In this document: one piece after another, positions 1-64,000 of the stretch
How the letters are laid out: every line of letters starts with the position of its first letter
How positions within the stretch are numbered: position 1 is the first letter of the stretch
Source of the DNA: Salvelinus alpinus
Taxonomy: Eukaryota > Chordata > Actinopteri > Salmoniformes > Salmonidae
NCBI RefSeq assembly: GCF_045679555.1
Contig: NC_092096.1
Location: 20,188,688-20,252,687, forward strand
Length of the DNA: 64,000 nt
Reading direction: 5' to 3'
The notes under the pieces: model-generated
Told to the model about the DNA's origin: nothing
The model's database searches: none
The model's input: the letters and a program-made list of their open reading frames with translations, nothing else
Translations under genes and position numbers: made by a program

Positions 1-3000
1 CCAGAGCAGTGATACTAGCCAGAGCAGTGACAGTGAAAGTAGCCAGAGCAGTGATACTAGCCAGAGCAGTGATACTAGCCAGAGCAGTGATACTAGCCAG
101 AGCAGTGACAGTAATACTAGCAAGAGCAGTGACAGTGATACTAGCATGAGCAGTGACAGTGATACTGGCATGAGCAGTGACAGTGATATTAGCATGAGCA
201 GTGATACTAGCAAGAGCAGTGATAATAGCCAGAGCAGCGACAGTGATACTAGCATGAGCAGCGACAGTGATACTAGCATGAGCAGCGACAGTGATACTAG
301 CATGAGCAGCGACAGTGATACTTGCCAGAGCAGCGGCAGTGATACTAGCCAGAGCGGCGGCAGTGATACTAGCCAGAGCAGCGGCAGTGATACTAGCCAG
401 AGCAGTGATACTAGCCAGAGCAGTGATACTAGCCAGAGCAGTGATACTAGCCAAAGCAGTGACAGTGATACTAGCAAGAGCAGTGACAGTGATACTAGCA
501 AGAGCAGTAACACTAGCAAGAGCAGTGATACTAGCAAGAGCAGTGATACTAGCCAGAGCAGTGACAGTGATACTAGCCAGAGCAGTGATACTAGCCAGAG
601 CAGTGACAGTGATACTAGCCAGAGCAGTGATACTAGCCAGAGCAGTGATACTAGCCAGAACAGTGATACTAGCCAGAGCAGTGACAGTGATACTAGCCAG
701 AGCAGTGATACTAGCCAGAGCAGTGATACTAGCCAGAGCAGTGATACTAGCCAGAGCAGTGAAAGTGTAACTAGCCAGAGCAGTGATACTAGCCAGAGCA
801 GTGATACTAGCCAGAGCAGTGACAGTGATACTAGCCAGAGCAGTGATACTAGCCAGAGCAGTGACAGTGATACTAGCCAGAGCAGTGATACTAGCCAGAG
901 CAGTGACAGTTATACTAGCCAAAGCAGTGACAGTGATACTAGCCAGAGCAGTGATACTAGCAAGAGCAGTGACAGTGATACTAGCCAGAGCAGTGATACT
1001 AGCCAAAGCAGTGACAGTAATACTAGCAAGAGCAGTGACAGTGATACTAGCATGAGCAGTGATACTAGCCAGAGCAGGGACAGTGATACTAGCAAGAGCA
1101 GTGACAGTGATACTAGCATGAGCAGTGACAGTGATACTAGCATGAGCAGTGATACTAGCAAGAGCAGTGATACTAGCAAGAACAGTGATACTAGCAAGAG
1201 CAGTGATACTAGCCAGAGCAGTGATACTAGCCAGAGCAGTGACAGTGAAACTAGCCAGAGCAGTGATACTAGCCAGAGCAGTGATACTAGCCAGAGCAGT
1301 GAAACTAGCCAGAGCAGTGATACTAGCCAGAGCAGTGACAGTAATACTAGCAAGAGCAGTGACAGTGATACTAGCATGAACAGTGATACTAGCCAGAGCA
1401 GGGACAGTGATACTAGCAAGAGCAGTGACAGTGATACTAGCATGAGCAGTGACAGTGATACTAGCATGAGCAGTGACAGTGATATTAGCATGAGCAGTGA
1501 TACTAGCAAGAGCAGTGATAATAGCCAGAGCAGCGACAGTGATACTAGCATGAGCAGCGACAGTGATACTAGCATGAGCAGCGACAGTGATACTAGCATG
1601 AGCAGCGACAGTGATACTTGCCAGTGCAGCGGCAGTGATACTAGCCAGAGCAGCGGCAGTGATACTAGCCAGAGCAGCGGCAGTGATACTAGCCAGAGCA
1701 GTGATACTAGCCAGAGCAGTGATACTAGCCAGAGCAGTGACAGTGATACTAGCAAGAGCAGTGACAGTGATACTAGCAAGAGCAGTAACACTAGCAAGAG
1801 CAGTGATACTAGCAAGAGCAGTGATACTAGCCAGAGCAGTGACAGTGATACTAGCCAGAGCAGTGATACTAGCCAGAGCAGTGACAGTGATACTAGCCAG
1901 AGCAGTGATACTAGCCAGAGCAGTGATACTAGCCAGAGCAGTGACAGTAATACTAGCAAGAGCAGTGACAGTGATACTAGCATGAGCAGTGATACTAGCC
2001 AGAGCAGGGACAGTGATACTAGCAAGAGCAGTGACAGTGATACTAGCATGAGCAGTGACAGTGATACTAGCATGAGCAGTGATACTAGCAAGAGGAGTGA
2101 TAATAGCCAGAGCAGCGACAGTGATACTAGCATGAGCAGCGACAGTGATACTAGCATGAGCAGCGACAGTGATACTAGCATGAGCAGAGACAGTGATACT
2201 AGCCAGAGCAGTGACAGTGATACTAGTAAGAGCAGTGATACTAGTAAGAGCAGTGATACTAGCCAGAGCAGTGACAGTGATACTAGCCAGAGGAGTGATA
2301 CTAGCCAGAGCAGTGATACTAGCCAGAGCAGTGACACTAGCAAGAGCAGTGACAGTGATACTAGCATGAGCAGTGAAACTAGCCATAGCAGTGATACTAG
2401 CCAGAGCAGTGACAGTGACACTAGCAAGAGCAGTGACAGTGATACTAGCATGAGCAGTGATACTAGCAAGAGCAGTGACAGTGATACTATCATGAGCAGT
2501 GACATTGATACTATCATGAGCAGTGATACTAGCAAGAGCAGTGATAATAGCCAGAGCAGCGACAGTGATACTAGCATGAGCAGCGACAGTGATACTAGCA
2601 TGAGCAGCGACAGTGATACTAGCATGAGCAGCGACAGTGATACTAGCATAAGCAGCGACAGTGATACTAGCATGAGCAGCGACAGTTTTACTAGCCAGAG
2701 CAACAGCAGTGATACTAGCCAGAGCAGTGATACTAGCCAGGGCAGTGACAGTGATACTAGCCAGAGCAGTGATACTAGCCAGAACAGTAGCAGTGATACT
2801 AGCCAGAGCAGTGATACTAGCCAGAGCAGTGATACTAGCCAGAGCAGTGATACTAGCCAGAGCAGTGACAGTGATACAAGCAAGAGCAGTGACACTAGCA
2901 AGAGCAGTGATACTAGCAAGAGCAGTGATACTAAACAGAGCAGTGACAGTGATACTAGCCAGAGCAGTGATACTAGCCAGAGCAGTGATACTAGCCAGAG

Positions 3001-6000
3001 CAGTGACACTAGCCAGAGCAGTGACACTAGCCAGAGCAGTGACAGTGATACTAGCATGAGCAGTGATACTAGCCAAAGCAGTGATACTAGCCAGAGCAGT
3101 GACAGTGATACTAGCAAAAGCAGTGATACTAGCAAGAGCAGTGATACTAGCAAGAGCAGTGACACCAGCCAGAGCAGTGATACCAGCCAGAGCAGTGAGT
3201 GATACTAGCAAGAGCAGTGATACTAGCCAGAGCAGTGATACTAGCCAGAACAGTGATACTAGCCAGAGCAGTGACAGTGATACTAGCCAGAGCAGTGATA
3301 CTAGCCAGAGCAGTGATACTAGCCAGAGCAGTGATAGTGTAACTAGCCAGAGCAGTGATACTAGCCAGAGCAGTGATACTAGCCAGAGCAGTGACAGTGA
3401 TACTAGCCAGAGCAGTGATACTAGCCAGAGCAGTGACAGTGATACTAGCCAGAGCAGTGATACTAGCCAGAGCAGTGACAGTTATACTAGCCAAAGCAGT
3501 GACAGTGATACTAGCCAGAGCAGTGATACTAGCAAGAGCAGTGACAGTGATACTAGCCAGAGCAGTGATACTAGCCAAAGCAGTGACAGTAATACTAGCA
3601 AGAGCAGTGACAGTGATACTAGCATGAGCAGTGATACTAGCCAGAGCAGGGACAGTGATACTAGCAAGAGCAGTGACAGTGATACTAGCATGAGCAGTGA
3701 CAGTGATACTAGCATGAGCAGTGATACTAGCAAGAGCAGTGATACTAGCAAGAGCAGTGATACTAGCAAGAGCAGTGATACTAGCCAGAGCAGTGATACT
3801 AGCCAGAGCAGTGACAGTGAAACTAGCCAGAGCAGTGATACTAGCCAGAGCAGTGATACTAGCCAGAGCAGTGATACTAGCCAGAGCAGTGATACTAGCC
3901 AGAGCAGTGACAGTAATACTAGCAAGAGCAGTGACAGTGATACTAGCATGAGCAGTGACAGTGATAATAGCATGAGCAGTGATACTAGCAAGAGCAGTGA
4001 TAATAGCCAGAGCAGCGACAATGATACTAGCATGAGCAGCGACAGTGATACTAGCATGAGCAGCGACAGTGATACTAGCATGAGCAGCGACAGTGATACT
4101 AGCCAGAGCAGCGGCAGTGATACTAGCCAGAGCAGCGGCAGTGATACTAGCCAGAGCAGCGGCAGTGATACTAGCCAGAGCAGTGATACTAGCCAGAGCA
4201 GTGATACTAGCCAGAGCAGTGATACTAGCCAGAGCAGTGACAGTGATACTAGCAAGAGCAGTGACAGTGATACTAGCAAGAGCAGTAACACTAGCAAGAG
4301 CAGTGATACTAGCAAGAGCAGTGATACTAGCCAGAGCAGTGACAGTGATACTAGCCAGAGCAGTGATACTAGCCAGAGCAGTGACAGTGATACTAGCCAG
4401 AGCAGTGATACTAGCCAGAGCAGTGATACTAGCCAGAGCAGTGATACTAGCCAGAGCAGTGACAGTAATACTAGCAAGAGCAGTGACAGTGATACTAGCA
4501 TGAGCAGTGATACTAGCCAGAGCAGGGACAGTGATACTAGCAAGAGCAGTGACAGGGATACTAGCATGAGCAGTGACAGTGATACTAGCATGAGCAGTGA
4601 TACTAGCAAGAGCAGTGATACTAGCAAGAGCAGTGATACTAGCAAGAGCAGTGATACTAGCCAGAGCAGTGATACTAGCCCGAGCAGTGACAGTGAAACT
4701 AGCCAGAGCAGTGATACTAGCCAGAGCAGTGATACTAGCCAGAGCAGTGATAGTTATACTAGCCAAAGCAGTGACAGTGATACTAGCCAGAGCAGTGATA
4801 CTAGCAAGAGCAGTGACAGTGATACTAGCCAGAGCAGTGATACTAGCCAAAGCAGTGACAGTAATACTAGCAAGAGCAGTGACAGTGATACTAGCATGAG
4901 CAGTGATACTAGCCAGAGCAGGGACAGTGATACTAGCAAGAGCAGTGACAGTGATACTAGCATGAGCAGTGACAGTGATACTAGCATGAGCAGTGATACT
5001 AGCAAGAGCAGTGATACTAGCAAGAGCAGTGATACTAGCAAGAGCAGTGATACTAGCCAGAGCAGTGATACTAGCCAGAGCAGTGACAGTGAAACTAGCC
5101 AGAGCAGTGATACTAGCCAGAGCAGTGATACTAGCCAGAGCAGTGATACTAGCCAGAGCAGTGATACTAGCCAGACCAGTGACAGTAATACTAGCAAGAG
5201 CAGTGACAGTGATACTAGCATGAGCAGTGACAGTGATAATAGCATGAGCAGTGATACTAGCAAGAGCAGTGATAATAGCCAGAGCAGCGACAATGATACT
5301 AGCATGAGCAGCGACAGTGATACTAGCATGAGCAGCGACAGTGATACTAGCATGAGCAGCGACAGTGATACTAGCCAGAGCAGCGGCAGTGATACTAGCC
5401 AGAGCAGCGGCAGTGATACTAGCCAGAGCAGCGGCAGTGATACTAGCCAGAGCAGTGATACTAGCCAGAGCAGTGATACTAGCCAGAGCAGTGATACTAG
5501 CCAGAGCAGTGACAGTGATACTAGCAAGAGCAGTGACAGTGATACTAGCAAGAGCAGTAACACTAGCAAGAGCAGTGATACTAGCAAGAGCAGTGATACT
5601 AGCCAGAGCAGTGACAGTGATACTAGCCAGAGCAGTGATACTAGCCAGAGCAGTGACAGTGATACTAGCCAGAGCAGTGATACTAGCCAGAGCAGTGATA
5701 CTAGCCAGAGCAGTGATACTAGCCAGAGCAGTGACAGTAATACTAGCAAGAGCAGTGACAGTGATACTAGCATGAGCAGTGATACTAGCCAGAGCAGGGA
5801 CAGTGATACTAGCAAGAGAAGTGACAGTGATACTAGCATGAGCAGTGACTGTGATACTAGCATGAGCAGTGATACTAGCAAGAGCAGTGATAATAGCCAT
5901 AGCAGCGACAGTGATACTAGCATGAGCAGCGACAGTGATACTAGCATGAGCAGCGACAGTGAAACTAGCATGAGCAGAGACAGTGATACTTGCCAGAGCA

Positions 6001-9000
6001 GCGGCAGTGATACTAGCCAGAGCAGCGGCAGTGATACTAGCCAGAGCAGCGGCAGTGATACTAGCCAGAGCAGTGATACTAGCCAGAGCAGTGATACTAG
6101 CCAGAGCAGTGATACTAGCCAGAGCAGTGATACTAGCCAGAGCAGTGATACTGGCCAGAGCAGTGACAGTGATACTAGCAAGAGCAGTGACAGTGATAAT
6201 AGCAAGAGCAGTGACACTAGCATGAGCAGTGAAACTAGCCAGAGCAGTGATACTAGCCAGAGCAGTGACAGTGATACTAGCAAGAGCAGTGACAGTGATA
6301 CTAGCAAGAGCAGTGACAGTGATACTAGCAAGAGCAGTGACACTAGCAAGAGCAGTGATACTAGCAAGAGCAGTGACAGTGAAACTAGCCAGAGCAGTGA
6401 TACTAGCCAGAGCAGTGACAGTGACACTAGCAAGAGCAGTGACAGTGATACTAGCATGAGCAGTGATACTAGCAAGAGCAGTGACAGTGATACTATCATG
6501 AGCAGTGATACTAGCAAGAGCAGTGATACTAGCAAGAGCAGCGACAGTGATACTAGCATGAGCAGCGACAGTGATACTAGCATGAGCAGCGACAGTGATA
6601 CTAGCATGAGCAGCGACAGTGATACTAGCATGAGCAGCGACAGTGATACTAGCATGAGCAGCGACAGTTTTACTAGCCAGAGCAGCGGCAGTGATACTAG
6701 CCAGAGCAGCAGCAGTGATACTAGCCAGAGCAGTGATACTAGCCAGGGCAGTGACAGTGATACTAGTCAGAGCAGTGATACTAGCCAGAACAGTAGCAGT
6801 GATACTAGCCAGAGCAGTGATACTAGCCAGAGCAGTGATACTAGCCAAAGCAGTGATACTAGCCAGAGCAGTGACAGTGATACTAGCAAGAGCAGTGACA
6901 CTAGCAAGAGCAGTGATACTAGCAAGAGCAGTGATACTAGCCAGAGCAGTGACAGTGATACTAGCCAGAGCAGTGATACTAGCCAGAGCAGTGATACTAG
7001 CCAGAGCAGTGACACTAGCCAGAGCAGTGACACTAGCCAGAGCAGTGACAGTGATACTAGCATGAGCAGTGATACTAGCCAAAGCAGTGATACTAGCCAG
7101 AGCAGTGACAGTGATACTAGCAAGAGCAGTGATACTAGCAAGAGCAGTGATACTAGCAAGAGCAGTGACACCAGCCAGAGCAGTGATACCAGCCAGAGCA
7201 GTGAGTGATACTAGCAAGAGCAGTGATACTAGCCAGAGCAGTGATACTAGCCAGAACAGTGATACTAGCCAGAGCAGTGACAGTGATACTAGCCAGAGCA
7301 GTGATACTAGCCAGAGCAGTGATACTAGCCAGAGCAGTGATAGTGTAACTAGCCAGAGCAGTGATACTAGCCAGAGCAGTGATACTAGCCAGAGCAGTGA
7401 CAGTGATACTAGCCAGAGCAGTGATACTAGCCAGAGCAGTGACAGTGATACTAGCCAGAGCAGTGATACTAGCCAGAGCAGTGACAGTTATACTAGCCAA
7501 AGCAGTGACAGTGATACTAGCCAGAGCAGTGATACTAGTAAGAGCAGTGACAGTGATACTAGCCAGAGCAGTGATACTAGCCAAAGCAGTGACAGTAATA
7601 CTAGCAAGAGCAGTGACAGTGATACTAGCATGAGCAGTGATACTAGCCAGAGCAGGGACAGTGATACTAGCAAGAGCAGTGACAGTGATACTAGCATGAG
7701 CAGTGACTGTGATACTAGCATGAGCAGTGATACTAGCAAGAGCAGTGATACTAGCAAGAGCAGTGATACTAGCAAGAGCAGTGATACTAGCCAGAGCAGT
7801 GATACTAGCCAGAGCAGTGACAGTGATACTAGCCAGAGCAGTGATACTAGCCAGAGCAGTGATACTAGCCAGAGCAGTGATACTAGCCAGAGCAGTGATA
7901 CTAGCCAGAGCAGTGACAGTAATACTAGCAAGAGCAGTGACAGTGATACTAGCATGAGCAGTGATACTAGCCAGAGCAGGGACAGTGATACTAGCAAGAG
8001 CAGTGACAGTGATACTAGCATGAGCAGTGACAGTGATACTAGCATGAGCAGTGATACTAGCAAGAGCAGTGATAATAGCCAGAGCAGCGACAGTGATACT
8101 AGCATGAGCAGCGACAGTGATACTAGCATGAGCAGCGACAGTGATACTAGCATGAGCAGTGACAGTGATACTAGCATGAGCAGTGACAGTGATACTAGCA
8201 TGAGCAGTGATACTAGCAAGAGCAGTGATACTAGCAAGAGCAGTGATACTAGCAAGAGCAGTGATACTAGCCAGAGCAGTGATACTAGCCAGAGCAGTGA
8301 TACTAGCCAGAGCAGTGATACTAGCCAGAGCAGTGATACTAGCATGAGCAGTGATACTAGCAAGAGCAGTGATAATAGCCAGAGCAGCGACAGTGATACT
8401 AGCATGAGCAGCGACAGTGATACTAGCATGAGCAGCGACAGTGATACTAGCATGAGCAGCGACAGTGATACTGGCCAGAGCAGCGGCAGTGATACTAGCC
8501 AGAGCAGCGGCAGTGATACTAGCCAGAGCAGCGGCAGTGATACTAGCCAGAGCAGTGATACTAGCCAGAGCAGTGATACTAGCCAGAGCAGTGATACTAG
8601 CCAGAGCAGTGACAGTGATACTAGCCAGAGCAGTGACAGTGATACTAGCAAGAGCAGTAACACTAGCAAGAGCAGTGATACTAGCAAGAGCCGTGATACT
8701 AGCCAGAGCAGTGACAGTGATACTAGCCAGAGCAATGATACTAGCCAGAGCAGTGACAGTGATACTAGCCAGAGCAGTGATACTAGCCAGAGCAGTGATA
8801 CTAGCCAGAGCAGTGATACTAGCCAGAGCAGTGATACTAGCCAGAGCTGTGACAGTAATACTAGCAAGAGCAGTGACAGTGATACTAGCATGAGCAGTGA
8901 TACTAGCCAGAGCAGGGACAGTGATACTAGCAAGAGCAGTGACAGTGATACTAGCATGAGCAGTGACAGTGATACTAGCATGAGCAGTGATACTAGCAAG

Positions 9001-12000
9001 AGCAGTGATAATAGCCATAGCAGCGACAGTGATACTAGCATGAGCAGCGACAGTGATACTAGCATGAGCAGCGACAGTGATACTAGCATGAGCAGAGACA
9101 GTGATACTTACCAGAGCAGCGGCAGTGATACTAGCCAGAGCAGCGGCAGTGATACTAGCCAGAGCAGCGGCAGTGATACTAGCCAGAGCAGCGGCAGTGA
9201 TACTAGCCAGAGCAGCGGCGGTGATACTAGCCAGAGCAGTGATACTAGCCAGGGCAGTGACAGTGAAACTAGCCAGAGCAGTGATACTAGCCAGAGCAGT
9301 GAAACTAGCCAGAGCAGTGATACTGGCCAGAGCAGTGACAGTGATACTAGCAAGAGCAGTGACAGTGATACTAGCAAGAGCAGTGACACTAGCATGAGCA
9401 GTGAAACTAGCCAGAGCAGTGATACTAGCCAGAGCAGTGACAGTGACACTAGCAAGAGCAGTGACAGTGATACTAGCATGAGCAGTGATACTAGCAAGAG
9501 CAGTGATACTAGCAAGAGCAGTGATACTAGCCAGAGCAGTGATACTAGCCAGAGCAGTAACAGTGAAACTAGCCAGAGCAGTGACATTGATACTAGCCAG
9601 AGCAGTGATACTAGCCAGAGCAGTGATACTAGCCAGAGCAGTGACAGTGATACTAGCAAGAGCAGTGACAGTGATACTAGCATGAGCAGTGACAGTGATA
9701 CTATCATGAGCAGTGACAGTGATACTATCATGAGCAGTGATACTAGCAAGAGCAGTGATAATAGCCAGAGCAGCGACAGTGATACTAGCATGAGCAGCGA
9801 CAGTGATACTAGCATGAGCAGCGACAGTGATACTAGCATGAGCAGCGACAGTGATACTAGCATGAGCAGCGACAGTTTTACTAGCCAGAGCAGCGGCAGT
9901 GATACTAGCCAGAGCAGCAGCAGTGATACTAGCCAGAGCAGTGATACTAGCCAGGGCAGTGACAGTGATACTAGCCAGAGCAGTGATACTAGCCAGAACA
10001 GTAGCAGTGATACTAGCCAGAGCAGTGATACTAGCCAGAGCAGTGATACTAGCCAGAGCAGTGATACTAGCCAGAGCAGTGACAGTGATACTAGCAAGAG
10101 CAGTGACACTAGCAAGAGCAGTGATACTAGCAAGAGCAGTGATACTAGCCAGAGCAGTGACAGTGATACTAACCAGAGCAGTGATACTAGCCAGAGCAGT
10201 GATACTAGCCAGAGCAGTGACACTAGCCAGAGCAGTGACACTAGCCAGAGCAGTGACAGTGATACTAGCATGAGCAGTGATACTAGCCAAAGCAGTGATA
10301 CTAGCCAGAGCAGTGACAGTGATACTAGCAAGAGCAGTGATACTAGCAAGAGCAGTGATACTAGCAAGAGCAGTGATACTAGCAAGAGCAGTGACACCAG
10401 CCAGAGCAGTGATACCAGCCAGAGCAGTGAGTGATACTAGCAAGAGCAGTGATACTAGCCAGAGCAGTGATACTAGCAGAACAGTAGCAGTGATACTAGC
10501 CAGAGCAGTGATACTAGCCAGGGCAGTGACAGTGATACTAGCCAGAGCAGTGATACTAGCCAGAACAGTAGCAGTGATACTAGCCAGAGCAGTGATACTA
10601 GCAAGAGCAGTGATACTAGCAAGAGCAGTGATACTAGCAAGAGCAGTGACACCAGCCAGAGCAGTGATACCAGCCAGAGCAGTGACAGTGATACTAGCCA
10701 GAGCAGTGATACTAGCCAGAGCAGTGACAGTGATACTAGCCAGAGCAGTGATACTAGCCAGAGCAGTGATAGTGTAACTAGCCAGAGCAGTGATACTAGC
10801 CAGAGCAGTGATACTAGCCAGAGCAGTGACAGTGATACTAGCCAGAGCAGTGATACTAGCCAGAGCAGTGACAGTGATACTAGCCAGAGCAGTGATACTA
10901 GCCAGAGCAGTGACAGTTATTCTAGCCAAAGCAGTGACAGTGATTCTAGCCAGAGCAGTGATACTAGCAAGAGCAGTGACAGTGATACTAGCCAGAGCAG
11001 TGATACTAGCCAAAGCAGTGACAGTGATACTAGCCAAAGCAGTGACAGTGATACTAGCCAGAGCAGTGACAGTGATACTAGCAAGAGCAGTGATACTAGT
11101 AAGAGCAGTGATACTAGCCAGAGCAGTGACAGTGATACTAGCCAGAGCAGTGATACTAGCCAGAGCAGTGATACTAGCCAGAGCAGTGACACTAGCAAGA
11201 GCAGTGACAGTGATACTAGCATGAGCAGTGAAACTAGCCAGAGCAGTGATACTAGCCAGAGCAGTGACAGTGACACTAGCAAGAGCAGTGACAGTGATAC
11301 TAGCATGAGCAGTGATACTAGCAAGAGCAGTGATACTAGCAAGAGCAGTGATACTAGCCAGAGCAGTGATACTAGCCAGAGCAGTAACAGTGAAACTAGC
11401 CAGAGCAGTGACATTGATACTAGCCAGAGCAGTGATACTAGCCAGAGCAGTGATACTAGCCAGAGGAGTGACAGTAATACTACCAAGAGCAGTGACAGTG
11501 ACACTAGCATGAGCAGTGATACTAGCCAGAGCAGTGATACTAGCCAGAGCAGTGATACTAGCCAGAGCAGTGACAGTGATACTAGCAAGAGCAGTGACAC
11601 TAGCAAGAGCAGTGATACTAGCAAGAGCAGTGATACTAGCCAGAGCAGTGACAGTGATACTAACCAGAGCAGTGATACTAGCCAGAGCAGTGATACTAGC
11701 CAGAGCAGTGACACTAGCCAGAGCAGTGACACTAGCCAGAGCAGTGACAGTGATACTAGCATGAGCAGTGATACTAGCCAAAGCAGTGATACTAGCCAGA
11801 GCAGTGACAGTGATACTAGCAAGAGCATTGATACTAGCAAGAGCAGTGATACTAGCAAGATCAGTGATACTAGCAAGAGCAGTGAGTGATACTAGCAAGA
11901 GCAGTGATACTAGCCAGAGCAGTGATACTAGCAGAACAGTGATACTAGCCAGAGCAGTGACAGTGATACTAGCCAGAGCAGTGATACTAGCCAGAGCAGT

Positions 12001-15000
12001 GACAGTGATACTAGCCAGAGCAGTGATACTAGCCAGAGCAGTGATAGTGTAACAAGCCAGAGCAGTGATACTAGCCAGAGCAGTGATACTAGCCAAAGCA
12101 GTGACAGTGATACTACCCAGAGCATTGATACTAGCCAGAGCAGTGACAGTGATACTAGCCAGAGCAGTGATACTAGCCAGAGCAGTGACAGTTATACTAG
12201 CCAAAGCAGTGACAGTGATACTAGCCAGAGCAGTGATACTAGCAAGAGCAGTGACAGTGATACTAGCCAGAGCAGTGATACTAGCCAAAGCAGTGACAGT
12301 GATACTAGCCAAAGCAGTGACAGTGATACTAGCCAGAGCAGTGACAGTGATACTAGCAAGAGCAGTGATACTAGTAAGAGCAGTGATACTAGCCAGAGCA
12401 GTGACAGTGATACTAGCCAGAGCAGTGATACTAGCCAGAGCAGTGATACTAGCCAGAGCAGTGACACTTGCAAGAGCAGTGACAGTGATACTAGCATGAG
12501 CAGTGAAACTAGTCAGAGCAGTGATACTAGCCAGAGCAGTGACAGTGACACTAGCAAGAGCATTGACAGTGATACTAGCATGAGCAGTGGTACTAGCAAG
12601 AGCAGTGATACTAGCAAGAGCAGTGATACTAGCAAGAGCAGTGATACTAGCCAGAGCAGTAACAGTGAAACTAGCCAGAGCAGTGACATTGATACTAGCC
12701 AGAGCAGTGATACTAGCCAGAGCAGTGATACTAGCCAGAGCAGTGATACTAGCCAGAGGAGTGACAGTAATACTACCAAGAGCAGTGACAGTGACACTAG
12801 CATGAGCAGTGATACTAGCCAGAGCAGTGATACTAGCCAGAGCAGTGACAGTGATACTAGCAAGAGTAGTGACAGTGATACTAGCATGAGCAGTGACAGT
12901 GATACTATCATGAGCAGTGACAGTGATACTATCATGAGCAGTGATACTAGCAAGAGCAGTGATAATAGCCAGAGCAGCGACAGTGATACTAGCATGAGCA
13001 GCGACAGTGATACTAGCATGAGCAGCGACAGTGATACTAGCATGAGCAGCGACAGTGATACTAGCATGAGCAGCGACCGTTTTACTAGCCAGAGCAGCGG
13101 CAGTGATACTAGCCAGAGCAGCAGCAGTGATACTAGCCAGAGCAGTGATACTAGCCAGGGCAGTGACAGTGATACTAGCCAGAGCAGTGATACTAGCCAG
13201 AACAGTAGCAGTGATACTAGCCAGAGCAGTGATACTAGCCAGAGCAGTGATACTAGCCAGAGCAGTGATACTAGCCAGAGCAGTGACAGTGATACTAGCA
13301 AGAGCAGTGACACTAGCAAGAGCAGTGATACTAGCCAGAGCAGTGATACTAGCCAGAGCAGTGACAGTGATACTAGCAAGAGCAGTGACACTAGCAAGAG
13401 CAGTGATACTAGCAAGAGCAGTGATACTAGCCAGAGCAGTGATACTAGCCAGAGCAGTGACACTAGCCAGAGCAGTGACACTAGCCAGAGCAGTGACAGT
13501 GATACTAGCATGAGCAGTGATACTAGCCAAAGCAGTGATACTAGCCAGAGCAGTGACAGTGATACTAGCAAGAGCAGTGATACTAGCAAGAGCAGTGATA
13601 CTAGCAAGAGCAGTGATACTAGCAAGAGCAGTGACACCAGCCAGAGCAGTGATAGCAGCCAGAGCAGTGAGTGATACTAGCAAGAGCAGTGATACTAGCC
13701 AGAGCAGTGATACTAGCCAGAACAGTGATACTAGCCAGAGCAGTGACAGTGATACTAGCCAGAGCAGTGATACTAGCCAGAGCAGTGACAGTGATACTAG
13801 CCAGAGCAGTGATACTAGCCAGAGCAGTGATAGTGTAACTAGCCAGAGCAGTGATACTAGCCAGAGCAGTGATACTAGCCAGAGCAGTGACACTAGCAAG
13901 AGCAGTGACACTAGCCTGAGCAGTGACAGTGATACTAGCCAGAGCAGTGATACTAGCCAGAGCAGTGACAGTGATACTAGCCAGAGCAGTGATACTAGCC
14001 AGAGCAGTTACAGTGATACTAGCCAGTGCAGTGATACTAGCCAGAGCCGTGGCACTAGCCAGAGCAGTGACAGTGATACTAGCCAGCGCAGTGACAGTGA
14101 TACTAGCCAGAGCAGTGATACTAGCCAAAGCAGTGACAGTGATACTAGCCAAAGCAGTGACAGTGATACTAGCCAGAGCAGTGACAGTGATACTAGCAAG
14201 AGCAGTGATACTAGCCAAAGCAGTGACAGTGATACTAGCCAAAGCAGTGACAGTGATACTAGCAAGAGCAGTGATACTAGCAAGAGCAGTGATACTAGCA
14301 AGAGCAGTGATACTAGCCAGAGCAGTGATACTAGCAAGAGCAGTGACAGTGATACTAGCCAGAGCAGTGACAGTGATACTAGCCAGAGCAGTGATACTAG
14401 CCAGAGCAGTGATCCTAGCCAGAGCAGTGACAGTAATACTAGCAAGAGCAGTGACAGTGATACTAGCATGAGCAGTGATACTAGCCAGAGCAGTGATACT
14501 AGCCAGAGCAGTGACAGTGATACTAGCAAGAGCAGTGATAGTTATACTAGCATGAGCAGTGACAGTAATACTAGCATGAGCAGTGATACTAGCAAGAGCA
14601 GTGATAATAGCCAGAGCAGCGACAGTGATACTAGCATGAGCAGCGACAGTGATACTAGCATTAGCAGCGACAGTGATACTAGCATGAGCAGCGACAGTGA
14701 TACTAGCATGAGCAACGACATGAGCAACGACAGTGATACTAGCCAGAGCAGCGGCAGTGATACTAGCCAGAGCAGCGGCAGTGATACTAGCCAGAGCAAC
14801 GGCAGTGATACTAGCCAGCGCAGTGATACTAGCCAGGGCAGTGACAGTGATACTAGCCAGAGCAGTGATACTAGCCAGAAGAGTAGCAGTGATACTAGCC
14901 AGAGCAGTGATACTAGCCAGAGCAGTGATACTAGCCAGAGCAGTGATACTAGCCAGAGCAGTGATACTAGCCAGAGCAGTGACAGTGATACTAGCAAGAG

Positions 15001-15943
15001 CAGTGACACTAGCAAGAGCAGTGATACTAGCAAGAGCAGTGATACTAGCCAGAGCAGTGACAGTGATACTAGCCAGAGCAGTGATACTAGCCAGAGCAGT
15101 GACACTAGCCAGAGCAGTGACAGTGATACTAGCATGAGCAGTGATACTAGCCAGAGCAGTGATACTAGCCAGAGCAGTGACAGTGATACTAGCAAGAGCA
15201 GTGACAGTGATACTAGAAAGAGCAGTGATACTAGCAAGAGCAGTGATACTAGCAAGAGCAGTGACACCAGCCAGAGCAGTGATACCATCCAGAGCAGTGA
15301 GTGATACTAGCAAGAGCAGTGATACTAGCCAGAGCAGTGATACTAGCCAGAGCAGTGATACTAGCCAGAGCAGTGATACTAGCAAGAGCAGTGATACTAG
15401 CCAGAGCAGTGATACTTGCCAGAGCAGTGACAGTGATACTAGCATGAGCAGTGACAGTGATACTATCAAAAGCAGTGATACTAGCCAGAGCAGTGACAGT
15501 GATACTAGCAAGAGCAGTGACACTAGCCAGAGTAGTGATACTAGCCAGAGTAGTGATACTAGCCAGAGCAGTGATACTAGCCAGAGCAGTGGCAGTGATA
15601 CTAGCCAGAGCAGTGGCAGTGATACTAGCCAGAGCAGTGATACTAGCCAGAGCAGTGGCAGTGATACTAGCCAGAGCAGTGACAGTGATACTAGCAATAG
15701 CAGTGATACTAGCCAGAGCAGTGATACTAGCCAGAGCAGTGACAGTGATACCATGCAGAGCAGTGGCAGTGAGAGTGATACTATCAAAAGCAGTGATACT
15801 AGCCAGAGCAGTGACAGTGATACTATCAAAAGCAGTGATACTAGCCAGAGCAGTGACAGTAATACTATCAAAAGCAGTGACACTGGGCAGAGCAGTGATA
15901 CTAGGCAGAGCAGTGACAGTGACACTAGCCAGAGCGATCTAAC
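1..15943 (+). repeat. Giant 18/24-bp tandem array (SSDTSQ / SSDSDTSQ)
   Basis: The whole stretch is built from an 18-bp unit (agcagtgatactagccag) and a 24-bp unit that adds agtgac. One plus-strand frame reads SSDTSQ and SSDSDTSQ, with the last residue varying Q, K, M or H. A second plus frame (AVILAR) and two minus frames (LASITA, WLVSLL) are also open, so ORFs of 600-2,250 codons arise on both strands. Higher-order structure is visible. A 4-bp GTGA duplication that makes SSE-stop recurs near 3200, 7206, 10432, 11887, 13672 and 15302. GGC-rich blocks (SSGSDTSQ x3-5) recur at 324, 1624, 4100, 5372, 5998, 8472, 9118 and 14745. The left end is outside the window. I see no introns, signal peptide or non-repetitive coding flank. 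It is most likely a minisatellite. A serine/aspartate-rich phosphoprotein exon (dentin-sialophosphoprotein-like) is the alternative but is weakened by the recurrent frameshift. Confidence 0.9.
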
Positions 15944-16088
15944 CAAAGAAACGGTAATGGAGTCCAGGTGAGTCCAATGATGCGCTGCTGAGCATGATGG
16001 TGGGCACAACGATGGTGACAGGTGTGCGTAATGAAGGCAGTCTTGCACCATTGAGTGCAAAAGAGGGAGAGCTGGAGCAGGCGTGACA
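15944..16088 (-). mobile_element. LTR-end fragment flanking the tandem array
   Basis: Read on the minus strand from 16088, this begins TGTCACGCCTGCTCC and carries the segments CATTACGCACACCTGTCACC and GGACTCACCTGGACTCC. The same segments occur in the same order in the 5' LTR at 63165-63474. About 145 bp of the LTR is present before the sequence changes to the SSDTSQ array. The array therefore begins inside, or has replaced, the rest of an LTR of this family. No target duplication can be checked because the other end lies outside the window. Confidence 0.7.
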
Positions 16089-16099
16089 GGGTCAGTACC

Positions 16100-16275
16100 T
16101 TCTTTCTGTGTCAGACTGAAGCGTTGAAGAGTAGTTAGTGATCACTTTGCACATAGATCCAACGTCTGTGCCAAGCACAGACAGGTTCTAAATATAAAGA
16201 TTTCCCCTGAAATAACCTTGTGTACTTATCTGGTATATCAACCAGCAAAAATACAGGTGAACTTTCTGCATAGGG
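16100..16275 (+). repeat. Duplicated block, third copy (GIMAP-neighbourhood type)
   Basis: The segment from GTCAGACTGAAGCGTTGAAG through ACATAGATCCAACGTCTGTG to ATATCAACCAGC matches, with substitutions and gaps, the blocks near 20710-21000 and 43040-43180. Here the 36-bp repeat found in the other two copies is reduced to about one unit (GGTTCTAAATATAAAGATTT). From 16276 to the solo LTR there is only A+T-rich sequence without a recognisable gene. Confidence 0.6.
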
Positions 16276-16483
16276 ATTTCACCTATTCAATAAACAGCAA
16301 TTACTTTTGTATGTTTTTACTTCGTCTATTTTCTATGAATTCGTATTAATTGTATTTAAAAAATACTTTGTTAATTTCAATTACTTTCCAACCCATATCA
16401 GTTGTATAAATACAACCAACTGTTATTGGTTCACGGACCTCGCCTACAAATCATGACAAATAGCTTTGTATTTTTTGACTTTG

Positions 16484-16823
16484 TGTCACGAACAGCGTCA
16501 GGGTGGAAATGACCGGACCAAGGTGCAGCGGTGTGAGCGTACATTTTCTTTTAATGTTATAAATGTCACCAACAAAACAAGAAACAACAGTGAAACTGAC
16601 TAGGGCTATACAAACAACTACCCACAACTAAGGTGGAAAAACAGGCTGCCTAAGTATGATTCCCAATCAGAGACAACGATAGACAGCTGTCCCTGATTGA
16701 GAACCATACCCGGCCAAAACATAGAAACAGAAAACATAGAAATAAACTAGAATGCCCACCCTAGTCACACTCTGGCCTAACCAAAATAGAGAATAAAAGC
16801 CTCTCTTTGGCCAGGGTGTGACA
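16484..16823 (-). mobile_element. Solo LTR, TSD CTTTG
   Basis: A 340-bp sequence with ends TGTCACG/CGTGACA sits between 5-bp direct repeats CTTTG (16479-16483 and 16824-16828). It is read on the minus strand, where its body (GGTGGGCATTCTAG, TCTCTGATTGGGAATCATA) resembles the LTR at 36148-36548. A minus-strand poly(A) signal ATTAAA (16555-16550) is followed by ATG at 16544-16542 and an open frame MYAHTAAPWS... to the LTR end. The absence of an internal region and second LTR indicates LTR-LTR recombination. Confidence 0.9.
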
Positions 16824-16828
16824 CTTTG

Positions 16829-17700
16829 TCTATTTTCTATTCATTTTAATTGACTTTATGTTAAAAAAAAAATACTTCAGGTGCATCTATGTCAACAGAC
16901 ACAACAGACATTCAAAAGGCCTTGTGAACTTTCATTAATACTTGATTTGAAAATATTTCAAAAATACTTCCTTAAATTAGTTCTATTGGGGGTCCAAGAT
17001 AGAGGTCTATAAGTTTTTTTGCAGGACGCCAACGATATGGCTTCCCACGAGTGCTAAATATGGAAAATCATCACAATGCAGTGATCATTCACTTTTGATT
17101 ACATCAACTTTGAGTTGAAGTTTGATAGCGAACTACTCAAAAACAACTCTCCTTTGTGCAGTATGCCCGTCTATTGAATATGAAAAACCATAAATAGAAA
17201 GGCCAGATTATTTATTTATTTAACAGGGACAATGCCCATCAATCAACATTTCTGTCAATGTGACAGATTTTGCCAGGTGGATAGTTTTTATCCGCCAGAT
17301 AAGAGAGAGACATTTAGCACCACAAATAATTTACATTAAAAAAGTCCATAAATGGGATTTAAAATAATAATTGTGAAAAAGAAAATACACTAAATATAAA
17401 CAACCAAATAGTACAAACAGCAACAAATGTGTTCACATTATATTCGCAATATGTAATAATTAAGTATATATAGCATGCCTTATGATGCTTAAAGAACAAC
17501 AGTTGTTAGTTATTCATTACTTTATTGTTGATAATAATTTGTTGGTAAAAGATACCATTCCCATGTATTTTGACATTCCAGAGACATTTGCGATTAACCT
17601 ATCGACAACATATATATAGTATAACTGAAAATAAATACAGCATAAATGTTGTCATATTTACATACAATGTTTATTTATTGGAAAAAAACATGTAAATTTC
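16829..17700. other. Intergenic, no gene seen
   Basis: A+T-rich sequence downstream of the minus-strand GIMAP copy. A dispersed-repeat-like patch lies around 17205-17330 (TTATTTATTTAACAGGGACA and a short inverted CAGG-rich motif). No ORF, splice pattern or RNA gene is supported. The last part probably holds the GIMAP 3' untranslated region. Confidence 0.5.
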
Positions 17701-17721
17701 ATGTTGGTGTAAATGTTATCC

Positions 17722-18454
17722 TTAATCTACATGGTGATGGTCATAGATCCCTTCCACTGCCACCAATTCATCAATCTTCTTGACCAGCTCAACAACTTGA
17801 TCTCTGCTCCAGCTTTTATTGTTGAAAACATGGTATCTGCCAGAACAGCGACGTATGATTTCTTTAAGATCTGGATGACCATCACGTACAAAGTCTTGTA
17901 TTGTTTTTTTCCCAAGTCCATCACCATAAGTAAAGAGCACAATCATGTGCTTGTAGACCTGTGGAAAGAGTTCCTCCAAGATCTCCACAGATCTCTGATC
18001 AATGTCTTTCCATGTCCCCAACCTCATCACCATCAGGAAGGCATGAGGACCAGGGGATGCGACTTCAAGACTCTTCAGTATCTCTCTTTGGATATACAGT
18101 CTTTTCCTACTACCATCTGTGTCTAACACTCCTGGTGTGTCCACCACATTTAACCATCTGTTTTCTCTAACCTTTTCTTCCCTACATTTATCAGTCACTG
18201 AGGTAGACAGTGGTAATGATGTAAACACTTCTTTGCCCAGAATGTTGTTTCCACTTGAACTTTAACCAGATCCAGTTTTTCCAATCAACACAATTCTCAG
18301 GTCATGACCTGCAAACATTATACATTGTTAATGATCAAAACCAGTAAAGAAATGTACAGGATCTGAACTGCAAAGTTACAATCAATCAATTCTCACCTGC
18401 AGGCACTTCAGGCTCAGGTTTTTCAGGCTCTGGCTTTGAGGAAAATAAACCCAT
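17722..18454 (-). pseudogene. GIMAP/AIG1-type GTPase with stop codon in the P-loop
   Basis: Two exons are visible: exon 1 at 18454-18397 (MGLFSSKPEPEKPEPEVPA, donor GTGAGA) and exon 2 at 18308-17722 (acceptor TTTGCAG). Joined, they keep frame and would encode 214 residues, a normal AIG1 G-domain length. Exon 2 reads RIVLIGKTGSG, then TAA (18264-18262) where the G1 motif GxxxxGKS needs its lysine, then SSSGNNILG. Downstream, the G3 motif DTPG (VVDTPGVLDTD), the GIMAP conserved segment (LMVMRLGTWKDID), the G4-region FTYGD and the G5-region RYHVFNNK are intact with no other lesion. AIG1 GTPases bind GTP on intracellular membranes and regulate lymphocyte survival; this copy should give only a 34-residue peptide. 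A recent nonsense mutation or a sequencing error (AAA to TAA) is the main alternative. It lies head to head with the copy at 18896. Confidence 0.85.
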
Positions 18455-18895
18455 TGTCTTGATGAAGTTAAATGAATGAAGAGAAACTGCTTTTTCCAAT
18501 GTTATATCCCCCAAGTTGTCTTAGAACCGCCCACTCAACCTGCCTTATCTCTGTACAATACAGTATATAAGGAAGTTGTAGAACTCTTTCAGATTTTTAC
18601 AGACCATGTGCTGAAGGCCAACCCATGTACTTTTTTTCGGCCAAGTCTATGATTGTTCGAAAAGTGGAAGTCTATTGAAAAAAGTATTGAAACTTTCCTC
18701 ACATTGAACTTGTCAATGAACAGATAACTAATGAATCGACCAATGGGAAAAGTCAGAGTACCTGTAGTTAGATATTATTCAGTGTGAGATGTATAACTGT
18801 AATGAATACCCAGTGTGAATAAGGTTCCATCCTTTTCTCTTTTCAGGCGTTTTGTATCTGTGACAAGCAGTTTCTGGCGAAACAAGAAGAGGAAC
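18455..18895. promoter_or_regulatory. Putative shared promoter between divergent GIMAP copies
   Basis: The 441 bp between the two divergent start codons contain one TATA-like element, TATATAA at 18564-18570, which also reads TTATATA on the other strand. A GGGCGG box occurs on the minus strand near 18530. On the plus side a pyrimidine-rich 3' splice site (CTTTTCTCTTTTCAG, AG at 18845-18846) suggests that the exon holding the plus-strand ATG is preceded by a 5' non-coding exon. This is inference from motifs only; transcription starts are unknown. Confidence 0.35.
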
Positions 18896-19786
18896 ATGTC
18901 ACACAGTAAGTGTAACTTTTTAAATGATTAAACCTACCATTATAATGTCAATTTATTTACACATTCATGTAGTTTTATTTAACAGTTATAGGGGTAATGC
19001 CTTATTTAGCTGTTTGTAGAATATTTCCTCGACATTAGACATTTCTCCTTGCGAGTTCTCACATAATTGTTTGCTATTCTAATTGTTTAATCAGGTGAAA
19101 ATGATCCTGGTCAAGAGAAACATGAAAGCAACATGTTGAACATCATGTTGCTGGGACATGCAGGCACTGGAAAGAGTGCGAGTGGAAACACAATCATTGG
19201 AACAAACTGTTTTGGATCATATGTAAGCTCTGTAGCTGTTACAACAAAGTGTCAGGTAGGACAGGGGAAGTTATTTGGGACAGAAGTTAGGGTCATTGAT
19301 ACCCCTGACTTCTTCCATGAATGTGTTAAAAAATCCGATGAAGATTGTAAAAAGCTCTGTGGGGTTGAGTCTAGTGTGTACTTATTGGTCCTTCGGATTG
19401 ACCGATTCACAGAGGGTGAGAGAGGGATACTAGAACAATTGGAAGAAGCCTTGGGTGAAATCAGAGAGAAAACGATTGTCCTCTTCACTTTTGGAGAGCA
19501 ACTGACAAATATCACCTTGGATGACTATATCAGAAAAGCAGAACCTCATCTGAATGATATTCTAATACACTGCGGGAACAGGTATCATCTGTTCAAAAAC
19601 ACAGAACCAGACCGTCAGCAAGTAGTGAGTCTGATGGAGAAGATACGCAAACTCCTGGGCCAGGATAACATGTTCCCAGATTTGAGAAAGCCCTCTCTAT
19701 GCAGTCCGTTAAGGTTAGGGTTAGGGTTAGGGTTAGGGTTAGGGTTAGTGATTGTGAGAGGAATTGTGGGAGTAATCATTTCTTAA
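18896..19786 (+). CDS. GIMAP/AIG1-type GTPase, apparently intact
   Basis: Exon 1 coding part is 18896-18905 (ATGTCACACA, donor GTAAGT) and exon 2 is 19095-19786 (acceptor TTTAATCAG). The phase is consistent and gives about 233 residues. The G domain reads, in order: G1 GHAGTGKSASGN (P-loop lysine and serine present), G2 threonine in VAVTTKCQ, G3 DTPD in place of the usual DTPG, the GIMAP-specific segment LLVLRIDRFTEGER, a G4-region FTFGEQL and G5-region RYHLFKN. The last ~25 residues are hydrophobic and are partly encoded by telomere-type repeats (LGLGLGLGL), ending VIVRGIVGVIIS. A hydrophobic tail is known in some GIMAPs and anchors them to organelle membranes, so this tail could act as an anchor. 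An earlier alternative start at 19133 lies immediately before the G1 strand and is less likely. The paralogue identity is not resolved. Confidence 0.8.
19715..19750 (+). repeat. Telomere-type (TTAGGG)5 inside a coding exon
   Basis: Five perfect TTAGGG units (19715-19744) followed by TTAGTG. They are in frame with the GIMAP exon, reading Leu-Gly repeats (TTAGGG = LG). The array is short and interstitial. Confidence 0.9.
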
Positions 19787-19879
19787 TTTTAATATGACAT
19801 GAAAACTTTCAGCTAAATGAGTAACTGCATTCATTCTAGAGTCCCGTTTCACTGTTTATAGCTTATAGCTGCTGACAGC

Positions 19880-20045
19880 AGTGGCAGTTAGCCCAGAGGT
19901 TAAGAGCGTTGGGCCAGTAACTGAAAGGTTACTGGTTTGATTCCCTGAGTTGACTAGGTGAAACATCTGTCAATGTACCCTTGAGCAAGACACTTAACCA
20001 TACTTGCTCTCGATAAGCGTGTCTGTTTAAATGTGGCAGGTATTG
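19880..20045 (+). mobile_element. Diverged tRNA-derived SINE
   Basis: Contains a degenerate tRNA-like promoter body: GTTAGCCCAGAGGTTAAGAG (A-box region), GGTTTGATTCCC (B-box-like) and the downstream CACTTAACC block seen in the other SINEs at 25712 and 34431. The 3' tail is lost or unrecognisable. Confidence 0.65.
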
Positions 20046-20129
20046 AGAATGAAGTATGCTTGGTGTATTTTCTTTAAACCATATTGTTTACATTTTGTGA
20101 CTTGTTTTATTGTTGTTTAAAAAAGATCA

Positions 20130-21010
20130 ATTATTTTAGGTATAAGACACCACCATTCTTCTGTTATGATAATTAATGTTTAATTTCTGTCATCACTAAA
20201 CCAATGTTTATGGTGGAAACAAGAAGACTCACTAATTACTTACATTTATTCCCTGCTGTTTAATCACAAAATATCGAACTCAATTTGTTTCAGAAGGAAA
20301 TTAAATGTTAATAATATAAATGTAAAATGTGATGTATTAAAGTAACCCTGAGGAAGCACTGTCCACAAATCTCTTCTATGTGAATCAAGCATGTACATCA
20401 GGAGATAAAATATTTTATAACAATATTTAGCATCTGAGTCTCTTTTGAGTCTTATTTACTGTTATTCAGTTGTTTTTTAATAGGCTTTTTAAAACAATGC
20501 CCTGCAAATTTATGACATAACAATGAGACTGTATTACAGCAGCATATGAAGCGAAGAGGCATTATTTTCACCACAGAGAATTACAGCATTCAATATAGCA
20601 ATTGGCTGACACTCTATACTACTGCTCGGTTTGGGTTCTGATTAGCTCTTCCACTGACCCTTGAACAAGGGGTCAGTCCCCCCAATAGACCTCTCTCCAC
20701 CTGTGGATGGAATGTCAGACTGAAGCATTGAGGAGTTTTGATTGTGATAATCTTGCGCATAGATCCAATGTCTCTCCCAAGTCATCTGTTAAACACAGCC
20801 CAAACAGGTTCTCCACCTTCGCACCCCGTCTGTTTATGATAGAAATACAGATTTCCTAAAATAAAATATTCTAAATATAACAAAAAGATTTACATGAAAT
20901 AACAGGTTCTGAATATACAAATAATCTACATGAAGTAACAGGTTCTGTGACTTTGTGACCTGACCTCATGTGCTTATCAGGGATATCAACCAGTAGACTT
21001 ATAGGTGAAT
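20130..21010 (+). repeat. Segmental duplication copy A
   Basis: Colinear with 42300-43180 over several hundred bases. Shared anchors include AAACCAATGTTTATGGTGGA, CAATTTGTT.CAGAAGGAAAT, CCTGAGGAAGC, GCTCTTCCACTGA.CCTTGAACAA and ACATAGATCCAATGTCT. Where copy B (43170-44090) has about 25 units of a 36-bp repeat, this copy has only about two imperfect units before the shared GTTCTGTGACTTTGTGA end. No coding exon was recognised in the block. Confidence 0.75.
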
Positions 21011-21689
21011 GATCTGTATTAAACAAGACACTCCTTTTCTTTCTGTCTTTCAGAAATCCTCAACTTTAAATAATCTGTTAGCATCCAGAGACTTTGCCAA
21101 CTCCTTCATCCATCTCTACTGTTTAACCTTCTTTAACCTTCTTTAACCTGCTCTGCTTGGCTAACTGAGAATCATTCATGGCCTATTTTCTTATAAGGAC
21201 CATTTGTTATAGAGCCTCTAACCTGATTACTTCTTCCCTCACTTCAAGCACAGCGTCATGCCAGACAGTCTTATTGCCACTATGCCCTCTACAGGTGAAC
21301 TAGACACACTGCTACTGACTCACACAGACACACACATGCACTAAAATAGATGAACATTTTTAAATAACTCACTCTAAAAGGATTTATCTTCACCATTCCA
21401 GAACTCAATAGCAGTCCTGACCCTAAATAAAGACTTATATTGAATTAATTTACACTTTATTTTTCAGACCATGAATAGGGAACGTCTACACACTGGATAA
21501 GATGACTTATCACAATATGACTCAAAGTGAAAGTGACTTTGAATAAAACACAGAACCACTCTGGCCATTGCTCTTAATATTCCTGTGACTCTTGAGAACT
21601 AGTCTAATCTTAAATTGTTTCCTAATACATCACTTATTATTATGGTCCCCGTTGTAGGAAATTATGTGCCATCCATGTACCCGTATATT

Positions 21690-22013
21690 TACAGACGTGT
21701 ACTGTGGCTTATATTAAACAGTGTAAACTGGGTGGCTCGAGCCCTGAATGCAGATTGGCTGACAGCCATGGTATATCAGACCGTATACCACAAGTATGAC
21801 AAAACATTTATTTGTACTCTTCTAATTACGTTGGTAACCAGTTTATAATAGCAATAAGGCACCTCAGGGTTTGTTGTATATGGCCAAAAAAACATGACTA
21901 AGGGCTGTATCCAGGCTGTATACTCCGTGTTGCATCGTCCCTAAGAAAATCTCTTAGCCGTGGTATATTGGTCATATACCACACCCCCTCGTGCCTTATT
22001 GCTTAAGTAAGCT
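21690..22013 (+). mobile_element. Non-autonomous DNA-transposon-like repeat
   Basis: A compact block with internal inverted symmetry: GGTATATCAGACCGTATACC near 21770 and GGTATATTGGTCATATACC near 21962, with AATAAGGCACC/CCTTATT pairing. It encodes nothing. I judge it a dispersed MITE-like repeat from style; terminal inverted repeats and a target duplication were not pinned down. Confidence 0.45.
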
Positions 22014-22177
22014 ATTGTATTATCTATGCTCCATGTGGTATGAGTCAATAACCACTAATGGGAACAGCTTGATTTGTTTCAGTTGTTTGAGTAACTATTT
22101 TGACTCTCCATTACCTTCTGCATCAGTGAGGACCTTCCCTCCATCATGTAGGTCTGGGGTACTCAACCTCTCACCCA

Positions 22178-22790
<613 letters not shown>

Positions 22791-22794
22791 CTTT

Positions 22795-23010
22795 TACCAA
22801 ATAGGGCTATTGTAAACGTGTACGCTGGGAGTCAGGAAGCAAGTACAGAGTGAATTTAATAATAAATGAAACAAGAAGCACGGGTAGCGTACAGACATGA
22901 AACACAGAAACAAAATCAATAACACCTGGGGAATGAACCAAAGGGAGTGACCGATATAGGGGAGGTAATCAGGAAGGTGATGGAGTCCTGGTGAGTGTCA
23001 TGAAGACACT
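22795..23010 (-). mobile_element. LTR fragment
   Basis: Read on the minus strand it contains CTCACCAGGACTCCATCACC, TCCCCTATATCGGTCACTCC and ends GCGTACACGTTTACA. The first segment matches the LTR pieces at 15944-16088 and 63165-63474, so it is a part of the same or a sister LTR family. Neither end has a target duplication that I could confirm. Confidence 0.55.
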
Positions 23011-23078
23011 CATTGTACATTTTTGACTACTTTACCTTTTACCTTTGGTGACAAATGTCTTTAAAGCCATTTTTCTCA

Positions 23079-23475
23079 GATTCACTGTTTCTGTAGACTG
23101 CTCTTTGCCTTTGTAGGGCAGTTCAGGTGGCTTCCTTGCCCTTAGTCTACCTCCTGTCCCTCATTTCAACATAAGCACCCCTTCCTGAAAATAATGGCAC
23201 TATACTTTGCTTCAACCTGTTCTGCCATTTGATGTCCTAAAAGATTATAATGTTCCATTGTGGTTATCCAAAACGATGACAAGATTGTTCAGACATTCAT
23301 CATTCAGGACAGGGTTACTATCAAACAGATATGTTACATTTTTGGTTTGTCCCTAACGCATTTCCTGCTTGTAGCAGGGTGCGTTTACAGGAATCCTATT
23401 CGCTAACTATAAGTTACAGGATTTTATGAGAAAATGTCTATTCGCTGAGGGTTTGTAATGTCAAGGTGTCAAGTT
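23079..23475 (+). repeat. Duplicated block shared with 33781-33965 and 33160-33270
   Basis: 23079-23275 (TTCACTGTTTCTGTAGACTG, CTTGTAGGGCAGTTCAGG-like, CCTGTCCCTCAT.TCAACAT, AATGGCACTATACT) parallels 33781-33965, immediately upstream of the broken GIMAP copy. 23375-23470 (GTTTACAGGAATCC, GATTTTATGAGAAAATGTCT) parallels 33170-33270 and 36020-36110. The block order differs between copies, so the duplications have been shuffled. Confidence 0.65.
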
Positions 23476-23476
23476 T

Positions 23477-23629
<153 letters not shown>

Positions 23630-23694
23630 CTACAATTTCTCTAGCTGTCATATGACTTTATTAGTTTGCGCTTCCTTAAACTCTCTGGGGACAC

Positions 23695-25160
23695 AAACTC
23701 AGCAAAAAAAGAAACGACCTCTCACTGTCAACTGCGTTTATTTTCAGCAAACTTAACATGTGTAGATATTTGTATGAACACAACAAGATTCAACAATTGA
23801 GACATAAACTGAACAAGTTACACAGACATGTGACAAACAGAAATTGTAGAATGTGTCCCTGAACAATCGGGGGGTCAAAATCAAAAGTAACAGTCAGTAT
23901 CTGGTGTGGTCACCAGCTGCATTAAGTACAGCAGTGCATCTCCTCCTCATGGACTGCACCAAATTTGCCAGTTATTGCTGTGAGATTGTTACCCCACTCT
24001 TCCACCAAGGCACCTGCAAGTTCCCGGACATTTCTTGGGGGAATGTCACTAGCCCTCACCCTCCAATCCAACAGGTCCCAGACGTGCTCAATGGGATTGA
24101 GATCCGGGCTCTTCGCTGGCCATGGCAGAACACTGACTGAAATCACGCACAGAACGAGCAGTATGGCTGGTGGCATTGTCATGCTGGAGGGTCATGTCAG
24201 GATGAGCCTGGAGGAAGGGTACCACATGAGGGAGGAGGATGTCTTCCCTGTAACGCATAGCGTTGAGATTGAGCTTGCTGTCATTGCAGGCAGTCCGATG
24301 ATGCTGTGACACACCGCCCCAGACCATCCACCTCCAAATCGATTCCGCTCCAGAGTACAGGCCTCAGTGTAATGCTCATTCCTTAAACGATAAACGCGAA
24401 TTTGACCATCACCCCTGGTGAGACAAAACCGCGACTCGTCAGTGAAGAGCACTTTTTGCCAGTCCTGCCTGGTCCTGCGACGGTGGGTTTGTGCCCATAG
24501 GCAACGTTGTTGCCAGTGATGTCTGGTGAGGACCTGCCTTACAACAGGCCTACAAGCCCTCAGTTCAGCCTCTCTCAGCTTATTGCAAACAGTCTAAGCA
24601 CTGATGGAGGGATTGTGCGTTCCTGGTGTAACTCGGGCAGTTGTTCTTGCCATCCTGTACCTGTCCCGCAGGTGTGATGTTTGGATGTACTGACTCTGTG
24701 CAGGTGTTGTTACACGTGGTCTGCCACTGCGAGGACGATCAGCTGTCCATCCTGTCTCCCTGTAGAGCTGTCTTAGTCTCACAGTACGTACATTGCAATT
24801 TATTGCCCACATCTGCATTCCTCATGCCTCCTTGCAGCATGCCTAAGGCACGTTCACACAGATGAGCAGGGACCCTGTGCATCTTTCTTTTGGTGTTTTT
24901 CAGAGTCAGTAGAAAGGCCTCTTTAGTGTCATCAGTTTCTATAACTGTGACCTTAATTGCCTACTGTCTGTAAGCTGTAAGTGTCTTAACAACCGTTCTA
25001 CAGGTGCATGTTCATTAATTGTTTATGGTTCATTGAACACGCATGGGAAACAGTTTTTAAACCCTTTACAATGAAGATCTGTGAAGTTATTTGGATTTTT
25101 ATGAATTATCTTTGAAAGACAGGGTCCTGAAAAAGGGACGTTTATTTTTTTGCTGAGTTT
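23695..25160 (-). mobile_element. Tc1-like transposon with inactivated transposase
   Basis: The ends form inverted repeats, AAACTCAGCAAAAAAAGAAACG at 23695-23716 and its complement with one change ending at 25160. Element length (~1.47 kb) is normal for Tc1. The minus strand carries pieces of a DD34E transposase in the right order: helix-turn-helix/GRPR region (SGRPRVTT, about 24750), first aspartate (FTDESRF, about 24440), second aspartate (QHDNATSH, about 24200) and the last motif (SPDLNPIEHVWD, about 24100). These lie in different frames and are interrupted by stops, so the enzyme is dead. A TA target duplication is not evident at both edges. Confidence 0.88.
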
Positions 25161-25164
25161 ATCT

Positions 25165-25700
25165 CAAATTACATTTTAATGGGAATTTCCAGGTAATAAA
25201 AGGGAGAGCATTCGTTGGTAAAGTCAATCATAAATCTATCTGGTTCATTATAAGCTGCAACAGGGGGAAACCTATAGCCCAGAAGCAGAGAAAATGTCTA
25301 ACTGGCCTCTAGGAGACAGGCCCTGCATATCCTAATCAGACAGAACCAAATGTTCTGTGTCAGCTGCTGCAGAATCAACAGTGTTCATATAATGTCAATA
25401 TAATACAACAGTGAATAATCAGTGTGTCCTCAGACATACGTCCAGTCTGCTGTCAATCAATATTAACAGATAAGACAATAATCCATAGCATTCACTATCA
25501 AGTCTAGTGACCATCATACAAAACAGAGCTCACATACAAAACAGAGCATAAACATTTGTTTTATTCTGGTGATCCTGATCTCGTCTCGTGAGGACTTCCT
25601 GACCAAGGCCCTGCCTGACAAAGAGTACAGGGATATTGACTAGAAGGAGATTGCCTACTGTTCTTTTCATTTAACAAGTATGTACTACTACTACTAATAC
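25165..25700. other. No gene recognised
   Basis: Mixed sequence with an ACTACTACTAATACTAATAC short repeat near 25685-25710. No supported coding or RNA feature. Confidence 0.4.
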
Positions 25701-25711
25701 TAATACTACTA

Positions 25712-25965
25712 TGTAGCCTAGTGGTTAGAGCGTTGGGCCAGTAACTGAAAGGTTGCTGGATGGAATCCCGAGCTGACAAGGTTTAAACCTGTCATTCTAC
25801 CCCTGAGCAAGGCAGTTAACCCACTGTTCCCCGGGTGCCAAAAACGTGAATGTCGATTAAGGCAGCCCCGTGCACCTCTCCGTTTCAGAGAGGTTTGGTT
25901 AAATGCAGAAGACACACTTCAGTCGAAGGCATTCAGTTCTAATAGGTATCCCCCTTTCCCCTACT
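25712..25965 (+). mobile_element. tRNA-derived SINE
   Basis: Begins with a tRNA-like head (TAGCCTAGTGGTTAGAGCG, GGTTGCTGGATGGAATCCC) and continues through CTGACAAGG, AGGCAGTTAACCCACTGTTC and a distinct 3' body (AAGGCAGCCCCGTGCACCTC, TTAAATGCAGAAGACACACT, GTATCCCCCTTTCC). The head is shared with the SINE at 34431, but the tail differs, so it is a separate salmonid SINE type. Confidence 0.85.
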
Positions 25966-26009
25966 ACCACTACTAACGCATTTTAGTTATATAGCACAGT
26001 TTTTGGAGA

Positions 26010-28980
26010 CTACTGTCATTTCCGGTCACAACTTGTATACTTGTTTACGTGCTGCTGTGCGTTTTGTTGCTAACCTTACTTTGCTACCTGCCAACTCTAC
26101 GTTTTTTACTTTTTAATTAACGTTTATATATTTTTTAGTTTTTCCATTGCTCAACTTTTTTCATTCAACTTTTTCACTCCGGACGCTTTATCTGGACGTG
26201 GTTCGTCAGGACCTCCACCAACCGAAGCTAAGTAGTAACATTAACATGATGCCTTCTAATTGCAGTCGCTGTACTCATGATATACAGTAGAACGATCGCC
26301 TTACGGCGAGGATAGCTGTGCTGCAAGCCCAGCTTCAAACGCAATCGTTAGGCTAGGGAAATTTAGGTGTAGGAAAGGATGAAACAGCGTCTGTGCCACC
26401 AGTAAGTACAGATAGTAACGTTAGTATAAATCCCCTCGCACGGTCCCCGCAGCCGGACAACTTTCTCATGGCTTCTGGAGGGAAATGCTGTAGGAATGCT
26501 CAACCAGTGTCGCTCATTCAGCCGACAGAAACTTTCAATCTGTTCTCCCCATTAAGCAGCGAGTCGGAGTCAGAGGCCGAGCCTTCTCTGGTCTCTACTC
26601 CTCCCAATACGAGGTCTGATACAAAAAAGCCTCCCACCATTAGCTCTGACAAATTGAAAACCTTAGTCATTGGCAACTCCATTACCCACAGTATTAGACT
26701 TAAAACGAATCATAATTGAAAACTGTTTTCTGCACCTCCCAAAAGATAGAATTGTAGATAATTGGCCCTCTTTCTGGGACTCACCCACAAACAGGACCAA
26801 GCCTGGCCTGTTGAGAAATGTGACGGACTCCATCCTAGCTGGAGGGGTGCGCTCATCTTATCTACCAACATAGACAGGGCTCTAACTCATCTAGGTCCAC
26901 AATGAGATAGGGTGCAGGCCAGGCAGAAGGCTGTTAGCCAGCCTTCTAGCTTAGTGGAGTCTGCCACTAGCACAGTCAGTGTAGTCAGCTCAGCTATCCC
27001 CATTGAGACCGTGTCTGTGCCTTGACCTAGGTTGGGCAAAATTAAACATGGCGGTGTTTGCCTTGGCAATCTCACTGGAATAAAGACCTCCTCCATGCCT
27101 GCCATTGTGATACCTCACATCTCAAAATAGGGCTACTTAATGTTAGATCCCTCACTTCCAAGGCAGTTAGAGTCAATTAACTAATCACTGATCATAATCT
27201 TGATGTGATTGGCATGACTGAAACATGGCTTAAGCCTGATGAATTTACTGTGTTAAATGAGGCCTCACCTCCTGGTTACAATAGTGACCATATTCCTTGC
27301 GCATCCCGCAAAGGCGGAGGTGTTGCTAACATTTACGATAGCAAATTACAATTACAAAAAAAAACAGACGTTTTCGTCTTTTGAGCTTCTAGTCATGAAA
27401 TCTATGCAGCCTACTCAATCACTTTTTATAGCTACTGTTTACATGCCTCCTGGGCCATATACAGCGTTCCTCACTGAGTTCCCTGAATTCCTATCGGACC
27501 TTGTATTCATGGCAGATAATATTCTAATTTTTGGTGACTTTAATATTCACATGGTTAAGTCCACAGACCCACTCCAAAAGGCTTTCGGAGCAATCATCGA
27601 CTCAATGGGTTTTGTCCAACATGTCTCCGGACATACTCACTGCCACAGTCATACTCTGGACCTAGTTTTGTCCCGTGGAATAAATGTTGTGGATCTTAAT
27701 GTTTGTTCTCATAATCCTGGACTATCGGACCACCATTTTATTACATTTGTAATTGCAACAAATGATCTGCTCAGACTCCAACTAAGGATCATCAAAAGTT
27801 GGGCTATAAATATAAGTTGGGCTATAAATATAAACAACCCAAAGATTCCTAAATTCCCTTCCAGACTCCATCTGCCTACCCAAGGACGTCAGAGTACAAA
27901 AAATCAGTTGTCCACCTAACTGAGGAACTCAATTTAACCTTGCGAAATACCCTAGATGCGGTCGCACCACTAAAAACAAAAAACATTTGTCATAAGAAAC
28001 TAGCTCCCTGGTATACAGAAAATACCCGAGCTCTGAAGCAAGCTTCCAGAAAATTGGAATGGAAATGGCGCCACACCAAAGTGGAAGTCTTCCGACTAGC
28101 TTGGAAAGACAGTACCGTGCAGTATCGAAGAGCCCTCACTGCTGCTCGATCATCCTATTTTTCCAACTTAATTGAGGAAAATAAGGACAATCCAAAATGT
28201 ATTTTTGATACTGTCGCAAAGCTACTAAAAAGCAGCATTCCCCAAGAGAGGATGGCTTTCACTACAGCAGTGATAATTCATGAACTTCTTTGATGAAAAG
28301 ATCAAGGACCTAGGGTCAAGGGAGACACTCAAGTTTTTTAGTACTATATCTCTTGACACATTGATGAAAATAATATTGGCCTCTAAACGTTCAAGCCGCA
28401 TACAGGAGCCTATTCCAACTAAACTACTGAAAGAGCTGCTGCCTGTGCTTGGCCCTCCTATGTTGAACATAATAAACAGCTCTCTATCCACCGGATGGAA
28501 TTTTTATGGAATGGTCTGCCTATCTATGTGAGAGACGCAGACTCGGTCTCAATCTTTAAGGCTATACTGAAGACTCATCTGTTCAGTAGGTTCTATGATT
28601 GAGTGTAATCTGGCCCATGAGTGTGAAGGTGAACGGAAAGGCACTGGAGCAACGAACCACCCTTGCTGTCTCTGCCTGGCCGGTTCCCCTCTCTCCACTG
28701 GGATTCTCTGCCTCTAACCCTATTACAGGGGCTGAGTCGCTGGGTTAGTGGTGCTCTTCCATGCCGTCCCTAGGAGGGGTGCGTCACTTAGGTGGGTTGA
28801 GTCACTGGCGTGATCTTCCTGTCCGGGTTGGCGCCCCCCCTTGGGTTGTACCGTGGCGGAGATCTTTGTGGTCTATACTTGGCCTTGTCTCATGATGGTA
28901 AGTTGGTGGTTGAAGATATCCCTCTAGTGGTGTGGGGGCTGTGCTTGGCAAAGTGGGTGGGGTTATATCCTGCCATGTTG
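26010..28980 (+). mobile_element. L2/CR1-type LINE with internal deletion
   Basis: Order seen: 5' region; ORF1 remnant from ATG 26246, with a possible coiled coil and an SGNH/esterase-like strand LVIGNSITHSI near 26668; an apurinic endonuclease domain at about 27125-27760 (LLNVRSLTSK start, IFGDFNIH, SDHHF); the linker to the reverse transcriptase (28000-28480); then a jump near 28490 to the very C-terminal end (NGLPIYVRDADS, KAILKTHLFSRF) and 3' untranslated sequence to about 28980. The catalytic reverse transcriptase core is missing, and several stops and frameshifts occur in ORF1 and the endonuclease. The 3' region matches the minus-strand block 46640-47645. The element is a dead copy. Confidence 0.8.
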
Positions 28981-28989
28981 CCATGTGCA

Positions 28990-30150
28990 ATGTTAAAATA
29001 TATCTCCATTCAACGTTGTTGCTAGCACTTGCCCCCAAAATAAAGCCTCCCATCTGGGTGAACTTGGTTGAGTTTACGAAAACAGATCTAATTAGAGTGT
29101 CATCCCTGATGAGGAATAAGACACTACTTCAAAGTATAGGACATGTAATGTTTGCCAAAGTATAATGTATTTACTAGTTGTTTCACAGGATTTAGCTAGT
29201 TAAAATTAAGAGTATCTTGAGGGGTACTTACTTGTAGTTATTGTCTACCTACAAAGTATCTTACACGTCCTGGCAATGTAATAGTCAGCTTTTGAAAGTG
29301 CCATCCAAGTGGGAAATAAACACACCACAGAGTGCAATTAATATCTGCATAAATACAATGTAGTTACTAGGTGTTACACAGGATTGATCTATTTCTATAT
29401 AATTACTTAGGCCTAATACCCATTAACAAGTGAAAATACCTACAAACAATAGTCAAGCTTCTAATTTTGTCAACTATATTGCAACATGTAAAAATACCTT
29501 ACATTTCTCACAAAATAATAAGGATCACTAATTGTATTAATTAGATGAAACAAAGACAGAAAATAAAAATAACTATTCTAGTGGTGACTCAAATATGTAG
29601 CCTATAGAATGCTGAGTAGCCTACATAGCAAATTTAGAAAAACAGGATTGTCTTTTTCTTTACTCTTTTCAACGTTACCAGTAACAATGGAAATCAACAA
29701 CTGTCTCTGTCTTTTTGTAAGCATTTTCCCATCCTCCTGGAGTCCGAGACCTTGTGGAAATCTGGGGTAGAGAAGAACAATGTATGACAATTTAGCATTA
29801 GCCACTATGTTACCGTATACCAGTTATCATCATCATCATGTTTTCTACAGTTTAGGCCCATAGCTTGCTAGGCCTAGCTAACTAGTTATCGTGTTATAAA
29901 GTTAGCTATAAAAGTGCATGCTAACACCAAAGATGTGTTTAACTAAACCAAGATAGACCACACCCTGTTGCTTCCAATGGGGGACTTTTATTATGAAGGC
30001 GAACATTAAATTCCACTTATGGCTAATCGTTATTGTGGGTAGCCAAAGCCAGCCAGCTAGCGAACCTCGCTAGCCGCAGACAGACATACAAGCAACACTG
30101 CGAACGAGGCCCTTGAAGGAATTCTAGTTTACACAGTAAGGAGAGAGTCA
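28990..30150. other. No gene recognised
   Basis: A+T-rich sequence with many short open frames but no domain, splice pattern or repeat boundary that I can support. 30000-30150 may be the 5' region of the ORF1 remnant that follows. Confidence 0.4.
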
Positions 30151-30153
30151 GAA

Positions 30154-30740
30154 ATGGCGGAGAGTATGGATGAAATGGAGGAAATTGAGAAAAAGTTGGT
30201 GAAACAACAGCTGTGCTGCAATGAGGACAATATGGGTGTCAGTTCTGATGCTATGGAGCGGGAGGACGAGGGTCAATGACTGGAATGGTCAGTAGTGGAA
30301 GACATAGGAAGAAGAGAGATCATGACACAGAAAGCAGTGGATCATCTATTAAAGAAAGCATAAAGAGGGCCATGGTAGGAAGCAAGAGTAATGATGTGTT
30401 GGAGTAGAAAGTGTTGATTGTGTTTGATGAGACCACAGGGTCTCACTTATACCCTATTCGACTAACTAATGCCGTAGAGAAAGAGGTAGGTGAAGTCAAA
30501 TTAGCTCAGTTCATTGGAAATGGTAGATTATTAATATTGTGTGGTAGCCAGGCTCAGCAAGAGAAAATACTGAAAATGGAAAACGCTTAATGGGAAGAAG
30601 ATTAAAAGCCATGTCCCTGGTGCTTATGGTAGATTGAGGGGAGTCATCAATGGGGTCCCAATAGGATGCTCTCAATTGTGCATCTGTAAAGGTTTGTGGG
30701 TTTTAGGTGCCAAGCCAAATTTCTTCAGCCTCCTGAGGTT
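30154..30740 (+). pseudogene. Probable LINE ORF1 remnant
   Basis: Starts MAESMDEMEEIEKKL at 30154 and continues, across in-frame stops and a frameshift, through segments such as VLIVFDETTGSHLYPIRLT (about 30410), EVGEVKLAQFIGNGRLLI and GRLRGVINGVPI. The acidic coiled-coil start followed by an RRM-like segment suggests a retrotransposon ORF1/Gag-like protein. I could not assign a family with confidence; no reverse transcriptase follows. Confidence 0.5.
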
Positions 30741-30799
30741 GAAGAGGTCTTGTTGTGACTTCTTCACCCATACTGTCTGTGTGGGTGGACCATTTCAGA

Positions 30800-31390
30800 T
30801 CGTCAGTGATGTGTATTGTCATGGCATATTTCTGCTTTACCAAATGAGGAGAGTTACAAACTACACACCAGTCAGAGTTACATTTAAACTACATATTTTT
30901 ATTAAGAGCTTTGCAATAGCCCTTTTTTACTTTCAATGATGCGCAATCTCTAATGAACCATTGAAAAGTGAATACAGAATTGTACAAAGATCTTTTATAG
31001 CCAAGATACACCCCTCTCAACTTACATGACGAACCACAGATCTTAGGAACAGTTCACAAAGTTTAACATTTGTATGAAAGATATCTATAAAACATAGCAG
31101 ACAGTTACTGCTGTGTCAACAGTTCTCATTGTAAAGACCAGTGTTTGGCCCCCTCCTACTCCAAATTGGAACCCGTCTCACCCTGGTACAGTATAGCACA
31201 AAAACATTACCTTTACTATCTGGAATGCTCTTTAGGCTTTATTACCCAAAGACATCCTAAATCTCCTCTGTCAGTGCTATCTCATAGAGGCCCATCCTCA
31301 GTGGAACACACACAATAGTTAACAGAATACTCTATTCTGTCGAATAAAACAACCATTCTAATGCAATACAAAGATTATAATATAATCTTA
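30800..31390 (-). mobile_element. Possible LTR (unassigned)
   Basis: Non-coding ~590 bp that on the minus strand contains a TATA-box-like GGCTATAAAAGATC (near 31000) and, about 100 bp further on, a TTAATAAAAA poly(A)-like signal near 30900. These are spaced as in an LTR. No target duplication or partner LTR was found. Confidence 0.3.
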
Positions 31391-31394
31391 CAAG

Positions 31395-32775
31395 CACTAT
31401 AACATAATCTTGCAATTTTCCACGACAGTATGCCGAGGAACTTGAAGCTTTCCACCTTCTCCATTGCGGTCCCGTCGATGTGGATAGGGGCGTGCTGCCT
31501 CTGCTGTTTCCTGAAGTCCACGATCAGCTCTGTTGACGTTGAGTGAGAGGTTATTTTCGTGGCACCACACTCCCAGGGCCCTCACCTCCCACTGTTGTGT
31601 CGTCTGCAAACTTGATGATTGAGTTGGAGGCGTGTATGGCCGCGCAATCATGGACGAATAGGGAGTACAGAAGGGGGTTGAGCACGCACCCTTGTGGGGC
31701 CCCTGTGTTGAGGATCAGCAAAGTGGAAGTATTGTTTCGTACCTTTACCACCTGGGGGGCGGCTAATCCAGAAGTCCAGGACCCAGTTGCACAGGGTGGG
31801 GTTCAGACCCAGGGCCTCAAGCTTAATGATGAGCTTGGAGGGTACTATGGTGTTGAATTCTGAGTCAATTAATAGCATTCTTACATAGGTATTCCTCTTG
31901 TCCAGATGGGATAAAGAAGTGTGCAGTGCATCGTCTGTGGATCTTTTGAAGTGGGTCTAGGGTGTCCGGTAAGGTAGAGGTGATATGATCCTTAACTAGC
32001 CTCTCAAAGCACGTCATGATGACAGATGCTACGGGGCGATAGTCCTTTAGTTCAGTTGCCTTTGCATTCTTGGGTACAGGAACAATGGTGGCCGTCTTGA
32101 AGAAAGTGGGGAAAACAGGATAGGGAGAAATTGAATATGTCCGTAAACACACCAGCCAGCTGGTCTGCACATGCTCTGAGGATGCGGCTATGGATGCCGT
32201 CTGGGCCTGCAGCCTTGCGAGGCTTAACACGTTTAAATGTCTTACTCACGTCGGCCATGTACGTACAGTCACTGTGGAGACGATGTCCTCGATGCACTTA
32301 TTGATAAAGCCATTGACTGATGTGGTGTACTCATCAATGCCATCGGAAGAATCCTGGAACATATTCCAGTCTGTGCTAGCAAAACAGTCCTGTAGTTTAG
32401 CATCTGCTTCATCTGACCACTTTTCTATAGACCGAGTCACTGGTGATTCCTGCTTTAATTTTTGCTTTAGGCAGGAATCAGGAGGATAGAGTTATGGTCA
32501 GATTTGCCAGATGGAGGGCGAGGGAGAGCTTGGTACGCGTCTCTGTGTGTGGAGTAAAGGTGGTCAAGAATATTTTTTACCTCTGGTTGCACATTAGAAA
32601 TTCAGTAAAACTGATTTAAGTTTCCCTGCATTTAAGTCACCGGCCACTAGGAGCGCCGCCTCTGGATGAGCGTTTTCCTGTTTGCGTAAAGCGGAATCCA
32701 GCTCATTTAGTGTGCTTTTAGTTGCAACCTCACTCTGTGGTGGTATGTAGACAGCTACAAAAAAAACAGATGAAT
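31395..32775 (-). mobile_element. 5'- and 3'-truncated LINE (endonuclease end and RT)
   Basis: Minus-strand reading from 32775 downward gives the end of an apurinic endonuclease domain (VYIPPQSEVAT, LLVAGDLN about 32660) and the linker. The reverse transcriptase pieces follow: [15 protein letters not shown] (about 32230), [37 protein letters not shown] (about 31690) and the catalytic FADDTT (about 31610), then NNLSLNV. It is broken by several frameshifts and small deletions. The motif set is that of the L2/CR1/Rex group; the exact clade is not resolved. Confidence 0.85.
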
Positions 32776-32844
32776 ACTCTCTGGGTAAATAGTGAGGTCT
32801 ACAGCTTACAAAATATACTATATTTTGTAGTATATTTATATACT

Positions 32845-33530
32845 ATATAAGAGACTGTTAGAAGTCTCTAGGATGTTTTTGTATGTTGGAGTTATGTTGA
32901 AATAGAGGAAGGGGGTATTGCTTACTAGGGTGCGTGTGGTATTGGGGAACTGTCTGTTACAAAACCTGTGACTGGACACCTCAGAGATGCTCCATGGTCT
33001 AAACAGCTAGAAGATAAGAGGAAGTGGAACCATCATCGGTGTAGACAGTCAAAACTCCTGGGTCATCATTAACAGAAGACCATGTCCTTAATTAGTGGGG
33101 AAGGGTAGGTGGAAAATGCTGTGTCATGTTCGTGGAAAACCACTGCAGTATATAGCATATGTAGGAAGGCACGTTTACCGGAATAATTTTATTTAACTTA
33201 AAGTCACATGATTTCATGAGGAAATGTCTCTACAGTGAGTGTGTATAATGCAAGCAAGTCAAGGTGTCCTTGGATGAAATTTAACAAGACGAATAACCAG
33301 CATTGTTAAATGTTGTTTTAATTAAATCTGACCGTACCAAGTTACGCCCTAAAAGAAGACAATGTTCAAATGCAGTCCATGAAGAAGTATTAGGATTAAG
33401 TGGACAACTATTCTGCCGTACAATTACAGACTGCAGTAACAACATATTTGGTCATAATTTTGTTAAGAACGTAATCAGGCGCTGCAGTATCAGTCTTATC
33501 TTGTGACAAAGTGTCCTGGTTCAATTATCT
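32845..33530 (+). repeat. Segmental duplication, copy 1
   Basis: Homologous to 35640-36147 plus 36554-36615 (same strand) and to 60500-61075 (inverted). Anchors: GGGAACTGTCTGTTA, ACAGCTAGAA..TAAGAGGAAG, CTCCTGGGTCATCATTAAC, GTCACATGATTT.ATGAG, and GACTGCAGTAACAACA at the far end. It keeps an uninterrupted GAATAACCAGCATTG at 33291-33305, the pre-insertion form of the solo LTR site at 36148. Confidence 0.8.
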
Positions 33531-33780
33531 TCATTTTCAGAGAGAATTGTATGTCCAATTTTAAATAACAACAAAATCCAAGATAAAACCAAGGCAAACC
33601 GCAGTAAGTGAAGTTACTAAGTGAAGTTACTGCACTCTGGCTTCGTTCTGTGTTTTGACTGCAGTTACTGAGGTTTTCCCTGGTATTCTATCAGGCTCTG
33701 AATTCAGGCCATCCTGATCATGAAACACACCATGAAACAGCCAGTTATCCAGTTATCACTACAATAAACATGGCACAATC

Positions 33781-34408
33781 AGATTCACTGTTTCTGTAGA
33801 CTGCTCTTTTCCCTTGTAGGGCAGTTCAGGGGGCTTCCCCTTCCCCCTGGTCTGCAACCTGTCCCTCATGTCAACATGAAAACAATGGCACTATACTGTG
33901 CTTAAAAATGTTCTGCCAGTTCATCTCCTTAAAGATTAGAATGTTCCAATGTGGTTAGAGAACATCAAGGAAAATGTATGGATATATATAGTGGAACACC
34001 AGGAATGTTACATACAGAGAAAAGCTCAGAGCATATCACAAAGGAGCTAGTTAGATGTATTCAGGTCTCCTCCTCTGGTCCTCATGTCTTCCTGCTGGTA
34101 ATCCAGGTGGGCAGATTCACCACAGAAGATGACAATTCTATAGTAGCCCTGGAGAAATCTTTGGACAACAGTCCTTCAAGGTTATGATTGTACTGTTCAC
34201 TCGTGGTGATGACCATGATGGTGAAACAATACAAGACCATGTACTCAACAGTCATCTGATGATTCGTGAACTGATTCAACACTGTGGCAGCAGATTCTAC
34301 GCTTTCAACAACAGAGATAAGAATAGAAGTCAAGGTGTTGAGCTGATCAAGAAGATTGAAGACGAAGTCACTGAAAATGGAGGAGAAGCGTACACTGATG
34401 AAATATGA
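33781..34408 (+). pseudogene. GIMAP-type GTPase fragment, frameshifted
   Basis: 33781-33950 matches a block at 23079-23275. From 33951 a GIMAP exon is readable from just before G3 (SGTPGMLHTEKS, with the usual DTPG aspartate changed) through the family segment FLLVIQVGRFTTEDDNSI. The frame then shifts near 34150-34180 and continues as MIVLFTRGDD (G4 region), IQHCGSRFYAFNNR (G5 region) to a stop at 34408. The P-loop half is absent and at least one indel splits the frame, so the copy is not functional. Its orientation is the same as the intact copy at 18896, consistent with tandem duplication of a GIMAP cluster. Confidence 0.85.
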
Positions 34409-34430
34409 AGAGGTACAGAGAGAGATTTGG

Positions 34431-34660
34431 GGCGGCAGGTAGCCTAGTGGTTAGAGGTTTGGACTAGTAACCGAAAGGTTGCAAGATCAAATCCCCAAGC
34501 TGACAAGGTAAAATTCTGTCGTTCTGCACCTGAACTAGGCAGTTAACACACTGTTCCTAGGCCATCATTGAAAATAAGAAATTGTTCTTAACTGACTTTC
34601 CTAGATAAATAATAATTCTTAACTGACTTTCCTAGATAAATAAAGGTAAAATAAAAAGAT
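34431..34660 (+). mobile_element. tRNA-derived SINE (HpaI type)
   Basis: A tRNA-like head (GGTAGCCTAGTGGTTAGAGG, GGTTGCAAGATCAAATCCCC) is followed by CTGACAAGG, CTGTTCCTAGGCC, TTGTTCTTAACTGACTTTCC and TAGATAAATAAAGGTAAA. The last ~28 bp of the tail is duplicated in tandem. The 3' end resembles the tail of the LINE at 44590-45660, as expected for a SINE mobilised by that LINE. Confidence 0.9.
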
Positions 34661-35375
34661 TCTGAGGGAAATTAATCAGGATAACATTCCTAGGGAAAGG
34701 GCATAGAAATCTGATTACAAGTTCACCTTCCTTGACTTTCTGAAACAAAGTGTTGGAATATTTAAACAGGCCCTTTTTGGTTGGTTATGAATAGCTGTGC
34801 GCTATTGGCCTATCCATAACTGTGTCTATCACCTTTCCATGGGGTACAGATATGGTAATTGTAGGCAGTGAAATAAGAGGTAAGATGAGGGCAGTGGAAG
34901 GTAGGCCCCTAAATGGCATGTGATCAAAAAACAAGTGGCAGCCAGTACTATGCAGAAAACATTAGTGATCTACAGTATTTACAGATTATATGTAGAAAGA
35001 ATACATACATGTAGGTTAGTTTTATTTCCTGGCCGTGAAATAATAAGAACATGTAAAATAATGAAATCAGGCCCTGTCTCTAATAAACATGGTTCTTGAT
35101 GATTAAATAAATTCCAAATGCCATGCTGCATCTACATATTATCATGTTAAATACTGTGACTATAATATCAATAGAAAGGTTGTCTCATGAAAACATTGAG
35201 GTTGGGGTGCTCCTAGGCTGCAGTGTTACTAAAATCAAGTTAGGAATGAAAATCTAATATTGGAGCATGATCAAACTAATTTTATCGATATATCATTATT
35301 TATATAAGATTGTTAATATTTGTGAAATTCATATGCTATATGGGAGACTGTTAGATTGTTAATATTTGTGAAATT
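34661..35375. other. No feature recognised
   Basis: A+T-rich sequence without a supported gene. ATATGCTATATGGGAGACTG near 35330 is a partial copy of the start of the duplicated block at 35640. Confidence 0.4.
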
Positions 35376-35633
35376 TGTATTTATTTATTTTTATTTAACC
35401 TATTTAAGTAGGCAAGTCAGTTAAGAACAAATTCTTATTTTACAATGACGGCCTACCCCGGCCAAACCCTCCCTTAACCCATATGACGCTGGGCCCATTG
35501 TGCGCCGCCCTATGGGACTCCCGATCACGGCCGGTTGTAATACAGCCCAGGATCGAACCAGAGTCTGTAGTGACGCCTCTAACACTGAGATGCAGTGCCT
35601 TAGATCGCTGCGCCACTCGTGAGCCACTCAAAA
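35376..35633 (-). mobile_element. tRNA-derived SINE (minus)
   Basis: On the minus strand: tRNA-like head GAGTGGCGCAGCGATCTAAG with B-box GGTTCGATCCTGG, body GGCCGTGATCGGGAGTCCCA and GGGTTAAGGGAGGGTTTGG, and the tail TTGTTCTTAACTGACTTGCC. A 3' part of the same SINE recurs at 61558-61685. Confidence 0.88.
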
Positions 35634-35639
35634 TATGCT

Positions 35640-36615
35640 ATATAAGAGACTGTTAGATTGTTAATATTTTCTGGTTGTGTGATTAAGAAGAATTAGAATG
35701 AGGTCTTAAGTCTCGGGGATGTTTCTGTATCGTAGAGTTATGGTGAAGTAGAGAAAGGGGGATATTGCTTACTAGGGTGTGTGTGGTTTTGGGGAACTGT
35801 CTGTTAGTCAACCTGTGACTGGACACCACAGAGTTGCCCCATGGCCTAAACAGCTAGAAATAAGAGGAAGTGGAACCAACAGCGGTGTAGACAGTCAACA
35901 CTCCTGGGTCATCATTAACACAAGAGCACGTCCTTAATTAGGGGGAAAGGGTCGGTGGAAGCGCTGTGTCATGTTAGTGGTAAACCACTGTAGTATATAG
36001 CATATGTAGCAGGGCACTTTTACCAGAATAATTTTATTTAACTTTAAGTCACATGATTTTATGAGAAAACGTTTCTGCAGTGAGGGTGTGTAATGCAAGT
36101 CAAGGTGTCCTTGGATGGACTTGATGGACTTGAACAAGATGCATAACTGTCACGTTCACCATAGTTCTTGTGTGTTTTGCTTGTTTTAGTGTTGGTCAGG
36201 ACGTGAGCTGGGTGGGCATTCTATGTTGTGTGTCTAGTTTGTCTGTTTCTATGTTTGGCCTAATATGGTTCCCAATCAGAAGCAGGTGTTTTGTGTTGTC
36301 TCTGATTGGGAATCATATTTAGGTGGCTTGTTTTGTGTTGGGGATTGTGGGTGGTTGTTTTCTGTCTTTGTGTTTCTCTGCACCAGCTAAGACTGTATTG
36401 GTTTGCCACGTTTGTTATTTTGTTATTTGTAAGTATTCACATTTTCGTCTCGTCTATTAAATCATGTTGAACACAAGCTACGCTGCGTCTTGGTCCGATC
36501 CCTGCTACACCTCCTCTTCAGACGAAGAGGAGGAAGGCTGCCGTTACAATAACCAGCATTGTTAAAATAACTATTTTAATGAAATCTGAGCATACCTGTA
36601 AAAAACCACTGTAGT
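35640..36615 (+). repeat. Segmental duplication, copy 2, split by a solo LTR
   Basis: Matches 32845-33310 closely (GAGACTGTTAGA, GGGATATTGCTTACTAGGG, TCCTGGGTCATCATTAACA, TATAGCATATGTAG). It resumes after the LTR at 36554 with CAGCATTGTTAAAAT. Truncated after about 36615. Confidence 0.8.
36148..36548 (+). mobile_element. Solo LTR, TSD ATAAC
   Basis: A 401-bp LTR (TGTCACG...CCGTTACA) flanked by ATAAC at 36143-36147 and 36549-36553. Same family as the LTR at 48659-49037. A poly(A) signal ATTAAA at 36456-36461 is followed by ATG at 36464 and an open frame containing AASWSD and a serine/glutamate-rich run, leaving the LTR as ...CGT TAC A. The empty site is preserved in the paralogous block at 33291-33305. 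Confidence 0.93.
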
Positions 36616-36616
36616 A

Positions 36617-36905
36617 TCTACACTGAACAAAAATATAAACACAACATGTAAAGTTTGGATCCCATGTTCCATGAACTGAAATAAAAAATCCCAGAAATGT
36701 CCCATATTCAACAAAAAGCTTATTTCTCTCAAATGTTGTGCACAAATGTATTTACATCCCTATTAGTGAACATTTCTTCTTGGCCAAGATAATCCATCTG
36801 ACTGACAGGTGTGTCATATCAAGAAGCTGATTAAACAGGATGATCATTACACAGGTGCTACTTGTGCTGGGGACAATACAAGGCCAGTCTAAAATGTGCA
36901 GTGTT
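36617..36905 (+). mobile_element. Tc1/mariner-type end fragment
   Basis: Begins CACTGAACAAAAATATAAAC, a typical terminal-repeat style for fish Tc1 relatives, and continues ~290 bp (GATCCCATGTTCCATGAACT, CTGACAGGTGTG, GGTGCTACTTGTGCTGGGG). No transposase and no second terminal repeat is present. Confidence 0.5.
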
Positions 36906-37264
36906 AATTTCTCTACCACGTAATTTTAGAGAATTTGGCAGTACGTACACAGGCCCATTCATGGCTACACTACAAATGAAACATGTTTTAACACATCTGG
37001 TTACTAGACTATATAATCAGTTCAATGTCAATAACATATCCTAATATTTTCAATCTGATTACACTGATAAATCACAAGTGTCTATAATTTTTTACAAATA
37101 TTTATATATTTGTGCGTTACTTGGGGAAAAACAGCTTGTAATCAAGACAAAATATCGCTCTGGAAGTCTCAAAAGAAAGGTGGGTAATGAAAATAGAAGT
37201 TTCAGGGAAGTATTCTTACCATATCTCTCCAATGTCAAAACAGAGTGTGATCTTGGAAACTAAA

Positions 37265-39685
37265 TGTAACGGTCCTGACCTGTTTTATGTTGTTTTTGTA
37301 TGTGTTTATGGTCAGGGCGTGTGTTTTGGGTGGGCAGTCTATGTTTTCCGTATCTGTGTTATGTCTTGCACCATACGGGACTGTTCGGTTGTTCGTTTCG
37401 TTTCGATGTAGTCTGTTTCCTGTCCGTAAGTGTTACGTTTAGTTATGTAAGTTTATGTTCAGGTTTCGTCTACGTCGTTTTCTTGTTTTGTATTTTTGAA
37501 AGTGTTTTGTGTTTTCGTGTTGCCGTCGTTTCAAATAAAAGATGGCTTATTTCCCTAATGCTGCATTTTGGTCTGATGATCCTTCTCTCCTCTCCTCGTC
37601 CGAGGATGAGGAGAACGACAGCCGTGACAGAATCACCCACCAAACTAGGACCAAGCGGCAAGGGAGTGCTCAACAGAGCAACAAGGACTCCTGGACTTGG
37701 GAGGAGATCCTGGACGGTAGAGGACCCTGGGCTCAGCCAGGGGAATATCGCCGTCCCAAGGAGGAGTTGGAAGCAGCGAAGGCTGAGAGGCGCTGGTATG
37801 AGGAGGCAGCGCGGCGACGCGGTTGGGAGCCCGTGAGTCAGACCCAAAAATTTCTTGGGGGGGGCACACGAGGAGTGTGGCAAAGCCGGGTAGGATACCT
37901 GAGCCAACTCCCCGTGCTTACCGTGGAGGTAGAAGGCGTCGTACTGGTAAGACACCGTGTTATGCGGTAAAGCGCACGGTGTCCCCAGTACGCGTGCTTA
38001 GCCCAGTGCGGGCTATTCCACCTTGCCGCACTGGGAGGGCTAAGTTGGGCATCGAGCTGGATGTCATGAAGCCGGCCCAATGCATCTGGCCACCAGTGCG
38101 TCTCCTCGGGCCGGCATACATGGCACCAGCCTTACGAGTGGTGTCCCCGGTTTGCCAGTATAGCCCAGTGCGGGCTATTCCACCTCGCCGCACTGGCAGG
38201 GCTACGGGCACCATTCAACCTGGTAAGGTTGGGCAGGCTCGGTGCTCAAGAGCACGTGTCCTCCTTCACGGTCCGGTAGACCCGGTGCCACCTCCATGTA
38301 CCAGTCCTCCGGTGGCAGCCCCCCGTACCAGGCTGTCTCTCCGGGTTCTCTCTCCAGCTGTTTCCTCCTCTCCAGCGCAGCCAGTGCCTATACCACGCAC
38401 CAGGCTGTCTCTCCTTCTCCTTCTTACAGAGCCGTCCTGCCATGACCAGCCAGAGCCGTCCTGCCATGACCAGCCAGAGCCGTCCTGCCATGACCAGCCA
38501 GAGCCGTCCTGCCATGACCTGCCAGAGCCGTCCTGCCATGACCTGCCAGAGCCGTCCTGCCATGACCTGCCAGAGCCGTCCTGCCATGACCTGCCAGAGC
38601 CGTCCTGCCATGACCTGCCAGAGCCGTCCAGCCAGGACCCGCCAGAGCCGTCCAGCCAGGACCCGCCAGAGCCGTCCAGCCAGGACCCGCCAGAGCCGTC
38701 CAGCCAGGACCCGCCAGAGCCGTCCAGCCAGGACCTGCCAGAGCCGTCCAGCCAGGACCTGCCAGAGCCGTCCAGCCAGGACCTGCCAGAGTCCCTCAGC
38801 CAGGACCTGCCAGAGTCCCTCAGCCAGGACCTGCCAGAGTCCCTCAGCCAGGATCTGCCAGAGTATCTCAGCCGGGACCTGCCCCTTGTCCCGGTGCTGC
38901 CCCTTATCCCGGTGCTGCCCCTTATCCCGGTGCTGCCCCTTGTCCCGGTGCTGCCCCTTGTCCCGGTGTTGGTCCTTATCCCGGTGCTGGTCCTTATCCC
39001 GGTGCTGCCCCTTGTCCCGGTGCTGCCCCTTGTCCCGGTGCTGCCCCTTGTCCCGGTGCTACCCCTTGTCCCGGTGCTGCCCCTTGTCCCGGTGCTGCCC
39101 CTTGTCCCGGTGCTGCCCCTTCTCCCGGTGCTGGCCGTTCATTTAGGGGATGTTAGTTTTAGGGTGGTCATTGGGAGGGGAAGACAGAAGCGGGGAGTGA
39201 CTATGGTGGTGTGGGGACAGCGTCCAGAGCCTGAGCCACCACCGTGGTCAACTGCCCACCCAGACCCTCCCCTGGACTTTGTGCTGGTGCGCCCGGCGTT
39301 CGCACCTTGAGGGGGGGTTCTGTAACGGTCCTGACCTGTTTTATGTTGTTTTTGTATGTGTTTATGGTCAGGGCGTGTGTTTTGGGTGGGCAGTCTATGT
39401 TTTCCGTATCTGTGTTATGTCTTGCACCATACGGGACTGTTCGGTTGTTCGTTTCGTTTCGATGTAGTCTGTTTCCTGTCCGTAAGTGTTACGTTTAGTT
39501 ATGTAAGTTTATGTTCAGGTTTCGTCTACGTCGTTTTCTTGTTTTGTATTTTTGAAAGTGTTTTGTGTTTTCGTGTTGCCGTCGTTTCAAATAAAAGATG
39601 GCTTATTTCCCTAATGCTGCATTTTGGTCTGATGATCCTTCTCTCCTCTCCTCGTCCGAGGATGAGGAGAGCGACAGCCCTTACA
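37265..39685 (+). mobile_element. Non-autonomous LTR element, complete, TSD CTAAA
   Basis: Two nearly identical 365-bp LTRs (37265-37629, 39321-39685) enclose a 1.7-kb interior, and the element is flanked by CTAAA (37260-37264, 39686-39690). A G-run polypurine tract (39309-39317) lies directly before the 3' LTR. There is no TGG-type primer-binding site next to the 5' LTR; the interior starts GAATCACCCACCAA, as in the element at 56840. No reverse transcriptase, protease or integrase is encoded, so movement would depend on another element's enzymes. Near identity of the LTRs suggests a young insertion. Confidence 0.92.
37542..39310 (+). pseudogene. LTR-started proline-rich repeat protein, frameshifted
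   Basis: The start codon lies within the 5' LTR, three bases after AATAAA (37534-37539). The frame gives MAYFPNAAFWSDD, an acidic serine-rich run, then across the LTR border RITHQTRTK and a tryptophan/charge-rich domain (SWTWEEILDGRGPWAQPGEY, EELEAAKAERRWYEEAARR). At a GGGGGGGG run (37857-37864) the frame is lost relative to the intact relative at 57120. The rest of the protein continues in the next frame to 39310: PxxP-rich region, 24-bp repeats (8-residue DQPEPSCH / SSQDPPEP type), then 18-bp repeats ([12 protein letters not shown] type), and a conserved end (PEPEPPPW, HPDPPLDFVLVRPAFAP). I do not recognise it as any named Gag or enzyme. Role unknown. Confidence 0.75.
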
Positions 39686-39690
39686 CTAAA

Positions 39691-40228
39691 TGGTTACTGT
39701 TTGCAAATAATTTTATATTAGACATCCCTATGAATCTTATCATGGCACTTTCAAAAGTTACCTTCGCACCCAGACAGATCCTCGACCGAAGTAGAAACAT
39801 GTCAACTTCACCTGCTGGCTACTCAGAAGAGCTGCCCTAAAAGCTGCATGGATTTAAACATCTTCTCTTTTCAGAAAGTGAAAAGCTCAATTAATAGGGA
39901 CAGAATAGCAATGTCAATTTTTGTATTCTCGAATATTGAAGGCTTCACCTCAGATTCAGAATGTCATAGAGAATAATCAATATATCCCCGTATGCATCAG
40001 TCACATTTTTTGTGGTCATTTTAAAGATTATTTCTAGCATAAGGCATCACAGAGGTAAGTATTAATATAGAACACTTTATATTATCTGGATACTTTTTAT
40101 TTATTTATTAAGAACATAAAGCTATCTTTTTGCCCTTTTCATTAAAAAAAGGTACGGCATACCCTCACTCAATTTGAGCCCTGGTTTTAACCAAACCCAC
40201 CTTGCCCTTCCCAGACACAGAGGTATGT
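39691..40228. other. No feature recognised
   Basis: A+T-rich flank between the LTR element and the minisatellite. The frame from the 3' LTR start codon at 39598 runs into this flank for about 50 codons, which is only an accident of insertion. Confidence 0.4.
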
Positions 40229-41559
40229 AAGATGAGATGGGTTTAACAGTCTGATGGGGTTAGGATGGGTTAGACATTCTGATGGGGTTAAGATGAGATG
40301 GGTTTAACAGCCTGATGGGGTTAGGATGGGTTAGACATTCTGATGGGGTTAAGATGAGATGGGTTTTACAGTCTGATGGGGTTAGGATGAGATGGGTTTT
40401 ACAGTCTGGTGGGGTTAAGATGAGATGGGTTTCACAGTCTGATGGGGTTAGGATGAGATGGGTTTAACAGTCTGATGGGGTTAGGATGAGATGGGTTTTA
40501 CAGTCTGGTGGGGTTAAGATGAGATGGGTTTCACAGTCTGATGGGGTTAGGATGAGATGGGTTTAACAGTCTGATGGGGTTAGGATGAGATGGGTTTTAC
40601 AGTCTGGTGGGGTTAAGATGAGATGGGTTTTACAGTCTGGTGGGGTTAAGATGAGATGGGTTTAAACAACTGGAGCTATGATAGCCTGTTTAACCCCATC
40701 AGACTGTAAAACCCATCTCATCCTAACCCCACCAGACTGTAAAACCCATCTCATCCTAACCCCATCAGACTGTAAAACCCATCTCATCTTAACCCCACCA
40801 GACTGTAAAACCCATCTCATCTTAACCCCACCAGACTGTAAAACCCATCTCATCTTAACCCCATCAGACTGTAAAACCCATCTCATCTTAACCCCATCAG
40901 ACTGTTAAACCCATCTCATCTTAACCCCACCAGACTGTGAAACCCATCTCATCTTAACCCCATCAGACTGTAAAACCCATCTCATCTTAACCCCATCAGA
41001 CTGTAAAACCCATCTCATCCTAACCCCATCAGACTGTTAAACCCATCTCATCTTAACCCCATCAGAATGTCTAACCCATCCTAACCCCATCAGGCTGTTA
41101 AACCCATCTCATCTTAACCCCATCAGAATGTCTAACCCATCCTAACCCCATCAGACTGTAAAACCCATCTCATCCTAACCCCATCAGACTGTGAAACCCA
41201 TCTCATCTTAACCCCACCAGACTGTAAAACCCATCTCATCTTAACCCCATCAGAATGTCTAACCCATCCTAACCCCATCAGACTGTTAAACCCATCTCAT
41301 CCTAACCCCATCAGACTGTGAAACCCATCTCATCTTAACCCCATCAGACTGTTAAACCCATCTCATCCTAACCCCATCAGACTGTGAAACCCATCTCATC
41401 TTAACCCCATCAGACTGTAAAACCCATCTCATCTTAACCCCATCAGAATGTCTAACCCATCCTAACCCCATCAGACTGTTAAACCCATCTCATCCTAACC
41501 CCACCAGACTGTAAAACCCATCTCATCTTAACCCCATCAGAATGTCTAACCCATCCTAA
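40229..41559. repeat. Inverted 33-bp minisatellite (two opposed arms)
   Basis: Left arm 40229-40666 is a direct array of 33-bp units (TTAGGATGAGATGGGTTTTA + CAGTCTGATGGGG) with 28-bp variants. After a 21-bp spacer (40667-40687) the right arm 40688-41559 continues with the reverse complement of the same unit (CCCCATCAGACTGTAAAACC...). About 13 units face about 27. The arms could pair into a long stem, at unit-shifted registers. Read in one right-arm frame it gives TPSDCKTHLIL repeats, which is incidental. Confidence 0.95.
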
Positions 41560-41950
41560 GGAGTGCATGGTGACGTATTGGAGGATTTGGCTATACCGAT
41601 AAATCTATGGATGGCATAATTGCGTTTGTCAAACAGGTAGGACTTCCTATATATATATATAGGAAAATAAGTTCCAACAAAGCCCTCTTGTTGTTAATGA
41701 AGTCAAATTAAAATGAAGACAACTGTTGAAATGAATTACTTTCAGCTCCGTCTGCTATCCAGCTGTTTGATTATGCCTGAAGCCGCTCCAAAGCTGATAC
41801 CCGCACGCGTTCATCCAAAATTTCAGTCTTCCTAAACAAATTTTGAATGCCTCTGACACACGGTTTTGATACATAATGGTTTAATAGCCTACAGCTTTGT
41901 TGACATTTTGTTTTCATTATTGTGATAGGCTCATGTTTTACTGGTACAGT

Positions 41951-42044
41951 CAACACAATCTCACATCCAATTCGTGCATATATACGAAATCTGCTGAAAT
42001 ACATTATGTACACATATGCACGAATTGAATGTGAGATTGTGTTG
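41951..42044. mobile_element. Short hairpin (foldback/MITE-like)
   Basis: A 94-bp near-perfect palindrome. The left arm starts CAACACAATCTCACATCCAA and the right arm ends with its complement (TTGAATGTGAGATTGTGTTG), with a ~30-bp central region. GTACAG lies on both sides (41944-41949 and 42045-42050), which looks like a target duplication. Confidence 0.7.
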
Positions 42045-42299
42045 GTACAGCGTAGTCTACCCCTAATTATTTTGCCGGGATGCCATACCGCCTTACTTTC
42101 ACCCCTGTACATGGTATATGTTGGTAACTTGCTCACTTATATGAATTTTGTTTTTATAACTGGAAAGCTTTCAGTTATATTAATAACTGTGCATTTGTTA
42201 CAAATGCTGTTTCACTGTTCATAGCTTCTGACAGATACTGTGAATGAGTTTTTTATTACCCATATTTTTATTTTTTAATTTGTTTTACTCTTTTTTTTT

Positions 42300-43180
42300 T
42301 TTTTTTTACTGTTTTGGGTGTAGGACAACAATATTGTCTATTGTTTAATTACCGTAATCAATAAACCAATGTTTATGGTGGAAACAACAAGAGACTCATT
42401 AAGGACTAACATTTGTAATGACTGTTTAATAACACAATAGCTAGCTCAATTTGTTACAGAAGGAAATGAAATGTTAATAATGCAAATGTAAATATGTATT
42501 GAAGTAATCCTGAGGAAGCAGTGACGCTGTCTACAAATCTCTTGTGTGAATCACCATGCAAATAATGTGTATGCCACTTCATGAGATTCAAATATTTTAT
42601 AACAATATTTAGCATTTGAGTCTTATTTACTGTTATACAAATCAAGTTGTTTTTAAATAGGCTTTTTAAATCCATCCTCTGCCAATTTCACATGACAATG
42701 AGAATGTTTTACAGCAGCATATGAAACTAAGATGCAATATTTCCACTATGAGAATGAAGTGCACCGTTGCAACTTTACAGGGCAGGAAAACAAACATGAA
42801 GAATGTATTCACTAATACAAAATTGAGAACTACAGGATTCAATTTTGTCATTGGCTCAAACTGTCATACATTATAAAGGAAAGGGGAACCCCCTAGTGGT
42901 GGTTAGGTAGTAGTTGATGCGGCAGCTCAGTAACAGGGCTATAGACAGCTATAATATTGCTCTGTTCTTGGGATCTGATTAGCTCTTCCACTGATCCTTG
43001 AACAATCCCCCCAATATGACCTCTCTCCACCTGTGAATGGACTGTTAGACTGAAGCATCGAGAAGTCTTGACTGTGATCATCTTGCACATAGATCCAATG
43101 TCTGTCCCAAGTCATCTGCCAAACACAGCCCAGACAGGTTCTCACCCTGTCACACCATCTGTAGATGACAGAATATATAG
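42300..43180 (+). repeat. Segmental duplication copy B
   Basis: Colinear with 20130-20870 (see anchors AAACCAATGTTTATGGTGGA, CCTGAGGAAGC, GCTCTTCCACTGATCCTTGA, CAAGTCATCTG.CAAACACAG). No coding exon recognised. Confidence 0.75.
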
Positions 43181-44090
43181 AAGATTTCCTGAAATAACAG
43201 ATTCTAAATATAAAAGAGGTCTACATGAAATAACAGGTTCTAAATATAAAAAGAGGTCTAAATGAAATAACAGGTTCTAAATATAAAAGAGGTCTACATG
43301 AAATAACAGGTTCTAAATATAAAAAGAGGTCTACATGAAATAACAGGTTCTAAATATAAAAGAGGTCTAAATGAAATAACAGGTTCTAAATATAAAAGAG
43401 GTCTACATGAAATAACAGGTTCTAAATATAAAAGAGGTCTAAATGAAATAACAGGTTCTAAATATAAAAAGAGGTCTAAATGAAATAACAGGTTCTAAAT
43501 ATAAAAGAGGTCTACATGAAATAACAGGTTCTAAATATAAAAAGAGGTCTACATGAAATAACAGGTTCTAAATATAAAAGAGGTCTAAATGAAATAACAG
43601 GTTCTAAATATAAAAAGAGGTCTAAATTAAATAACAGGTTCTAAATATAAAAGAGGTCTAAATGAAATAACAGGTTCTAAATATAAAAGAGGTCTACATG
43701 AAATAACAGGTTCTAAATATAAAAGAGGTCTACATGAAATAACAGGTTCTAAATATAAAAAGAGGTCTACATGAAATAACAGGTTCTAAATATAAAAAGA
43801 GGTCTACATGAAATAACAGGTTCTAAATATAAAAAGAGGTCTAAATGAAATAACAGGTTCTAAATATAAAAGAGGTCTAAATGAAATAACAGGTTCTAAA
43901 TATAAAAGAGGTCTACATGAAATAACAGGTTCTAAATATAAAAGAGGTCTACATGAAATAACAGGTTCTAAATATAAAAGAGGTCTACATGAAATAACAG
44001 GTTCTAAATATAAAAAGAGGTCTACATGAAATAACAGGTTCTGAATATAAAAGAGGTCTACATGAAATAACAGGTTCTGTGACTTTGTGA
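43170..44090 (+). repeat. 36-bp minisatellite, about 25 units
   Basis: Tandem copies of a unit reading CTAAATATAAAAGAGGTCTA then CATGAAATAACAGGTT, with AAAAG/AAAAAG length variation and TACATG/TAAATG alternation. The end (GGTTCTGTGACTTTGTGA) is shared with the short version at 20930-20960. No spacers are present. Confidence 0.97.
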
Positions 44091-44094
44091 TAAA

Positions 44095-44585
44095 GTTCAT
44101 TTAAAAAGTCGATGAAAAAAGTGTAGGAATAGCGCATGCAAAGCCAATATGTAGGAGGACACGTCTGCATGTTATATGTATTGTAAATGGCAATGGTCAT
44201 TATTACATCTTTCACCCAATTTTCTTAAAACATTTTTGTATGCCCTCATAATGATGATTACAATGCTGACGATGGTGATGAATTCTGACATTATAGCAAC
44301 GCCCTGTGGCAGTATTGAGATATTATTATTAGCGATTGACTGTGGCGGCACAGGGTTGAGCAATTCTATCTACGGTGTTCTAGGAGCATCAATGCGGTGC
44401 AGCGGGTCAGGGTGACTCTGTGTAAGGCAGAGAGCTAGAGACAAGCTGCTGGCCACTGAGGCAAAGAACACCAATGGAGGATGGGGGTGAGAGAGGCTGA
44501 TGACCCCAGACAGGACCAAGGAAGGCTGGGGTGAGAGGTTGAGGACCCCAGACCTACATGATGGATGGAAGGTCCTCACTGATAC
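44095..44585. other. No gene; inverted copy of a (TG)n flank at the end
   Basis: Mostly unique-looking sequence. 44520-44585 (GGTTGAGGACCCCAGACCTA, GGAAGGTCCTCACTGA) is the inverted counterpart of 22120-22180. Confidence 0.45.
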
Positions 44586-44589
44586 AGAA

Positions 44590-45660
44590 GGTGAGGACCT
44601 TCTTCAACCGATCACTGCCCGCACCTACCCGTCCGTCCAGCATCACTACTCTGGACGGTTCTGAACTAGAATATGTGGACAACTACAAATACCTTGGTGT
44701 CTGGTTAGAATGTAAACTCTCCTTCTAGACTCACATTAAGCATCTCCAATCCAAAATTAAATCTAGAACCGGCTTCCTATTTCGCAATAAACCATCCTTC
44801 ACTCATACTCCCAAACATACCCTCGTAAAACTGACCATCCTACCGATCCTCGACTTCGGCGATGTCATTTATAAAATAGCCTCCAACACTCTACTCAACA
44901 AATTGGATGCAGTCTATCACAGTGCCATCCGTTTTGTCACCAAAGCCCCATATACTACCCACCACTGCGACCTGTATGCTCTTGTTGGCTGGCCCTCGCT
45001 TCATACTCGTCGCCAAACCCACTCTCTCCAGGTCATCTACAAGTCTTTACTAGGTAAAGCACTGCCTTATCTCAGCTCACTGGTCACCATAGCAGCACCC
45101 ACCCGTATCACGCGCTCCAGCAGGTATATCTCACTGGTCACCCCCAAAGCCAATTCATCCTTTGGTCGTCTTTCCTTCCAGTTCTCTGCTGCCAATGACT
45201 GGAACGAACTGCAAAAATCACTGAAGCTGAAGACTCATATCTCCCTCACTAGCTTTAAGCACCAGCTGTCAGAGCAGCTCACAGGTCACTGCACCTGTAC
45301 ATAGCCCATCTGTAAACTGCCCATCCAACTACCTCATCCATATACTGTATTTATTTATTTATCTTGCTCCTTTGCACCCCAGTATCTCTACTTGCACATT
45401 CATCTTCTGCACATCTACCATTCCAGTGTTTAATTGCTATATTGTAATTATTTCGCCACCATGGCCTATTTATTGCCCTACCTCCCTTATCTTACCTCAT
45501 TTGCACTCACTGTATTATTGACTGTATGTTTGTTTATTCCATGTGTAACTCTGTGTTGTTGTATGTGTCGAACTGCTGTGCTTTATCTTGGCCAGGTCGC
45601 GGTTGTAAATGAGAACTTGTTCTCTGCTAGCCTACCTTGTTAAATAAAGGTGAAATATAT
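44590..45660 (+). mobile_element. 5'-truncated LINE: RT C-terminus and 3' end
   Basis: From 44600 the frame encodes the region after the catalytic core of a LINE reverse transcriptase: LEYVDNYKYLGVWLECKLSF, one in-frame stop (44727-44729), then IKSRTGFLFRNKPSF, ILDFGDVIYK, DAVYHSAIRF, HTRRQTHSLQVIYKSLLGK and a C-terminal FSAANDWNELQ to the stop at 45302. The 3' untranslated part ends GGTTGTAAATGAGAACTTGT, then CTAGCCTACCTTGTTAAATA and AAGGTGAAAT. This tail resembles the tails of the SINEs at 34431 and 61558, as known for salmonid SINEs and their partner LINE. L2/CR1/Rex-group; a 5'-truncated insertion. Confidence 0.85.
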
Positions 45661-45770
45661 TTATTTTTTTAGGATTTAGAGAGTCAGGGGAGTTAATTAG
45701 ACAGCAGAAACAAATCAAATGGTTGCCCATTAAGGGTAATGGACTCATACCAACTGAATCATGTTCACTG

Positions 45771-46047
45771 AGTGTACAAAACATTAAGAACACCTTCCTT
45801 TTATTGACCCGTTTACCCTCAGAACAGCCTAAATTCGTTGGGGCATAGAATCTACAAGGTGTCGAACGTGTTCCACAGGGTTGCTGGCCCATGTTGGCTC
45901 CACAGTTCCCACAGTTGTGCCACTGTCTCCTCCACTTCATCTACCATGATTGAAGTGGATTTAACAAGTGACATCAATAAGGGATCATAGTTTTCACCTG
46001 GTCAGTCTATGTCATGGAAAATGCAGGTGTTCATAATGTTTTGTACA
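45771..46047. mobile_element. MITE with 23-25-bp terminal inverted repeats
   Basis: Ends AGTGTACAAAACATTAAGAA (45771-) and its near complement TTCATAATGTTTTGTACA (to 46047) enclose ~230 bp of non-coding sequence. Tc1/mariner-like by style. No transposase. Confidence 0.65.
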
Positions 46048-46130
46048 AATAATCATGATATCATTATGCCAGGTAGAAGGTTTTTGGGAAAGACTTTCCA
46101 TCTACCAGAAGATGTTTAGTCACTGTTGTA

Positions 46131-46285
46131 GCACACCCCCAGAAGCCCCCGAAAGGCGGGGGAGCCCCATAGCCGTGGGAAGTAGGATGCTGAGGGTGTT
46201 GCAGCACCCTGAAGTCCCAGCAAGTCAGGGGAGACCCATAGCCACAAAAAGTAGGGGTGTTGCAGCACCCCCTGAAAAATCGGGA
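46131..46285 (+). repeat. Degenerate two-copy tandem repeat
   Basis: GGAGCCCCATAGCC...GGTGTTGCAGCACCC occurs twice about 70 bp apart with small deletions. Non-coding. Confidence 0.45.
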
Positions 46286-46639
46286 ATAAACAAAAATGAT
46301 TAAAACATTTTTTAAAGTATATCTACAAACAATGTACAAAAGTATTGCACTGGGCCTTTACTAGTCCTTTATTAGCTGACTGATATGTCCTGTAGCCAGC
46401 CAAAACACTTTTTACAGTGCCTCAGTATATATCAGTTTATTGCATAAATTGTACATGCATTGGATTGCAATGCTGATACAGTTAAATAATCCAGTCCAGT
46501 TGAATGAATTACAGTTTCTGCCAAGTTTACTGACATCACTGATCACAGCACTGCTTTTAACTCTAGAGTGATTGACATCACTATGACACAATGTAAATGG
46601 AGACGAAGGCTAAAACGTGGTCAGCGGCAGATCAAAATT

Positions 46640-47645
46640 GAAGTTCAAATCAAATCAGCTGATGTCACAGAGTGCTGTACAGAAACCCAGCCTAAAACCC
46701 CAAATAGCAAGCAATGCAGGTGTAGAAGCACGGTGGCTAGGAAAAACTCCCTAGAAAGGCAGGAAACCTAGGAAGAAACCCAGAGAGGAACCAGGCTATG
46801 AGGGGTGGCCAGTCCTCTTCTGGCTGTGCCGGGTGGAGATTATAACAGAACATGGCCAAGACATTAAAATGTTCATAGATGACCAGCAGGGTCAAATAAA
46901 AATAAGCACAGTGGTTATCGAGGGTGCAACAGGTCAGCACCTCGGGAGTAAATGTCAGTTGGCTTTCATAGCCGATCATTCAGAGTATCTCTACCGCTCC
47001 TGCAGTCTCCAGAGAGTTGAAAACAGCAGGTCTGGGACAGGTAGCACATCCGGTGAACAGGTCAGGGTTCCATAGCCGCAGGCAGAACAGTTTATACTGG
47101 AGCAGCAGCACGGCCAGGTGGACTGGGGACAGCAAGGAGTCATCAGGCCAGGTAGTCCTGACGCATGGTTCTAGGGCTCAGGTCCTCTGCGAGAGAGAAA
47201 AAGTGAGAGAGAAATAGAGAGAGCATACTTAAATTCACACAGGACACCAGAGAAAACAGGAGAAATACTCCAGATATAACAGACTGACCCTAGCCCCCGA
47301 AACATTAACTACTGCAGCATAAGAAATGGAGGCTGAGACAGGAGGGGTCGGGAGATACTGTGGCCCCGTCCGACGATTCCCCCGGACAGGGCCAAACAGG
47401 CAGGATATAACCCCACCCACTCTGCCAAAGCACAGCCCCCACACCACTAGAGGGATATCTCCAACCACCAATTTACCATCCTGAGACAAGGCCGAGTATA
47501 GCCCACAAAGATCTCCGCCACGGCACAACCCAAGGGGGGGGGCCAACCCGGACAGGAGATCACATCAGTGACTCAACCCACTCAAGTGACGCACCCCTCC
47601 TAGAGACGGCATGGAAGAGCACTAGTAAGCCAGTGACTCATTATT
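46640..47645 (-). mobile_element. LINE 3' untranslated region (minus)
   Basis: Read on the minus strand, this begins with GCTCTTCCATGCCGTC, GAGGGGTGCGTCACTT and GGCGGAGATCTTTGTGG, which correspond to 28755-28975 downstream of the LINE at 26010. It continues ~600 bp beyond that copy's end to a tail GGTTTCTGTACAGCACTCTG. It is therefore the longer 3' region of the same LINE family, 5'-truncated and inserted in the opposite orientation. No protein is encoded. Confidence 0.75.
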
Positions 47646-48653
47646 GTAGAAAAGCCCAAGGATATTGGTGGAAACGTGCTTTAATTCTAGGCCTCATACT
47701 CAGCGGGGCCAGGGGAGGCCTTATTTAGGTGTACGAAAGATCTCATCACATAAAATGAGGAAATAGCCATAGACGATCTGGCTGCTTTTTCTTCCATACC
47801 CCGTCTAATCCAGAAGTTCTGTGCGTCCATGAATCCACGTAAATCGGAAAGTTCCTTTCATCTGAACTTTCCGTTGCGATCGGGAGAGTGGGCCATCAGT
47901 TATTGGTTTATAGTTATTACCGCGGAGAGAGGTTTGGAGCGCACGCTTCAAATCTAACGTGTGATGTGATTTAGTCAATGATCAAGACTCTACGGATTAT
48001 CACAGGCCAATTATGCCAAAATTATATGGTTAATATGTCATGAAATTACATGTACACATGAAGACACTTGAAAGGGTGAAATATGAAACGGCATTGTTTG
48101 CGGAACTGAATGATTCCGACATCAAACTACTAGGTATTATATACGGAATAACCGATCACTGTATGTATTATTCTTCTCATGATTATGATAAATAGTTACG
48201 AGCATAAATGACTCAAGGATGATACCTATTGACTTCATAATGAACCGGCATGTGGAATTCCCTAAGTATGTTAATAATGGTTGTTAATAACGATTGTTAT
48301 GATTTGATCTATGTGATTATGAATTTGATAGGATACCTGTTATTCTGTTTCATTTGTTAGGCCGCACAGACTATGCAGTAAATGTACCACTTTATGGTTA
48401 AAGGAATTCAAGCCACAGTTTCGTCCATTCCTCTGGAACCTGTTCACCTTCACTGTCAGTCATCCTACCTATCCAGCTACCAACACAGATTCAACTAATC
48501 TTTCAATTATTTAAAACGTCTATAGGATACTCAGTTGAGACCGGGAATAACTGATTTGGAGGCATCCAAAATTAACGGTTATAACTATTGAAGATGCAAA
48601 AAAGGGTTTTTAAGAAATACATATGGTTGACAGATATGTATTATTATAAAAAT
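47646..48653. other. No feature recognised
   Basis: About 1 kb of A+T-rich sequence; no supported gene, RNA or repeat boundary. Confidence 0.45.
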
Positions 48654-48658
48654 ATAAC

Positions 48659-49510
48659 TGTAACGGCTTCCTTCTGTGGACGAAGGAGAGGACCAAAGCG
48701 CAGCGCGGTTAGTGTTCAACATGTTTTAATAAAGACGATAAACGTGAACGCTACAAAATTACAAAACAACAAATGTGAAAAACCGAAACAGTCCTATCTG
48801 GTGCATAGACACAAAGACAGAAGACAACCACCCACAAAACCCAACACAAAACATGCTACCTAAATATGGCTCCCAATCAGAGACAAACGACTAACACCTG
48901 CCTCTGATTGGGAACCATATCAGGCCAAACACAGAAACAGGAAAACTAGACACACAACATAGAATGCCCACTCAGCTCACGTCCTGACCAACACTAAAAC
49001 AAAGAAAACACAAAAGAACTATGGTCAGAACGTGACAGTACCTCCCCCCCCCCCCAAGGTGCGGACTCTGGCCGCAAAACCTGAACCTATAGGGGAGGGT
49101 CTGGGTGGGCATCTGTCCGCGGTGGCGGCTCTGGCGCTGGACGTGGACCCCACTCCACCATTGTCTTTGTCCACCTCCTTAGCATCCCTTGAGTGGCGAC
49201 CCTCGCCGCCGACCTTGGCCTGGGAACCCTAACAAAGGGCCCCACTGGACTGAGGAGCGCCTCTGGACTGAGGAGCGCCTCAGGACTGAGGAAACTCCTC
49301 CGGACTGAGGGACAGCTCCGGACTGAGGGACAGCTCCAGACTGAGGGGCAGCTAATGACTGAGAGGTAGCTCATGACCGAGGGGTAGCTCATGACCGAGG
49401 GGTAGCTCATGACCGAGGGGTAGCTCACAACATAGAATGCCCACTCAGCTCACGTCCTGACCAACACTAAAACAAAGAAAACACAAAAGAACTATGGTCA
49501 GAACGTGACA
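48659..49510 (-). mobile_element. Internally deleted LTR element, TSD ATAAC
   Basis: Flanked by ATAAC at 48654-48658 and 49511-49515. On the minus strand the 3' LTR is 49037-48659 (379 bp, same family as the solo LTR at 36148). It is preceded by a long G-run polypurine tract (49042-49055). The interior (49426-49040) keeps only the end of the repeat protein: short YPSVMS-type and SPEALL-type repeats and a C-terminal WGPRPAPEPPPR...HPDPPL matching the proteins at 37542 and 57120. The 5' LTR is reduced to its first 84 bp (49510-49427), joined directly to the interior, so most of the 5' LTR and the first half of the ORF were deleted. The LTR carries the minus-strand leader frame MLNTNRAALWS starting at 48722. 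Confidence 0.9.
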
Positions 49511-49743
49511 ATAACATTATCATAATCTTTATTATTATTATGTTACATGCGAGACATACCCAGAAATGTCAACGTAGATAACTTACAAGAATGTGTTTAC
49601 CAGGCAGTGATGAAAACATTTTAAAGGAGCTCTAATTCAAACATGCAAAGATATATATTTGATACAATTACCCCCATTAAAACTGTTGTTACAATATCAC
49701 TTCTCATTGTGTACATTTCAAGGTTTCACATAACATAAAACAA

Positions 49744-50760
49744 CTATCTAAATAATGTTTCTCGGACTAACACACTGTTGAGTTTCCTATTTACTATAGA
49801 ACAATCATATTTCAGATTCAGGTTTACATACATCCATGACTGAACGGTTTCACAAACTCCTTTTAAAGGTTTTGTAAGTAAGCTGTAACAGGCCTCTTTC
49901 AGCAGTCTAGAGATTAACCTAGAGACACCAAAAACATCAATGTTTAGAGCAATTTGGAGATTATTCCCCATGTAAGGGGGGCAAAGAGCTGATTTACCTA
50001 ACTCTGTACAGACCAAAGGAATTTCCAGAGTTAGCATTCCCTGACACTGGGTATGATAACTCTGACGCGTACGTCTAATGATTATTGTAGATGTTAACAA
50101 CCGAGGGAGTTTACAGTAGTTCAAAGAGCTGTATAAAGGCAAAGAGAGCAACAAATTGACCTACGTGACCTCAAAGACGGACAGCCTACTTTATAATAGA
50201 GAATGCAAGGATGTGTACTGAACATGTACCCATTATAAAACAAAATGATCTATGGTCAAATGCATCTAAAGTTTTTAATGAAGTGTCCGCTGCATTCATA
50301 TAGATTATTTCAACATAGTCTAGAACCAGTAAGAACATAAATTGAATGATCTGCTTTGTACTATTGAGCAAGAGGCCTGACCTATTTCTATGTAAGAAGC
50401 CACATTTTTTATATTCAGATTCTTATTAACTGACTCATCAATATGTTTTTTAAAAGTCAGCTTAACGTCTATACTAATACAACATACTAGGTACATACAC
50501 TTCAATCATTAGAATATTTTTTGTACACTCGAGAAAACAACATATACTTAGTTTTACACGTATTCAATAATAATTTAAGATTAAAGATTTTATGCAAAAT
50601 AATGAAAGCATAATGTAGTTCAGATAGAGCACGATCAGCAGGGCGGACGATAGAGTACACAACTGTATCGTCGGCATGCCGGTGCAGGTAAAACTTTATT
50701 ATTATTATTATATTTATATATTTCTGACAAAATAATATTAATAATGTATACAATATATTT
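49744..50760 (-). pseudogene. Degenerate LINE reverse transcriptase
   Basis: Minus strand: the catalytic box HADDTVVYSIVRPADRALSE with NLKLLLNTCKTKYMLFSR (about 50690-50520), then KLTFKKHIDE (about 50460), and near the end CQGMLTLEIPLVCTELGKSA (about 50050). These are the conserved landmarks of an L2/CR1/Rex-type reverse transcriptase from the catalytic aspartates to the C-terminus. Stops and frame changes throughout; dead. Confidence 0.75.
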
Positions 50761-51030
50761 GTTTATTAGACATTCCAACATATAACACAATATCGAGATA
50801 CCAAAAAATGTATATGCACACAGTTTTAGAATATCTTGACAGAAACACTATTCAATCTCGGAGTTGTCCTTATCATGTTGTCTGTCCATTTCAAACAACC
50901 GCAAATCAACAACCCCCAAAATGTCATTTAAAGCGTGAAAATTATCAGAATTCATTGTTTTACTCGTTATGTTCCGGGGTACCCCTTCAGTCTCGACCAT
51001 ATCCTCTCGTGGTATAGGGCCTTCGGTGTC
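50761..51030. other. No feature recognised
   Basis: Short interval before the Gypsy LTR. Nothing supported. Confidence 0.4.
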
Positions 51031-51380
51031 TGTCACGACTTACGCCGAAGTCGGCCCTTCTCCTTGTTCGGGTGGTGTTCGGCGGTCGATGTCACCGGCT
51101 TTCTAGTCACCACCGATCCATGTTTCAGTTTCGTTTTGTTTTGTCTGTATTACACACACCTGGTTTCAATTCCCCTATCATGTTCCCTATTTAACCCTCT
51201 GGCATACATTTCTGTTCTGTCCGTGATTGTTTGTGTCGTTAGTGGTTGTTGTAGGTGCATGTGTGTTTGTTATTATTCCTATGTGGAATTTTGCTTGTAT
51301 TTTGAGTAAACTCCGTTGTTTTGCTCAACACCTGTGTCCTGCGCCTGACTCCGCTACATATCTGCACACAATCACTGACA
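51031..51380 (+). mobile_element. 5' LTR of a Ty3/Gypsy element
   Basis: Starts TGTCACGACTTACG and precedes a gag reading frame by a few tens of bases. The 3' border is not exact because the 3' LTR is missing. Unlike the LTRs at 36148, 37265, 48659 and 56840, it has no A-A-x-W-S leader frame, so it is a different type. Confidence 0.7.
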
Positions 51381-51398
51381 CAATCACAGACCTTTCAA

Positions 51399-52382
51399 AT
51401 GGAGTCAGCAGGTGCAGCCAGCCCTTCTCTCCCAGGAGAGGAGCGCGTCCAACAGCACACGACCATGTTACACAGTCTAGGGACAGCCATGGATTGCGTG
51501 CTGCAAACAATGGACAGATGGGAGAGAGGAGGTCTTCCGGTCAATCCTACCCCATCACCTCCGCCCGCACCTCAACCTACACTGATGTCCACCCTTCCAT
51601 CGTCAGGACCCAGTGGGATTTGGCTCTCGCTCCCAGGAGCGTATGACGGAACAGCTGCCGGGTGCCAGGGGTTCCTACTACAGCTGGAGCTCTACCTGGT
51701 GGCTGTTCAGCCGTCTCCTTCGGGACACGAGAAAGTGGGCGCCCTCATCTCCTGCCTGACTGGTAAAGCCCTGGAGTGGGCCAACGCCATCTGGGGAAGG
51801 GAAGGCCCAACTCTGGATGACTATGAGGACTTCTCTCGCCGCTTCCGGGCAGTCTTTGATCATCCACCTGAAGGGAGAGCGGCGGGAGAGCGATTGTTCC
51901 ATCTTAGACAGGGGATGAGGAGCGCTCAAGACTTCGCACTGGACTTCAGAACTCTGGCAGCTGGTGCGGGATGGAATGAGCGGGCCCTGATCGATCACTA
52001 CAGGTGTAGTTTACGAGAAGACGTTCGTAGGGAGCTAGCCTGCAGGGACACCACTCTCAACCTGGACCAGCTGGTGGACTTGTCTATCCGGCTGGATAAC
52101 CTGTTGGCCTCCCGCGGACGTCTAGATCGGGGTCCGCCCGTTCCATTACCCAGCACCTTGGATCCAACACCGATGGAGTTGGGAGGGGCTGCTATGAGGG
52201 GGACCGGAGGGGGGACCATTTCCTGCACCAACTGTGGCCGCAGAGGGCACACTGCTGGTCGGTGCTGGGGTGTTTCTTTAGGAAGTCGAGGTAGCAGGCG
52301 GAGCACTGGTGGGTCATCCCAGGTGAGTAGGCACACAACTCACCCAGAGCCCCCTGTTGCACACATGTGGTTACAAAAATAA
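51399..52382 (+). CDS. Ty3/Gypsy Gag (retrotransposon)
   Basis: An open frame of 327 codons from ATG 51399 (MESAGAASPS); an upstream in-frame ATG at 51321 is still within the LTR and unlikely. Landmarks: N-terminal coiled region, a capsid-like core of the fish Gypsy/Sushi type (LPGAYDGTAAGCQGFLLQLE, LISCLTGKALEWANAIW, HLRQGMRSAQDFALDFRTLA) and one CCHC zinc knuckle CTNCGRRGHTAGRC at 52223-52264. The frame ends at TAA 52380-52382. The protease frame continues in the same phase after this stop. The Gag looks intact although the rest of the element is damaged. Confidence 0.85.
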   Translation: MESAGAASPSLPGEERVQQHTTMLHSLGTAMDCVLQTMDRWERGGLPVNPTPSPPPAPQPTLMSTLPSSGPSGIWLSLPGAYDGTAAGCQGFLLQLELYLVAVQPSPSGHEKVGALISCLTGKALEWANAIWGREGPTLDDYEDFSRRFRAVFDHPPEGRAAGERLFHLRQGMRSAQDFALDFRTLAAGAGWNERALIDHYRCSLREDVRRELACRDTTLNLDQLVDLSIRLDNLLASRGRLDRGPPVPLPSTLDPTPMELGGAAMRGTGGGTISCTNCGRRGHTAGRCWGVSLGSRGSRRSTGGSSQVSRHTTHPEPPVAHMWLQK

Positions 52383-54758
52383 TTTCCTGAGTTTTCCCCG
52401 CATCCCCAGCATAAGGCGCTAGTAGATTCAGGCGCAGCTGGGAACTTTATTGACCGCTCCTTGGCACATAGATTAGGGATCCCTATTGTTCCTGTTGATG
52501 TTCCCTTCCCTGTACATGCCTTAGATAGTCGTCCTTTGGGGTCCGGGCTGATTGGGGAGGTCACAGTGCCCATCGCTATGAGAACGCAGGGGGATCACGA
52601 GGAGAGAATTAGTCTCTTCCTTATCGACTCTCCTGCGTTTCCTGTGGTGTTGGGTCTTCCCTGGTTGGCCTCTCATGATCTGATTATTTCGTGGCAACAG
52701 AGGGCTCTCAAGGGATGGTCCTGTCAGTGTTCAGGGAGGTGTGTAGGTTTTTCCTTAGGTGCCACTACGGTGGAAAGTCCAAACCAGGTTTCCACCATGC
52801 ACATTCTTCACATTTTTTTTTGTGAAGAAGAAGGATGGAGGTTTTTTGATTATCGAGGTTTAAATAAGATCACGGTAAAATACAGTTACCCGCTACCACT
52901 CATAGCCAGTATGACCGAGTCATTACACGGGGCGCGCTTTAAAAAAAAAATTGGACCTCAGGAGCGCTTACAACCTGGTGCGTATCAAGGCGGGAGATGA
53001 GTGGAAGACAGCATTTAGCACCACTTCTGGGCATTATGAGTACCTCGTCATGCTGTACGGGTTAATGAATGCTCCATCAGTCTTCCAATCCTTTGTAGAT
53101 GAGATTTTCAGCGACCTGCACGGGCAGGGTGTAGTGGTGTATATCGATGACATTCTAATATACTCCGCTACACTCGTCGAGCATGTGTCCCTAGTGCGCA
53201 GGGTCGAGCATGTGTCCCTATTGTCCCTAGTGCGCAGGGTGCTTGGTCGACTGTCCCTAGTGCGCAGGGTGCTTGGTCGACTGTTCTTCCAACAGTCCAT
53301 CTCCTTCCTAGGGTACCGCTTTTCAGCGTCAGGGGTAGAGATGGAGAATGACCGCATTTCAGCTGTGCGTAATTGGCCGACTCCAACCACGGTAAATGAG
53401 ATGCAGCGGTTTTTAGGGTTTGCCAACTACTACTGGAGATTTATCCGGGGTTTTGGTCAGGTAGCGGCTCCCATTACCTCACTGCTGAAGGGGGGACTGG
53501 TGCGACTGCAGTGGACAGCTGGGGCGGACAGGGCTTTTGGTCACCTGAAGGCTCTGTTTACCTCGGCTCCCGTGCTGGATCATCCTGATCCCTCCTTAGC
53601 ATTCATAGTTGAGGTGGACGCGTCCGAGGCGGGGATAGGGGCTGTGCTGTCTCAGCCCTCGGGTACGCCACTAAAGCTCCACCCCTGTGCATTCTTTTCG
53701 AAGAAGCTCAACCCGGCGGAGCGAAACTATGATGTGGGGGACCGGGAGTTGTTGGCTGTTGTTATGGCTCTGAAAGGGTGGAGACATTGGCTTGAGGGGG
53801 CTAGACACCCTTTTCTCATTTGGACTGACCACCGCAATCTGGAGTACATCCGGGCGGCGAGGAGAATGAACCCTCGCCAGGCAAGGTGGGCCATGTTTTT
53901 CACCCGTTTTGTTTTCACCTTTTCCTACAAACCAGGTTCCCAGAACGTTAAGGCAGACGCACTGTCCCGGCTGTATGATACAGAGGAGCGGTCCACAGAT
54001 CCCACTCCCATAATTCCAGCCTCTCGCCTGGTGGCACCGGTGGTGTGGGAGGTGGATGCGGACATCGTGCAGAGCCCACTCCACCTGACTGTCCAGCTGG
54101 GCGTCTGTACATTCCGTTTGATGTCCGTGATCGTTTGATCTGTTGGGCTCACACGTCACCCTCCTCTGGTCATCCTGGCATCGGTTGGACGGTGCGCTGC
54201 CTTGCTGGGAAGTACTGGTGGCCCACTTTAGCTAAGGACGTGAGGGTTTATGTTTCCTCCTGTTCGGTATGCGCACAGTGCAAGGCACCTAGACATCTGC
54301 CCAGAGGGAAATTACAACCCCTTCCTGTTCCACAGCGACCGTGTTCACACCTATCGGTGGATTTCGTGACGGATCTTCCCCCGTCGTGGGGTAACACCAC
54401 GATCCTGGTCGTTGTGGATTGGTTTTCTAAGTCCTGCCGTCTCCTTCCTTTGCCCGGTCTCCCTACGGCTCTACAAACTGCGGAGGCCCTGTTCACCCAC
54501 GTATTCCAGCACTACGGGGTGCCTGAGGATATAGTTTCTGATCGGGGTCCCCAATTTACGTCTAGAGTCTGGAGGGCGTTTATGGAACGCCTGGGGATCT
54601 CGGTCAGCCTTACCTCAGGTTTCCACCCCGAGAGTAACGGGCAGGTGGAAAGAGTCAACCAGGATGTGGGTAGGTTTCTGAGGTCCTATTGCCAGGACCG
54701 GCCGGAGGAGTATCAATATTTTCTTTCTTCAAAAAAGACAGTACCTTCTTCCTTTTAA
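52383..54758 (+). pseudogene. Ty3/Gypsy Pol, frameshifted and truncated
   Basis: Order of domains: aspartic protease (ALVDSGAAGNFID, 52411-), reverse transcriptase, RNase H and integrase. Damage seen: an in-frame stop separates it from Gag; sequence between protease and the RT start (FFDYRGLNKITVKY) is deleted; the frame is lost in an A-run at 52942-52951; the RT resumes at 52951 with the catalytic YIDD (about 53140). A block of short duplications follows the YIDD. RNase H is readable ([23 protein letters not shown]). Another frame change near 54070 leads to the integrase: zinc-binding H/H/C/C region ([16 protein letters not shown]) and the three acidic residues in [16 protein letters not shown] and [10 protein letters not shown]. 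The element stops at about 54742, with the integrase C-terminus and 3' LTR missing. Not functional. Confidence 0.9.
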
Positions 54759-54759
54759 T

Positions 54760-55379
54760 GGGATTATGGCTCCCTCTAATGTTCCATGTACATACACGCA
54801 GTGTGTTACCTGCCATTGCACTTTGACCGTTTCATACTCAGACTGAATCCCACTGTAAAAATGGGGTGGTACCTTTTTCCATGTGCTGAACTCTCTTCTA
54901 TCTCAACGAGCATAACCAAACGATATGAACCCTGAACTCTAACTATACTAAACCCCAAAATTAAACATGTAAAGATCCAAAAGGGGGTTTTCCCACTAGC
55001 TAACATGCAGGGGATTTTAACTTTCCAATGTAGACTCTTAAGTCTGCATTGCCATTCAATAGCCTCGTCCTTTATATATATGAAAATGAAAATCAATATA
55101 TGAAGATTGAGGCTCTTCCACCTAAAACCAAGCCCGGGCGCCAATATAGATTCACCCATGTCTCAGCCTGAGCTATAGCGGCAGTTACTTTAGCAAGAAA
55201 AAGACTAAAAATACAAATATTACTGAACCGGAGCATGTGCGAACTCACACCACTGTTTCCTGATCAGATTCAAATAAGATAATAAAGTTATCCAATGCTG
55301 CGGCGGCGCAGCTTAAAGTTATTTACCCGAGAGAGTCAATAAACGCAGCAGCCTCCTCAGGTGTGGAGAGTTTCTTAGG
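54760..55379. other. No feature recognised
   Basis: Sequence between the truncated Gypsy element and the L1-type ORF1. No supported gene; it does not look like an LTR. Confidence 0.4.
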
Positions 55380-56195
55380 CTATCCGTTGACCATAATCTT
55401 CAATGTGGCCGGGTACAACAGAGCGTAGTCCATCTTCATTCTCCTGAGTCGAGCCTTCGCCTCATCAAACCCGTTGCGTCTTCGTACAACCACTGTGGAA
55501 TAATCATTGAAGAATGAGACCTTTGGACCTTTACGTTGACTACCGTCAGAGCCGATGTTTCTAGCCGCATCCATAACGCGCTGCTTGTCGGTGAAGTTGT
55601 GGAACTTTATAACCACTGGCCGTGGGCGCTGGTTGGGACCGGGTATCGGTGCTTGAGAGCGATGGGCTCTGTCCAGCTTCACACGACCAGCCTTAGTGTC
55701 CATTTGTAAGTAGTCAGGGATCCATTCCTCAAAAAAATTTACTGAACGTGTCCCTTCAGAATTTTCCGGGAGTCACACAACACGAATATTGCATCTGTGT
55801 CCTCGATTATCCAAGTCGTCAATGTGCTCCGCCATTTCGTGCACCTGTTTCTCAAGTGCTTTCATCTTAGTGTCCATAGATGTAGTTGAAGATTCCACTG
55901 TAGCAATTCTTCCTTCCACCTCATCGACACGTTTGACCACCCTCTGTAACTCAGCTGAATGGCCTGCTATTGCTTCCAAGACCGTTCTTATCTTAACATC
56001 GATCACTTTAGTAATGTTGTCCGTCATCTTTTGAATCACCAGGTCCATTGTGCCTGGATCCGCAACGGTGTTAGCTTCGCTAACGTAAGCTAGCTCCTCC
56101 TGCACATCTACAGGGATGGTGGTTTTGGTCGAGTTCTTAGTAGCTCTGCTGGGCATGTTGTCGGAGATTTTTGAGAAATAACCGTCAAGACTCAT
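55380..56195 (-). pseudogene. L1/Tx1-type LINE ORF1 protein
   Basis: Minus strand from 56195: MSLDGYFSKISDNMPSRATK, a long heptad-rich segment (AELQRVVKRVDEVEGRIATV, MKALEKQVHEMAEHIDDLDN) typical of the L1 ORF1 coiled coil, and the start of the RRM (RGHRCNIRVV). One frame interruption occurs at about 55773-55700. The C-terminal half is then readable: LDRAHRSQAPIPG, RPRPVVIKFHNFTDKQRVMD, SFFNDYSTVVVRRR, ending KIMVNG at 55380. This protein binds LINE RNA in retrotransposition particles. The frameshift makes this copy inactive. Sequence just upstream (56200-56330, GGCGCCATTTTG) may be the element's 5' region. No ORF2 follows downstream. Confidence 0.8.
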
Positions 56196-56496
56196 TGCAG
56201 GATAACTTATTTAGCCAAGTCTACCACTTTTTCAAGCTAGAAGATTAATGAAAGAATATAAATTTACGAATGCCACGGGAGCTCGCTGGAACACAGTGTT
56301 CTCTCTACGGCGCCATTTTGTCCCCCTTCTGGAGTTTTCTTGAAGATCACTCCACGACACACACAATGCAGCACTGTCGTTCAGGCAGCAGATGATGCGC
56401 TGTCAGCCACTGACTTGTCATTCCCACTCGCCAAATGGACTCATGCTAGCAACAAGTTCTGACTGAGCTCAATCGTTATGAAAAGCCAATACACCG

Positions 56497-56834
56497 ATGA
56501 GTTTGTCTTTCATACAAACTTTGAGAATTAACGAGGAGCTCCCTCATTGTGTTTTGTGCGGGAAGTGCTTAGTAATGAGTCAACGACACATCCTGACCAA
56601 ACATCCACAGCATGACGGTATACACAGAGAATTCTTTCAGAACAGGGCAGAATGCTTCAGGAAACAGTGCTTCAACAGTGGAAAAGTAAATCAGCTAGCA
56701 AGGCATTGTTGTCATTTTATAAAAGGTGATGATAAGCAGAAATAAGGGAGTAACGTTACTATCTCATAATAGTATACGTGAGTTTCTCTTTCAAACAATC
56801 CCCTGGCCTTGTACACAGCTAATGGCTCAAATTC
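56497..56834 (+). pseudogene. hAT-type transposase, BED-finger piece
   Basis: A short frame (56497-56745) contains CVLCGKC...RHILTKHPQHDGIHREFFQ, the Cx2C...Hx4H pattern of a BED zinc finger followed by the usual KH-rich spacer. This is the N-terminal DNA-binding end of hAT/ZBED-like transposases. The start is frameshifted and the catalytic RNase H-like region is missing. The C-terminal piece of a hAT protein in the same orientation lies at 59599, on the other side of the inserted LTR element at 56840. Confidence 0.6.
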
Positions 56835-56839
56835 GCCAA

Positions 56840-59417
56840 TGTCACGCCCTGGCCTTAGTATTATTTGTTTTCTTTATTATTTTAGTTAGGTCAGGGTGTG
56901 ACATGGGGAATGTTTGTGTTTTATCGGTTTTGGGTGGTTATATGGTAAAGGGGTTGTTGGGTGTAGTGTATGGGTTTGTGTTGAGTGCATGTGCCTAGCT
57001 GTGTCTATGTTATACGTTTGTAGCCTGTGTGTGCACTTCGTTCATAGCTTCACGATCGTTTTCTTGTTTTGTTTAGTGTGTAAGTGTTTTTGTTTCGTTT
57101 TGCCTTCGTCATCAAATAAATGAAGATGGCTTATTTTCCTCATGCTGCGTGTTGGTCCGTCTCTCCTCCACACGATCGTGACAGAATTACCCACCAATAC
57201 AGGACCAAGCGGCATGTAAAGCGGAAACAGGACCCACCTACACAGGATTCTTGGACATGGGAGGAGATACTGGATGGTAAGGGGCCGTGGGCACAACCGG
57301 GAGAATATCGCCTCCCTCGTGAAGAGCTGGAGGCAGCGAAAGCCGAGAGGAGGCGATATAAGGAGGCAGCACGGAAGCAAGGCTGGAGACCCATGAGTAA
57401 TACCCAAAAATTTCTTGGGGAGGGGCTCATGGGGAGTGTGGCGAGTCCAGATGGGAGAACTACGTCAACTTCCCGTGCTACCCGTGAGGACTCTAAGAGG
57501 GAACCTGAGCCAGTCGGGCTGATATTGGAGGTGAGCAATGGGAATGATACAGAGACTGTTAAGGATTTATTGGGGAGGTTGGAAGAGAGTGAAATGAGGG
57601 AGCTGCTGTGTTGGTGCGTGAGGCACAAGATCCACCCGACAGAGCGTGTGCGGGATGTGAGGTTACCTGAGTCAGCTCTCCATGCTCGTCCTGATGTGCG
57701 TGCTAACCGTCTGGGAATGACAGTCCCACGAACCAGGCCTCCTGTACGCCTCCCTAGTCCTGCACCTCCTATATTAGCCCCACGTACTAACTCTCCTGTG
57801 ACAGTCCCCAGCCCAGTACAACCAGTGCCTCCTCCACGCACTAGCCCTATGGTGCGTGTCTCCAGCCCTTTACCACCAGTGCCTAAATCACGCACCAAGC
57901 CTCCTGTGTGTCCCCAGAGTCCTGTGCGTCCTGTTGCTGCTCCCCGCACTAGCGCTGAGATGCGTGTTCCCAGCCCGGTACCACCAGTTCCGGCACCACG
58001 CACTAGGCCTAATGTGCGCTCCCAGGGTCCAGTATGCCCTGTTCCTTCTCCCCGCACTAGCCCTGAGATGCGTGTCCCCAGCCCGGTATCACCAGTTCCG
58101 GCACCACGCACCAGGCCTACAGTGCGCCTCAGCCGGTCAGAGTCTGCCGTCTGCACAGCGATGCCTGAACTGCCCGTCTACCCAGCGCCATCTGAGCCAT
58201 CCGTCTACCCAGCGCCATCTGAGCCATCCGTCTACCCAGCGCCATCTGAGCCATCCGTCTGCCCCGAGCCATTAGAGCCGCCCGTCTGTCCCGAGCCGTC
58301 AGAGCCGTTCGTCAGTCAGGAGCCGCTAGAGCCATTCGTCAGACAGGATCTGCCAGAGCCGCCAACCAGACAGGATCTGCCAGAGCCGCCAACCAGACAG
58401 GATCTGCCAGAGCCGCCAACCAGACAGGATCTGCCAGAGCCGCCAACCAGACAGGATCTGCCAGAGCCGCCAACCAGACAGGAGCAGCCAGATCCGTCAG
58501 CCAGCCATGAGCAGCCAGATCCGTCAGCCAGCCATGAGCAGCCAGATCCGTCAGCCAGCCATGAGCAGCCAGATCCGTCAGCCAGCCATGAGCAGCCAGA
58601 TCCGTCAGCCAGCCATGAGCAGCCAGATCCGTCAGCCAGCCATGAGCAGCCAGATCCGTCAGCCAGCCATGGGCCGTCCCTCAGTCCGGAGCTGCCGTCC
58701 CTCAGTCCGGAGCTGCAGTCCCTCAGTCCGGAGCTGCCCCTTATCCTGGTGCTGCCCCTTATCCTGGTGCTGCCCCTTATCCAGGTACTGTCCCTTAGTC
58801 CGGAGCTGCCCCTTAGTTCAGAGCTGCCCCTTAGTCCGGAGCTGCCCCTTAGTCCGGAGCTGCCCCTTAGTCCGGAACTGCCCCTTAATTCAGTGGGGTT
58901 AATGTGGAGGGGGGTCATTTGGAGGAAGCTACGGAGGCGGTTAGTGACTGTGGTGGGGTGGGGACCACGACCAGTGCCGGAGCCGCCACCGTGGAAGGAA
59001 GCCCACCCAGACCCTCCCCTAGACTGTGTGCTGGTGCGCCCGGAGTTCGCACCTTAAGGGGGGGGTTATGTCACGCCCTGGCCTTAGTATTATTTGTTTT
59101 CTTTATTATTTTAGTTAGGTCAGGGTGTGACATGGGGAATGTTTGTGTTTTATCGGTTTTGGGTGGTTATATGGTAAAGGGGTTGTTGGGTGTAGTGTAT
59201 GGGTTTGTGTTGAGTGCATGTGCCTAGCTGTGTCTATGTTATATTAAACGTTTGTAGCCTGTGTGTGCACTTCGTTCATAGCTTCACGATCGTTTTCTTG
59301 TTTTGTTTAGTGTGTAAGTGTTTTTGTTTCGTTTTGCCTTCGTCATCAAATAAATGAAGATGGCTTATTTTCCTCATGCTGCGTGTTGGTCCGTCTCTCC
59401 TCCACACGATCGTGACA
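56840..59417 (+). mobile_element. Non-autonomous LTR element, complete and young, TSD GCCAA
   Basis: 5' LTR 56840-57183 (344 bp) and 3' LTR 59069-59417 (349 bp) differ mainly by a 5-bp TTAAA-type insertion. Direct repeats GCCAA occur at 56835-56839 and 59418-59422. Polypurine tract AAGGGGGGGGG at 59056-59065. The interior begins GAATTACCCACCAA, as in the element at 37265, without a TGG primer-binding site. The interior holds one uninterrupted ORF and no pol genes. Confidence 0.95.
57120..59057 (+). CDS. LTR-started proline-rich repeat protein, intact, 645 aa
   Basis: The ATG at 57120 overlaps the poly(A) signal (AATAAATG); a second ATG at 57126 aligns with the start of the relative at 37542. 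The first ~21 residues (MAYFPHAACWS) are LTR-encoded. Residues ~40-100 form a tryptophan- and charge-rich domain (SWTWEEILDGKGPWAQPGEY, EELEAAKAERRRYKEAARK); ~145-175 a likely helix (VKDLLGRLEESEMRELLCWC); ~190-390 a PxxP-rich region with repeated PAPRTRP-like phrases. Then come 9-residue repeats (YPAPSEPSV x4, QDLPEPPTR x5, EQPDPSASH x7), 6-residue SPELPL repeats and a conserved end (HPDPPLDCVLVRPEFAP) just before the polypurine tract. No protease, RT, integrase, zinc knuckle or signal peptide is visible. It could be a Gag-like or RNA-binding packaging protein; this is inference. A closely related but frameshifted copy is at 37542-39310. Confidence 0.8.
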   Translation: MKMAYFPHAACWSVSPPHDRDRITHQYRTKRHVKRKQDPPTQDSWTWEEILDGKGPWAQPGEYRLPREELEAAKAERRRYKEAARKQGWRPMSNTQKFLGEGLMGSVASPDGRTTSTSRATREDSKREPEPVGLILEVSNGNDTETVKDLLGRLEESEMRELLCWCVRHKIHPTERVRDVRLPESALHARPDVRANRLGMTVPRTRPPVRLPSPAPPILAPRTNSPVTVPSPVQPVPPPRTSPMVRVSSPLPPVPKSRTKPPVCPQSPVRPVAAPRTSAEMRVPSPVPPVPAPRTRPNVRSQGPVCPVPSPRTSPEMRVPSPVSPVPAPRTRPTVRLSRSESAVCTAMPELPVYPAPSEPSVYPAPSEPSVYPAPSEPSVCPEPLEPPVCPEPSEPFVSQEPLEPFVRQDLPEPPTRQDLPEPPTRQDLPEPPTRQDLPEPPTRQDLPEPPTRQEQPDPSASHEQPDPSASHEQPDPSASHEQPDPSASHEQPDPSASHEQPDPSASHEQPDPSASHGPSLSPELPSLSPELQSLSPELPLILVLPLILVLPLIQVLSLSPELPLSSELPLSPELPLSPELPLSPELPLNSVGLMWRGVIWRKLRRRLVTVVGWGPRPVPEPPPWKEAHPDPPLDCVLVRPEFAP

Positions 59418-59598
59418 GCCAAAGCAAGCTAGCTACTAGAGTGCAACCCTAAGTAACAGTACAGATGAAGATGAAAAATAAATCAGGCCTATCTTACTGT
59501 AGAAATTATTGTTGAAAACAAGTCTAGGTTGGAATCGTTGCTGTTAAAATACAAGTCATAGTTTTTATTCTGAACTGGAATAAACTGATTGAAGCAAG

Positions 59599-60240
59599 AT
59601 GCTGTTTGAGGCAAACACACTCACACAGTTCTGGGTTGCTCATCAACAGCAGGAAGTGGTCTCCTGCCTGACTGATAACACACTCACACAGTTCTGGGTT
59701 GCTCATCAACAGCAGGAAGTGGTCTCCTGCCTGACTGATAACACACTCACACAGTTCTGGGTTGCTCATCAACAGCAGGAATTGGTCTCCTGCCTGACTG
59801 ATAACACACTCACACAGTTCTGGGTTGCTCATCAACAGCAGGAAGTGGTCTCCTGCCTGACTGATAACACACTCACACAGTTCTGGGTTGCTCATCAACA
59901 GCAGGAAGTGGTCTCCTGCCTGACTGATAACACACGCACACAGTTCCGGGTTGCTCATCAACAGCAGGAAGTGGTCTCCTGCCTGACTGATAACACACTC
60001 ACACAGTTCTGGGTTGCTCATCAACAGCAGGAAGTGGTCTCCTGCCTGACTGAGAAAGCAGTAGATGTTCTGATCCAGTTTGGCACCACATACCTATGTG
60101 AGTCAGGGTTCAAGTACAGAAACAGTCTCAAGGCTGAGTATGACCTCAGTATTGCACTGTCAAAAACTGATCCCAGAACAGACCTGCTTGTTGAAAAGTT
60201 CAACCAGCCACACACCTCTTTGTATTTCATGTTTTCAATA
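59599..60240 (+). pseudogene. hAT-type transposase C-terminal piece with 7x internal repeat
   Basis: The frame (59599-60495) begins with seven copies of a 21-residue unit (NTLTQFWVAHQQQEVVSCLT) and continues KAVDVLIQFGTTYLCESGF, then KYRNSLKAEYDLSIALSKTD and VEKFNQPHTS. The FGTTYLCESGF...KYRN..AE.DL stretch is the hAT C-terminal dimerisation region of ZBED/FAM200-like proteins, with a short internal deletion after ESGF. The catalytic region is absent. It probably once joined the BED piece at 56497. Confidence 0.7.
59614..60054 (+). repeat. 63-bp tandem repeat, 7 copies
   Basis: Seven exact-length copies starting at 59614, 59677, 59740, 59803, 59866, 59929 and 59992, with only scattered substitutions (for example GGAATTGG in copy 3, CACGCAC and TTCCGGG in copy 6). 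A 63-bp period keeps the reading frame. Confidence 0.97.
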
Positions 60241-60499
60241 TTGTATTGTAGTAACCCTAGGGCATTTGTTCACCATAAGGTAAGAATTATTTCATCACAG
60301 AGAATGTTAATACTTTTAAAGTATTTAGTGATTGTGCCATGTTGTGGTGATAACTCAGAGCCTGATAGAATAACCAGGGAAAACCTCAGTAACTGTTGTG
60401 AAAACACGATGGATCAAAGCCAGAGTGCAATACCGTTACTTAGGGACTTCACTTACTTACGCCTTGGTTTTTACGTGGATTTTGTAGTTACTTAAAATT
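60241..60499. other. No separate feature
   Basis: The open frame from 59599 continues to 60495 without recognisable domain. Nothing else supported. Confidence 0.4.
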
Positions 60500-61075
60500 T
60501 GACAGTCTATTGTCTCTGAAACGGAGCATAATTGAACCAGGACACTGACACAAGATAAAACGGATACTACAATCCCTGATTTCAGTCTTAACTCAATTTT
60601 GACCAAATGTGTTGTTACTGCAGTTTGTAATTTTACGGCAGAATAGCTGTCCACATAATCCTAATACCTCTTCATGGACTACATTTGAACATTGTCTTCT
60701 TTTAGGGCATGAACTGGTCTGGTCAGATTTCATTAAAACAGTTATTTTAACAATGCTGGTTATGCATCTTGTTCACATTCATCCAAGGACACCTTGACTT
60801 GCATTACACACCCTCACTGCAGAAACATTTCTCATGAAATCATGTGACTTATAGTTAGAGAAAAGGATTCCTGTAAACATGGCCAGCTACGTATACTATA
60901 TACACAGTGGTTTTCCACTAACATGACACAGCACTTTCCACTGACTCTTTCCCCCTAATTAAAGGGATGGTCTTCTGTTAATGATGACCCAGGAGTTTTT
61001 ACTTTCTACACCGCTGTTGGTTCTACTTCCTCTTATCACAACCGGCAGTGATTGGGAGTCCCATAGAGCAGGGGT
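60500..61075 (-). repeat. Segmental duplication, copy 3 (inverted)
   Basis: The reverse complement aligns with 32985-33530: GTTGTTACTGCAGT, GTCCACATAATCCTAATACC, CCAAGGACACCTTGACTTGC, CATGAAATCATGTGACTTA, GTTAATGATGACCCAGGAG. Indels are frequent; no coding exon. Confidence 0.75.
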
Positions 61076-61557
61076 TCTTAAACTTTTTCAGCCTGGGACT
61101 CAAATGATAAATTCTGTGTTTTCCTGGGACCCAAGCTTAGGAACATATGCAACTATATGTAAATATTGGTACATTGCATTGCCCTTATGCCTAAAACAAA
61201 TGCAATATAGACAAAAACAAATAACAATGAAATAGCCATATAAATAGCTAGTCATGTTTATTTTCCCCCATTAAAAACTCAGTCTAGCTAGGTTGGAACA
61301 GTTGCTGTTAAAATTCAATAAATAATTTTAATTCTGAACTGGAACAAACTGATTGATCACATCACACAGATGCATAACAGAACAGATACACAGGCTTTTT
61401 GATAGTGCAACCCTAAGTAACAGTACACATAAATGATCAGGCCTAATGTACATCTTACTGTAGAAATTATTTTTGAAAGAAAGTCTAGGTTGGAACTGTT
61501 GCTGTTAAAATAGAAGTCATAATTTTTTATTCTGAACTGGAATAAACTGATTGATCC
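61069..61557 (+). mobile_element. hAT-like non-autonomous repeat
   Basis: Starts CAGGGGTTCTTAAACTTTTT, a hAT-style terminus, followed by ~190 bp and then two copies of a segment (GGTTGGAACAGTTGCTGTTA...TCTGAACTGGAA.AAACTGATTGAT) at 61280-61357 and 61490-61557. The same segment is found at 59510-59595 next to the hAT C-terminal piece, linking this repeat to that hAT family. No clear 8-bp target duplication. Confidence 0.5.
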
Positions 61558-61685
61558 AGGCTGTATCACATCCGGCCGTGATTGGGATTATCGCAGCGTC
61601 GTCCAGGTTTGGCCGGGGTAGGCCTCATTGTAAATAATGATTTGTTCTTAACTGACTTGCCTAGTTAAATTTAAATATTTTTTAA
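61558..61685 (+). mobile_element. Partial SINE (3' half)
   Basis: CCAGGCTGTATCACATCCGG, GTGATTGGGATTATCGCAG..., GGCCGGGGTAGGCCTCATTG and TTGTTCTTAACTGACTTGCC correspond to the 3' half of the SINE at 35376-35633, in plus orientation. The tRNA-like head is missing. Confidence 0.8.
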
Positions 61686-61805
61686 AAACAATCACATGGA
61701 TGTAGACCAGAAAACACACACACAGTCTCATTGCTGACATTATTTGAGTAATTTCTTTTCAGGTTTTGTTGAAGTGATTTTAAAAAAAACATCCAATAAC
61801 TTGAT

Positions 61806-62705
61806 TCAGTGAATCCTGGCTTTATTGAGGTCAGATGCAAAATAAGATGTAAAGTCTGTGATTAAACCTTTAGTAGCCATCCATATAAACCTGGGGTCCT
61901 CTGCAGAGTCCTTGTTTTTTGCTAAGAATGCAAATTCAGCCACGAACAATTCGTTTTGAAGAAGGGTCGTATTAAAACGCCAACGTTTTGTTTTATTTAC
62001 CTTAAAGCTCACATCCACTTGTGTAACCAGGGGATTATGATCTGAAAGCGTCGCAGGCAATATTTGTATTGGCGTGACGCACATACTTAGAGTGCGCGAG
62101 AATAGAAAACAATCAATTCTAGAGTATGATTTGTGATATGCAGAAAAACAGGTATAATCTTTGATGGCCGGATTCTGAACTCGCCACACAGAGATACTGA
62201 GACGTTCCGTCATTCCATTCAATTGATGCTGATTGTTGGGCATGTGAAAACCTTTGTGTGGATCTATCAAGGTTGAGATTGAAAACTGCATTCATATCTG
62301 CCCCTATGACCAATTCGTACTCTGAAAGTGATAACAATTCTTTGGTAAGGCCATCGAAAAAGCTGTCCTCAAAAACAGCGGGTGCAGAGATAGACACAAA
62401 TGCTACTTTCTAACCATAGATGTGTAAATGTAAGCTAAGTGGCCTGAAGTATCCTTGCTAATCTTTTCTATAACTAAAGTTATATTCCTTTTAATCAAAA
62501 TAACCAGGCCTTTGAACTTAGAGGCTCCACTAGTCGAAGCAGCAACTTTATACACCTTATCCTGTAAGCGATGGATATCCCCTACTCGCAAATGAGATTC
62601 CTGGATAAATACAATATCAATATATTTATGACGCATTACTGTAAGTCTAAACATTACATTTTCTTTATTTTTGCATTCAACCAACACACATTCAGGCATA
62701 AAAGA
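61806..62705 (-). pseudogene. L1/Tx1-type LINE endonuclease (ORF2 start), frameshifted
   Basis: Minus strand from about 62700: FRLTVMRHKYIDIVFIQESH (endonuclease active-site strand), GLVILIKRNI, then after frame changes ELVIGADMNAVFN (the GxDxN region) and, further on, KSYSRIDCFLFSR and LPATLSDHNPLVTQVDV (the SDH active-site motif). The linker ends near 61806 (WMATKGLITDFTSYFASDLN). All landmarks of an L1-type apurinic endonuclease are present, but at least two frameshifts break it and no reverse transcriptase follows. It cannot be one element with the ORF1 at 55380, since the order on the minus strand would be reversed. Confidence 0.8.
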
Positions 62706-63159
62706 GACAGCTTATTAACCATTGTCAAAAACAATCCTGGTAATTATGAGTTGAACTGAAAGTGGTTCAGATTTACCTTCGATAAGTAGTGACAAGTACC
62801 CTCCCGTCACCCGCCGCCAGACCCCCCCTCTGTTTCTGAGAGCATTACATCCACACAACGCAGCTCTGTAGGTCTCTAGACTCAGGCCTATTCTTCCTAA
62901 ATAAAATATATTGCCATCAGGTTATCAACAAAAAAAAAGAAGTTTAAAGTAGACAAATTCATTGCGATATAACCAAGCGAAAGGACACTTGTGAAGCTGT
63001 GTAGCCAAACATGAAAACAAAACCTGGCAACAGTGGTAATTTCTCTCTCTTCTCAACCCTTCATCTCTCTCTCCAACCACGTCTCCATCTATCTCCTCTC
63101 ATGCCTCCGTTCTCTCTTGCCAGGAAGTGATTGTAAGTTCTTCACTGATTAAATAACTT
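62706..63159. other. No feature recognised
   Basis: C- and T-rich patches (TCTCTCTC near 63040-63110). No supported gene. Confidence 0.4.
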
Positions 63160-63164
63160 GCCTG

Positions 63165-63972
63165 TGTCACGCCTGCTCCCTCTCTGGCGCTCTAGGGCGC
63201 CAGACTGCCTTCATTACGCACACCTGTCACCATCGTTACACATTACACGCACCTGCGCTTCACCACCGGTCACCATCACCATCCTTGGACTCACCTGGAC
63301 TCCTTTAATTTGTTGATTGCCTTCCCTATTTCTGTCTACCTCCCCGTGTGTTCCCTGTATCAGCATTGATGTCGTTTCCCCTGGCTAGATGCTGTCCGTG
63401 TTCTGTTCTGTTTCATGTTCTTTATTCATTGAATGTTCACTCCCTGTACCTGCTTCTCCTCCCCGATCCTTACAGAATGCTGATACCACTAAATAAGCAT
63501 CAGGAAGTTTTTTTGGGGTGAAGTCGGGTCTGGGTGCCGTCGCCGAGGGAACTGGGGTGCTTCAGTCAGCTTGTCGGGCTTCCACGCCTTAGCTGGCTCA
63601 TGAGGTCTTCTTGCCTCAGTGGGATCGGCAGGCGCCCACCCCACGTCATGCTTCAGCCGGCCATCAGGCTCCCACTCAACGGGATCGTCGGGCTGTCACT
63701 CCTCAGCCGGGTCGTCAGGCTCCCACGCCTGAGCCGGCTTGCCAGGCTCCCATGCCTGAGCCGGTTCGTCGGGCTTCTACACCCCAGTCGGTTTGTCCAG
63801 CGTCCATGCCTCGGCTGGCCCATACTTCCCCGTGTGTTCCCTGTATCAGCATTGATGTCATTTCCCCTGTCCAGACGCTGTCCGTATTCTGTTTCTGTTC
63901 TGTTTCATGTCCGTTATTCATTAAATGTAAACTCCCTGTACCTGCTTCTCGTCCCCGCCGTCGATCCTTACA
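63165..63972 (+). mobile_element. Short LTR element, TSD GCCTG
   Basis: Flanked by GCCTG at 63160-63164 and 63973-63977. 5' LTR 63165-63474 (TGTCACGCCTG...CCTTACA). The last part of the LTR (CCCGTGTGTTCCCTGTATCA...GATCCTTACA) recurs at 63830-63972 as a 5'-shortened 3' LTR. The ~350-bp interior starts GAATGCTG and encodes degenerate 9-residue RQAPTPEPA / CQAPMPEP-type repeats of about 27 bp, the same style of proline-rich tandem repeat as in the elements at 37265 and 56840. No enzymes. The outer LTR sequence matches the fragment at 15944-16088. Confidence 0.85.
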
Positions 63973-64000
63973 GCCTGATTAAATAGTTCCTCTATTAGTA

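Follow-up and report, generated by a model that had tools for sequence, protein, structure and literature searches.

The five LTRs in a 64,000 nt stretch of the Salvelinus alpinus genome (this whole stretch is termed the window) most likely represent pol-less LTR retrotransposons in which a self-priming pseudoknot of the Tf1/sushi type overlaps an open reading frame (ORF) that begins in the LTR, a reading to which we assign a probability of roughly 0.8. It is built on the open frame, on two RNA duplexes and on their covariation, as they appear in the sequence. The elements would form one superfamily whose single ORF begins within the 5′ LTR, and the same LTR end would form part of a self-priming RNA structure. 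An earlier sequence-only reading had noticed that a start codon near the end of each LTR is followed by the motif A-A-x-W-S, and it proposed that the LTR encodes a conserved protein N-terminus, with a conserved RNA signal as the alternative. Our best reading is that both explanations hold in part: the LTR appears to encode the protein start, and A-A-x-W-S appears to be the shadow of a priming RNA helix.

Re-analysis of the window confirmed the positions and strands first reported for all five LTRs (termed a to e), and 5-bp target-site duplications (TSDs) were found for every one. Elements c and e carry the hallmarks of LTR retrotransposons (paired LTRs, 5-bp TSD and purine tract). Element d is truncated and carries an internal deletion; the interior that it retains corresponds to the 3′ portion of the e ORF. 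The window also holds a gag/pol-bearing Ty3-type element of a distinct family, which we used for comparison. The first gag-frame ATG seen in it, at 51399, lies outside the LTR; its primer search and folding used an LTR end of 51381, versus 51380 as read by eye. A scan of the window with Rfam returned nothing at gathering scores.

56840-59417, + strand: element e, two LTRs, TSD GCCAA; the locus singled out in the earlier reading
56840..57183, + strand: 5′ LTR of e, 344 nt, 98.6% identical to the 3′ LTR
59069..59417, + strand: 3′ LTR of e
59058..59068, + strand: G-rich tract of e, immediately upstream of its 3′ LTR, from sequence
37265-39685, + strand: element c, two LTRs, TSD CTAAA
37265..37629, + strand: 5′ LTR of c, without the TATA/self-primer segment found in other c-like copies
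39321..39685, + strand: 3′ LTR of c, 99.2% identical to the 5′ LTR
16484-16823, − strand: a, a solo LTR, TSD CAAAG
36148-36548, + strand: b, a solo LTR, TSD ATAAC
48659-49037, − strand: LTR of d (element d is 49510-48659, TSD GTTAT)
51031..51380, + strand: presumed 5′ LTR of the Ty3-type comparison element, end read by eye

In all five LTRs an ATG lies no more than about 12 bases past the poly(A) signal. The distances from this ATG to the LTR end are as originally given, all open and all 1 modulo 3. In element e the frame crosses the LTR/interior junction and continues as a single ORF that stops 11 nt short of the 3′ LTR.

57126..57183, + strand: LTR-encoded ORF start of e, 58 nt; an alternative in-frame ATG at 57120, 6 nt upstream, gives 64 nt
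57126..59057, + strand: single ORF of e, 645 codons if counted from 57120
16484..16544, − strand: LTR-encoded leader of a, 61 nt; the same ORF family follows in those in-phase a-like copies that have an interior
36464..36548, + strand: LTR-encoded leader of b, 85 nt
37542..37629, + strand: LTR-encoded leader of c, 88 nt
48659..48722, − strand: LTR-encoded leader of d, 64 nt; the same ORF family follows in d-like copies that have an interior

By mononucleotide shuffling, an open in-phase frame of this kind arises in 7-9% of trials per LTR. The five LTRs share descent, and their frames are therefore not five independent events.

LTR searches covered the window's own assembly (2.37 Gb) for the a-, c-, d- and e-like families. 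At first look there were 3664 candidates for e, 3327 for c, 4682 for d and 3578 for a, among which overlap is possible; 40 of each were scored. On this first look the LTR families appear abundant. From them, 94 partial copies were fetched (20 e-like, 20 c-like, 20 d-like and 34 a-like), and in all four families the LTR leads into the same pol-less ORF. Of the 94 LTR copies, 88 were scored as in phase and open (57/60 for the c-, d- and e-like families and 31/34 for the a-like family). The six exceptions comprise three out-of-phase lengths (L039, L072 and L077), a stop in the box that encodes A-A-x-W-S (L069), a copy with no box (L097), and L038, which was scored against an LTR end 5 nt short. 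Among a-like length variants, phase is kept in six copies of 58 nt, one of 52 nt and one of 49 nt; out-of-phase lengths are 60 and 57 in a-like copies (one each) and 83 in the c-like L039.

From the LTR ATG, 26 of 27 copies with an interior are open for at least 85 codons, and the remaining one (L039) is frameshifted. This set comprises those of 42 copies that match the LTR-end pattern; dropping L039 for its frameshift left the 26 copies used below. The alignments omit identical copies and some interior copies missed by the LTR-end pattern (for example L017, L020, L030 and L047). In-phase copies share the interior marks R/K-T/I-K-R/Q and, later, usually WTWE(E/D); in some (for example L054, L063 and L087) the ORF is broken further on. 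Over the first 68 aligned interior codons, e and c differ with dN 0.19 and dS 2.0, and their differences fall 13/12/33 by codon position; the ORF is therefore a maintained protein. These results support the proposal that the LTR encodes the protein N-terminus; translation from the LTR ATG, the transcription start and priming itself are our inferences.

Three pieces of the e ORF gave nothing above the Pfam cut-off (one spurious match had E 0.11), and the element showed no pol domain. An AlphaFold2 model of the first 225 ORF residues from a two-row alignment had a mean pLDDT of 47 and was set aside. No relatives were found in viral contigs with one protein query and one sequence pattern. The same pattern matched once in genome contigs (L001).

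Conservation of the peptide itself was the cause first proposed for A-A-x-W-S, which would then be an N-terminal motif (for targeting or capsid assembly, for example) with any RNA pairing a side effect. The in-phase leader lengths of nearly all copies agree with this explanation, as does the Trp, which is invariant in the five window LTRs as reported and kept in 30 of 31 aligned copies. Also, the c and e leaders show few amino-acid changes for their divergence (dN 0.20, dS 0.92), and only 0.9% of relocations have as few. The codon positions of the LTR part nevertheless change almost evenly. In 26 copies, parsimony changes at positions 1/2/3 number 19/24/26, with a third-position share not greater than one third (p 0.26), versus 68/75/130 in the rest of the interior, where third positions are in excess (p=7e-7); the two shares do not differ significantly (Fisher p 0.18). 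With d-like copies added, the counts are 30/33/41 in the LTR part and 113/115/187 in the interior. Any constraint on the amino acids of the leader is thus weak, whereas the leader retains its start, its phase and an open frame. Equal conservation of all codon positions, which had been put forward as the observation that would speak against a constrained peptide, is nearly what the leader shows, subject to the Fisher value given above.

The Ala and Ser codons had been described as varying at third positions, but in the five LTRs this variation is not free: the second Ala is GCA or GCG, Ser is TCC or TCT, and the first Ala is GCT throughout. In the same LTRs the first two positions of codon x vary and its third base is always T, and across 31 aligned copies it again varies at positions 1-2 and not at 3. 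Moreover, dN is close to dS or higher for the a-b and a-d leader pairs, and the interior sequence that pairs with the box swaps amino acids (T/I, R/K and R/Q) yet keeps its pairs. We consider peptide constraint an unlikely cause of the motif. We gave no weight to the acidic SSSDEEEE stretch in b and c as a sign of codon constraint, because the bases that encode it form an inverted repeat (by eye); the b-c leader values (dN 0.35, dS 0.94) are not relied on because of this repeat.

In our best reading, A-A-x-W-S is less a peptide signal than the in-frame rendering of a conserved RNA signal, the alternative named in the earlier reading. The motif would be the frame's reading of the LTR arm of a helix. 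The nucleotides involved, GCTGC-RNN-TTGGTCY, make up the LTR side of a bulged helix (13 bp, bulge of 3 nt), which is closed by a GGACCAAGCGGC-type sequence a little past the LTR. The interior arm has the consensus (G/A)GA(C/T)CAAGC(G/A)GC, leaving the three variable box nucleotides as the bulge.

57144..57158, + strand: box of e, GCTGC-GTG-TTGGTCC (A-A-C-W-S), LTR arm
57202..57216, + strand: interior helix arm of e
37560..37574, + strand: box of c, GCTGC-ATT-TTGGTCT
37648..37660, + strand: interior helix arm of c
16515..16529, − strand: box of a
36482..36496, + strand: box of b
48690..48704, − strand: box of d

In keeping with the reported divergence of the LTR bodies, no other 15-column segment of the five-LTR alignment is as conserved as the box. 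Pairwise identity is 97% (116/120) for the helix nucleotides and 33% (10/30) for the three bulge nucleotides; the only variable box nucleotides in the window are those of the bulge and a C/T at the last base. Many copies are young and their LTR ancestry is common, which might suggest that descent alone accounts for recently shared LTR ends, with neither box nor frame under selection. We regard this as very improbable, given that the leader flanks of the box are only 40% and 43% identical, that both duplexes covary, and that an a-like primer-binding site was correctly predicted (see below).

When 23 distinct copies trimmed to the region were folded with RNAalifold, without the helix being supplied, exactly these 13 pairs were returned and no others. 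Among 28 distinct c-, d- and e-like copies, 363 of 364 cells are paired, versus 23-45% in slid controls. Cells changed on both sides number 12, compared with 4.4 in shuffles (0/500 as high); the counts of both-sided pairs (2) and further pair types (6) in these copies are not above shuffles (453/500 as high). Most helix pairs are invariant, and related copies may exceed shuffles without structure. Across four families and 44 copies, 567 of 572 pair cells hold, with each arm placed where it best fits its own pattern, a procedure that favors pairing, and with identical copies included; the five exceptions lie in L050 (retained despite its box mismatch), L083 and L087. These copies are those of 96 (the 94 fetched plus c and e) that have GAAC or GAAT after the LTR, and the rest were taken as solo or 3′ LTRs by the absence of these bases. 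Adding three outer pairs lowers pairing to 91.3%.

The 12 changes in interior-arm codons all fall at positions 1-2 and none at the third, and those within the helix keep its pairs. This pattern is the reverse of that expected from protein constraint. In single sequences, the helix is present in the minimum-energy fold of c and in the centroid folds of c and e, and the centroid fold of the comparison element contains an analogous bulged LTR-interior helix. Fold stability is ordinary for e (z 0.02) and the comparison element (z -0.72) and unusual for c (z -2.73). A free duplex search favored another pairing in c (76% of shuffles as good) and was marginal for e (10% of shuffles as good; 2.3% with both sides shuffled).

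The second duplex involves the point 31 nt past a TATA-like box at which the RNA is predicted to begin. In a-, c- and d-like copies this 5′ end would bear a 10-nt self-primer. This primer would pair with a primer-binding site starting at the second base after the LTR, and in these three families the predicted RNA end is indeed complementary over 10 bp to a site just after the LTR. Full-length c-like LTRs carry GTGGGTGATTG 31 nt after the start of a TATA-like TATTTAGG. The first 10 bases of GTGGGTGATTG are complementary to AATCACCCAC, the site that begins at that second base. In d-like copies the self-primer is GTGGGTGGTTG and the site AACCACCCAC.

37631..37640, + strand: putative primer-binding site of c, AATCACCCAC, the same in 14/14 other c-like copies with interior, whose self-primer is complementary to it over 10 bp
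16615..16625, − strand: self-primer of a, GTGGGTAGTTG, 31 nt after the start of TACTTAGG
36347..36357, + strand: self-primer-like sequence of b, GTGGGTGGTTG, 31 nt after the start of TATTTAGG
48825..48835, − strand: self-primer of d, GTGGGTGGTTG, 31 nt after the start of TATTTAGG
57185..57194, + strand: expected place of a primer-binding site in e (AATTACCCAC), judged from its location in the a-, c- and d-like families

By direct counting, primer and site form Watson-Crick pairs in 140/140 cells of 14 c-like copies, 50/50 of 5 d-like copies, and 52/60 (plus 2 G-U) of 6 a-like copies. The primer lies at the same distance from the TATA-like box in 19/19 c- and d-like copies, in a, b and d of the window, and in the comparison element, which has GTCCGTGATTG at this point and a near-complementary site. 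From GTGGGTAGTTG of a, the a-like site GAACTACCCAC was predicted before any a-like interior had been fetched; it was found exactly in 5 of the 6 a-like copies with interior and is absent from L077. Each family's own main primer and site pair with 0 mismatches, and every swap between families adds a wobble or mismatch: crossings made with the a and c primers have one mismatch each, two of the four also with a wobble, and the d primer has one wobble with each foreign site. In two copies that were tested, 43 and 34 of 2000 shuffled sites scored as high as the c-like pairing; of the 668 12-mers in the interior of L034, none did.

For the e-like family, including the reported locus, the helix is present and the self-primer is not convincing. 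No TATA-like box was found in 18 e-like copies counted, the reported element among them. The best self-primer in 8 copies searched has 9 bp including wobbles, and in the three copies tested, 332-1235 of 2000 shuffled sites did as well. Element c lacks both self-primer and TATA-like box, yet its two LTRs show past transposition. These cases give some weight to a reading in which frame and helix are real, a tRNA or other primer is used in some families, and the helix acts in packaging, dimerisation or translation control. We consider this possible, though improbable, since the c-, d-, e- and a-like copies inspected with an interior have no TGG in the first 12 nt past the LTR, and the self-primer geometry relative to the TATA-like box is common to three families and the comparison element.

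With self-priming as the preferred reading, GCTGC-NNN-TTGGTCY near the LTR end would pair with an arm just past the primer-binding site. The self-primer would pair at the site and the box beyond it, and the two duplexes would therefore cross, making an H-type pseudoknot of the Tf1 ‘pretzel’ kind. Frame and RNA signal seem to coexist, such that one short stretch does two jobs. A ribosome starting at the LTR ATG would have to unwind both the box/arm helix and the primer-binding-site duplex, so an RNA would be either translated or in the priming fold. More tentatively, and on balance doubtfully, this overlap might serve as a switch that commits each RNA to translation or to folding for self-primed reverse transcription. 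If true, the switch would be an RNA checkpoint in a coding leader, in an abundant animal family with a conserved pol-less protein of unknown type.

Self-priming is described for Tf1/sushi elements (excerpts of PMC10085805); here it would be joined with an LTR-initiated ORF in one stretch of an animal element. Natural covariation is available for testing the RNA structure, and the non-autonomous element provides an ORF that is under purifying selection and has no Pfam family. The box is also an example of how an apparent protein motif may be an RNA signal read in frame.

Vertebrate members of the Tf1/sushi self-priming group were reportedly described by Butler et al. in 2001. The elements studied here resemble this group, by sequence, in the pairing of self-primer and site (a-, c- and d-like), and the duplex between the LTR and sequence adjacent to the primer-binding site may be a further likeness. 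According to excerpts of PMC10085805, the self-primer at the RNA 5′ end of this group pairs with a site right after the LTR, and in the Tf1 ‘pretzel’ the sequence adjacent to the primer-binding site pairs with LTR sequence downstream of the self-primer. Of the three duplexes described for the pretzel, two were identified here; one flanking duplex is supported and the second was not identified. Unlike in that group, an ORF here starts within the LTR and reads on across the LTR arm, primer-binding site and interior arm, so both helix arms are coding. The salmonid elements here also differ in being without pol, and the e-like family in having no clear self-primer. None of the titles and abstract openings listed in searches of open-licence papers describes this family or, for fish elements, an ORF that begins in the LTR.

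TR-GAG and TRIM-type elements are non-autonomous LTR elements. TRIMs (excerpts of PMC6934838 and PMC4558846) and TR-GAG elements share with the present elements two LTRs, a polypurine tract and a short interior without pol. The TRIM described in PMC4558846 has no ORF over 120 codons. The present ORF, in contrast, is long and lacks a gag match in Pfam: the three pieces of the e ORF compared with Pfam were not recognisable as Gag, as a TR-GAG ORF would be, and the 645-codon ORF of e departs from the short interior without a long ORF that defines a TRIM. The Ty3-type comparison element is alike in its self-primer 31 nt from the TATA-like box and its analogous LTR-interior helix, and differs in its gag ATG outside the LTR and in its primer and box sequences.

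In Ty1 the GAG start codon lies within the LTR, and its LTR-initiated ORF, continuous into the interior, matches the organisation seen here, a likeness that does not imply membership. Excerpts of PMC9503155 and PMC4974528 describe an H-type pseudoknot at the Ty1 5′ end (nt 1-7 with 264-270, and 256-262 with 319-325), which has the same crossing topology as that predicted for our elements. Ty1 differs in belonging to the Pseudoviridae, in being autonomous and in priming with initiator tRNA-Met.

Both LTRs of element c (37265-37629 and 39321-39685) are 365 nt long and 99.2% alike, and both lack the segment, present in other c-like LTRs, that carries the TATA box and the self-primer (10 nt complementary to the primer-binding site beyond the LTR). 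Because this segment is missing from two LTRs of such similarity and identical length, its deletion was probably passed on through a transposition.

In the first ~75 nt of each LTR, a region that was aligned, the LTR start was seen by eye to recur in inverted orientation approximately 50-60 nt inward. As judged from sequence, this repeat could possibly form a hairpin directly 3′ of the G-rich tract. Inverted repeats were also found by eye in the LTR-encoded leaders of c and of the solo LTR b, where they lie between the box (GCTGC-NNN-TTGGTCY) and the LTR end and are perhaps a second small hairpin. Read in frame, they give SSSDEEEE (b) and SSSEDEE (c).

Repeats in b, c and e (all + strand)
56840-56903, LTR-start inverted repeat of e, TGTCACG..CTGACC / GGTCAG..CGTGA (by eye)
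36511-36532, leader inverted repeat of b
37592-37613, leader inverted repeat of c
38427-39133, tandem repeats in the interior of c
57813-58887, tandem repeats in the interior of e

The tandem repeats constitute a fast-changing middle region, with units of 18, 21, 24, 27 and 108 nt that differ in kind and number between c and e; that of e is proline-rich.

Elsewhere in the window, a minisatellite of ~16 kb (1-15916) has units of 18 and 24 nt and a higher unit of 42 nt (about 384 copies). Very long open frames occur on both its strands, and one frame reads as SSDSDT-type repeats. At 40228-41555, two arrays of a common 33-nt unit face each other, together making a large near-perfect inverted repeat.

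The Ty3-type element at 51031-54758 carries matches to gag, protease, RT, RNase H and integrase, spread over several frames. No second LTR was found for it within 49400-57000. This element has a self-primer and an LTR-interior helix of the same geometry as in families of the small elements.
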